A stretch of DNA of 38,866 bases from Akkermansiaceae bacterium (GTDB taxonomy: Bacteria; Verrucomicrobiota; Verrucomicrobiia; Verrucomicrobiales; Akkermansiaceae): assembly GCA_903826205.1 (NCBI GenBank), contig CAIKDP010000250.1:1-38866 (forward strand). Direction: 5' to 3'. This document shows positions 1-38,866 of this stretch, in pieces. A model generated the notes under the pieces. The model was not told where the DNA came from. It saw only the letters and a program-made list of their open reading frames with translations, and ran no database searches. Numbering within the stretch: the stretch's first letter is position 1; every line of letters starts with the position of its first letter. The position numbers and the translations under genes are program-made.

Positions 1-1
1 C

Positions 2-100
2 CCTGAGTCCCCTTCGTCCCCTGAGTCCCCTACGTCCCCTACGTCCCCTACGTCCCCTACGTCCCCTACGTCCCCTACGTCCCCTACGTCCCCTGAGCCC
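2..100 (+). repeat. 9-bp tandem repeat (unit TCCCCTACG) inside a coding region
   Basis: About eleven head-to-tail 9-bp units. The central seven (26-88) are exact, while the flanking units vary at the third triplet (GAG or TCG in place of ACG). The period is a multiple of three, so the frame is kept and each unit encodes Ser-Pro-Thr. Exact central copies with divergent edges are the usual sign of recent slippage expansion. There are no spacers between units, so this is not a CRISPR array. Confidence 0.9.
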
Positions 101-196
101 CCTGGCACCTCCGACGATCCTGGAGCAATTGATGCGGATCGCGTGGAGGCGCTGCTGCGCCAGTTTCGCGAGCGTTATAGCCGCCCAAACACGTGA
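2..196 (+). CDS. C-terminal tail of an upstream gene, probably NuoC, with an (SPT)n repeat
   Basis: The frame starting at base 2 is open from the window edge to a TGA at 194-196. It reads a Pro-Glu-Ser-Pro-Ser start, seven Ser-Pro-Thr tripeptides (about 26-88), a short acidic linker, then a charged predicted helix ending VEALLRQFRERYSRPNT. The next gene, 64 bases downstream on the same strand, is nuoD, and nuoC normally precedes nuoD, so this is most likely the end of NuoC (complex I 30-kDa subunit). No NuoC core motif lies inside the window, so the assignment rests on position alone. A low-complexity proline-rich tail is not part of the conserved NuoC fold and is probably a flexible extension. 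Confidence 0.5.
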   Translation, partial: PESPSSPESPTSPTSPTSPTSPTSPTSPTSPEPPGTSDDPGAIDADRVEALLRQFRERYSRPNT

Positions 197-260
197 ATAA
201 TTTTCACAAACCCCTTGCCGCGGGCCCCGCTTTGGCTCCTTACTCGGTGCGGCGAAACGC

Positions 261-1520
261 ATGAGCACATCATCCATTGAACTTGAGGCCCCCGACAACC
301 TCGCCCGCGCGGCAACGACCGGCGCACACTATCAGGCGGACACCCATGACATCATGGGCGAACGCATGGTGCTCAACATGGGCCCATCCCACCCCGCCAC
401 CCACGGCGTGCTGCGCCTCATTTTGGAACTCGACGGGGAAATCATCCACTCCGCCACCCCGGATATCGGTTTCCTCCATCGCGGCTCGGAGAAAATCGCG
501 GAAAACATGCACTACAACCAGTTCGTGCCTTACACCGACCGCCTCGACTATCTCGCGCCGTTGGCTAACAACGTCGCCTATGCCTGCGCGGTGGAAAAAC
601 TCATGGGCTGGACGCTGCCGCCGCGCGGCCAGGCCTTGCGCGTCCTCTGCTGCGAACTGGCCCGGCTTTCCTCTCATTTGTTAGGCATCGGCGTCTGCGC
701 CATGGATGTGGGCGCCATGACGGTTTTCCTCTACACCATGACCGAACGGGAAAAAGTTCACAACCTTTGCGAACAACTCACCGGCGCGCGCTTCACCACC
801 GCCTATACCCGCGTCGGTGGCCAACTCCGCGACATGCCGCCAGGCTTCCAATCCGCGGTCAGAAGTTTCCTCGATGATTGCCTGGTGGCCCTGGCCGATG
901 TTTCAAAACTGTTAGACAAAAACAAGATTTTCCGCGACCGCATGCTCAACATCGGTGTGATCAGCCGTGAATCCGCGCTGTCCTGGGGCCTGACCGGTCC
1001 CAACCTCCGCGCTTCCGGAGTGCCGCGGGACCTGCGCAAGGACAATCCCTATCTCGGCTACGAAAACTATGAATTCGATGTGCCGGTGGCGGACGAGGGC
1101 GATTGTTACGCCCGCTACCTCTGCCGCATGGAGGAAGTCCGCCAAGCGGTCGCCATCTGCCGTCAGGTGCTCGACAAGATGCCCCCGGGCCCGGTCAATC
1201 TCACCGACCCGAAAAGCATGTTGCCTAACAAGGAAACCGTGCTCACCTCGATGGAGGAGCTCATCCATCATTTCATCGTGGCCACCCAAGGCATCGACGC
1301 CCCTTCCGGCGAGGTTTATTTTGCCGCGGAAAACCCCAAGGGCGAACTCGGCTTTTACATTCATTCCAAAGGCGGCGGAGTGCCTTACCGCCTGAAAATC
1401 CGCAGCCCCTCCTTCTGCAATCTATCCATCGTATCCCGCCTGCTGCCCGGTCACATGGTTTCCGATGTGCCGGCCATTCTCGGCTCACTGGATTTCGTCA
1501 TGGGCGAGTGCGATAGATAA
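261..1520 (+). CDS. nuoD: NADH-quinone oxidoreductase subunit D
   Basis: 419 residues, full length for NuoD, the 49-kDa subunit of the peripheral arm of respiratory complex I. NuoD helps form the quinone-binding pocket at the inner membrane. The N-terminal core has the family blocks NMGPSHPATHGVLR (about residues 40-53) and GFLHRGSEKIAE (about 70-81). The body keeps the hydrogenase-derived fold with DRLDYLAP. The C-terminus has KIRSPSFCNLS and VMGECDR, where NuoD normally ends. The first ATG precedes a short variable N-terminal extension and is accepted as the start, although the ribosome binding site is weak. It lies 64 bases after the presumed nuoC tail and 110 bases before nuoE. Two of its leucines use TTA, both inside GTTAG words. 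Confidence 0.97.
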   Translation: MSTSSIELEAPDNLARAATTGAHYQADTHDIMGERMVLNMGPSHPATHGVLRLILELDGEIIHSATPDIGFLHRGSEKIAENMHYNQFVPYTDRLDYLAPLANNVAYACAVEKLMGWTLPPRGQALRVLCCELARLSSHLLGIGVCAMDVGAMTVFLYTMTEREKVHNLCEQLTGARFTTAYTRVGGQLRDMPPGFQSAVRSFLDDCLVALADVSKLLDKNKIFRDRMLNIGVISRESALSWGLTGPNLRASGVPRDLRKDNPYLGYENYEFDVPVADEGDCYARYLCRMEEVRQAVAICRQVLDKMPPGPVNLTDPKSMLPNKETVLTSMEELIHHFIVATQGIDAPSGEVYFAAENPKGELGFYIHSKGGGVPYRLKIRSPSFCNLSIVSRLLPGHMVSDVPAILGSLDFVMGECDR

Positions 1521-1622
1521 GTCACTGGTCATTCGTCATTGGTCATCAGGAAAGAATCGCCCAGCTTCATCGCCCCTGCTCTCGTTGCCTCTTCACTTCT
1601 TCACTTCTTTACTTCTTTACCT
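1521..1622 (+). repeat. Low-complexity spacer between nuoD and nuoE
   Basis: This 110-bp gap is mostly short-period repeats. Around 1521-1547 the word GGTCATT recurs about three times with small changes. Around 1590-1621 a pyrimidine tract repeats ACTTCTT four times. No promoter or hairpin is convincing. Spacers of the same style but with different words lie at 6988-7140 and 17451-17548. Confidence 0.6.
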
Positions 1623-1630
1623 AGCCCGCC

Positions 1631-2203
1631 GTGTCCCACACCCCTCTTGAACAAGCCATCGCCTCGCACCCGACGCCGGGCACGCCCCACTTCACGCCCT
1701 TCACCGTGACCGCAGACTTGGTGGCGGAAGCGGCGGAGAGGATTGCACACTACCCGGCTCACAAACGCGCGGCCACCCTGCCCTTGCTGCACATCGTCCA
1801 GCACCGCTTCGGCTACATCTCCGCCGCCGCCATCGACTGGGTGGCCGCCACTCTCGATCTGGAACCCATCAAGGTGCTGGAAGTGGTCACCTTCTATCCG
1901 GGGTTCCGCCAGTCCGCGCCAGGCAAGTATCACATTCGGGTTTGCCGCACCCTTTCCTGTGCCATGGGCGGCAGCCATGAACTCATGGACCGGCTCTGCG
2001 AACTCACCGGCATCGACCGCTCGCAACTCGATCCCCACCACCATCCAATCGCGGTTTCACCCTGCGGCAATTTTTCAGTGGAGTTTGCCGAGTGCCTTGC
2101 CTCCTGCGGCACGGCGCCGGTGTGCATGGTCAATGATGATTTCCATGAGGGGGTGGTCGCCGATAAGGCCGAAGAGCTGCTGGCCAAGTACCCGGCCAAA
2201 TAA
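1631..2203 (+). CDS. nuoE: NADH-quinone oxidoreductase subunit E (2Fe-2S)
   Basis: 190 residues from a GTG start. NuoE is the 24-kDa thioredoxin-like subunit of the complex I dehydrogenase module and carries the off-pathway N1a 2Fe-2S cluster. The N-terminal helical part includes LPLLHIVQHRFGYIS, typical of the family. The four cluster ligands are visible as C-x4-C (C105 and C110, in CRTLSC) and C-x3-C (C155 and C159, in ECLASC). Upstream Met codons are absent in this frame, so GTG is chosen. nuoF and nuoG, which usually follow, are missing: the next gene is convergent and unrelated. Partner subunits must be encoded elsewhere or upstream of the window. Confidence 0.96.
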   Translation: MSHTPLEQAIASHPTPGTPHFTPFTVTADLVAEAAERIAHYPAHKRAATLPLLHIVQHRFGYISAAAIDWVAATLDLEPIKVLEVVTFYPGFRQSAPGKYHIRVCRTLSCAMGGSHELMDRLCELTGIDRSQLDPHHHPIAVSPCGNFSVEFAECLASCGTAPVCMVNDDFHEGVVADKAEELLAKYPAK

Positions 2204-2223
2204 CCTGCGGCGCGGATAAGGAG

Positions 2224-2243
2224 CCACCACCTTCCTGTGGTGG
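2224..2243. terminator. Hairpin between convergent nuoE and RNA helicase genes
   Basis: A perfect 7-bp inverted repeat, CCACCAC and GTGGTGG, encloses a 6-base loop 21 bases after the nuoE stop. No T-run follows on either strand, so it is only a candidate bidirectional terminator. It could equally be a member of the intergenic hairpin families seen elsewhere in the window. Confidence 0.4.
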
Positions 2244-2321
2244 AGGCGGATGCAGGGTCCACGAGTGCGCGCCGCGAGGCTCTGCGCATGGCAGGGTGGC
2301 AGACCCTCAGTCAAGGTCCAC

Positions 2322-3584
2322 CTAACGTTTGTCCCGTGCGCGGGAGCCCCCGGTGGACGGAAGGCTTTTTTTAACCTCCATCTCGCGGGTGCGTTTCCGC
2401 CAGTCACGGCGCGGCGGTTTTTCACCGGGCGCGGGCGCGGGAATGGGGGCGTGGTAGTCGAAGCCGCGCAGGCGTTTTCTATCAAGTCTTTGGCCGATAG
2501 ACAGCTCGAGGATGTTGAGCAGGTTGAGATCCTGCTTGGGAACGAAGCTGATGGCATCCCCCTGCGCCGCGGCGCGCCCGGTACGGCCGATGCGATGGAC
2601 ATAGTCCTCAGGGTTGACCGGAAAATCGTAGTTCACGACGTGACTGACGCCATCGATGTCGATACCCCGTGCCACAATGTCGGTGGCGACAAGCACCTGG
2701 GCTTTGCCGTCCTTGAAATCCTGTAGCGCTTGCAGCCGTTGCTCCTGCGAGCGGCTGGAGTGCAGCTTGGCGACTTTCACTTGGGCGAGTTTGAGAAAAT
2801 TCGTGAGCCGGTCCGCGCCGTCCTTCATACGGGCGAAAACCAGGACCTTGGTGAACTTCGGCTGTCGCAGCAACTCTAACAGAAGTGCGTTTTTCAAGTG
2901 CGCCGGCACCTCATAGACGCACTGGTCCACGGTATCCGCCGGGTTCGAACGCTTGCCGATCTGGACCATCTTGGGTTGATAGAGAAAGCGGCGCGCCAAC
3001 GACTCGATCTCTTTGGATAGCGTGGCTGAGAACATCAGTGTTTGCCGGCGTTTGGGCAAGGTGCCGACAATCGCCTCGATGTCCCGCAGAAAACCCATGT
3101 CCAACATCCGATCAGCCTCATCGAGCACGAGCATTTCCAGCGGTTGGAAATCAAGTTTTTCGCGGCCGAGAAAGTCGAGCAAGCGCCCCGGTGTGGCCAC
3201 GAGCATATGCACGCCCTTGTGCAAGGCCTTGATTTGGGCGGCCTCATCGACGCCGCCGTGGATGGCGGCGACGCGGAGCGGGAGATGCCGACCATAGGCC
3301 CGGATGTTGCCCATGATCTGGACGGCGAGTTCCCGGGTGGGCGCTAGAATGAGTGCCTTGATGCCGCACGGTGTGCCCTGACGGTGGGCTTGGGACAAGC
3401 GCTGGAGCATCGGCCACACGAACGCCGCTGTCTTGCCCGTGCCGGTCTGGGCAATGGCTATCAAGTCATGCCCCTGCCTCACCTTGGGTATGGCCGCCGC
3501 CTGCACCGGGGTCGGGCAGACGTATCCTGCCTGCTGAATGGCACGGAGAATCTCCGCCTCAAGTCCAAGATTGCGAAACGGCAT
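2322..3584 (-). CDS. rhlE: DEAD-box ATP-dependent RNA helicase, RhlE-like
   Basis: 420 residues from the ATG at 3584. An upstream in-frame ATG would overlap the neighbouring gene and add an atypical tail, whereas MPFRNLGLEAEIL aligns with the usual RhlE start. Visible motifs in order: Q-motif around PTPVQ (25-29), Walker A AQTGTGKT (45-52), PTREL (82-86), TPGR (131-134), DEAD (155-158), SAT (186-188), ARGID and HRIGRTGRA in the second RecA domain. The tail is short, basic and variable, as in RhlE proteins. Such helicases unwind short RNA duplexes during ribosome assembly and RNA decay. It is convergent with nuoE and lies 56 bases downstream of the prepilin peptidase gene on the same strand, so the two could share a transcript. 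Confidence 0.93.
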   Translation of the reverse strand: MPFRNLGLEAEILRAIQQAGYVCPTPVQAAAIPKVRQGHDLIAIAQTGTGKTAAFVWPMLQRLSQAHRQGTPCGIKALILAPTRELAVQIMGNIRAYGRHLPLRVAAIHGGVDEAAQIKALHKGVHMLVATPGRLLDFLGREKLDFQPLEMLVLDEADRMLDMGFLRDIEAIVGTLPKRRQTLMFSATLSKEIESLARRFLYQPKMVQIGKRSNPADTVDQCVYEVPAHLKNALLLELLRQPKFTKVLVFARMKDGADRLTNFLKLAQVKVAKLHSSRSQEQRLQALQDFKDGKAQVLVATDIVARGIDIDGVSHVVNYDFPVNPEDYVHRIGRTGRAAAQGDAISFVPKQDLNLLNILELSIGQRLDRKRLRGFDYHAPIPAPAPGEKPPRRDWRKRTREMEVKKSLPSTGGSRARDKR

Positions 3585-3640
3585 GCACGGAGCATAGACC
3601 GCCGGCACCGGGAATGGCACGCAATTAAATCCGCACCCGC

Positions 3641-4801
3641 TCAGGGCCCGCCGAGCGGGCCGAGGAATTCCAGATACCAGGCAAACACTTTCCACCCGCC
3701 CAGCATCCAGGCCGCGGCACCCAGCGCCAAGCTCGGCCCAAACGGCAGTTGCCTGCCAAAGCCGATGCGCCCGATACCTGCCATGACCAGCGCGAAAACA
3801 CAGCCGCTGAAAAGGGCAAAAAACACCCCGGTCCAGCCGAAAAACGCGCCGATCATGCCTAACAAATGCCCGTCGCCCGCGCCCATCGCCTCGCGCGGAA
3901 TAACCGCCCGCGTAGCCATGCCATCCAACGATTGGAGTTTGGCCAAGCGGCGGATCGCGCCATCCGGCAGTTGGATTTCCTCTTCACGGATGACGAGCAG
4001 GCCGCCTCCCACCGATTCACCGTCCACCCGGATGTCCGTTGCCTCGACTAACAGACGATCGGATTTCCGGTTGTAAATATCCCACCAAGCGATGGCCTCG
4101 TCCTTGATGACGAAATGCATCGGGTCCGCGTCGGTCTCCGGTTCGCGCAGCGACCAAGCCACGGCCTGCTCAAAGCGCAGGTCCTTCTTGCCAAACGCGA
4201 GTTTGCCCAACTCAACCACAATCCCCAAGCCGATAAACCCGACCACCCAGCCGACACCCCCCTGCATCACCGCGGCAAGCCGATTCCCCGGCACGCCCGC
4301 CATGACCGGCAGCTGCGGCCATACGGCGCACGCCACCAAGCCGACCACCGCACCGGTCCAAGTCAGTCCCACCGGAATGATCAAATGCTCGGCATCGATG
4401 AAAGCAATCGCGATCAACAAGGCGACCAACACCCACAAGCAAACCACCACGCCCACCGCCGGTGGCCCGAACAGCCACCACACCGTGGCGAACGCCAGCG
4501 CCGTGAGCAATTCCACCGCAAAATACCGGAACGCGATCGGCTCCCGGCAGTTCTTGCAGCGCCCGCGCAGGTAAAGCCAACTGACCAGCGGCAGATTCAA
4601 CCACAGGGGGATCGGTTGTTTGCAATGCGGGCAAAATGAACGCTTCGGGTCATTGACCGACATCCCTAACGGCAACCGGTAAATCACCACGTTTAAAAAC
4701 GAGCCGATGCAAGCTCCGATCAAAAATGCCGGAACCAGCCATAACCAATGATCCAAGGGTGGGTAAATCACGCTCCCGTCATTCAAGCGGTGCCGCCCCA
4801 T
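3641..4801 (-). CDS. Prepilin peptidase (type 4, A24 family) with a large insertion
   Basis: 386 residues, against roughly 250-290 for PilD/GspO enzymes, which cleave and N-methylate type IV pilin-like precursors in the inner membrane. The N-terminal block has SFLNVVIYRLPLGMS followed by a four-cysteine zinc site, CPHC (57-60) and CKNC (82-85). The first catalytic aspartate is D136 in AFIDAEHLIIP. The second is D310 in GAGD, followed by the usual hydrophobic helices. Between them, about residues 203-302 form a hydrophilic segment not present in classical enzymes, with a VDGESVGGGLLV-like stretch that looks beta-rich. It sits just before GAGD, on the cytoplasmic side by the usual topology. No pilin operon adjoins it; the only pilin-like protein in the window is at 32223-35825. 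Confidence 0.92.
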   Translation of the reverse strand: MGRHRLNDGSVIYPPLDHWLWLVPAFLIGACIGSFLNVVIYRLPLGMSVNDPKRSFCPHCKQPIPLWLNLPLVSWLYLRGRCKNCREPIAFRYFAVELLTALAFATVWWLFGPPAVGVVVCLWVLVALLIAIAFIDAEHLIIPVGLTWTGAVVGLVACAVWPQLPVMAGVPGNRLAAVMQGGVGWVVGFIGLGIVVELGKLAFGKKDLRFEQAVAWSLREPETDADPMHFVIKDEAIAWWDIYNRKSDRLLVEATDIRVDGESVGGGLLVIREEEIQLPDGAIRRLAKLQSLDGMATRAVIPREAMGAGDGHLLGMIGAFFGWTGVFFALFSGCVFALVMAGIGRIGFGRQLPFGPSLALGAAAWMLGGWKVFAWYLEFLGPLGGP

Positions 4802-4851
4802 ATGCCAAGGATAAAATCCACTCCCCCGAATGCGCCTGCGGGGAAGCCTTG

Positions 4852-4879
4852 TCTTCGTAGGCGCGTTGGTGACTACGCG
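4852..4879 (+). repeat. Single copy of a palindromic intergenic repeat
   Basis: About 25 of 28 bases match the unit repeated three times at 28541-28634. The stem GCGTTC/GAACGC of those copies reads GCGTTG/CTACGC here around the same GTGA loop. The loop-closing C-G pair is swapped to G-C, a compensatory change, although one T-T mismatch is also introduced. It lies in the divergent gap between the prepilin peptidase and exonuclease genes. Confidence 0.6.
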
Positions 4880-4953
4880 TGCCAGGCGACGTCAGATTCG
4901 TCGTGCCCAACCGCCAATCTCTTGTTATTCTGCCGCCCGCCACCACTGCTTGC

Positions 4954-5556
4954 ATGCCCCTCATCCGCCACTGCCGCTTCACCGCCATCGATTTCGAATC
5001 AGCCGGCGCCACCCGCGGCAAAACCGACAGCCCGGTCCAAGTCGGCCTCGCCTCATGGAGCGAGGCCGCCGGCCACAGTCAGCCCTTCGTGTCCTTCTTG
5101 CACACCACCCAACCCATCCTCTGGTCCGCCCAAAAAGTCCATGGCATCACCCCCGCGGATTTGATAGATGCGCCGGCCCTCCTCGGCCTCTGGCCCGAGC
5201 TGAAAGCCCGGCTGGCGGGGGCGGTGGTCGTCGCTCATGGCAAAGGCACGGAAAAGCGCTTCCTGCGGGCGTTTCCGGGGCACGGCTTCGGCCCGTGGAT
5301 CGACACCTTGTTAGTGGCGCGGGCGGCGTGGCCGACCCTGCCCGACCACTCGCTCAGCGCGCTGTGCGAGGTTCACCAACTGACCGCCACCATCCAATCG
5401 CTGGTCATCAGGCGAGCTTGGCACGACGCGCTCTTTGATGCGGTGGCCTCCCTGGTGCTGCTGGCTCACGTCATCGACACCCATTCTCTGATAGATGAGT
5501 CACTCGAGGTGCTGCTGTACCCGGACACCTCCCTCTGGCACCGCGGGCGCAGATAA
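4954..5556 (+). CDS. DEDDh-type 3'-5' exonuclease domain protein
   Basis: 200 residues, a single RNase T/DnaQ-like domain. Exo I is AIDFESAG, giving the metal-binding Asp and Glu. Exo II corresponds to VVAHGKGTEKRFL, where a Glu stands where most DnaQ-type proteins have Asp. Exo III is AWHDALFDA, the H-x4-D pattern of DEDDh enzymes. The start is set at the ATG at 4954, which places Exo I about 13 residues in, as in many family members; the longer open frame upstream adds an unlikely leader. These enzymes remove nucleotides from 3' ends of DNA or RNA; the exact substrate cannot be told. It is divergent from the prepilin peptidase gene, with a palindromic repeat in the gap. Confidence 0.85.
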   Translation: MPLIRHCRFTAIDFESAGATRGKTDSPVQVGLASWSEAAGHSQPFVSFLHTTQPILWSAQKVHGITPADLIDAPALLGLWPELKARLAGAVVVAHGKGTEKRFLRAFPGHGFGPWIDTLLVARAAWPTLPDHSLSALCEVHQLTATIQSLVIRRAWHDALFDAVASLVLLAHVIDTHSLIDESLEVLLYPDTSLWHRGRR

Positions 5557-5616
5557 CCGTGCTGGGTTATTGGCTTAATCAGCCCCCATTCCAGAAACCG
5601 CAAAGATTATTGAGTA

Positions 5617-5814
5617 TTATCTCATCAACGACTCTGATTTTGTCATGTTAGGCATGGCCCCGGTCAACCGTGCGCCCTGATTGAACATCCGCGCTGCCGC
5701 TTCCCGCCTCCTCGTACCGCCGCCCCAGACCGGCAATCCAACATGGAATTCAGCACTCCCAGCCAACAATTCGGAGAATTCGACATAATCATGCAGCAAC
5801 GTAATCGGATTCAT
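5617..5814 (-). CDS. Small ORF of unknown function
   Basis: 65 codons beginning MNPITLLHDYVEFSELL, in an otherwise gene-free 455-bp gap (5557-6011). The first 16 residues could form an amphipathic helix; the rest is glycine- and arginine-rich with no recognisable motif. Its best support is the strong 9-bp palindrome 15 bases upstream of the ATG (5829-5851), placed where an autoregulatory operator would sit. The start vaguely resembles N-termini of small nucleotidyltransferase-type proteins, so it could be the remnant of a decayed gene. I would not assign a function, and it may not be expressed. Confidence 0.3.
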   Translation of the reverse strand: MNPITLLHDYVEFSELLAGSAEFHVGLPVWGGGTRRREAAARMFNQGARLTGAMPNMTKSESLMR

Positions 5815-5828
5815 CTGCCACTGTCAAT

Positions 5829-5851
5829 AACATAATGTCTGGCATTATGTT
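5829..5851. promoter_or_regulatory. 9-bp palindrome, candidate operator
   Basis: AACATAATG and CATTATGTT form a perfect inverted repeat around a 5-base centre. It is AT-rich, unlike the surrounding GC-rich sequence and unlike the GC-rich hairpins elsewhere. The size and symmetry suit a dimeric repressor such as a MarR- or TetR-type protein. It lies just upstream of the small minus-strand ORF at 5617-5814 and about 160 bases before the carboxypeptidase gene on the plus strand, so either could be the target. Confidence 0.4.
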
Positions 5852-5862
5852 TGTGGCCTTAT

Positions 5863-5879
5863 CTTAGCCGATGGCTAAG
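5863..5879. other. Short perfect hairpin
   Basis: CTTAGCC and GGCTAAG form a 7-bp inverted repeat with a 3-base loop, 11 bases after the palindrome at 5829-5851. No T-run is attached. It contains one of the rare TTAG words not preceded by G. Its role is unknown; a weak terminator or a protein-binding site are both possible. Confidence 0.35.
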
Positions 5880-5953
5880 TAAGGCAGAGGTGGACACAGG
5901 CTCAGTGCCAATAGTTGCCTCAGTGAGCCAAACGCCGTTGAAAGCCCGTGTGA

Positions 5954-6006
5954 AATCCCACCTTTGGGATTGAGTTGGCACGACGGACGGCTAAAGTCCG
6001 TTCGTC
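5954..6006. repeat. Two consecutive REP-like hairpins ahead of the carboxypeptidase gene
   Basis: Hairpin one is AATCCC/GGGATT (5954-5971) with a 6-base loop. Hairpin two is GACGGACGG/CCGTTCGTC (5982-6006) with a CTAAAGT loop and one G-T pair. The second ends 5 bases before the chosen start codon of the downstream gene. In a transcript reading through, it would cover the ribosome-binding region, so either the transcript starts inside it or it affects translation. A hairpin similar to the first lies at 23183-23206. Confidence 0.45.
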
Positions 6007-6011
6007 CGCCA

Positions 6012-6977
6012 ATGATTCGCACCCTGATTATCCGCCTGCTCGCGCTGCTGAGCGCTTGCACCCCCGTTCTGCTCAACGCCCAAGCGCCGGAGAGCCTCAT
6101 GGTCGTGGAAGCGTATTCCGGTAAAATCCTCCTTGCCAACAATTCGTCAGTGAGACGCCCCGTCGCCAGCCTCACCAAAATGGCCACCGCCGTCGTTGCC
6201 GTGGACTGGGCCATCGCCACCGGTTCCGATATCAGCCAACTCGTCATCACCGCCCCCCAAACCATCACGCTGGTCGGTGGTCCCAATCCGATGAACCTGC
6301 AACCCGGCGACTCACTGACCCTGCGCGACGCCCTCTACTCGGCCCTCCTTGGCTCGGATAACCTCGCCGCACTCACCATCGCCGACCACATCGGCCGACA
6401 AATCCTCGCCAAACGTGGCAAGGACGGTGATCCGGTGGCGACCTTTGTCGACGAGATGAACAAGCTCGCCAAGTTCATCGGCATGACTCAGACCAAGTTT
6501 TTCAATCCCCACGGTCTGGAGCGTCCCCGAGCACAAGGTGTCTCCACCGCGGCGGACATGGCACGGCTGGCCATTGTCACCATGCGGCGCAATGCCATCA
6601 ATTTCATCGTCCGCCAGCCAGAGCGCCAAATCAGCGTAACCGGCCCCGGCGGCAAACGCGGCTACCGCATCCGCAATACCAACGAATTGATCGGCGAAGA
6701 AGGCATCCTCGGCGTCAAGACCGGCACCACCGCGGCTGCCGGCCCCTGTCTGGCAACCTGCATGGACCGCGAGCCGCTGGTCCGCGCCAAAGCCGACGGC
6801 TCCAAGGGCGCCACCCCGCGGCGCCTCATCGTCGTCGTCCTCAACAGCCCCGACCGTTTCGGCCGCACCCGCAGCCTGCTGCAGCAAGGGTGGTCGATCT
6901 ACGACACCTGGCTGGCGGCTAACGCCCCCGTCCAGGATCCGCGCCGGGAAATCCTCAATGTGCCCAAGCCTAACTGA
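6012..6977 (+). CDS. Serine-type D-Ala-D-Ala carboxypeptidase (S11 family)
   Basis: 321 residues with all three penicillin-binding-protein motifs: SLTK at 53-56 (acylated Ser53), SDN at 115-117 and KTGT at 236-239. The family trims the terminal D-alanine from peptidoglycan side chains outside the inner membrane. The ATG at 6012 is chosen because it opens directly into a signal peptide (MIRTLIIRLLALLSA). The LSAC at 13-16 fits a lipobox, so it may be a lipoprotein; alternatively signal peptidase I could cut after LNAQA. At 321 residues it is shorter than DacA-type enzymes and appears to lack the C-terminal beta domain and membrane anchor, which favours the lipoprotein reading. It is flanked by non-coding repeats on both sides and is probably transcribed alone. 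Confidence 0.9.
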   Translation: MIRTLIIRLLALLSACTPVLLNAQAPESLMVVEAYSGKILLANNSSVRRPVASLTKMATAVVAVDWAIATGSDISQLVITAPQTITLVGGPNPMNLQPGDSLTLRDALYSALLGSDNLAALTIADHIGRQILAKRGKDGDPVATFVDEMNKLAKFIGMTQTKFFNPHGLERPRAQGVSTAADMARLAIVTMRRNAINFIVRQPERQISVTGPGGKRGYRIRNTNELIGEEGILGVKTGTTAAAGPCLATCMDREPLVRAKADGSKGATPRRLIVVVLNSPDRFGRTRSLLQQGWSIYDTWLAANAPVQDPRREILNVPKPN

Positions 6978-6987
6978 TTTCCAAGAT

Positions 6988-7140
6988 GCAAGACTTGAAG
7001 ACGCAAGACACAAGATGAAGAAAGTTAACTGTTATCGTTTATCAGGCATACGCTCAGCGCCATACCAGACCTTATCTTCCTCTTGTCTTCTGTCCTCTGT
7101 CTTCTGTCTCTTCCCCAATAACCGATAACTGATAACTCAC
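6988..7140 (+). repeat. Low-complexity spacer with a copy of a 27-bp dispersed element
   Basis: 6988-7014 is an AAGAC-rich 27-mer that recurs inverted at 17517-17543 with a single mismatch. After it come GTTATC/GTTAACTG words, a pyrimidine tract with TCTGTC and CTTCTG periodicity (7075-7112), and GATAACT repeats (7119-7138). The GTTATCGTTTATC part and the GATAACTGATAACT part are roughly complementary and could pair. No gene is present in this 186-bp gap. Confidence 0.6.
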
Positions 7141-7163
7141 AACCGACGCGCAGCGTCACTCCC

Positions 7164-7649
7164 ATGTCCCTCGATCCGCTCCTCCACTTGTTGTGCCGCA
7201 AGGCGCGCTTTTCCCATCAGGAACTGGGCGAACTGCTCGCCATCCCGCCGCAGGCGATAGCCGAGCGGATTGCCGCCTGGGAAAATGACGGGACCATCCT
7301 CGGCTACCATGCCGTGATCAACCCCGAAATTGCCGGCGACACTGCGGTGTCGGCCTTCATTGAAGTGAAGGTCACGCCCGAGCGCGGCGGCGGATTTGAT
7401 CGACTGGCCATGCGCGTGGCGCGCTTTGAGCAGGTGGTTTCCTGTTATCTCGCCAGCGGCGGTTACGATCTGATGGTGGTGGTGGAAGGCGGGGACCTGC
7501 GCGAGGTCGCCCGTTTTGTGTCCGAAAAACTCAGCACGCTCGAAGGGGTGATTTCCACCGCCACCCATTTCCGGCTCAAGACCTACAAGGAAAACGGCTT
7601 CCTCTTCGAACACGAAGCCGTGACCGAGCGCCTCGCCGTCTCGCCCTGA
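7164..7649 (+). CDS. Lrp/AsnC family transcriptional regulator
   Basis: 161 residues with the two-part Lrp layout. The N-terminal winged helix-turn-helix covers about residues 5-50 (FSHQELGELL, then IPPQAIAERIAAWENDGTILGYHAVINPE). The C-terminal RAM/ligand domain covers about 58-145 (SAFIEVKV, GGYDLMVVVEG, LSTLEGVISTATHFRLKTYKENG). Such proteins assemble as dimers or octamers and respond to amino acids. The start is the first ATG, giving the usual short N-terminus. No obvious target gene adjoins it, since it is convergent with the fucosidase gene and separated from the carboxypeptidase gene by a repeat spacer. Confidence 0.92.
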   Translation: MSLDPLLHLLCRKARFSHQELGELLAIPPQAIAERIAAWENDGTILGYHAVINPEIAGDTAVSAFIEVKVTPERGGGFDRLAMRVARFEQVVSCYLASGGYDLMVVVEGGDLREVARFVSEKLSTLEGVISTATHFRLKTYKENGFLFEHEAVTERLAVSP

Positions 7650-7717
7650 GAAGAAGCCTGTTCACCAATCCTTGGCATGGAACACCTGTGGACGTCCGTG
7701 CCTATCCGGTCAAAGAA

Positions 7718-7785
7718 AACCACTGAAACACTGAAGGCCGCTGAGATCACTGCAATCCGTGAAGAAATCAGTGTCCTCAGTGGTT
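7718..7785. repeat. Imperfect inverted repeat of the AACCAC/GTGGTT dispersed family
   Basis: The left arm (7718-7734) starts AACCACTGA and the right arm (7768-7785) ends CTCAGTGGTT. They are complementary except for about two positions and enclose about 33 bases, so the element could fold into one long stem. It sits between convergent genes. Related fragments occur at 8919-8951, 24819-24851 and 28658-28700. Confidence 0.5.
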
Positions 7786-7828
7786 CAATCTGCGGGTCTA
7801 ACCCCATGCAGTCCAACCTGCGGACCCG

Positions 7829-8794
7829 TCAGCGCGGCTTGCGGATCATCTCGCCGACCTCGTGGAGCGTCTTGAGATCGATGTCGCGGATTTTACCGGC
7901 GCGGTCGGGGGCGACATCAAGGGAGAAAATATTGTCGGATTTCACGGCGGCGAGATAGTCTTGATAGATATCCGCGGCCGGCACGACGCGGGAGTCCCAT
8001 TCGGGCATGGTATAGAACCAGCGGCCGTAGCCGGTGCCTTCCTTGCGGCCGCCGAGAATCGGATAGGTGAATTCCGCAGCGCGACAGCCCTTGGCCTTGG
8101 CTGCGTCATCCAACACGAAGCCCGCACCCATTTCACCGATGTGCAGGTCGGCCCCGGTCCGGTTGCCATTGGATCCGGCGAAGCAATTGGGCTGGAATTG
8201 TTTGATCCATTGCACGGTGGTGGCCAGATCCAGCCCGCCGTCGGTTTGGGCGAAGTCGAGCCAGAAGAACTCGATCGGGCCATATTGCGTGCAGAGTTCC
8301 TTCAACTGGGCTTTCTTCAGCTCGGCGTTTTTATTGTCGGGCCAGGTCCAGTCGCCTTCCGAAAAATACAGCGCCAGCTTGAGCCCGTGGCGGTCGCAGG
8401 CCTCGCGCATTTTCTTGAGCGCGTCGACCATCAGCGGGCTTCGGGTGACTTTGCGCTCGGTCGTCTGCGTGTCCCACAGACAGAACCCGTCATGGTGTTT
8501 GGTTAGAAACAGGATATACTTCATGCCGGCGTCCTTGGCCGCCTCGCACCATTGGTCGGGGTCGAAGCCGGTCGGATTGAAAAAGTCCACCTGCTTGACC
8601 CCGCGCGTCCACTCGACGTTGGAAAACGTGCTGAACGACCAGCACACGAACATCCCGAAACGCAGGTCGCGGAACTCCCGGATCCGCGCGTCGCTGACGG
8701 GCGGCGGTTCGGCGCTGGCAAGAGAGGTAGGCAATGCCAGCAACAGCCCGGTGAGCATGAGTGACAGGAAATGGCGTGGGGAGCGGTTGCGCAT
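7829..8794 (-). CDS. Alpha-L-fucosidase (GH29), exported
   Basis: 321 residues from the ATG at 8794, chosen because it opens into a signal peptide (HFLSLMLTGLLLALPTSLASAE); the frame runs further upstream but with no export signal. The mature part is the GH29 TIM barrel: RFGMFVCWS, WCEAAKDAGMKYILFLTKHHDGFCLWDT (the HHDGF block is diagnostic), LALYFSEGDW, and EFFWLDFAQTDGG, where the Asp of WLD aligns with the catalytic nucleophile. The common form is WFDGG, so the following Phe is atypical. It ends with NIFSLDVAPDRAGKI, a usual close of the barrel, and has no C-terminal beta-sandwich. It removes terminal L-fucose from glycans, probably in the periplasm or outside the cell. Confidence 0.9.
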   Translation of the reverse strand: MRNRSPRHFLSLMLTGLLLALPTSLASAEPPPVSDARIREFRDLRFGMFVCWSFSTFSNVEWTRGVKQVDFFNPTGFDPDQWCEAAKDAGMKYILFLTKHHDGFCLWDTQTTERKVTRSPLMVDALKKMREACDRHGLKLALYFSEGDWTWPDNKNAELKKAQLKELCTQYGPIEFFWLDFAQTDGGLDLATTVQWIKQFQPNCFAGSNGNRTGADLHIGEMGAGFVLDDAAKAKGCRAAEFTYPILGGRKEGTGYGRWFYTMPEWDSRVVPAADIYQDYLAAVKSDNIFSLDVAPDRAGKIRDIDLKTLHEVGEMIRKPR

Positions 8795-8918
8795 AAGGCA
8801 GCCAGAATGCGGCATGGCTGGCCGGCTGGCAAGTTGAATCCGTGCTGACGGGACCATGCGCGGCGGAAAATCTTCGTTAACCCTGAAAACCGAAGTTTGA
8901 TATCGGCGGTTAGTTAGA

Positions 8919-8951
8919 TTAACCACAGATTACGCTGATTGCACGGATTGA
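8919..8951 (+). repeat. Copy of the AACCACAGATTAC... dispersed intergenic repeat
   Basis: About 30 bases beginning AACCACAGATTACGCTGATT, made of loosely repeating 9-10 bp words (AGATTAC, TGATTGC, CGGATTG). It matches in style the fragments at 7718-7785, 24819-24851 and 28658-28700. It lies in the gap between the fucosidase gene and the large secreted protein gene. Confidence 0.5.
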
Positions 8952-8959
8952 AATAGGTT

Positions 8960-8990
8960 CCATTTGCAACTTCTCCGAAGTTGCAAATGG
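8960..8990. terminator. Perfect 14-bp hairpin downstream of the large secreted protein gene
   Basis: CCATTTGCAACTTC and GAAGTTGCAAATGG are exact complements around a 3-base TCC loop. The hairpin begins about 10 bases after the TGA (9000-9002) of the minus-strand gene, the right place for a transcript end. There is no T-run on either side. Its 14 perfect base pairs make it the strongest hairpin I found in the window. Confidence 0.55.
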
Positions 8991-8999
8991 TGACGCAAA

Positions 9000-11411
9000 T
9001 CACGGTGCCGTCACTTCTTCCACCCGCAGGAATCGCTGCGGCACGTTGCGGGTGGAATAGAACCTTTGAATGAGTCCGCCGTTGCCGGCGATGGCGCTTT
9101 CCACCGTTGTCCAGACGGACAGGTCAGACGAACCTTCGATCCGATAGGTCTTGCCCATGGCGGCAGGAAAAGTGAACTCGATTGCCGTGCGAACCTCCGC
9201 CACCAGTGCGGGATGGTCCGCGATATCCAGCGGTGATTTGCCCGTTGCGACCTCGTAGCCATCAAGGAAACTGTCGCCATCTGTGTCGGTGACATTCGGA
9301 TTGGTGCCATACACCACGCTTTCCTGATAGTTTGTCAGTCCGTCTCCATCGTTGTCCCGCATGTCGGGCTCGAAGGTGGCCGTGATTGTCTTGTTGGAAT
9401 TCATCAATAGCGAAAGCGGATTATCAGCGCCCGTGGCGTCGCCTGACCATGTGGTAAAAATATAGCCGGGGTTGGGCGTGACAGAGATAGACGCGATGGT
9501 GTCGAGCAGGTAGATGCCGCCACCTGTGACAGTGCCATTGCTGCCGCCGGTCACCAGGCCTCGGCAGCTGACCTGAATCATTTCGCCAACGCTCGTATTC
9601 ACATAACTGCCGGAGGCCGAAGTCTCCATTTTCACCGCCTTGACCAGATAGGTATAACTCGTGCCGGTGCCCGCGCCGGCGTGGGTGTAGGTGAGGGTGG
9701 AGCATGGAAGAGGCGATCCCGCGGGGTCATTGGTGCTGGTAGCGCCCCCGGTCAAGCGGGTGAAGGGTCCGGCTGCGGATGGGGCCATATACACATGATA
9801 GCCCAGCGCCGCATCAGCCGATGCCTGCCAAGTGAGAACCACGCCGTCAGCGCTCGAAGCGGCGCTGACGTTTGCTGGAGGCCGCACGGTGTGCAACCGC
9901 AGCGTGGGATCGCCGAGCAGTCCTTGATGGATGTACCGGTTGTAACCGTACCATCCCCAACCGCCGGTAGACGGGTGTTCGTTGTTGTTGACGGTGTAGC
10001 GCGAGGCATATCCGAGCACCTCGCCCAGCGCCATGTGATAGAGATGGAAATATCCCCGGCCGGACCAGACTGAAGCCAGCCCGAGCGAATCCGGCGTCCC
10101 GCAGAGCGGCGCCCGGAGAAAGTTATTGGTCGAATCCCAGTCGCCGAAATAACTGCCAAACAGCATGCAGAAAACGGCCTTCGAGTCGCGTGACGCGAAA
10201 TCAGCCGTCGTGCCGACCCCGCCGGCACTCGTGAACCATCCCGGACCGCAGCCATATGCCAGCAGAACCGGCGTGGTGCCGAGCGTGCCAAACCAATCCA
10301 GATCATCCACCTGGCCGGCGTTCCGACCAAAGAAGGCGATGCCATTGCGATACCCCGACGCCGCGAACGCCTGACCGTAGAAATAACCGAAATTATCGTC
10401 GATGAGCGCGCGCCGCTGCACGCTGGCATAGGCTCCAAGACCGCGGCGGAATTGATGGTCGCGGACCAGATATTGTCGCAGCAACTCCGTCTCACTCACC
10501 CCGGTCGACGCGTCGGGCATATTGGATAAATCCACGCGACCCGCCTGCAACTCAACGTCGGACGGGAGGTTGGGCTGATCGAATTTGCCATCGCCTGGCA
10601 CGTTGCGATTGCGCAGATCGGCGAGAGCCTGCGCCGAGTTGTTAGCCGAGGTGTCCGTCCACGTGCCATTCACATCGGCGTAGTAGGCGTCGGTGGGCCA
10701 CGCCCCGGAATGATCGGCATGCCCGTCCGGCGCCATGATACCGGAATAGGGCACCGCGACATGACCCACGATCAACAGTGCCCAGTCCGGCCCTGGCGCG
10801 GAATTGTAGTCGGCCTGCACGATCGCCCGGACACTCGTCAGCTCCGCGAGCCGCGCGGCGCAATCGGCGGGGTCGGTGGAATTCGCGGCAACGGTTGAGC
10901 GTGCCACATAGTGCTGGAAAACGGTCCAACCATCGCCGGTGAGATTGCTCACCAAGAGCGCCAACTCCGGCGCGAGCGGCGTGCTCATCGAGGCATCCAC
11001 AAGCAGACATATTTTCCCGCGGTGTTCGACCAGCGGGATCTGCTCACCCGCGACAATCGAGCCGTAGGCCGTCGTGGCCCCCGTGGAACAGGTGCGTTGA
11101 AATGAATACTCGTAAGCCACGCCTTGCTGTGCCGAGGCGTCCTCATAGCTGACATCGTCGTTGCCGAGGGTTATCGCCGTGCCCCAGGACGTGGCGCCTT
11201 TGACGCGCCGCCAGAATTTCAGCCCGGTCACATTGGTCGCACTGTTCCAACCGAGGGTGATGCGGGGTGGAACGGCGGCAGTGACCGCGGTGAGTTCCAC
11301 AGCCGTTTCGCGCGCCGTCTGGGCAAGGGCGCTGACCGTCAGCCCCACCAAGGCGAGGCCGGTGCAAAGGGCGTGCTGTGGCCCTCTGGTTGCTTGCCTA
11401 AAGAAGAACAT
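9000..11411 (-). CDS. Large secreted protein: gingipain-like region, Fn3, bacterial repeat and calcium-binding tail
   Basis: 803 residues from the ATG at 11411, which opens a signal peptide ending ALAQ. Domains in order: an N-terminal Fn3-like segment (PRITLGWNSATNVTGL); a long region resembling C25 cysteine peptidases or their inactive relatives (LLIVGHVAVPYSG, AWPTDAYYADVNGTWTD, VFCMLFGSYFGDWD, closing HQGLLGDPTLRLH); an Fn3 domain (PPANVSAASSADGVVLTW); an InlB-like repeat (GYIFTTWSGDATGAD, NSNKTITATFEP); thrombospondin type-3-like calcium loops (DNDGDGLTNYQE, DTDGDSFLDGYE); and a short final domain. The catalytic His-Cys pair is not certain: candidate cysteines are in AYGCGPGW and AVFCMLFG. 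It is probably a cell-surface or secreted protein. It is divergent from the helicase gene and ends at a strong hairpin. Confidence 0.75.
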   Translation of the reverse strand: MFFFRQATRGPQHALCTGLALVGLTVSALAQTARETAVELTAVTAAVPPRITLGWNSATNVTGLKFWRRVKGATSWGTAITLGNDDVSYEDASAQQGVAYEYSFQRTCSTGATTAYGSIVAGEQIPLVEHRGKICLLVDASMSTPLAPELALLVSNLTGDGWTVFQHYVARSTVAANSTDPADCAARLAELTSVRAIVQADYNSAPGPDWALLIVGHVAVPYSGIMAPDGHADHSGAWPTDAYYADVNGTWTDTSANNSAQALADLRNRNVPGDGKFDQPNLPSDVELQAGRVDLSNMPDASTGVSETELLRQYLVRDHQFRRGLGAYASVQRRALIDDNFGYFYGQAFAASGYRNGIAFFGRNAGQVDDLDWFGTLGTTPVLLAYGCGPGWFTSAGGVGTTADFASRDSKAVFCMLFGSYFGDWDSTNNFLRAPLCGTPDSLGLASVWSGRGYFHLYHMALGEVLGYASRYTVNNNEHPSTGGWGWYGYNRYIHQGLLGDPTLRLHTVRPPANVSAASSADGVVLTWQASADAALGYHVYMAPSAAGPFTRLTGGATSTNDPAGSPLPCSTLTYTHAGAGTGTSYTYLVKAVKMETSASGSYVNTSVGEMIQVSCRGLVTGGSNGTVTGGGIYLLDTIASISVTPNPGYIFTTWSGDATGADNPLSLLMNSNKTITATFEPDMRDNDGDGLTNYQESVVYGTNPNVTDTDGDSFLDGYEVATGKSPLDIADHPALVAEVRTAIEFTFPAAMGKTYRIEGSSDLSVWTTVESAIAGNGGLIQRFYSTRNVPQRFLRVEEVTAP

Positions 11412-11584
11412 AAGGGGGGTATATGAAGCAAAGCGCCGCTGAATGCGCATGCAGGGGCCAACATGCGCATTGGCAGGCTGGGAGGCAAACGGAAAAATCA
11501 TTTCAAGTCATTGGAGCAGATTGGGCGCTTCCGCGCACACCGGGATTGCCAACTCCACGCCCCCCTGCTTCCATCCGCGTGCCG

Positions 11585-13591
11585 ATGGCCAACGCATTCT
11601 CATTCAACTCACTCAACCCAGCCCAGCGCCAAGCCGTGGGCGCGTTGGACGGACCGGTCATGATCCTGGCGGGTGCCGGCACGGGCAAAACCCGCACTGT
11701 CACCTGCCGTATCGCCCACATGCTGGAAAAGATGATTCCGCCAGCGGACATCCTCGCCGTCACCTTTACTAACAAAGCAGCCAGCGAGATGCGCGAGCGC
11801 ATCGGCGGCATGGTCTCGAAAAAAGCCGCCGCCGACATGACCGTCTGCACGTTTCACTCGCTGTGCGTGCGGTTGCTACGCGGCGGCATCGACAAACTCG
11901 GCTACAAGCGCAATTTCTCGATCTGCTCGCACAGCGACCAGGTGGGCCTGATGAAACAACTGCTGGTGCGCAAGGGCGGCAGCGATGAGAAAGTCAAACC
12001 GGACACCGTGCTGGCCGCCATCTCCAAGGCCAAAAACAAGGGTGAGGATCCGGCGGAGATCGAGGACGAATTTTTCGCCACCCTCGCCGTGGCCTATCAG
12101 AACGAGCTGCGCGCCCAGAACGCCGTGGATTTCGACGACCTCTTGTTGCTCGCCGAGCAGGTCTTGCGCGAGCACCACGACGTGCGCGAACATTTCCGCC
12201 AACGCTACAAACGCGTCACCGTCGATGAGTTCCAGGACACCAACGCCCTCCAGATGCGCTTGCTCCAACAACTCGTCGCCGCTCCCTATCATGTGTGCGT
12301 GGTCGGTGATGACGACCAGTCGATCTACGGCTGGCGCGGCGCGGAGGTCGCCAACATCCTGCAATTTGAAAAATTCTTCCCCGACCCGAAGATCATTCGG
12401 TTAGAAGAGAACTACCGTTCGACCCACGCGGTGCTGCACACAGCCAACAGCCTGATCAAGCACAACCGCGGGCGGCGCGAGAAAATCCTGCGTTCCACCC
12501 GCAAGGGCGGCGATCCGGTGCGCATCGTGGCGATGCCCGGTGATGACGAGGAAGCCGAGTTCATTGCCGAGGAAATCATCGCCGAAAAGGGAGGCGCCGC
12601 CGGACACGCGTGGGAGGACTTCGCCGTGTTGTTCCGCACCAACGGCCAAAGCCGCAAGCTCGAACTCGCCTTCCGCGAACGCAAAATCCCCTACCGCATG
12701 GTCGGCGCCCAAAGCTTTTACGACCGCCGCGAGGTGCGCGATGTGCTCGCCTACGCGCAATTGCTCGTCTCGCCCGAGGCGGATGTGCCGCTGCTGCGCA
12801 TCCTCAACGCACCCAACCGTGGCATCGGCCAGGCCAGCGCCGTATTGGCCACCGAGTGGAGCCGTGAGCACCACCAAAGCGTGTGGCAGGCGCTGTGCGA
12901 CCCGGACTTCACCTATCAACTCGGCGGCAAGACCCGCCACTGTATCGAGGCGTTTGTGGCGCTCATCGCCGGCGCCAAAAACCGCATTGATCTCAACCAC
13001 GAAAACCCCGCCGATGTCCTCAACGATCTGATCAAGACCATCGAATACCTGTCATGGATCGAGCGCTCGTGCAAAAGCGACAGCGAGCGCCAGCAACGCG
13101 GCGAAGGCATCCAGAGCGTCATCGACAGCCTCCGCAGCCATGCCGCCAAAGGCAAGAAACTCCAGTCCTTTCTCGACGACAGCGCGCTGGCGTCCGACCG
13201 CGAGGATGAGGACTTGGAAAAAAAGCAGGGAGCCACCCTCATCACGTTGCATGCCTCAAAAGGTTTGGAGTTTCCCATCGTCTATCTGGTCGGCCTGGAG
13301 GAAGGGTTTTTGCCGCACACCCGCAGCATCGCTGATGGCACCAAGGACGAGGAACGCCGCTTGCTCTACGTCGGCATCACCCGCGCCCAGGACCAACTGA
13401 CCATGACCTATTGCGCAACCCGCATCAAATGGGGCCAGCAAACCGGTTGCCAACCCAGCAGTTTCATCGGCGAGCTCGACGACGAGCACCTCAATCACAC
13501 GACCTATGATGACCTCCTCGGCGCCGAACCCAGCACCGATGAACTCGACAATTTTTTCGGCAACCTCAAGGGGATGCTGGATGAGATTTGA
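11585..13591 (+). CDS. ATP-dependent DNA helicase, UvrD/Rep/PcrA superfamily 1
   Basis: 668 residues from the ATG at 11585, where the sequence begins with the conserved LNPAQRQAV block (10-18); the longer frame back to 11423 adds an unlike leader. Motifs: Walker A AGAGTGKT (29-36), VTFTNKAASEM, TFHSLCVRLLR, VDEFQDTN (Walker B), VVGDDDQSIYGWRGA, LEENYRS, TLHASKGLEFPIVYLVG, and ERRLLYVGITRAQ. A 3'-5' helicase of this kind acts in replication restart or excision repair. The length is close to Rep and shorter than UvrD/PcrA, and the UvrD C-terminal Tudor-like extension appears absent, so it is probably Rep-like. The galactosidase gene follows after 24 bases. Confidence 0.94.
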   Translation: MANAFSFNSLNPAQRQAVGALDGPVMILAGAGTGKTRTVTCRIAHMLEKMIPPADILAVTFTNKAASEMRERIGGMVSKKAAADMTVCTFHSLCVRLLRGGIDKLGYKRNFSICSHSDQVGLMKQLLVRKGGSDEKVKPDTVLAAISKAKNKGEDPAEIEDEFFATLAVAYQNELRAQNAVDFDDLLLLAEQVLREHHDVREHFRQRYKRVTVDEFQDTNALQMRLLQQLVAAPYHVCVVGDDDQSIYGWRGAEVANILQFEKFFPDPKIIRLEENYRSTHAVLHTANSLIKHNRGRREKILRSTRKGGDPVRIVAMPGDDEEAEFIAEEIIAEKGGAAGHAWEDFAVLFRTNGQSRKLELAFRERKIPYRMVGAQSFYDRREVRDVLAYAQLLVSPEADVPLLRILNAPNRGIGQASAVLATEWSREHHQSVWQALCDPDFTYQLGGKTRHCIEAFVALIAGAKNRIDLNHENPADVLNDLIKTIEYLSWIERSCKSDSERQQRGEGIQSVIDSLRSHAAKGKKLQSFLDDSALASDREDEDLEKKQGATLITLHASKGLEFPIVYLVGLEEGFLPHTRSIADGTKDEERRLLYVGITRAQDQLTMTYCATRIKWGQQTGCQPSSFIGELDDEHLNHTTYDDLLGAEPSTDELDNFFGNLKGMLDEI

Positions 13592-13615
13592 CTCCTGACA
13601 AACCCCGGACACGAC

Positions 13616-15202
13616 ATGAAACATCACCTTGCCGCACTTTTCGCCTTGTGCTCCGCCCTGTCGATGGCGGCGGAGACCCCTGCACCACCGCCGCTCGAAC
13701 TCGGCATTCTAACACCCAAGCCCGGCTCCGCGCCGCGCCTGAATGGTCCCACGATCCATGGTGCCCGTCCCGGCAACCCGTTTCTTTACCGCATTGCCTG
13801 TCAGGGTCTGCGGCCGGTCCAATTCAGCGCCGATGGGCTGCCCTCTTCCCTGCAGCTCGATCCAGGCACCGGCATCATCACCGGCACCACCCCCCAAACC
13901 GGCACGTACCGCGTCACGCTGCACGCGAAAAACGCCAGCGGTGAGGCATCGCGGTTGTTCCGCATCGTCGCGGGCGAGACGCTGGCCCTCACCCCGCCGA
14001 TGGGCTGGAACCATTGGTACACCCACTATGACCGCATCACCGACAAGTTGATGCGCGAAGCCGCCGAGGTCATGATCTCCAGCGGCATGGCGGATGTGGG
14101 CTATCAATACGTCAACATCGACGATTGTTGGATGAACGCGCCGGCCAACAAGGACCCGCTGCGCGTCGGACCGTTGCGCGACGCGCAGGGCAACATGGTT
14201 CCTAACAAACATTTCCCCGACATGCGGGCGCTTACCGGCTTCATCCACGGCAAAGGCCTGAAAGCCGGGCTTTACACCTCACCCGGGCGCCTCACCTGTG
14301 GCGGCTTTGCCGGTTCCTATGGGCACGAACGACAGGATGCCGAGTTGTATGCCGGTTGGGGTTTTGATTTTCTCAAATACGATTGGTGTTCCTATGACAG
14401 CATCGCGGAAAACGGCGATCCCAAGGCGCCGGAGGTCCCGCATTGGGGCAAAGGTGGCGCCAAACTGCCCGTCCATAAATATCCCTATCAACTCATGGGC
14501 GGCATCCTCAAACAACAGAAGCGCGACATCATTTTCAATCTCTGCCAATACGGCAAGGGCAACGTCTGGGAATGGGGCGCGGAGGTCGGCGGGCACAGTT
14601 GGCGCACTGCCGGCGACCTTGGCTTTGAACTCAATCGCATCACCGAGGTGGCGCTCAAAAATGCGGGTTACCGGGCATGGTCAAAGCCCGGCTCATGGAA
14701 TGACCCGGATTACATCCAGATCGGTCAAATAGGCAATGCCAACGGCATGGGCCAACCCGAGCCATGCCCGATCAGCCCCAACGAGCAATATTCCTACATG
14801 TCGCTGTGGTCGCTGATGGCCGCGCCGTTGATTTTCAGCGGCGACATGGGCAAGCTCGACGAATTCACCATCAATATCCTCTGCAACCCGGAAGTCATTG
14901 ACATCAACCAGGATGCCCTCGGCCAGTGTGGCTGTGTCGTCGTGCTCAACGAAAAAACCTATCTGATGGTCAAGGACCTTGAGGATGGCGGCAAGGCGGT
15001 CGGACTGTTCAACCGCTGCGAAGTGCCCGCCGAGATGACCGTTGCCTGGTCCGTCCTCGGTCTAACCGGCCCCATGCAAGTCCGTGATGTGTGGCGCCAA
15101 AAAGACCTCGGCAGCGCCAATTCCTCCTATCCCGCGGTTGTCCCCCGGCATGGCGTGGTGATGTTGCGCCTGTCCAAAGGGGATGGTGGCAAGGGCCAAT
15201 GA
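13616..15202 (+). CDS. Alpha-galactosidase (GH27) with N-terminal Ig-like domain, exported
   Basis: 528 residues with a signal peptide (MKHHLAALFALCSALSMAAE). Residues about 26-120 are an Ig-like putative carbohydrate-associated domain of the He_PIG type (FSADGLPSSLQLDPGTGIITGTTPQTGTY in part). The GH27 TIM barrel then starts at TPPMGWNHWYT. VNIDDCW is the canonical substrate-pocket block. The nucleophile is D256 in LKYDW and the likely acid/base is D334 in SWRTAGD; SWNDPD follows at about 360-365. The C-terminal beta domain is present. It cleaves terminal alpha-galactose (or alpha-N-acetylgalactosamine) residues outside the cytoplasm. It follows the helicase gene by only 24 bases but is functionally unrelated. 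Confidence 0.93.
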   Translation: MKHHLAALFALCSALSMAAETPAPPPLELGILTPKPGSAPRLNGPTIHGARPGNPFLYRIACQGLRPVQFSADGLPSSLQLDPGTGIITGTTPQTGTYRVTLHAKNASGEASRLFRIVAGETLALTPPMGWNHWYTHYDRITDKLMREAAEVMISSGMADVGYQYVNIDDCWMNAPANKDPLRVGPLRDAQGNMVPNKHFPDMRALTGFIHGKGLKAGLYTSPGRLTCGGFAGSYGHERQDAELYAGWGFDFLKYDWCSYDSIAENGDPKAPEVPHWGKGGAKLPVHKYPYQLMGGILKQQKRDIIFNLCQYGKGNVWEWGAEVGGHSWRTAGDLGFELNRITEVALKNAGYRAWSKPGSWNDPDYIQIGQIGNANGMGQPEPCPISPNEQYSYMSLWSLMAAPLIFSGDMGKLDEFTINILCNPEVIDINQDALGQCGCVVVLNEKTYLMVKDLEDGGKAVGLFNRCEVPAEMTVAWSVLGLTGPMQVRDVWRQKDLGSANSSYPAVVPRHGVVMLRLSKGDGGKGQ

Positions 15203-15236
15203 GGGGATGAAAGCCAGTCCATTGCCACACGTGATC

Positions 15237-15259
15237 GAGGGCGATTCGGAGATCGCCTC
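15237..15259 (+). terminator. Imperfect hairpin after the GH27 gene
   Basis: GAGGGCGAT pairs with ATCGCCTC, with one bulged G and a short loop, 34 bases downstream of the galactosidase stop. There is no T-run. It is a weak candidate terminator. Confidence 0.3.
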
Positions 15260-15313
15260 TCCTTGGGTGATTTTCCGCTTTGCGGGCAGGCGGATTTGGC
15301 ATTGAATTCACGC

Positions 15314-15784
15314 ATGATCGACATGTTGGTGCGACTGTATGCGTTGCCGGAGAGTGCGGAGATGTATCGCGAAGTGGCGGCCAAGGGCATCACGCTGCGG
15401 CGGGCCCGCGCCTTCGAAAAGCACACGCTGGCCGCCTTTGCCAAAGAGCATTTCTCGGCCAAATGGGTGAGTGAAATCGAGATTGCTCTCAGCCGCCAAC
15501 CGGTCGCTTGTTATATCGCCACCCGCGACCAGCAAGTCCTGGGTTTTGCCTGTTATGAAACCACGCAGCGCGGGTTTTTCGGACCCACCGGGGTGGCGCC
15601 GGGTGCGCGCGGGCTGGGTGTGGGCAAGGCCTTGCTGTTCAAGGCTCTGGAGGCGTTGCACGAACTCGGTTATGCCTATGCCATCATCGGCGGCGTGGGC
15701 CCCAAGGAGTTCTATGCCGATGCCTGCGGGGCTATCGAGATTGCGGGGAGCGATCCGGGTATTTACGGGGACATCCTGCCCTGA
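15314..15784 (+). CDS. GNAT family N-acetyltransferase
   Basis: 156 residues from the ATG at 15314; the next upstream in-frame start adds 17 unlike residues. The acetyl-CoA pyrophosphate loop is clear in GVAPGARGLGVGKALL (R/Q-x-x-G-x-G/A pattern). It is preceded by the beta-strand QVLGFACYETTQRGFFGPTGV and followed by ALEALHELGYAYAIIGGVGPKEFYADACGA, a usual GNAT ending in which the Tyr of EFY may serve as general acid. The acetylated substrate is unknown. It lies between the galactosidase and thioredoxin-like genes on the same strand with gaps of 111 and 63 bases. Confidence 0.88.
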   Translation: MIDMLVRLYALPESAEMYREVAAKGITLRRARAFEKHTLAAFAKEHFSAKWVSEIEIALSRQPVACYIATRDQQVLGFACYETTQRGFFGPTGVAPGARGLGVGKALLFKALEALHELGYAYAIIGGVGPKEFYADACGAIEIAGSDPGIYGDILP

Positions 15785-15847
15785 CGCAGCGCGGATTTTT
15801 TTGACCTTGCCTCCCCCACTCAGGAACGTAGCTTGAGTTTCGTCACC

Positions 15848-16348
15848 ATGAAAACACTCGCCTGCCTTCTCGGACTCGCCCTGCTTCCCGTATTTGCCAT
15901 TGCCAAGGAAAAACCCAAGGCAAAGGAAAACCCCGTGCCGGACGCCACGCTGGCCAATGTTACTTTCACGGAGGTGATCAACGAGGCGCCCTTTGACAAG
16001 GCGGCATTGGCGGGCAAAGTGGTGGTGATCGAGGAATGGGGCGTGAACTGCCCGCCCTGCATCGCCAGCCTGCCGAAAATGGCAAAACTGGCGCAGTCCT
16101 ACGAAAGCAAGGGTTTGGTGGTGGTGGGTATGGAGCGGCAAGGCGGCACGAAGGAGGCGGTTTTGACCATTCTGAAGGCCGCCAAGGCCAAGTATCCCGT
16201 GATGTTGGGCGGCTCGGCACCCGGCGGCAGCGGCACCATTCCCCATGTTTGCGTGTTCGATACAACGGGGAAATTGGTCTTTAACGGCCGGCCCGATGAA
16301 AACTTCGAGCGGGCCGTGAAGAAGGAGCTCCGTGAAGTCAAGAAGTGA
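15848..16348 (+). CDS. Exported thioredoxin-like (TlpA-type) protein
   Basis: 166 residues from the ATG at 15848, opening with a signal peptide (MKTLACLLGLALLPVFAIAK). The thioredoxin fold follows: VVVIEEWGVNCPPCIASLPKM with the redox pair C68 and C71 (CPPC), then GTIPHVCVFDTTGKLVFNGRP with the cis-proline preceding the last strands. CPPC and an export signal fit a periplasmic disulfide reductant such as those of cytochrome maturation or envelope redox homeostasis. No cytochrome biogenesis gene is nearby, so the partner is unknown. A run of seven T bases at 15795-15801 sits between it and the GNAT gene. Confidence 0.88.
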   Translation: MKTLACLLGLALLPVFAIAKEKPKAKENPVPDATLANVTFTEVINEAPFDKAALAGKVVVIEEWGVNCPPCIASLPKMAKLAQSYESKGLVVVGMERQGGTKEAVLTILKAAKAKYPVMLGGSAPGGSGTIPHVCVFDTTGKLVFNGRPDENFERAVKKELREVKK

Positions 16349-16380
16349 AGCCCCAAGCCGTTAGGTGCCGTTGAGGCCGC

Positions 16381-17436
16381 TCACTCTTCCACGCGCGTGG
16401 GATAGATTTCGATGGTGTTGGCTTCGAAATGGCGCAACGCCGCGCGACACTCGCCCGCCGCCTGTCGACGCTTGACGATTTCCAACGCGCTGAAGATTTC
16501 CGGCCGGGCTTGCTCGTAACTGCGTGGCTCCGCGGACAGGCGCGCGGTGACTTCGATGAGATGCCAACCGAGCTTGCTGCGCACCAAGCCCGGCCGGTTC
16601 AGCGGCAGCGAGAACAGGCAATCCGCCAGCTCCGCGGGCAGGCGCTCACGGGTCATCCAGCCAAGCTCGCCGCCACCGTCCTTGGTGAGGGAATCCTCGC
16701 TCAGTTCGCGGGCCAGCGTGGCAAAATCCTTGGTTCCTTTTGTTAGATCAGCGAGCGCCGCCTCGAGCACGCGCTTTGCCTCGTCGGCATCCCGCTCAAG
16801 CGTGGGCAGGAAGACATGGCGGGCGGCGACGCGCCCGGGCGTGGCGAGGTGTTGTTGGTTAGCCTCGAACCATTGGCGGGCTTCCGCCTCGGTGACCTTG
16901 ACCAGCGGCGCGATCCGCCACTCCACATATTTTTCCTGTTGGATGCGGGCGGCAAGACGGTCGCGGAGGTCCTGCATGCTGGCGATGCCCTGGGCCGTCA
17001 TCGCGTCGGCCAACTCTTGTTTGTTAGAAAAGCCCGCGGTGAAGCGGCTCAGGCGCTCGCTGATTTCCTCATCCGCGACTTGCAACTCGGCGGCATGCGC
17101 ACGCGCCTTGGTGCGGAGCAGTTCGTGATCGATCAGGTCATCCAGCGCGGCCTGACGGATGAGCCTGCGCTCCGGCGGGGCGAGCCCGGCCAGCGTCCTG
17201 CCTTCAAGCCAGAGCCGTTCCCGCACGGCGCGCTCAAGCTGGCTGCGGTGGATGTTGTAGGCACCGACCCGCGCGACCACCGGGTCGACGGCGGCGGCAG
17301 CCGCCAGACCGTTTGCATCGGCGGGCTTGAGGCGCTGGCTGAGGGGACCGTCGCACAAGTACAGATCCCCCACCAGATAGGCCATGACCACCCCGTAGAT
17401 GCCAAGCCGCAACGGGAATTTGCCGGGATGAGCCAT
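16381..17436 (-). CDS. Membrane-anchored parvulin-type peptidyl-prolyl isomerase (SurA/PpiD-like)
   Basis: 351 residues from the ATG at 17436, followed by a hydrophobic N-terminal segment (LRLGIYGVVMAYLVGDLYL) that could be a signal anchor. An N-terminal SurA_N-like helical chaperone region covers about 40-190 (RVGAYNIHRSQLERAV, DDLIDHELLRTKARAHA). The rotamase domain covers about 200-300, with the parvulin blocks FATLARELSEDS, DGGGELGWMTRE and VRSKLGWHLIEV. It probably assists folding of exported or outer-membrane proteins. It lies downstream of the L,D-transpeptidase gene on the same strand, 112 bases away, with a repeat spacer between. Confidence 0.9.
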   Translation of the reverse strand: MAHPGKFPLRLGIYGVVMAYLVGDLYLCDGPLSQRLKPADANGLAAAAAVDPVVARVGAYNIHRSQLERAVRERLWLEGRTLAGLAPPERRLIRQAALDDLIDHELLRTKARAHAAELQVADEEISERLSRFTAGFSNKQELADAMTAQGIASMQDLRDRLAARIQQEKYVEWRIAPLVKVTEAEARQWFEANQQHLATPGRVAARHVFLPTLERDADEAKRVLEAALADLTKGTKDFATLARELSEDSLTKDGGGELGWMTRERLPAELADCLFSLPLNRPGLVRSKLGWHLIEVTARLSAEPRSYEQARPEIFSALEIVKRRQAAGECRAALRHFEANTIEIYPTRVEE

Positions 17437-17450
17437 GATGGGATCAGGAG

Positions 17451-17548
17451 AGTGAGACAAGACAACAAGACACAAGAGAAGACGGGACAGGCTCCATTAT
17501 CTTCGGGATTTCTCGTCTTGTGTCATGCGTCTTCAAGTCTTGCGTCTT
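17451..17548 (-). repeat. AAGAC-rich spacer with an inverted copy of the 27-bp element
   Basis: 17517-17543 is the reverse complement of 6988-7014 with one mismatch in 27. A second purine-rich stretch of ACAAGACAC-type words lies at 17454-17479. This fills the gap between the L,D-transpeptidase and foldase genes. No hairpin stands out. Confidence 0.6.
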
Positions 17549-18694
17549 CTAACGGATTTCCACGCTGGTGCCCGGACGAATGAGGGTGGGCAGGCGGATC
17601 GCGTCCCAATTGGCAAGGCGGATGCAGCCGTGGCTGCGGGCGCGTCCAATGGTTTCAGGGTTGGGCGTGCCGTGCAGACCAATGCCAGGCTTGGTCAGGC
17701 CGGCCCAGAAAATGCCCACCGGATTGTTAGGTCCGGGCGGAATCTCCAGCGAGGCGGCGTCGCTGCTGCGTTTGCCGGTGTCGAGAAGTTGCTGGTCGTA
17801 GCGCCATATCGGCAACCCGACCGCATTTCTAACTTCCCAGGTGCCGTACTTGATGAAGCGGGGTTCGCCGGGAGTGATGGGGAACGAGGCGATGAGTCCG
17901 CGATTGGGGAGCGCGCTGCCATGGGGCTGAATGTCGCTGCCGGGTTCGGCCACAACCAGCGCGGCGGGGGCGGCTTCGAAGATGCGGACCTGGTTGATCT
18001 TGGTATCCACCACGGCATGGCGCTGGCTCATCGCCTCATCGGCTTTGTAGGCGATGTCGGTGATGTTTTCGATTAGAAACGGTTGCACGTTAGGCACGAT
18101 GATCGATTGGCGCGGCTCGAGGGTGTCGATTTTGCGCGTGCCGTTGAGTGCCTCCAGATAGGGCACATCACAGTGGTAGCGCTCCGCCATGAACTCCGCG
18201 TTGCTGCGATAACTCATGCGCTTGCCCTTGGCTTGCTTGGAGTATTTGGTGGGCAACTCCGGGTCCACCCAAGCCTTGACCAATTCCGGCACTACCGCAA
18301 CCGCCAGCGGCTGGGGGACCGCCTTGCGGGCGGCACTGACCACCGCCACCCAATCTTCTAACGGGTATCCGTTGACCTCGTTCCATGATTGCACCGCCAA
18401 CTCGGTGAAACGCCCGGGTTTGCCATCGATGACACCCGGACCGAACATCGCCTCATCCAAAAAAATCTGCAGGCTCAGGGCGTCGTCGCCGGCGGGTTTC
18501 ACCGCATCGGCCACCTTCGGTTTTTCCGGGGTGATCGGCGTGTCCGGGGCATCCGGGTCGACCACTGCGGCACGCATCGGCACGGTATTTTTGTTAGGCT
18601 GGGGACCGGCTGGCAACGATACCGGCTTGGCGGCAGGTTGTGCCACGGCCATGGCGGCCGGGAGGAGGAGCGGAATCAGGCAGCGTTTCAACAT
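17549..18694 (-). CDS. L,D-transpeptidase (YkuD domain), exported
   Basis: 381 residues with a signal peptide (MLKRCLIPLLLPAAMAVAQ) and a proline-rich linker to about residue 70. Next comes a segment resembling a peptidoglycan-binding fold (SLQIFLDEAMFGPGVIDGKPG), then a LysM-like stretch (HCDVPYLEALNG, LEPRQSIIVPN). The C-terminal YkuD domain carries the catalytic HGT, SHGCIRL pattern, with Cys357 as nucleophile and His355 next to it. Such enzymes make 3-3 peptidoglycan cross-links or attach proteins to the wall. It is 25 bases downstream of hflX on the same strand and upstream of the parvulin gene, suggesting an envelope-stress transcription unit. Confidence 0.93.
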   Translation of the reverse strand: MLKRCLIPLLLPAAMAVAQPAAKPVSLPAGPQPNKNTVPMRAAVVDPDAPDTPITPEKPKVADAVKPAGDDALSLQIFLDEAMFGPGVIDGKPGRFTELAVQSWNEVNGYPLEDWVAVVSAARKAVPQPLAVAVVPELVKAWVDPELPTKYSKQAKGKRMSYRSNAEFMAERYHCDVPYLEALNGTRKIDTLEPRQSIIVPNVQPFLIENITDIAYKADEAMSQRHAVVDTKINQVRIFEAAPAALVVAEPGSDIQPHGSALPNRGLIASFPITPGEPRFIKYGTWEVRNAVGLPIWRYDQQLLDTGKRSSDAASLEIPPGPNNPVGIFWAGLTKPGIGLHGTPNPETIGRARSHGCIRLANWDAIRLPTLIRPGTSVEIR

Positions 18695-18719
18695 GGAGTG
18701 GCGACAAGGAAAGGTGACA

Positions 18720-20045
18720 CTAGGCGGGAGTCAACGCAAAGGTTTCAAGGCGGCCGGCAATGGCGGCCGGCACGACGGCGCTGACGATGATATCATCCCC
18801 CTCGTATTCGGTCGCGAGCACCTTGGCCTCACGATGCAACAGACTGACGAGTTCGGCGCGGTGCTGCGGGATACGGTAGCGGCTGTGGCAGACGCGGGCG
18901 GCCAGCACGCGGGAACAGGTGGCGAGCAATTCCTCCATGCCCAGCCCGGTGACGGCGGAAGTCTGGATGGCCTCCGGGAACCGGCAATGCAAGCGGGTCC
19001 GCACCCAGGGATCGGTGACCAGGTCGATCTTATTTAAAATTAAAATGATCGGTTTGTCGCCGGCCCCCAATTCCTCGAGCACCTCAAGCGTGGTGTCATG
19101 GAAGCGCTCGACTTCAGGCGAGGTGGCGTCGAGGACATGAATGAGAAACTCCGCCAGGACCGCCTCCTCCAAGGTGGCCTTGAACGCCTCGACCAAGCGG
19201 TGCGGCAGGTTGCGGATGAAGCCCACCGTGTCGGTGATGAGCAAGGGCTGGCCATCCGGCAACTCAATGCGCCGGGTGGTCGTGTCCAGCGTGGCAAAGA
19301 GCATGTCCTTGGCCATCACGTCGGCCCCACTCAGGGTGTTGAGGAGCGTGGATTTGCCGGCGTTGGTGTAGCCAACAATGGCGGCGTGCGCGGTATCCAG
19401 CCGTTCGCGTTCCTTGCGCTGGGTCTTGCGCTGCTTGCGGACGATTTCAAGTTCCCGTTTGGCACGGTCAATCGTGAGGTGGGCCAAGCGGCGGTCCACT
19501 TCGATTTGTTTTTCACCCATGCCGCGCGAGGTGCCGCCACCGCCTTGCCCGCCGCTCTGACCGCCACCGGAGCCGGCCGATTCCCGGTCAAGGTGACCCC
19601 ACATCCGGGCCAAGCGTGGCAGCGCGTATTGCATGCGCGCCAAATCCACTTGCAGGCGTGCCTCCTTGGTCTTGGCCCGCTTGGCAAAAATGTCCAGAAT
19701 CACCTCCTCGCGGTCGATCACACACAGGTCGGCCAGTTTTTCCCACTCGCGTTGTTGCGATGGGGCCAGCCCGTTGTCGATGACAATCACGTCGCACTCA
19801 TGGGCGCGGGCCAGCGCCGCAATCTCCGCGGCCTTGCCCGTGCCGCAAAGGAATTTCTTGTGCATTTCGCGGCTGCGCGCCAGCACCGACTCCGCCACCT
19901 CGATGTCGAGGGTGCGCACCAACTCGCCCAGCTCTTCTAACAAGGATCCGGACTCTTCGGCTTCGCCCGGCTCGAAGTAAAGGCGCACCAACAGCGCGCG
20001 TTCGACCATCTGTGGTTTTTGTCTGACCTCAAACATCCGCGCCAC
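18720..20045 (-). CDS. hflX: GTPase HflX
   Basis: 441 residues. The N-terminal HflX domain (about 15-115) contains KKFLCGTGKAAEI and VIDNGLAPSQQRE. A basic coiled region follows (RKQRKTQRKERERL), with a glycine-rich loop SAGSGGGQSGGQGGGGTSRG in its usual place. The G domain has GYTNAGKS (225-232), DTVGFIRNLPH and NKID. HflX binds the 50S ribosomal subunit and rescues or splits stalled ribosomes, notably under heat stress. The start at 20045 gives a normal length; the Met three codons later is also possible. It is divergent from the GH2 gene and is probably the first gene of the run hflX, L,D-transpeptidase, parvulin. Confidence 0.96.
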   Translation of the reverse strand: MARMFEVRQKPQMVERALLVRLYFEPGEAEESGSLLEELGELVRTLDIEVAESVLARSREMHKKFLCGTGKAAEIAALARAHECDVIVIDNGLAPSQQREWEKLADLCVIDREEVILDIFAKRAKTKEARLQVDLARMQYALPRLARMWGHLDRESAGSGGGQSGGQGGGGTSRGMGEKQIEVDRRLAHLTIDRAKRELEIVRKQRKTQRKERERLDTAHAAIVGYTNAGKSTLLNTLSGADVMAKDMLFATLDTTTRRIELPDGQPLLITDTVGFIRNLPHRLVEAFKATLEEAVLAEFLIHVLDATSPEVERFHDTTLEVLEELGAGDKPIILILNKIDLVTDPWVRTRLHCRFPEAIQTSAVTGLGMEELLATCSRVLAARVCHSRYRIPQHRAELVSLLHREAKVLATEYEGDDIIVSAVVPAAIAGRLETFALTPA

Positions 20046-20317
20046 TCATAGCACACGTTCCTCGGCTCGGCGATGCTAATTTCCCACCGCCGCAGGAACC
20101 CGCGACGAAGCCCCGATCCCAAGGACCCCTCGCATATTCAGGCCTGCCCAAGGACAATAATTCAGGACGACCGTCTCAAAATATTGCAAAGCATTGACGC
20201 TGCGGGCGGGCTTGTAACACGCGACGTGATCCCATGTGCCAGAGCCGGGGCGGATTTCCAATAATCTTCTTGGTATGACTGGGCGGCTGGGCATTGTACC
20301 CGGCGAACAACGTCTGC

Positions 20318-22513
20318 ATGAATCCCCCGCTTTTTTTCTCACTCATCCTTGCCGGATTCGCGGCCGCCAGCGAGAGCGGCAAGCCATCCATCGCCACCAG
20401 CGCCCGGCAGGCCGTGTCCGACCTGCGCACCACCCTTTCGCTCGACGGCATCTGGCAGGTTGCCGAAGGCACGGCGGATGCGCCGCCGACGTCGTTTGAA
20501 CGAACGATGCAAGTGCCGGGATTGGTCGCCCATGCCGAACCGGCCTTCGAAGCGGACGGCATGGCCAGCCGCCGCCAAACCACGTTTTGGTTGCGCCGCA
20601 CCTTCACGCAGCCGGAGCCACTTTCCGCAGTGGCGCTGCTGCGCATCGGCCAGGCGCTCTACGGCTTCAAGGTGCGGATCAACGGCCGACCCGCCGCGGA
20701 AAACACCAGCGGCCAGGCACCGAGCCGTTTCGATGTCCGTCCATTTCTCAAACCCGGCCTCAATGAAATCTGCATTGCCGTCAACACCATGCCGGGATTT
20801 TCGCCGGAGGGCAAAAGGGATTGGGGTGAGGAACATGGCAACATAGTGCCGCCCCCGAAGGTTCCCGTCGGTTGGGATTTCGAAAAAGACAACTTCATCC
20901 CCGGCATCACCGACTCCGTGGAACTGGTGACAGCGGGAAGCCCCTTTGTGCGGCTCACCCAGGTGGTCCCGGACATCCAGCAACCGGCCGCCACGGTGCA
21001 TGTGTGGTTGCAGGGAGTGCCAGCCGGCAAGTCGCCCGTTACTGTGAGGGTAAGCGAATGGAAGAGTGGCAAAGCGGTCGGTGAAACCCTCGTGCATGCG
21101 GAAGGTGACGCGCAGGGCAACGCCCATGTCATTGCCAGGGTGGATATATCTAACGGAAAGCTGTGGGCGCCGGAAGCGCCCTTTCTTTACACCGCCTGTG
21201 TCACCACCTCTAACGACAGCCACACAACCCGCTTCGGTCTGCGCACCTTCACCTTCGACCCCCAATCCCGGCGTGCCATCCTCAATGGCAAGCCATATTT
21301 CATGCGCGGCACCAACTATTGCCTGCAGCGCTTCATGGACGATCCGAAGATATGCCAACATCTGCCGTGGGACAAAAGCTGGGTGCGCGGACTCCATCAA
21401 AAAGGCAAAGCCATGCAGTGGAACACCATCCGCTACTGCATCGGCCTGATGCCGCAATTCTGGTATGACATCGCCGACGAGGAGGGCTTCCTGATCCAAA
21501 ACGAATACCCGCTGTGGACGCTCGAACAACCGTTGGAGAACTCCATCAACGGCTCCGTCGAGGCGTTGGCCAGGGACTACCGGGCCATGCTGGAAGCGCA
21601 CTGGAACCATCCGTCCGTGGTGATTTGGGATGCCTGCAATGAATCCAACCACCGTGAGTCCGGCGAAGCCATCAAACGCGTGCGGGATCTCGATCTATCC
21701 AACCGGCCGTGGGACAATGGCTGGAACGAACCGCAACGCCCCACCGATTCCGTCGAGGCGCATCCCTACTACTTCAGCGAAGCAAAGGGTCATGCCTGGC
21801 TCGGCGGATTGGCAGACGCCAACCGCAACGCGGATGCCGGGCGGGCCAACATGAAGGCCCCGCCTTGCGTGATCGTCAACGAATACGGCTGGCTCTGGAT
21901 CAACCGGGACGGCTCGCCCACCACGTTGACCTATCCGATTTTCAAGCGGATCCTTGGCGACGCCAACTCCGCGGCCAAAAACCGTCACCTCTACGCACTC
22001 TTCCAAGCCACCGAGACCGAGTTCTGGCGCCATGCCCGCACGGCCGCCGCCGTCATGGAATTCTGTTCGCTGGGCTATTGCCATCTGGGTGTCGGCATGA
22101 CCAGCGACCATTTCCTGGAAAACAACGGCGTGAAAAATCTGGAGTTGGAACCGGAGTTTTTGAAACACGTCGGCGACGCCTTTGCGCCCGTCGGCGTCAT
22201 GATCCAATACTGGAAGCCGGAAATGACGGCCGGCAAAACCCTGCCACTTTCTATCAGCCTCATCAACGACCTGGAAAAACCGTGGAGCGGCAAGCTCACC
22301 TTGCGCTTCATCCGCGAGGGCGCAAGCGTCGCCGAATTCACCAGACCCGCGGAATTGACGCCGCAGGGTGCCGCCCTTGTGGCGTTTGAAGCCGTTGCCG
22401 TTCCCGCAAGCCCCGGCGACTATCAACTCGTCGCAGCCATCGAAGGTGCCGACGCCAAGCCCGTGCAAAGCGTGCGGGAAATCACCATTGTTGCTGCGAA
22501 AACGGCTCCATAG
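20318..22513 (+). CDS. Glycoside hydrolase family 2 enzyme, exported
   Basis: 731 residues from the ATG at 20318, which opens a signal peptide (MNPPLFFSLILAGFAAASES); a TTG 24 bases upstream is less likely. Order of domains: N-terminal sugar-binding jelly roll (SLDGIWQVAEG, TTFWLRRTF, FKVRINGRPA), an immunoglobulin-like middle domain, then a TIM barrel starting near LNGKPYFMRGTNYCLQRF. The acid/base is probably E442 in WDACNES and the nucleophile E522 in VNEYGW. Members act as beta-galactosidases, glucuronidases or mannosidases; the specificity cannot be read here. A final Ig-like domain of about 120 residues closes the protein. No gene follows in operon-like spacing. Confidence 0.92.
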   Translation: MNPPLFFSLILAGFAAASESGKPSIATSARQAVSDLRTTLSLDGIWQVAEGTADAPPTSFERTMQVPGLVAHAEPAFEADGMASRRQTTFWLRRTFTQPEPLSAVALLRIGQALYGFKVRINGRPAAENTSGQAPSRFDVRPFLKPGLNEICIAVNTMPGFSPEGKRDWGEEHGNIVPPPKVPVGWDFEKDNFIPGITDSVELVTAGSPFVRLTQVVPDIQQPAATVHVWLQGVPAGKSPVTVRVSEWKSGKAVGETLVHAEGDAQGNAHVIARVDISNGKLWAPEAPFLYTACVTTSNDSHTTRFGLRTFTFDPQSRRAILNGKPYFMRGTNYCLQRFMDDPKICQHLPWDKSWVRGLHQKGKAMQWNTIRYCIGLMPQFWYDIADEEGFLIQNEYPLWTLEQPLENSINGSVEALARDYRAMLEAHWNHPSVVIWDACNESNHRESGEAIKRVRDLDLSNRPWDNGWNEPQRPTDSVEAHPYYFSEAKGHAWLGGLADANRNADAGRANMKAPPCVIVNEYGWLWINRDGSPTTLTYPIFKRILGDANSAAKNRHLYALFQATETEFWRHARTAAAVMEFCSLGYCHLGVGMTSDHFLENNGVKNLELEPEFLKHVGDAFAPVGVMIQYWKPEMTAGKTLPLSISLINDLEKPWSGKLTLRFIREGASVAEFTRPAELTPQGAALVAFEAVAVPASPGDYQLVAAIEGADAKPVQSVREITIVAAKTAP

Positions 22514-22703
22514 AAACTCCACCCACCTACTTCACCAGCGGCTCATAGTTCAAACTCCGCCAATTCCTCCGTGGTGAAACGTGGAAATGTCCAAACCACG
22601 GTTTCAGAACAATCCGGCAGCCCAAACTGCAAATTTCCAGCATTTCTATCCAATCCGGGGGAATTCTTGAACAATTCTCCCCAACGCCCTCGTAACCATC
22701 GAC

Positions 22704-23084
22704 GTGCCTCATGTAAAACCGATTTTCGTCATCGTGTGGATCGCCTTCGGGTTGGTCGCCATGGCGCATTGTCCGTTGGATGCGCTGGGCGATTTTTCCG
22801 AAAGCCTCTCCTGCATGGCTGGAGTTGCCGCAGCGGGTCATTCCGGCGAGTCGGTGAAGTCGGATGATTCCCATGGCGAATCGGCCTGCCGGTTGGTCAA
22901 CCGAACAAAAAGCATTGCGCCGGTGGCAATGGCCAAATTCGACATCTCCCGCCTAACACGCTGGCCGACGATTCCGGCCATCAGACAGAAGGAACCGGGC
23001 GGCGAGCTTTGTTTCCTTCTTTCAAACTGGCAATTTTTGCGGCGCACAGCGCTTGCTCCCAGAGCGCCGTCATCTCTGGTTTGA
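22704..23084 (+). CDS. Small exported protein of unknown function
   Basis: 126 residues from a GTG start, since no Met lies upstream in frame. The first 22 residues form a signal peptide or anchor (PIFVIVWIAFGLVAMAHCP). The rest has four cysteines, several His and a C-terminus WQFLRRTALAPRAPSSLV. From memory, similar endings occur in short proteins next to metal-efflux genes, but I cannot check this and no efflux gene is nearby. Codon choice looks less biased than in neighbouring genes. It may be a real accessory protein or a decayed one. Confidence 0.45.
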   Translation: MPHVKPIFVIVWIAFGLVAMAHCPLDALGDFSESLSCMAGVAAAGHSGESVKSDDSHGESACRLVNRTKSIAPVAMAKFDISRLTRWPTIPAIRQKEPGGELCFLLSNWQFLRRTALAPRAPSSLV

Positions 23085-23182
23085 CTCCAATCGCGGCCAG
23101 CGTCCGATTGCCTGCCAGAATCATCACAGATGTATAGCGGCCTCAGGCGTGGTCTGACCTCACTTGGAGTGACGACTCCGTT

Positions 23183-23206
23183 GGAATCTCCCTGTTTGGG
23201 GATTCC
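23183..23206. repeat. REP-like hairpin
   Basis: GGAATCTCC pairs with GGGGATTCC (one G-T pair) around a 6-base loop, in the 182-bp gap before the zinc-ribbon gene. A smaller neighbour GGAGT/ACTCC lies at 23165-23178. It resembles the hairpin at 5954-5971 in its AATCCC/GGGATT core. Confidence 0.45.
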
Positions 23207-23266
23207 TACCTCTCAAATGCCCTGCCTATACCAACGATTAACACTGATAACCAACATCCAAACATC

Positions 23267-23551
23267 ATGAAATGCCCTGCTTGTACTGAACCCGACCTGG
23301 TGATGACCGACCGCCAAGGCGTGGAAATTGACTATTGCCCAAAATGCCGCGGAGTGTGGCTGGACCGGGGTGAACTCGACAAAATCATCGAGCGTTCGGC
23401 ACCCAGTCCAGCGCCTCAAGCACCACCGGGATACCGCGGAGAGCCCCAAGGATACTCCAAACACGACGGTCACCACGACGAACATGGCGGCTTCGACAAG
23501 TATGGCCAGCCGCGTCGTAAAAAATCGTGGTTGTCGGAGATATTTGACTAA
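23267..23551 (+). CDS. TFIIB-type zinc-ribbon protein
   Basis: 94 residues. The N-terminal ribbon has the four metal ligands in MKCPACTEPDL and DYCPKCRGVWLDRGELDKI, the pattern of the zf-TFIIB family. A proline- and histidine-rich linker follows (HDGHHDEHGG), then a basic tail ending KKSWLSEIFD, also typical. The role of these small proteins is not known; a metal- or nucleic-acid-binding function is inferred from the fold. The M48 peptidase gene follows 117 bases downstream on the same strand. Confidence 0.9.
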   Translation: MKCPACTEPDLVMTDRQGVEIDYCPKCRGVWLDRGELDKIIERSAPSPAPQAPPGYRGEPQGYSKHDGHHDEHGGFDKYGQPRRKKSWLSEIFD

Positions 23552-23668
23552 CAAGCTCCGCCACCAACTCTTTTCACCCCCATTGCACGGTTGGCGCCCG
23601 CCGCCCCGGGTGATGTTGATGATCTATACCCATGATGTCCAATCCGATGCCTGAAAGCCACCCCAATC

Positions 23669-24610
23669 ATGAGCCACCACACCAACCTGCCACCTGAAGT
23701 TGACGATGCCGTCCGTTCGTTTATCCGGCACCACAAGCGAGGGCTGCGCTGGGGTTGTTTGGCGGCGGCATTGTTAGCCCTTGTGTTGCTCGTCGTGGCG
23801 GCGTGGGGACTGTATCGCGGTGCCATCCACCTCACGGATGTGGTGAAGGATTCGGTGGGGGGGAAAATCCCGGACATCCGCTTGCCACTGGAGTGGGAAA
23901 AGCCCCTCGGCGATTCCGCCATGGCGCAATTGCGCAGCCAATACCAGTTTGTCACCGACCGCCAGGTGCTCGATCCACTGAACCGTCTCGCCGCGCCGCT
24001 CTTCGCGTTGCCGTCTAACGCATCCGACCGCTGCACGCTGTTTGTCACCACATCAAAGGAGATCAATGCTTTTGCCCTGCCCGGCGGCACCATCGTGTTC
24101 CATCGCGGTTTGTTGGAGCGGGCGCGAACGGCGGAGGAGATCCAAGGTGTGCTGGCACACGAAATGGCGCATGTGAGGAAGCGGCATGGCGTGTTGCAGT
24201 TGGCGCAGAGTGCCGGCATGAGCTTGGCCCTTCAGCAACTCCAAGGCGGCGAGAACCGGATGTTGGACACACTCATCCGTGACAGTGGCCAACTCCTCGG
24301 CCTAAAGTTCAGCCGCGACCATGAGCGTGCCGCCGATGACCTCGGTTGGGAATTGTTGGAGCAGGCACGAGTCAATCCCCAAGGCATGGTGGGCTTCTTT
24401 GCCGGGTTGAAGGCGGCGGCTGAAACCGGCCCCGCGCCGGTGATCCCGCTGTTGAGCACCCATCCGGCACCCCAGGAACGCATCGACCGTCTCAATCAAA
24501 AGGCGGCGGCGCTTCGCCCGGGCGATTACACATCCCTTGCTCAGGAATTCAGGGATCTGCAAGCTAGCCTTGGCATCGCCGGCCCTGACATCACACCGGA
24601 ACGACCATGA
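23669..24610 (+). CDS. M48 family membrane-anchored metallopeptidase
   Basis: 313 residues. One transmembrane segment at about 28-50 (LAAALLALVLLVVAAWGLY) anchors it, with the peptidase domain after it. The zinc site is HEMAH at 164-168 with the third ligand E219 in DHERAAD. NAFALPGGTIVFHRGLLE is the family's substrate-edge strand. It is closest in size and layout to the Ste24/LoiP-type periplasmic proteases that handle misfolded envelope proteins. Because the anchor is N-terminal, the catalytic part probably faces the periplasm. Confidence 0.93.
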   Translation: MSHHTNLPPEVDDAVRSFIRHHKRGLRWGCLAAALLALVLLVVAAWGLYRGAIHLTDVVKDSVGGKIPDIRLPLEWEKPLGDSAMAQLRSQYQFVTDRQVLDPLNRLAAPLFALPSNASDRCTLFVTTSKEINAFALPGGTIVFHRGLLERARTAEEIQGVLAHEMAHVRKRHGVLQLAQSAGMSLALQQLQGGENRMLDTLIRDSGQLLGLKFSRDHERAADDLGWELLEQARVNPQGMVGFFAGLKAAAETGPAPVIPLLSTHPAPQERIDRLNQKAAALRPGDYTSLAQEFRDLQASLGIAGPDITPERP

Positions 24611-24795
24611 ATCGCACCTCCATGGAAACTATTGCCGGTGTTGCATCCGCAAGCCATTGGGAATGGATGGGTTGGCAGATCGTTGGGAAAAGTCCAGAGC
24701 GACACACAGTACCCTCATGCTCTCTCACCGGACAGGTGCATGTTATATCTTTCATAATTGATCCAATTCTTTCTGTGAACCGAAGCGAAGCGTAG
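24607..24795 (+). CDS. Possible small ORF overlapping the M48 gene end
   Basis: 62 codons beginning at an ATG that overlaps the M48 stop in an ATGA. The overlap would allow coupled translation, but the product (MNRTSMETIAGVASASHWEW and on) has no recognisable motif, and its codon use is unlike the neighbours. It ends just before a dispersed repeat. Chance is the likelier explanation. Confidence 0.2.
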   Translation: MNRTSMETIAGVASASHWEWMGWQIVGKSPERHTVPSCSLTGQVHVISFIIDPILSVNRSEA

Positions 24796-24818
24796 ATAGC
24801 CTGACACGAAATCCTCCA

Positions 24819-24851
24819 ATAATCAGGCAAATCAGTGTAATCAGTGGTTCC
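24819..24851. repeat. Copy of the AACCAC/GTGGTT dispersed repeat
   Basis: The stretch ending ATCAGTGTAATCAGTGGTT matches the right arm of the element at 7718-7785 and is the reverse complement of the AACCACTGATTACACTGAT type. It lies in the gap of about 290 bp between the M48 gene and the minus-strand unknown gene. Apart from the doubtful small ORF at 24607-24795 I see no gene in that gap. Confidence 0.5.
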
Positions 24852-24904
24852 AGCAGCCATAACCACCAAGTCCATTTTCCTTTTTAGGGTTATCGTTTCC
24901 GCCG

Positions 24905-25435
24905 CTATCCCCGGCGGCGTTCGAGCAACACCAGCATGAGGAAGGACAGAAACAAATTGAGTTCCTCGCGCGGTGTGAGGTCGCCGAGTTTTTCAATTTG
25001 GAAGCGGCCTTCGAAGAACGCCGGCAATTTGGTCAGGCGCATGGCCGGGCGTCCGTCGCTGCGGCTGGCAAGGTAGCGCGGGTGGAAAAAATAGCCGGTG
25101 AGCATGCCCAGGATAGGCACTTCGCCGAGCAGGGAATCCATCACTTTGGCACCGGCGTTTTCCTCACGGAGGGAGAAGTCGGGGATGTTGTCGCCGGGGT
25201 TGAAGGTTTCGTAATGGGCCCGCCAGAGCGAGCGCCACCCGCGGCGGCCGACGCTGCCGATGTCAACGCCTTTGGCATCGGTGGAGAAGTAGCGTGCGGA
25301 CCAATCGATCACCTTGTTCGCCTTGGTGGTGAAGGTCGTTGGACGCGCCGGTGGCCGGACCTGAGGGCCGGGAAAAGGGAATGAAGAGGTGTCTTGGAAT
25401 TTCAGGGTCGGGGAATCAATCCTTGCCCGTGACAA
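24905..25435 (-). CDS. Conserved-looking protein of unknown function
   Basis: About 176 residues if begun at the TTG at 25435; an in-frame stop lies five codons upstream, so no longer start exists. The proline-rich first 30 residues look disordered. The rest is structured, with aromatic-rich strands (WRSLWRAHYETF, GYFFHPRYLASRSDG, PAFFEGRFQIEKLG) and a final hydrophobic helix ending LERRRG. The strand pattern faintly recalls scramblase/LURP-type beta-barrels, but I would not assign it. It is the last gene of the minus-strand run glycosidase, kinase, regulator, 78 bases after the response regulator stop. Confidence 0.6.
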   Translation of the reverse strand: MSRARIDSPTLKFQDTSSFPFPGPQVRPPARPTTFTTKANKVIDWSARYFSTDAKGVDIGSVGRRGWRSLWRAHYETFNPGDNIPDFSLREENAGAKVMDSLLGEVPILGMLTGYFFHPRYLASRSDGRPAMRLTKLPAFFEGRFQIEKLGDLTPREELNLFLSFLMLVLLERRRG

Positions 25436-25513
25436 TACCCATCCAGTTCACAGGGTCGAGATTTTTCGTTGAAAGCCATCTCCACCCATTCAAAATCCAA
25501 CATCTCTGCTCCT

Positions 25514-26149
25514 TCAGAGCCGGTGGAACTTGGCGACGGCTTGGGAGCGGCTGCGGACCTGGAGTTTTTTGTAGATGCGGCCGACAAAGGTTTGCACCGT
25601 CCAGTAGCTGATGTTGAGGTGTTCGGCGATCTCCTTTTTGAGCAGGCCCTTGGCCAGCAGTGCCAGAATCTCCACCTCCCGCGGGCCGAGTTGGGAATCG
25701 TCGCCGTCGGCGGCGGCCGGCTTCTGGAAAGTCTGCACCACACGGCGGGCGATGTTCATGCTCATCGGCGCACCGCCGGCGCGCACTTCCTCGATGGCCG
25801 CCACCAATTGCCCCGGTTGCACCGGCTTGACCAAATAGCCACTGGCCCCCGCCGCCAGCGAGTCGAACACCGAGTCAGAGTTGTCATAGACGGTGACCAT
25901 GATCACTTGCATCGCCGGCAACACCTGGCTGAGCTGGCGCACGCATTCCACCCCGCTCATGCCCGGCAGGTTGATGTCCATCAACACCACCGCCGGGCAC
26001 AGCCCGGGCAACGCCGCCAACGCTTGCTCCGCATCGGCAAACGCCCCGGCACACGCCAACTGCGGCGCGGTTTCTAACATTTCAACGAAATACGAGCGCA
26101 GCGCGTCGTCGTCCTCGACCACCGCCACCGTGACGGGTGGCGTGCTCAT
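25514..26149 (-). CDS. Response regulator, NarL/FixJ type
   Basis: 211 residues. The receiver domain (about 6-122) has the acidic pair in VVEDDD, the phosphoacceptor D58 in VVLMDINLPGMSG, and the conserved Lys in LVKPVQPGQ. A LuxR-type helix-turn-helix covers about 153-205 (LGPREVEILALLAKGLLKKEIAEHLNISYWTVQTFVGRIYKKL). The ATG at 26149 overlaps the kinase stop in an ATGA, so the two are translationally coupled and form a pair. Its target genes are unknown; the adjoining glycosidase-like gene suggests a glycan-related signal, which is inference. Confidence 0.95.
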   Translation of the reverse strand: MSTPPVTVAVVEDDDALRSYFVEMLETAPQLACAGAFADAEQALAALPGLCPAVVLMDINLPGMSGVECVRQLSQVLPAMQVIMVTVYDNSDSVFDSLAAGASGYLVKPVQPGQLVAAIEEVRAGGAPMSMNIARRVVQTFQKPAAADGDDSQLGPREVEILALLAKGLLKKEIAEHLNISYWTVQTFVGRIYKKLQVRSRSQAVAKFHRL

Positions 26150-26970
26150 GACGCCCCCTTCGTTGTTAGAGGCAACGTCAACACCACCAGGGTGCCCTGG
26201 CCGGGAGTGCTGCGCCGCTCGAAAGTGCCACCGATGTGTTGCATGCGTACCCGCATGTTGCGCGACCCGCGGTGTTCTGACAAGGCCGACGTGTCAATAA
26301 AGCCGCAGCCGTTGTCCTGCACTGTCACGCGCAGGCGCTGGTCCTCGAGCGCGATGCCCAGGGTCACCTCGGTGGCGCGGCCATGGCGCACGGCGTTGTG
26401 CAGGGCTTCCTTGGCCGCGAGAAACAGGTTGTGGCGGCGCGCGGAGGTGAGCGGCCGCACCGGCAATTGGTCGGGCACTTCAAACCGCGAACCCACCCCG
26501 GCCAATTCCAGATAGGTCTGCGCGGACTGGCACAAGTATTGGGCGAAGTGCTCAATGCTGTCGTTGGCCGGAGTGACCGCCCACACGATTTCCTCCAAGC
26601 GCCGCACGGTGTTGCGCGCGTGACCGGCAAGCTGCTCCAACTTGGCGTCCACCGCCGGGTTGCCGGGCGTTTGCAATTTAGTTAGATCACTGAGCATGGC
26701 AATGCCCGCCAGCTCGGTGCCCAGGTCGTCGTGCAAGTCGCGGGCGATGCGGGCGCGTTCCGCGGCGAGTCCATGCAGGCGCTGCATGCGCAAAGCCACC
26801 ACGTAGCGCCACGCCCCAAACCCCAGACTGGCCACCACCAGCGCCACCAGCAACCAGAACCACAAACGACGCGTGAGCGGCAGCTGGATTTCCAGATCCA
26901 CGCGTTGCGGCTGGCCGTGTTGGCGGTCCGCCAGGCTGACCCGCCAAACATTGTCGCCGGCGCTGGCCAC
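26146..26970 (-). CDS. Sensor histidine kinase (HisKA_3), N-terminally truncated
   Basis: About 274 residues from a GTG at 26970. One transmembrane helix covers about 37-56 (FWLLVALVVASLGFGAWRYV). Then comes the HisKA_3 box ERARIARDLHDDLGTELAGI with phosphorylated H80, and a HATPase domain with an N-box like AAKEALHNAVRHG and a G-box DNGCGF. Kinases of this class normally have a large extracytoplasmic sensor before the helix. Here only about 36 residues precede it, and an in-frame TGA (27006-27004) lies 12 codons upstream. The reading frame is thus cut off where the out-of-frame glycosidase-like gene arrives. It may be a deletion product, a frameshifted fusion, or a kinase with an unusually short input region. 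Confidence 0.85.
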   Translation of the reverse strand: MASAGDNVWRVSLADRQHGQPQRVDLEIQLPLTRRLWFWLLVALVVASLGFGAWRYVVALRMQRLHGLAAERARIARDLHDDLGTELAGIAMLSDLTKLQTPGNPAVDAKLEQLAGHARNTVRRLEEIVWAVTPANDSIEHFAQYLCQSAQTYLELAGVGSRFEVPDQLPVRPLTSARRHNLFLAAKEALHNAVRHGRATEVTLGIALEDQRLRVTVQDNGCGFIDTSALSEHRGSRNMRVRMQHIGGTFERRSTPGQGTLVVLTLPLTTKGAS

Positions 26971-28507
26971 ATCCTTGAGCGCACAGCCGCTGGCCGCCGG
27001 TTGTCAACATACCCTCCACTTCCACCGCCAAATAATACACGTCATGATCCACCGCAAACCAGCGGCCGTTGAGCCGGCCGTACGGCCGCAGGTCGTTGAT
27101 GAGCGCCGGCAGCATCCGCCGGCCCGCATCCGGGCCGATCCGGCTGGCATCCACGCAACCGACCACCGCGCGCTCAGGCCGCTTGGTACTCCCGCAGTAG
27201 AGGAGATAAGTCTCCTCGCCGGCGGCCTGGCGGATGGCCGCCCAAGTGTCGCGTTGGATTTCAAAGGCGGAGCGCTTTTCCCCCGCCGCCCGTTTGACCG
27301 CAGGCTCACAAGAGACTTTTAGATAACTGAAGCCGCTGTCCACGGCGCGGCGGACCGTAGCGGTGATTTCCCCGACTTCCATCGGGCTGCCCGCCACCTC
27401 GGGATTCGGGTTTGGGTCGAATGCCAGCCGCAGGCCAAAGCGCGCGCCGATCCCGCCGACGCGCTGTGCCACCTCCGGCAGCCATGGTGCCTCCAGCACG
27501 TCGCGGCCGTTGGGCGACATGTCTTCGATCTCGATCACCCCGGGGCGCAAGCGTCCGCCGGACTCGCGCACCGCAGCCACCACATCGAGCGCCTCCCCGC
27601 GGGGATCTTTGCGTTTGAGGAAATTCCAACTGTTCCAACCGGTCAGGGCACCCTTGGTCGTGCGCGCGCCGTGGGTCTTGCCCACCCACTCCACCCAGCG
27701 CGCCAGCGCCTGATCCGGCGGCTCCATCAACATCACCACCTGTTGGCCCCAGCGCGTTTCGCCGGGATCCACCCGCGCGCCGCTCATCTCGGACGTGAGA
27801 TTGAAGGCCACCCTGCCATCCGCAGCCGGCGCGAAGCGGGCGTTGACGTAGGCCGTCGGCGAGCCGACCGGGCCGAACCAAAATCCCTTGCCCGAGCCAT
27901 GATAGAAGCCGCCCGCCTCATGCGCGTCCAACGGTTGGGCCAGTTCGTTGAGCGCGGTGACCGCCGACACCGGGTTGTGGAAACCGGTGATCAGCCACTG
28001 CACCGGAAGGCCGTCCGCCTTGATGGTTAGATCGAGCGCCGTCAGGCTGACCAGTTCTAACGACTTCTGGCCGCCATTGCGGATGGCGGCCTGCGCCAGA
28101 ACCCCCGGCACGCCCGGCACCCGCCCTAACCGCAACAACAGGTCCACTTGCTCGTTTTCAAAGCGGAGCGCCGTCTCAGTCACCAAGGCCGTGCCGTAGG
28201 GCGTTTCTTCCGTTAGATTCCGCACCAACCCCACCACGGTGAGCGCCGCGCCGGCGGACGACACCAGTTGCTTTGCCTCACCGCCCGCGATGATGCTTGC
28301 GCCAAAGCCACCCTGCATCCCGCTCCATCCCGGTGCCGTCACGCTGATGCTGCGGCCGTCGGCGGCCAGCGCCGCGCCCACTGCGGCGGCATCCGGCATG
28401 GCACAAGCCAACCCGCAGGTGGCCAGCAGCGCCAGTGCCAGCCATCCCGGGCTCCAATGGGTGTGTGTCACTCCGCCACCACTGGGCGAGCGCCGCGGCC
28501 AATGCAA
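26687..28507 (-). CDS. Alpha-galactosidase-like (GH27/GH36-type) protein, truncated and running out of frame into the kinase gene
   Basis: 606 codons, of which only about 1-500 look like protein. There is a signal peptide (WLALALLATCGLACA), a beta-rich N-terminal domain, then a GH-D-type TIM barrel beginning TGWNSWNF and including ARFGLRLAFDPNPNP, YLLYCGSTKRPERAV, DASRIGPD and NGRWFAVDHDVYYLA. The block that should be LKxD reads YLKVSCEP, so the usual nucleophile Asp is missing. At about 27010-26993 homology stops, and the last hundred or so residues are Arg-, Gly- and Pro-rich noise: they are the kinase gene read in the wrong frame. The end of the barrel and any C-terminal domain are lost. 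Possibly inactive, or a decayed sensor half of the kinase. Confidence 0.7.
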   Translation of the reverse strand: MHWPRRSPSGGGVTHTHWSPGWLALALLATCGLACAMPDAAAVGAALAADGRSISVTAPGWSGMQGGFGASIIAGGEAKQLVSSAGAALTVVGLVRNLTEETPYGTALVTETALRFENEQVDLLLRLGRVPGVPGVLAQAAIRNGGQKSLELVSLTALDLTIKADGLPVQWLITGFHNPVSAVTALNELAQPLDAHEAGGFYHGSGKGFWFGPVGSPTAYVNARFAPAADGRVAFNLTSEMSGARVDPGETRWGQQVVMLMEPPDQALARWVEWVGKTHGARTTKGALTGWNSWNFLKRKDPRGEALDVVAAVRESGGRLRPGVIEIEDMSPNGRDVLEAPWLPEVAQRVGGIGARFGLRLAFDPNPNPEVAGSPMEVGEITATVRRAVDSGFSYLKVSCEPAVKRAAGEKRSAFEIQRDTWAAIRQAAGEETYLLYCGSTKRPERAVVGCVDASRIGPDAGRRMLPALINDLRPYGRLNGRWFAVDHDVYYLAVEVEGMLTTGGQRLCAQGCGQRRRQCLAGQPGGPPTRPAATRGSGNPAAAHASFVVLVAGGAGGGQSGVWGVALRGGFAHAAPAWTRRGTRPHRPRLARRPGHRAGGHCHAQ

Positions 28508-28540
28508 GCGAAAGTTATGGGTGAGCGGGAAAATGACCGG

Positions 28541-28634
28541 TCTTCGTACGTAGGCGCGTTCGTGAGAACGCGGGTCTTCGTAGGCACGTTCGTGAGAACG
28601 CGGGCCTTCGCAGGCGCGTTCGTGAGAACGCGGG
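28541..28634 (+). repeat. Three tandem copies of a 30-bp palindromic repeat
   Basis: Copies at 28541-28574 (with a 4-base ACGT insertion), 28575-28604 and 28605-28634. Each contains the perfect hairpin GCGTTC, GTGA loop, GAACGC (copy two has a single stem change, CACGTTC) followed by a GCGGG tail. There are no spacers, so it is not a CRISPR. A diverged single copy is at 4852-4879. The array lies directly upstream of the truncated glycosidase gene start. Confidence 0.8.
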
Positions 28635-28657
28635 GGATTGAGGTGATGCGGACTAAG

Positions 28658-28700
28658 AAAACCACAGAAAGAACTAGTGCCACTGAGGGCACCGATTGAT
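28658..28700 (+). repeat. Copy of the AACCAC dispersed repeat
   Basis: Starts AAACCACAGAAAGAACTAGT and continues with CACTGAGGGCACCGATTGATT. It shares the AACCACnGA and CACTGA words with the element at 7718-7785. It follows the tandem palindromic array in a 540-bp gap (28508-29046) where I see no gene. Confidence 0.4.
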
Positions 28701-28760
28701 TTGGAAGACGGGTCTTGGCAAGGCCGGTTTCACCCCAGGGCCCTCTTCTCTTCCCTTGAT

Positions 28761-28833
28761 CCTTGGATGTTGGGAGTTGGATATTGGATATTGAAAATGG
28801 CCGAATTGAATGTCCAATTTCCAAGGTCCAAGG
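28761..28833. repeat. TTGGATATT-rich imperfect inverted repeat
   Basis: The left half repeats TTGGA/GGATATT words; the right half repeats TCCAATTTCC/TCCAAGG words. The outer CCTTGGA (28761-28767) and TCCAAGG (28827-28833) are complementary. The whole 73-bp element could fold imperfectly. It is AT-richer than its surroundings. Confidence 0.45.
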
Positions 28834-28852
28834 TGAAGAGAAGACCCACCGC

Positions 28853-28934
28853 ATGGAGCAAGCTCCATCCTCCCCACGGCGGCGGCAAGCCGCCGCACTC
28901 CATGGCGGATAAGTCGGCGGACCGGGCCGGTCCG
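28853..28934. repeat. Three consecutive perfect hairpins
   Basis: Hairpin one: ATGGAG/CTCCAT, loop CAAG (28853-28868). Hairpin two: GCGGCGG/CCGCCGC, loop CAAG (28879-28896). Hairpin three: CGGACCG/CGGTCCG, loop GGC (28918-28934). The first two share the same loop with unrelated stems. They lie just downstream of the rhamnosidase gene on the minus strand and could end its transcript, though no T-run is present. Confidence 0.5.
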
Positions 28935-29046
28935 CCCTACCTGCGATGCCACTGAAGATAAGCCTAACATTCGCCAGCGGCGATGCGCATGAGACGGGCG
29001 GCGCCGGCAACTTTTCCCGCAGGGGAAAAGGAGTCGCAGACCGCCG

Positions 29047-32000
29047 TTACGGCGCCGGCAGGGTGGCGCAGGTGAGGATGCGCACCGGGCCTATCAGGCC
29101 GGATTCCTGCAAGGCCTCGTTTTTACCCCAGAGCCGCCAGGTGCTGAAGGTGAAGCGGCCGCTGGGGTTGGGCTTGCCTTCCAGCAGCCAGGCGGGCCAG
29201 GCGCGCAGCGAGCCATCGCCATTGAGTTCGCAATCGGCGGGCAGGAACTCATCGCCGATCATGCGGTTGATCCACAGGTTGACGACGCTGACCTGCAAGG
29301 TGTTGGTGCCGCTCTTGACGGCCTCGGTGATTTCGATGCGGAACGGGGCCTTCCACAGGATGCCTAGGTTTTTGCCGTTGAGTTTGACTTCCGCCATCAC
29401 CGCCACGTTGCCGAGGTCCAGATAGAGGCGGCGCTTGTTGCCAAGCATTTCCTGAGAGATGTCGAACGTCTTGCTGTAGGTGGCGGTGCCTGAGAAATGC
29501 TTCACGCCGGGATCCGGGTGCTGGCTCCACGACACCAACTTGTCCAGGGTGACTTTGTCAGGCGCACCCCACTGCGGCGGGAATGCCACCTCCCATGGGC
29601 CGGCGAGTTCCATGGGTGCCGGCAACGCGCCGACCTCGAAGCGGCGGCTCTTGTGATCCGCGGTCTGCAGTTCGTACACCCCCGGCTGCGCCACCGTGCC
29701 TTGGACCAGATCGAGCGCATCCGTCGTGGCAGGTGACTGTGCCACCTCCAGAATGGGCAGACCGTCGCGGGTCACGCGCAACACCTGTTGGGCCGGGTCC
29801 GCCTTGTCCCGGAACACCACAAACACCGAACCGCTCGGCCCGAACTGCAGCGGCAGCACCGTGCATCCGTTAGGCTCGACCCGGTAACCGGGAATGGGCC
29901 GCATGCTGCCGGTCTCCGGATCCCATAACTCCGGTTGCCGGCCACTCACCCGGAACGAACAGAGGGAACTGACAGGCTGATCGACACCTGTGGCCACAAA
30001 GTAAACTTCCGCGCCATCGACCGTGCGGTGGATCCAATTGAGTTTCTTGTCGGAGTTGAAATCGGGCACCACGTCGAGCTTGGCCAGGACTTCTTCCGGT
30101 TTCATGCCGCGGAACACGCGACCCTTGCCGACGACGCGGTCTTTCACCGTCTCGTCGGTGCCCCACAATTCCTCGGCGAGTTTCTTCAACACCAGATCGG
30201 CCTGTTGGGAGTCGGCCAGGCCCGGGGTGGCCTCCGGCGCGGGGCCGAGGATCACCGCACCCTCCTCCACCAGGCTTTTGATTTTCCTGAGCATGGCCAC
30301 GCTCATGTTCTTGGTGTTGGTGGTGGAGAGCGCCAGCAAGCGGTAGCGCATGCCGGTGGCCAGGACCAGCCGCCCGTCTTTCACACCCGCCTGATTGACG
30401 AATGCCTGCGGGCTGATGCCATCGTAGTCATATCCCGTTAGAGACAGCAGGTTGAAGCGTTGCATCGGCTCCTCCGGCTGCAGGCTGAGCACGTCGGCGA
30501 CGAAGGTTCCCTGCCGCAACAGGTATTGGCAGCGGGCCAGGTATTGGTGCCAGGCCTTGGAGTTTTCCCACCACGTCTGGGTCCGCTCATAGTGCAGGCC
30601 GTAAGGTCCCATGCTCACGCCGGGCCGCAGGTCCCGCGCCCACGGTTGCATCGCGTAACGGTGGAAAACGATGCGGTTGACCCCGCCGCACAACACCCGG
30701 TCGCCGCGCGCCTTGATGGTGGCCGGATGGCCGCGCCACCGCTCTCTTCTGTTAGATGTGAACGACTCCGCGCCGACCACCGGCCGGCCGTTGACGTGTG
30801 CCGCGGAGGCCATCGCCTTGAGCGTCCAGTCCAGCCGTCCGCCGCCCGACCACCAGAACTCGCACATCGGTTCATCCACGGCATTGATCACATCCATGTC
30901 GAGGGCGGGCGTGCCGTAGGCTTCCATTGAGAGCCGCATCCCGTGGGCATGGGCCAATTTCCCGAGATGCCCGATGTAATTTTCCGTGAGCAACTGCGAC
31001 ACGGTCTGGCGCAGGTCCCACAGGAAGCGTTCCGTAATGTCCACGCTGCCGATGAAGCGTCCGGTTAGAATCGGCAGGAACGGCAACATGTCATAGCCGC
31101 GCAACCTCTTGAATTCCTCGCGCATCTTCGGCGTCCAGTTCTGGCCGCCAATCTCCCAGCTGTCCACATGGGTCGACACCAGGGTTTTTCCCGCCAGCGG
31201 CCCGACGTCATCGATCAGCTTGCCGATCATCCCGTCGAATTGCGCCTCAATCCCCTCCTTGCTCAACTTGTCGCACTCCGGGCCGATGCCGGTGGCCGGC
31301 GCCGGATGGCTTTCCGCCCCGCTGAAAGTGTGGCCGAAACGCACCACCGTCCATTCGCCCTCGGGCGGGCTCGTCTCGTCGTTGCGCCCGAGTGCGGGGG
31401 CGTCCCACACCAGCTTGCCATCCGCGTTCATCCGGTCCGTTAGATCCACAATCCGCGCCTGCTCGATCATGACTTCCCCGGGCACCTTGGCCTCGCGGTC
31501 GGTGCCCATGCTGTAACCGGAGATATACGACCACGACACCGATTTTTCCGCCAGGTTGCGGACCCGGTCCTCGATGTTAGGCAGGGTCTTGGGCGTCGGA
31601 AACGCCAGCACGGCGATATCGCGGTAGTATCCCTTGCAAGTGCGCGGCGGCGGCAGCACGCCCGCGAATTTCTTGCCGCCGGGCACGCGTTGTTCGCTGG
31701 TGACGACCACCTGCATCGCCTTGTCGAGCGGGATCCACGGGCCGCCGCTGCCGTTCCAGCCGGCGTCGTCATTCATGTTCACCTCGATGCCGAGGCGCTG
31801 GGCCTCGCTGGCCATGTGTTTGAAAAGGGTGCGCCATTCGTCGCTCATGAAGACCACCGGCCCCACCGGGGTGCCCTGGTCCACTTCCATGATCAACACC
31901 CCGCCGATGCCGACGCGCTGCATTGCCTCCAGATCCGCGGTGATGCCTTCGCGGGTGATGTTGCCGTTGAGCCAGAACCAGTAAACCCAGGGCTTGGCCG

Positions 32001-32127
32001 CCGCGGGCGGAGTGACAAAGTCACGCTCCAGCGCGCTCTCCGCCGCCGCAACCCGCAACACCGGCGACAATATCAGCAGGCCGAGCATAACTAACAACCA
32101 TCCCGTGGCATAAACCCTCTTAGGCAT
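29047..32127 (-). CDS. GH106-type alpha-L-rhamnosidase, exported
   Basis: 1026 residues from the ATG at 32127, chosen because a signal peptide follows (LLVMLGLLILSPVLRVAAA); the frame continues upstream without one. The opening FVTPPAAAKPWVYWFWLNGNITREGITADLEAMQRVGIGGVLI (in part) is the GH106 hallmark. It is followed by DEWRTLFKHMASEAQRLGIEVNMNDDAGWNGSGGPW. The middle has STHVDSWEIGGQNWTP and EAYGTPALDMDVINAVDEPMCEFW, where catalytic glutamates of the family lie. The C-terminus is a galactose-binding-like fold (RLYLDLGNVAVMAEVKLNGKNLG, NTLQVSVVNLWINR). It removes alpha-L-rhamnose from pectic or other glycans outside the cytoplasm. It is codirectional with and 95 bases downstream of the pilin-like gene. 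Confidence 0.9.
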   Translation of the reverse strand: MPKRVYATGWLLVMLGLLILSPVLRVAAAESALERDFVTPPAAAKPWVYWFWLNGNITREGITADLEAMQRVGIGGVLIMEVDQGTPVGPVVFMSDEWRTLFKHMASEAQRLGIEVNMNDDAGWNGSGGPWIPLDKAMQVVVTSEQRVPGGKKFAGVLPPPRTCKGYYRDIAVLAFPTPKTLPNIEDRVRNLAEKSVSWSYISGYSMGTDREAKVPGEVMIEQARIVDLTDRMNADGKLVWDAPALGRNDETSPPEGEWTVVRFGHTFSGAESHPAPATGIGPECDKLSKEGIEAQFDGMIGKLIDDVGPLAGKTLVSTHVDSWEIGGQNWTPKMREEFKRLRGYDMLPFLPILTGRFIGSVDITERFLWDLRQTVSQLLTENYIGHLGKLAHAHGMRLSMEAYGTPALDMDVINAVDEPMCEFWWSGGGRLDWTLKAMASAAHVNGRPVVGAESFTSNRRERWRGHPATIKARGDRVLCGGVNRIVFHRYAMQPWARDLRPGVSMGPYGLHYERTQTWWENSKAWHQYLARCQYLLRQGTFVADVLSLQPEEPMQRFNLLSLTGYDYDGISPQAFVNQAGVKDGRLVLATGMRYRLLALSTTNTKNMSVAMLRKIKSLVEEGAVILGPAPEATPGLADSQQADLVLKKLAEELWGTDETVKDRVVGKGRVFRGMKPEEVLAKLDVVPDFNSDKKLNWIHRTVDGAEVYFVATGVDQPVSSLCSFRVSGRQPELWDPETGSMRPIPGYRVEPNGCTVLPLQFGPSGSVFVVFRDKADPAQQVLRVTRDGLPILEVAQSPATTDALDLVQGTVAQPGVYELQTADHKSRRFEVGALPAPMELAGPWEVAFPPQWGAPDKVTLDKLVSWSQHPDPGVKHFSGTATYSKTFDISQEMLGNKRRLYLDLGNVAVMAEVKLNGKNLGILWKAPFRIEITEAVKSGTNTLQVSVVNLWINRMIGDEFLPADCELNGDGSLRAWPAWLLEGKPNPSGRFTFSTWRLWGKNEALQESGLIGPVRILTCATLPAP

Positions 32128-32222
32128 GGGGTAGGATTCACAAATAAAACGGCTTTGAAGATGCGCTGTCATGCCACGGTGATACCGCATCGGGAGACAT
32201 CTGCAAGGACGAAGATGCCGGA

Positions 32223-35200
32223 TCAAATCTCGCTGGCATTGAGCCAGCGCAGCGAGGTGATGAGGAAGCGCCGGCCGAAGGTTTTGTTGGCCTGGCTCTG
32301 TAAGGCGCTGGGGGCGGTCTCCACCGCGTCGGCGGCATCGACCCATTCGGGAACGCGTTGGACGACGGCTTCGCAGGTGGCGCTGGCCAGGATCTTGCCC
32401 TTGGCGTCGCGCGCCTCGCCGTAGCCGCGGATGGTGAAAGTGTCGGAGCGCGGCGTGGCGGCATTACCTAACACGCCAAGCAGGTCCGCCTGGGTGAGGA
32501 ATCCCGGGGCCCCCTGATAGCTTGGGCCTGCGCCCGCCGGTCCGTTCAGGTACTTGTAGCTTTTGACCGCAGCGGCGGGAATCTCGAAGCCCGCTCCGGC
32601 TTTAAGGGCGATGGCGGAATTGATTGCGGCATCGTCGATCGCCTGTTGCAGCGCCCCGCGCTGGGCTTTGTCGTCGGTGCCGAGGCGGCGGTTGACGAAC
32701 TCCGCCATCGAAAGGAACGGCCCGTAGCGGCGGACTTGTTTGACGATGTTGGTGGCGAGGTCCTGCAATTGGCTGTCCGAATACTCGCGCGGGCCGAGCC
32801 AATAGCCGTCCTTGAGTTCGGCCCCGTCCGCGGCGGAGTTGGACGCCGGCAAGCGGAAGCGGCTGATGCGGGCCTCCTGCGTGCCGACGTCGGTGAGGTC
32901 GCCGAGCTTGGAGGTGGGCGGCACGGCCGATTTCATGACCTGATTGACGAGCGCTTGCGAATCGTGGATGGATCCGAGCATGGCTTTCCACGCCAGGACC
33001 GAGGTGGAGTTGACATTGAACGCACCCTCCATCCATTGCCATGCGGCGACCCGCGTGGGCCCATCCGGTTTGGCGACCACACCCGCAAACTCGCTGGCAG
33101 GACGGTTGTCCGGCCGGTGCAACTGCAGGCGCGGGTCATCCAGCGGCTTACCCGCGGCAAAATCACCGGCAAGCACGGCGGCCGTCCTGGCATTGGCACC
33201 GAAGGGCCCGGCTTGATCGGCCAGACCCGAGAAGTAAAAGCCATCGTAGAACGCGAGGTTGAGCAGAAACGAATGATCGAGACAATTGCCGCCGGTTCTG
33301 GGCTCCGAGAGCCTGGTGGGGGATATGAGCGGGTGCGCCCAGGAATTGCCAATGGGCTGGGCGAAGCGCGGCAGATAGCCGGAAGCTCCGCCGGGGTTGG
33401 CCCCGTTGAGGCTGACAAACGATTGCAGCGGCGCGAGCGGAATGTCGTATTGGGCGCCGAATTTCGTGCCGTAGGTCGAACTGTGACCGGAGATGAAATT
33501 GCCGCGGTCTTGCTTGTCGACTGACACCAGGTTGGTGGCACCCTTATTCAAATCGAGGAGCTGCAAGTCGATTTCATGGGAAAAATTCGCGCAGTGTTCG
33601 CTAACGACTTTTTGGGTGGAGGCACCGATGTTGGCATGGGCGAAGCACCACGGCTTGGTGGCGAGGCGGCCGTCTTCGTTGCTGACATCGCGTGCGCCGG
33701 ATGTGGACTTGGCCTGCACGCTGAGCAGGGCGAAGGGCTTGGTTTTCACCAAATCCTTGATCGCGGTCGTCGCATGCTCCACCATGTCAAACCCTCTAAC
33801 CGTCCCGGTCTTCGGATAGCGCAGGGTGCCGCCCTTGCCAATAATGAAGTCCTGAAGGCCGGTGGGGGATTCATAATCCATTTCGATGGCGTTGATAGTG
33901 ATGCGGCTGGCCGGGTTTTGGGGATCGGGGATGGACAACTGGACAGTGAATTTATTGCCGCTGGGCGGCACACTCAATGGGGCAAACAGCACGTGAAACT
34001 CGTCATCGGCGGCCAGCCCCATGCACGATTCCCAATGGCCGTTTTCCTTGTTGCCATCGATCGCCTGGCCCCCTGCCAAATAGTCGCAGTCAAAACCGAT
34101 GCCATAACCGCGCCACCCGGGGATGGCATTGATGTTTTTCTCTAGGCCTTTGTATTCCCAATCCCAATATTGCGGATTGGCGAGGTCCTGAAGATAGGTG
34201 CGGTCCGGATCAATGTAGGGCGAAAACACTTTCACCTCGCCAGGCAACAACCGGAAGGTCGTGGTATCGGGCTGGCCTGACGTCGATTTGCTTTTTAAAT
34301 TCATCCCGAAGACCATGGGCTTCGAACCACTGGTATTGGATCCATACATGGTCTCCAAAGGCACCAGCCCCCTGCTTTGCGCCACTCCATTGCGAAACAA
34401 CTGCATGGCAAAGGGCACCCGCACAAACTCGACCCGCATGTCGGCGCACTCAAGGGCGACGTTGTACGGGTTGTGGAGCGTGACGATGGGCGTGTAGAGC
34501 AGGTGCAGGTCGTATTTGTATTTGGTGCCGCGGAAGTGGTTGCCCTGCGGATCCTGGATTTGTGGTGCGTTGTCGGGGATCGGGCTGCCGATGGGCGGCG
34601 GGTAGCCATAGATATCGTGACCTATCAGACTGAAAAGCATTTGCACTTTGGCAAGGGTGGGCAACAACAACACCCCGGGCGGTGGCGTGCGGTTGAGGGT
34701 CGTCACCGGTGGATTGTCGGCGGACGTGGTGGCCGCCACCCATTTGGTTGGCGTCAAGGTCTTGAGGAGGGGCACGCCCGCCACACTGGTGAGCTTGTCT
34801 CGATAGAGGCGGCAGAACTGGTGCAGCGCCGCCCATGGCGGGTCGGAGGGCACTTCGGCGGTCTTCATCCCCAAAAGTGTGGCGTAAACCCCCTTGCCGT
34901 TGTACATGGCGGGCAGCGCCGCCGGGTTTGTGAGCAACTGGAAATCCTGCTTGAGCCCGCCGTGGGCGACGTCGGTGAGCAAGCCGACGGATTGGGTGGT
35001 GACGTCATGGGTGACGATTTTCAAGGCGTCCTGGGTGCCTTTGGCGAGACTCTCACCCGCCAAGGCGAAATTGAGACGGGTGATCCCTTTGGCGAGGGTG
35101 GTGGCTTGCGGTGCCGATTTTTCAAACATCACGCGTTCAAGGCCGGCGAGCCCGGTGATGAACTCCACGCCGGGGCGTTCCCCCGCCCCAAGTTGCGCGG

Positions 35201-35825
35201 TTTTGGCTCCGGATGTGTTGGCCCCATCGATATAAGGCGTGTTGATGCGGGCCTTGGTGCCTTCGTCAAGCACGGCCCATGCCAGCGCCCCGGGCGATGA
35301 GGCCAGCGCCACTTTACTGGCACTCACCAGACTCGTGGCAAGGGCCCGCTCGCCCAAGCTGCCCCTGCCCCAAAGCGTCACCGGGGAGATCGGGGCCTGA
35401 CTGGCAAAAGTCGCTTGCCGGGCCGTCGCCGGATCGGGATGAGACACCAGCCACGCCTTGAACTTGGCATTCTTCGCCTCCACTTCGTAGTCCGCCGCTT
35501 TCGGCGGGGCCGTGGCCTTGATCTCTAACGACTCCCACACGCCCGTGAGCTGGGGATTGGCAATTTTTTCATCGAGGATGTCGGCCCGGGCGGTGACGCG
35601 CTGGTCCGGACCGGCGCTGCGCTGGAGTTCGCCGAGCGCCAGCAGCATCGCCAGCCGGGCGTTGGCCCGCGCCGTGGCCATCGCCTCCCCCTGCGTTGCG
35701 CTGCGCAGCGCAACCGTCGACAGCGACAGCAGCCCGATCGTGAGCAACGTCAGCAACACCATCAGCGCCAGCGTCACCACCAGGGCGAATCCGTTGCCAC
35801 GCAGGGATTGGGGACAGTCACTCAT
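32223..35825 (-). CDS. Verru_Chthon cassette protein A-like: giant pilin-like envelope protein
   Basis: 1200 residues from the ATG at 35825; the frame upstream to 36095 has no coding character. A pilin-type leader, MSDCPQSLRGNG then FALVVTLALMVLLTLLTIGL, is followed by ALRSATQGEAMATARANARLAMLLALGELQRSAGPDQRVTARAD (in part), the signature start of this Verrucomicrobia family. Cleavage would fall after the Gly, leaving FALVV. The fifth residue is Val, not the Glu of ordinary pilins, as in GspK-type minor pseudopilins. The rest is a very long extracytoplasmic region ending SLRWLNASEI, again as in the family. Proteins B, C and D of the usual cassette are not here. It may be processed by the prepilin peptidase at 3641-4801. 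Function is unknown. Confidence 0.85.
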   Translation of the reverse strand: MSDCPQSLRGNGFALVVTLALMVLLTLLTIGLLSLSTVALRSATQGEAMATARANARLAMLLALGELQRSAGPDQRVTARADILDEKIANPQLTGVWESLEIKATAPPKAADYEVEAKNAKFKAWLVSHPDPATARQATFASQAPISPVTLWGRGSLGERALATSLVSASKVALASSPGALAWAVLDEGTKARINTPYIDGANTSGAKTAQLGAGERPGVEFITGLAGLERVMFEKSAPQATTLAKGITRLNFALAGESLAKGTQDALKIVTHDVTTQSVGLLTDVAHGGLKQDFQLLTNPAALPAMYNGKGVYATLLGMKTAEVPSDPPWAALHQFCRLYRDKLTSVAGVPLLKTLTPTKWVAATTSADNPPVTTLNRTPPPGVLLLPTLAKVQMLFSLIGHDIYGYPPPIGSPIPDNAPQIQDPQGNHFRGTKYKYDLHLLYTPIVTLHNPYNVALECADMRVEFVRVPFAMQLFRNGVAQSRGLVPLETMYGSNTSGSKPMVFGMNLKSKSTSGQPDTTTFRLLPGEVKVFSPYIDPDRTYLQDLANPQYWDWEYKGLEKNINAIPGWRGYGIGFDCDYLAGGQAIDGNKENGHWESCMGLAADDEFHVLFAPLSVPPSGNKFTVQLSIPDPQNPASRITINAIEMDYESPTGLQDFIIGKGGTLRYPKTGTVRGFDMVEHATTAIKDLVKTKPFALLSVQAKSTSGARDVSNEDGRLATKPWCFAHANIGASTQKVVSEHCANFSHEIDLQLLDLNKGATNLVSVDKQDRGNFISGHSSTYGTKFGAQYDIPLAPLQSFVSLNGANPGGASGYLPRFAQPIGNSWAHPLISPTRLSEPRTGGNCLDHSFLLNLAFYDGFYFSGLADQAGPFGANARTAAVLAGDFAAGKPLDDPRLQLHRPDNRPASEFAGVVAKPDGPTRVAAWQWMEGAFNVNSTSVLAWKAMLGSIHDSQALVNQVMKSAVPPTSKLGDLTDVGTQEARISRFRLPASNSAADGAELKDGYWLGPREYSDSQLQDLATNIVKQVRRYGPFLSMAEFVNRRLGTDDKAQRGALQQAIDDAAINSAIALKAGAGFEIPAAAVKSYKYLNGPAGAGPSYQGAPGFLTQADLLGVLGNAATPRSDTFTIRGYGEARDAKGKILASATCEAVVQRVPEWVDAADAVETAPSALQSQANKTFGRRFLITSLRWLNASEI

Positions 35826-36208
35826 GAAGCCGAAACGATCAACAAGGCCGGAAAAATAATCGCCACCGCCCGACCCGGCACTGTGCGCCGGCACCCGCTT
35901 GTTAGTGTCGCACAGAACCACGCACGAACCTACGGATGGAAAGACGCCAGTGCAAGGTGGCATTTGCACCCGGCCCTTGCGGCGCAGGGTGCTTGCCTTG
36001 ATCAGGATGTCCCTACAGCGCAGGCTTGGAGAGGCGGCGACCGCGTGCTGAGGCACGCCCGGCGAACGCGACAAATTCACTGACGATCGTCGCAAGAATT
36101 GTCGCGATCCGGCTTCCTGCCAAATTTCATGCCTCTGCGGTGGGTTGCCGGTCGTTATTGCAGTCAGCCAAACGCCCGGCTTTGCAGGGCCGCAGCGGGC
36201 AGTGTAGG
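35826..36208. other. Divergent intergenic region without a visible gene
   Basis: This 383-bp stretch and the repeat after it separate the divergent pilin-like and ACT-domain genes, and must hold their promoters. GTGCAA/TTGCAC (35949-35970 region) forms a weak inverted repeat, and GACGATCGTC near 36080 is a 10-base palindrome. Neither is diagnostic, and no coding frame here looks real. Confidence 0.4.
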
Positions 36209-36236
36209 CAGGTAGGACTTGTCAGGTAGGGCTTGT
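36209..36236 (+). promoter_or_regulatory. Two tandem 14-bp direct repeats upstream of the ACT-domain regulator gene
   Basis: CAGGTAGGACTTGT (36209-36222) is followed at once by CAGGTAGGGCTTGT (36223-36236), 13 of 14 identical. They end 31 bases before the start codon at 36268. The TTGTCA after the repeats could be a -35 box with GGTAAT around 36254 as a -10 box; the spacing is only approximate. Direct repeats in this position suit a transcription factor site. Confidence 0.35.
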
Positions 36237-36267
36237 CAACTTGCAGTGGGCAGGGTAATGGACGGGC

Positions 36268-36792
36268 ATGCATATCCCACTGGTGATGACGGTGATTGGC
36301 AAGGATCGGCCTGGCTTGATAGAAACGGTGGCACGCCTGGTGGCCGAGCACGGCGGCAATTGGGTCGAAAGCCGGATGTGCCGCTTGGGCGGCGAGTTTG
36401 CCGGCATCCTGCGCGTCCACATCGCCAAGGACCAACAGGCCGCCTTGGAAGCCGCCTTGCATGGCTTGAGCCAACAGGGACTGGCCGTCACCATGCAGGT
36501 GGATCGCGGCACGGATGCCACGCCGCCACAACGTCTGGCCCGGCTCGAGATTATCGGTCAGGACCGGCCCGGCATTGTCCAACAAATCACCGCCGCGCTC
36601 GCGGTGCATGGCGTCAACGTCGAGGACTTCAGCAGCGCTTGCACCCATGCGCCGATGTCCGGCGAAATGCTCTTTCACGCCAACATCACGCTGCACATTC
36701 CCGCCACCTGTGCCCTGGCCGACTTGCGCCGGGAAGTGGAAAAACTGGCCAACGATCTGATGGTGGATGCGGCGTTCGAGGAACTGGACTGA
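36268..36792 (+). CDS. gcvR: Glycine cleavage system regulator-like protein with two ACT domains
   Basis: 174 residues made almost wholly of two ACT domains. The first covers about 4-78 (LVMTVIGKDRPGLIETVARLVAEHGGNW). The second covers about 90-170 (RLEIIGQDRPGIVQQITAALAVHGVNVEDF). Each has the D-R-P-G ligand-binding turn. This is the GcvR layout, which senses amino acids such as glycine and modulates another regulator by protein contact. No glycine-cleavage gene is in the window, so the name rests on architecture. It is convergent with sucD, with only 5 bases between the stop codons. Confidence 0.82.
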   Translation: MHIPLVMTVIGKDRPGLIETVARLVAEHGGNWVESRMCRLGGEFAGILRVHIAKDQQAALEAALHGLSQQGLAVTMQVDRGTDATPPQRLARLEIIGQDRPGIVQQITAALAVHGVNVEDFSSACTHAPMSGEMLFHANITLHIPATCALADLRREVEKLANDLMVDAAFEELD

Positions 36793-36797
36793 TCGCC

Positions 36798-37703
36798 CTA
36801 CTTGCCCCAACGCTCGCGCAAGGTGCTGGCCATGACGCTGGGGGTTTCCGCCACGGCGATGCCGCACTCGGCGAGAATGCGTTTCTTGGCGCGGGCGGTG
36901 TCTTCCTCGCCGCCGACGATGGCCCCGGCGTGACCCATGCGGCGGCCGGTGGGCGCGGTGGCCCCGGCGATAAAGCCGGCGATTGGCTTTTTGCAATACT
37001 CCTTGGCCCAGCGCGCGGCTTCCGCCTCGGCATTGCCGCCGATTTCACCGATCATGATGATGGCTTCCGTCTCCGGATCGTCGTTGAAAAGTTGCAACAC
37101 GTCCAAGTGCGACGTGCCGTTGATCGGATCGCCACCGATGCCCACACAGGTGCTTTGGCCGTAGCCAAGCTGGGTCAGTTGCCAGACCGCCTCGTAGGTG
37201 AGGGTGCCGGACCGGGACACCACTCCGACGTTGCCGCGCTTGTGAATGTAGCCGGGGGAAATCCCGATGCGGCAGCCACCGTGGCTTTTCTCGCCGCGGC
37301 CCGGCGTGACAATCCCCGGGCAGTTAGGCCCGACCAGACGGGTCTTGGAGCCGGCCATCATGGCGCGCACCCGCATCATGTCCATGACCGGGATGCCTTC
37401 AGTGATGCACACCACCAGGTCCAGTCCGGCATCCACCGCTTCCAGAATCGCATCACCCGAGTACACACAGGGCACGAAAATGACCGAAACCGTGGCCCCG
37501 GTTTCCCTAACAGCCGCGGCGACCGTGTCGAATACCGGAATCTTCTTGCCGCTGTGCTCAAAGGTCTGGCCGCCCTTGGCCGGGGTGACGCCGGCCACGA
37601 TCCGGGTGCCGTAATCAATGCTGAGCTGCGTGTGGCGGGCGCCAAAGCTGCCGGTGATGCCTTGGACCAAGACCTTGGTGTTTTCGTCAACGAGAATGGA
37701 CAT
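36798..37703 (-). CDS. sucD: Succinyl-CoA synthetase alpha subunit
   Basis: 301 residues from the ATG at 37703 ([18 protein letters not shown]), the standard SucD start. The N-terminal CoA-binding Rossmann domain has [12 protein letters not shown] and [17 protein letters not shown] and [29 protein letters not shown] are typical. The phosphohistidine is H258 in MGHAGAIV. With the beta subunit it interconverts succinyl-CoA and succinate with formation of ATP or GTP in the TCA cycle. The gene follows sucC after 43 bases and the two form an operon. Confidence 0.97.
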
Positions 37704-37746
37704 GGGGAAATAAGTTAGATGTTGGGATGATGGAGAACGCGACGCC

Positions 37747-38866
37747 TCATTTGACGGCGGCAACGATTTTCTGGGCGGCATCCGCCATGGTGTCGGCGGT
37801 AATGAGGGCCACCCCGGCATTGGCGAGGGTCTGGCGTGCGGCATCGACGTTGTTGCCTTCCAGGCGCACCACCAGCGGCAGGCTCAAGCCCACTTCACGG
37901 GTGGCATCGACGATGCCGTTGGCGATCACATCGCAATCCATGATGCCGCCGAAAATATTGACCAGGATGCCCTGCACCTTCGCGTCCCCCATGATGATTT
38001 TGAACGCGGCCACCACTTGTTCCTTGGTGGCGCCGCCGCCCACATCAAGGAAATTGGCCGGCTCGCCGCCGTAGTATTTGATGATATCCATGGTGGCCAT
38101 GGCCAGCCCGGCGCCGTTGACCAGACAGGCGATGTTGCCATCCAGCCCGATGTAGTTGAGGCCGAACTCGGAAGCCGCCACTTCGCGCGGGTCCTCTTCC
38201 TCCGGATCGCGCATCGCCAAAATCTCCGGATGGCGGAACAACGCGTTGTCGTCAAAATTGAATTTCGCGTCCAGGGCATAGACGTGGTCGTCGCTGGTCA
38301 CCACCACCGGATTGATCTCCACCATCGAGCAATCGCATTCGATGAACAACTTGTAGAGCGCATGCAACAAACGCCCGAACTGGCGCGCCGTGGTGTTGAA
38401 GCCGAGCGCGTCGCAGAGCTTGCGGACTTGATAGGCCTGCAACCCCGCCAGCGGATTGACCGATTCGCGGATGATTTTCTCCGGGGTCTTGGCGGCCACT
38501 TCCTCAATGTCCATGCCGCCTTCGGTGGACGCAATGATCACCGGTTGGCGCGACTCGCGATCCATCAGAATCGCCAGATAGATTTCCCGCTCGATATGCA
38601 CCGCCTCGGTCACCATCACCTTGCGGACGAGCCGTCCGGCCTCGCCGGTTTGTTTGGTGACCAGCACCTCGCCGAGCATCTTGGTGGCCACTTTGCGCGC
38701 TTCCTCGGGCGAATCGACCACTTGGACGCCGCCCTTGAAGCCGTTTTTGAAGACTCCCTTGCCGCGCCCGCCGGCGTGGACTTGAGCCTTGACCACCAGG
38801 TTTTTCACGGCCAGCCATTTGGCGGCATCGTAGGCTTCCTTGGGCGTGGCGGCGGCTTTCCCCTGC
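37747..38866 (-). CDS. sucC: Succinyl-CoA synthetase beta subunit, 5' end outside the window
   Basis: About 372 codons are present and the frame stays open to the window edge. Upstream of the in-frame GTG at 38808 it still reads family sequence ([12 protein letters not shown], then [18 protein letters not shown]), so the true start lies beyond 38866. ATP-grasp features are visible: [41 protein letters not shown] and the CoA/succinate part [31 protein letters not shown]. It forms the heterodimer or heterotetramer with SucD. The missing portion is the first 20-30 residues by comparison with the family. Confidence 0.97.

Follow-up and report, generated by a model that had tools for sequence, protein, structure and literature searches.

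Does a glycosidase-like reading frame that runs into a sensor kinase gene mark two neighbouring genes cut by one event, or a single gene that has been broken? The question arises on the minus strand of a 38,866-nucleotide contig of an Akkermansiaceae bacterium (the window). As the original prediction had described, alignment shows family-like sequence in the glycosidase frame down to about 26990-27000 and none beyond, the kinase frame carries a TGA beside this point, and both genes are cut at one spot: two DNA matches to a segment of C335, a paralogue in the same genome, overlap in the window at 26992-26997. The kinase frame is open from 27003 to 26149, and against the roughly 36 residues predicted to precede its transmembrane (TM) helix, the count is 46 residues from 27003 and 35 from a GTG at 26970. 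The features of the locus are collected in Table 1; for the N-terminal half, we propose the GTG at 28471-28469 as the probable start codon.

Table 1. Coordinates of features at the broken gene and its surroundings in the window.
Feature	Position	Strand	Remarks
Response regulator, Response_reg and GerE (LuxR-type)	25514..26149	-	Pfam PF00072, PF00196
C-terminal half: stalk end, TM helix, HisKA_3, HATPase_c	26149..26997	-	
HATPase_c of C-terminal half	26164-26430	-	Pfam PF02518, 4e-11
HisKA_3 of C-terminal half	26566-26760	-	Pfam PF07730, 5e-12
Phosphoacceptor His codon of kinase half	26731-26733	-	From alignment
TM helix of C-terminal half	about 26797-26865	-	
Glycosidase-like ORF as given in the ORF list	28507-26687	-	Stop-to-stop start 28729
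Out-of-frame tail of glycosidase frame across kinase gene	26687..26989	-	No alignment with family
Deletion junction GGCGGCCAG	26990..26998	-	From comparison with C335 and C189
TGA stop in kinase frame, beside junction	27004..27006	-	
N-terminal half: signal peptide, N-terminal beta-domain, most of GH36-like barrel	27005..28471	-	
Codon GAT (Asp), GH36 acid/base position	27128..27130	-	Motif SRIGPD; kept in window copy
Codon TCT (Ser) at GH36 nucleophile Asp position	27311..27313	-	Motif YLKVS
Array upstream of gene, 2.9 copies of a 30-nt unit	28549..28634	+	Palindromic GCGTTC-GTGA-GAACGC
GH106 alpha-L-rhamnosidase, neighbour	29047..32346	-	Pfam PF17132, 2e-187

Intact relatives encode a signal peptide, a GH36 (alpha-galactosidase) fold, a TM helix and a HisKA_3/HATPase kinase in one protein. 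Six paralogues are present in the same genome. Four of them (C335, C189, C179 and C421) are single ORFs of 986-1056 aa that span both halves, one is spread over two contigs (C53 and C50, whose ends overlap exactly over 123 nt and which jointly resemble a fifth intact copy), and in C466 a contig end lies inside the gene. Genomes of the same genus yielded eight single ORFs (970-1059 aa), among them G028, which runs to the contig end, and public genomes, mostly Verrucomicrobia MAGs, yielded 39 kinase-linked ORFs in 38 of 40 fetched loci. The scan of public contigs was restricted to two peptide patterns, which hit 58 stretches, 40 of them confirmed, and the order and phylum searches were samples of 288 and 387 genomes with few candidates scored per genome. 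The kinase-linked ORFs form a family of pseudo-glycosidase histidine kinases.

The original prediction had asked whether intact homologues are one protein or two genes; they are single ORFs, and the reading as separate genes was rejected on that ground. A short kinase and a short glycosidase occurring as normal separate proteins in relatives were looked for and not found, and one further broken family member (L106) was present among the loci read. The N-terminal half of the window gene is 79% and its kinase half 53% identical to C335, and because this single unbroken ORF in that genome matches both, their pairing is not due to chance. A deletion fusing two unrelated neighbours, a glycosidase and a sensor kinase, would explain why two frames meet at one point, but the halves correspond to opposite ends of one intact ORF in this and in other genomes, making such a fusion extremely improbable. 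Of that part of the original prediction the deletion stands, placed by the intact fused homologues inside one gene instead of between two.

The lesion is most likely an internal deletion within one gene. About 599 nt are absent relative to C335 and 596 relative to C189, with a change of frame, which rules out a plain frameshift of 1-2 nt; the second alternative of the original prediction, a glycosidase-like sensor kinase hit by a frameshift, was thus right about the fused protein but not about a simple frameshift. The missing segment corresponds to residues 510-707 of the intact relative L070, and the window copy lacks the last part of the barrel together with the C-terminal domain. The first 7 bases of the junction GGCGGCCAG are identical to the glycosidase side of C335, and the junction is also similar to C335 and C189 on their kinase side, which would suggest microhomology as judged from these two copies. 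No programmed frameshift motif was seen by eye at the junction, and programmed frameshifting is disfavoured because the missing domain would stay unrestored. For the glycosidase half, dN/dS is 0.34 between the window and C335, 0.42 with C189 and 0.38 with C53 (C335/C189, 0.36); for the kinase half, the values are 0.56 with C335, 0.75 with C189 and 0.53 with C50 (C335/C189, 0.50).

The same junction could stem from an assembly error, the gene being intact in the cell and an ordinary family member. The genome is in 469 contigs, neither half of the window gene contains further stops, and mis-assembly is possible because contig ends fall in other family genes (C53/C50 with their exact overlap, and C466). 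However, exact stretches common to the compared family genes reach at most 42 nt, the C53/C50 overlap hinting at a longer assembly word, and the junction repeat is shorter than 10 nt. The window copy's missing segment was found on no other contig; save for a 31-nt match on C350, all matches to it in the genome lie in other family copies. We consider such an error unlikely, though to be taken seriously, and hold with considerable confidence that the window contains the remains of a membrane sensor kinase gene whose disarmed GH36 fold would sense glycan, interrupted by a deletion of approximately 599 nt. This deletion, probably caused by slippage between short direct repeats, would have taken away the barrel end along with the C-terminal beta-sandwich and put the rest out of frame, leaving a truncated sensor and a sensorless kinase, probably a pseudogene, whereas four sister copies elsewhere in the genome are uninterrupted.

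The truncated kinase might instead be translated alone, constitutive or dependent on a partner, with the split being functional. The kinase frame and the regulator stay open and the GTG at 26970 offers a start, but no good ribosome site was seen by eye before it and none of the relatives at the loci read has such a short kinase as its normal form; we give this explanation a very small chance. Pfam scores for HisKA_3 and HATPase_c exceed the curated cut-offs in C335 as well as in the window half, and both domains are matched in all four intact paralogues. Histidine occupies the phosphoacceptor column in 43/43 kinase-linked rows reaching it, and also in the window kinase half and C50. Helices are predicted in the L070 model at residues 8-30 and 751-815. 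The ATG of the response regulator overlaps the kinase stop (ATGA) in the window, and a response regulator lies directly downstream in all 40 testable kinase-linked copies, a count outside which L186 stands. Intact members therefore combine sensor, TM helix and adjacent regulator, and the window copy is without an in-frame sensor.

The fold of the sensor was assessed on L070, which is 57% identical to C335. Its AF2 model (pLDDT 85.8, pTM 0.73) matches GH36 entry 5m0x in Foldseek (E 1.2e-20) and aligns with 1zy9 by VIA over 443 residues (Z 24.9, rmsd 2.9), in rows that span mainly model residues 35-654 on the sensor side; a sequence profile match to 1zy9 scores 4.3e-11. The model displays the GH36 (clan GH-D) layout of the T. 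maritima enzyme with a beta-domain, a (beta/alpha)8 barrel and a C-terminal beta domain. Pfam Melibiase (PF02065) matches neither the window half nor any of the four own-genome paralogues, one of which shows Melibiase_C at E 0.021. Kinase-free relatives L171 and L066 reach the Melibiase cut-off, and since kinase-free L104 and L185 also miss it, this match separates little. NCBIfam gives four kinase-linked proteins weak kinase matches far below cut-offs and no name for the sensor. Because only the kinase is detected in the copies scanned, the sensor may go unnoticed in surveys built on Pfam or NCBIfam.

The catalytic pair of GH36 enzymes is lost in the kinase-linked proteins. In columns taken from MAFFT alignments, both aspartates are present in 0/46 kinase-linked copies versus 24/24 kinase-free relatives: 0/45 and 9/9 in a first set, then one more kinase-linked row (G/V) and 15/15 more kinase-free rows, for which kinase-free means no kinase match within the same ORF. 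The 46 copies include broken or partial rows (window, C53, L093, L097, L099, L106 and L107), and the P of L099 at the nucleophile is unsure, sequence around that motif being absent; a piece of a disrupted kinase-free gene (L173:2845-3489) was dropped for want of the catalytic columns. Because all belong to one clade, these rows do not represent 46 independent events. The nucleophile Asp is retained in 3/45 and the acid/base Asp in 10/45 rows, the aspartate lost varying between copies, and the window copy reads S/D, lacking the pair of a GH36 alpha-galactosidase. As a control, the pocket residues persist, with the Asp of VDASR and of WFAVD in 45/45 rows each and the Lys of YLK and an Arg in 42/45 each. 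The glycosidase part could still be an enzyme of altered chemistry whose product the kinase senses, as the single aspartates kept by some copies and the largely preserved pocket scaffold would allow, but no row combines acidic residues (D or E) at the two sites, and the residues found in place of the nucleophile include G, F, L, V, A and Y, which are unable to act as the nucleophile there. We regard a retained enzymatic function as very improbable, and the idea of an inactive glycosidase as the input domain of a kinase, raised by the original prediction, is supported by the loss of catalytic residues and by the intact fused homologues.

A tree built with the catalytic columns included places the kinase-linked rows on one side of a branch with 100/100 support. 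Row set A2 comprised 12 of 14 kinase-linked sensor parts (leaving out C53 and the window, and also the C466 fragment), and A3 comprised 31 of 42 family ORFs of L070-L109, 29 kinase-linked and two kinase-free (leaving out L075, L081, L083, L093, L097, L099, L102, L103, L106, L107 and L109:18593-21055). Between close paralogues, identity of about 75-80% drops to 40% at the kinase core. Some kinase-linked cores match those of beta-propeller kinases, the core of C13, a beta-propeller kinase of the same genome, being 68% identical to that of C179; the kinase-core tree was a quick one without bootstrap in which C335, L077 and L086 are flagged as long, unsure rows. The identity drop combined with these matches suggests exchange of sensor modules. 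We lean slightly towards a history in which a histidine kinase acquired the glycosidase fold a single time, the fold was disarmed separately in several lineages and then served as an exchangeable antenna: GH36 sensors, with stalk and TM helix, would have moved by recombination at a conserved ERxRIARDLHD seam onto different core/regulator pairs, including pairs that in other places bear beta-propeller sensors, giving combinatorial glycan sensors in one cell. The seam where sensor meets kinase is sharp, and it has the look of a natural archive of sensors passed from one signalling pathway to another.

Judging from sequence, we infer that the kinase-linked sensors bind glycans. The extracellular GH36-type fold, without one or both catalytic aspartates and with its pocket scaffold largely kept, most likely acts by binding, and not by cutting, a galactoside or some related glycan. 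Binding would be relayed via one TM helix to the HisKA_3/HATPase_c core, which would phosphorylate the response regulator encoded directly downstream; the regulator may then switch genes, perhaps for glycan breakdown. The former active site varies from sensor to sensor, which suggests different ligands, and such sensors may be a source of glycan biosensors. An enzyme fold appears to have been turned into receptors, several lineages having lost the intact catalytic pair, and because apparently active relatives survive, the step from catalysis to sensing is testable residue by residue.

A close parallel in design is the anti-sigma factor RsgI6 of Clostridium thermocellum, a membrane regulator that likewise uses a glycoside hydrolase fold as its extracytoplasmic sensor, reportedly a GH10 domain of very low activity that keeps glycan binding (PMC4711584). 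Its output is an anti-sigma factor for SigI, whereas a GH36 fold is combined here with a histidine kinase and response regulator. In place of the N-terminal anti-sigma domain and SigI partner of RsgI, the signalling part is HisKA_3/HATPase_c and the neighbour a response regulator. Clostridium thermocellum belongs to another phylum. Reg_prop/Y_Y_Y kinases share the order of sensor, TM helix and kinase, and the genome studied here has some, one with a closely related core, but their sensor is a propeller with Y_Y_Y (Pfam) instead of a glycosidase fold. Both domains are present in C443, C13 and C426, and none is listed for the four kinase-linked family members scanned. DesK/NarX-type HisKA_3 kinases with NarL/LuxR-type regulators have the same kinase core and regulator type, and their sensor domains are not known to be related to the GH36-type sensor. 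GH36 alpha-galactosidases (Thermotoga maritima 1zy9/5m0x and others) share the sensor fold and pocket scaffold but are enzymes with both catalytic aspartates and without a kinase. AgaSK combines a metabolic sugar kinase with an active enzyme and has no known signalling role. It is similar in that an alpha-galactosidase is joined to a domain called kinase (alpha-galactosidase-sucrose kinase, title of PDB 2yfn). Of the Reg_prop/Y_Y_Y kinases, BT4663 is given a Y_Y_Y domain in PMC8534201. Among the matches listed from open-access titles and beginnings of abstracts, a set separate from subscription papers and preprints, none describes a glycosidase-type histidine kinase; PMC4558063 states that sensor domains were outside its scope, and its silence on such kinases consequently says little.

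The adjoining GH106 alpha-L-rhamnosidase is a possible target of the regulator. Among chosen neighbour ORFs scanned, CAZyme-type genes lie near the window, C335, C179 and C466 copies and none near C53. The neighbours of C421 include efflux genes and a protein of FGE-sulfatase type, those of C189 DNA polymerase III and a sulfatase. As checks on a mobile origin, the window was found to contain no tRNA and the L070 sensor to have no plasmid match. An upstream scan of 28400-29100 returned no promoter-like site (0.1 expected). Terminator-like matches in the same interval numbered two versus 0.5 expected, both due to a single palindrome (28676-28693) that is matched on either strand.

The original prediction, that a glycosidase-like open reading frame and a kinase frame are cut at one spot, is borne out on both points on the minus strand. 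Compared with the intact own-genome copy on contig C335 the window lacks 599 nt, and compared with the copy on C189 it lacks 596 nt; both numbers leave a remainder of 2 when divided by 3 and therefore change the frame. A C335 segment gives two window matches that overlap each other. Of the junction sequence GGCGGCCAG, the first seven bases match C335 exactly on the glycosidase side; on the kinase side, C335 and C189 both resemble it. The window deletion thus probably took place between short direct repeats. The missing piece turned up on none of the other contigs except for a 31-nt match on C350, and exact stretches common to the compared family genes reach at most 42 nt. A real deletion is favoured with fair confidence, mis-assembly being the less likely alternative. 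Most likely, the window copy is a dead member of a real, unusual family.

Coordinates of the sensor gene lesion and of further features in the window, its genome and public genomes
Feature	Location	Positions	Strand
Glycosidase-like ORF	window	28507-26687	minus
Open kinase frame	window	27003-26149	minus
TGA of kinase frame	window	27006-27004	minus
Overlap of C335 matches	window	26992-26997	
Junction GGCGGCCAG	window	26998-26990	
Element GGCGCGTTCGTGAGAACGCGGG	window	28549-28634	
Element GGCGCGTTCGTGAGAACGCGGG	C189	45-193	
Element GGCGCGTTCGTGAGAACGCGGG	C335	4302-4999	
Element GGCGCGTTCGTGAGAACGCGGG	elsewhere in own genome		
Second broken member	L106	9860-12036	
1276-aa member	L103	413-4240	
Kinase-free relative	L185	6297-9212	
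Tandem kinase-linked copies	L084	6241-12910	
TOTE system and N6 methylase	C53 (L020)	2110-6672	
739-aa ORF	window	20294-22513	
1290-aa ORF	window	32223-36095	
Tandem repeat array	window	1-103	

The window's genome (5.57 Mb, 469 contigs, 97.66% complete) matches the glycosidase half in six other places and the kinase half in fourteen. Both halves share one open frame on C335 (1041 residues), C189 (986), C179 (1047) and C421 (1056). Contigs C53 and C50 each break off within a single gene, share an exact overlap of 123 nt and together look like a fifth copy, while the C466 copy is interrupted by its contig end. Eight single frames of 970-1059 residues come from genomes of the same genus; one of them reaches its contig end. 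Scanning the genome_contigs collection with two peptide patterns yielded 40 confirmed loci, by record title, where given, from Verrucomicrobia lineages and one Kiritimatiellia. In 38 of these, 39 ORFs join the sensor to the kinase (kinase-linked); the other two contain only a relative lacking a kinase match in the same ORF (kinase-free). The distribution is patchy: at E 1e-20, kinase-free relatives included, matches occur in 12/73 genomes of the genus, 10/288 of the order sample and 13/387 of the phylum sample.

Individual loci vary. L106, from another MAG and counted among the 39 kinase-linked ORFs, is a second broken member with its sensor spread over two frames (191 + 606 aa) and a kinase match that ends early. 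L103 carries about 160 additional residues within the sensor. L084 has two kinase-linked copies in tandem in one genome, each with a regulator, and the kinase-free L185, with both catalytic Asp and an NPCBM/NEW2 domain inserted in its GH36 region, lies about 16 kb away, the contig being taken as the same.

No significant Pfam match was found for the sensor (Melibiase_C at E 0.021 in one of four sequences). A four-sequence profile recovered the Thermotoga maritima GH36 alpha-galactosidase structures 1zy9 (4.3e-11) and 5m0x (4.5e-11), and one sequence alone still recovered both at 4e-7. An AF2 model of the intact kinase-linked relative L070 (986 aa, 31 sequences, pLDDT 85.8, pTM 0.73) gave alpha-galactosidases and one alpha-galactosaminidase as the first 34 Foldseek rows (9ayu 2.2e-23, 5m0x 1.2e-20). 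VIA aligned 443 residues of the model with 1zy9 (Z 24.9, rmsd 2.9) and matched model residues 286-648 to a plant alpha-galactosidase (Z 28.7). The part missing from the window corresponds approximately to model residues 510-707, which comprise helices 510-523 and 536-546, strand 526-529 and beta strands between 556 and 698.

In PDB alignments, the family motifs YLKIS and SRIGPD align with YFKID and RIGPD of the T. maritima enzyme. The Asp at the GPD position is taken as the acid/base residue because the mutant chain common to 6gta and 6gwf, named D378A in the 6gta title and D387A in the 6gwf title, has Ala there. The other catalytic Asp, 327 by counting back from the GPD Asp, is presumably the nucleophile. 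None of 45 kinase-linked rows has Asp, or any acid, at both positions; the nucleophile Asp is kept in 3 and the acid/base Asp in 10, with 23 different residue pairs overall. All 9 kinase-free rows have both Asp. A further draw added one linked row, with G/V, and 15 that are kinase-free and D/D without exception, giving D/D totals of 0/46 kinase-linked versus 24/24 kinase-free. Other pocket and scaffold residues in the same rows served as a control: linked rows keep the VDASR Asp (45/45), the WFAVD Asp (45/45), the Trp of GW (44/44), Lys (42/45) and Arg (42/45). Asp occupies the second position of the IDD motif in 9/9 kinase-free rows and in 6 linked rows. Retention of the control residues while the catalytic pair is lost points to constraint on the fold and part of the pocket in linked copies, and none on catalysis.

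In a sensor-part tree of 54 rows, the 45 linked rows form one side of a branch (support 100/100), the nearest kinase-free rows being L091, L104 and G017b. Since lineages differ in which Asp persists, a count that forbids regain places both in the linked ancestor. It requires at least 8 nucleophile and at least 6 acid/base losses, with the pair broken in at least three lineages (3-4, 5-95% range, 200 bootstrap trees); under plain parsimony, 4 and 3 changes, respectively, are enough. The probable order is therefore fusion first and repeated disarming afterwards, which hinges on the no-regain assumption.

The kinase half contains HisKA_3 and HATPase_c. Of the 45 linked rows, 40 are followed by a protein that resembles the receiver-GerE regulator of the window, and the other five stop within 211 bases of a contig end; for L092, L094 and L101, whose regulator frame reaches far upstream into the kinase frame, adjacency was taken from coordinates. 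None of five kinase-free rows adjoins a regulator. Scanned neighbouring ORFs include GH106 (window and C466), GH2 with SASA esterase (C335) and GH2 with polysaccharide deacetylase (C179), but also DNA polymerase III with sulfatase (C189), efflux genes (C421) and, next to the C53 sensor gene, an N6 methylase and a primase/helicase of the TOTE conflict system. Together they give no more than a hint of glycan targets. The window's 739-aa ORF, a second CAZyme-type gene with Glyco_hydro_2 domains, lies about 4 kb past the regulator on the opposite strand.

The four closest copies in the window's genome (C335, C189, window, C53/C50) share 67-80% identity over the sensor and 62-84% over stalk and TM helix. 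Identity falls at ERARIARDLHD, where the kinase core starts, to 38-41% in the core and 42-50% in the regulator. Synonymous distance between window and C335 is 0.33 in the sensor, 0.25 in stalk/TM and 1.35 in the core, a jump that altered protein constraint would not produce by itself. In most of the closest different-genome pairs, sensor and core identities are alike (86/91, 79/85, 79/79). Discordant pairs are C335/C189 (76/39) and, within one genome, L078/L097 (77/40); L100/L101 (73/57), L078/L107 (one genome, 72/55) and L085/L088 (58/78) are intermediate or reversed. In the core, C179 shares 68% identity with C13, and L073 shares 66% with C443; C13 and C443 are kinases whose sensors consist of Reg_prop and Y_Y_Y domains, and a quick tree supports each grouping with SH-aLRT 99. 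For C426, the third propeller kinase, no close core was seen, identity reaching at most 45%. Across 903 non-independent pairs, sensor identity does not correlate with core identity (Spearman 0.01). On this evidence, sensor-module exchange would be the simplest account. The seam and shared-core pattern covers C335, C189, C250, C53/C50, C179, C421, C13, C443, L073, L078 and L097.

The closest precedent to turn up is RsgI6 (PMC4711584): its GH10 domain is reported to retain binding at very low activity and to serve as a sensor. Among the titles and abstract openings listed by searches of an open-access library, none describes a glycosidase-type histidine kinase. The terms 'glycosid' and 'hydrolase' are absent from the accessible portions of a review of histidine-kinase sensing (PMC8534201) and of a kinase-domain census whose scope excludes sensor domains (PMC4558063). 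Kinase and fold are both known; their pairing and the disarming pattern are new within the literature searched. The evidence points to a real and unusual family behind the original prediction.

With up to 2 mismatches allowed, the genome contains 94 copies of the palindromic element GGCGCGTTCGTGAGAACGCGGG (reversed control 0), some of them grouped as short arrays, and the sensor genes of the window, C335 and C189 have it upstream. The element is REP-like and could have been carried along with, or have aided, sensor-gene duplication. Elsewhere in the window, the 1290-aa ORF has no Pfam match and only weak NCBIfam matches (Verru_Chthon cassette protein A and GspK), and the contig end carries a short tandem array of about 10 copies of the unit GTCCCCTAC.
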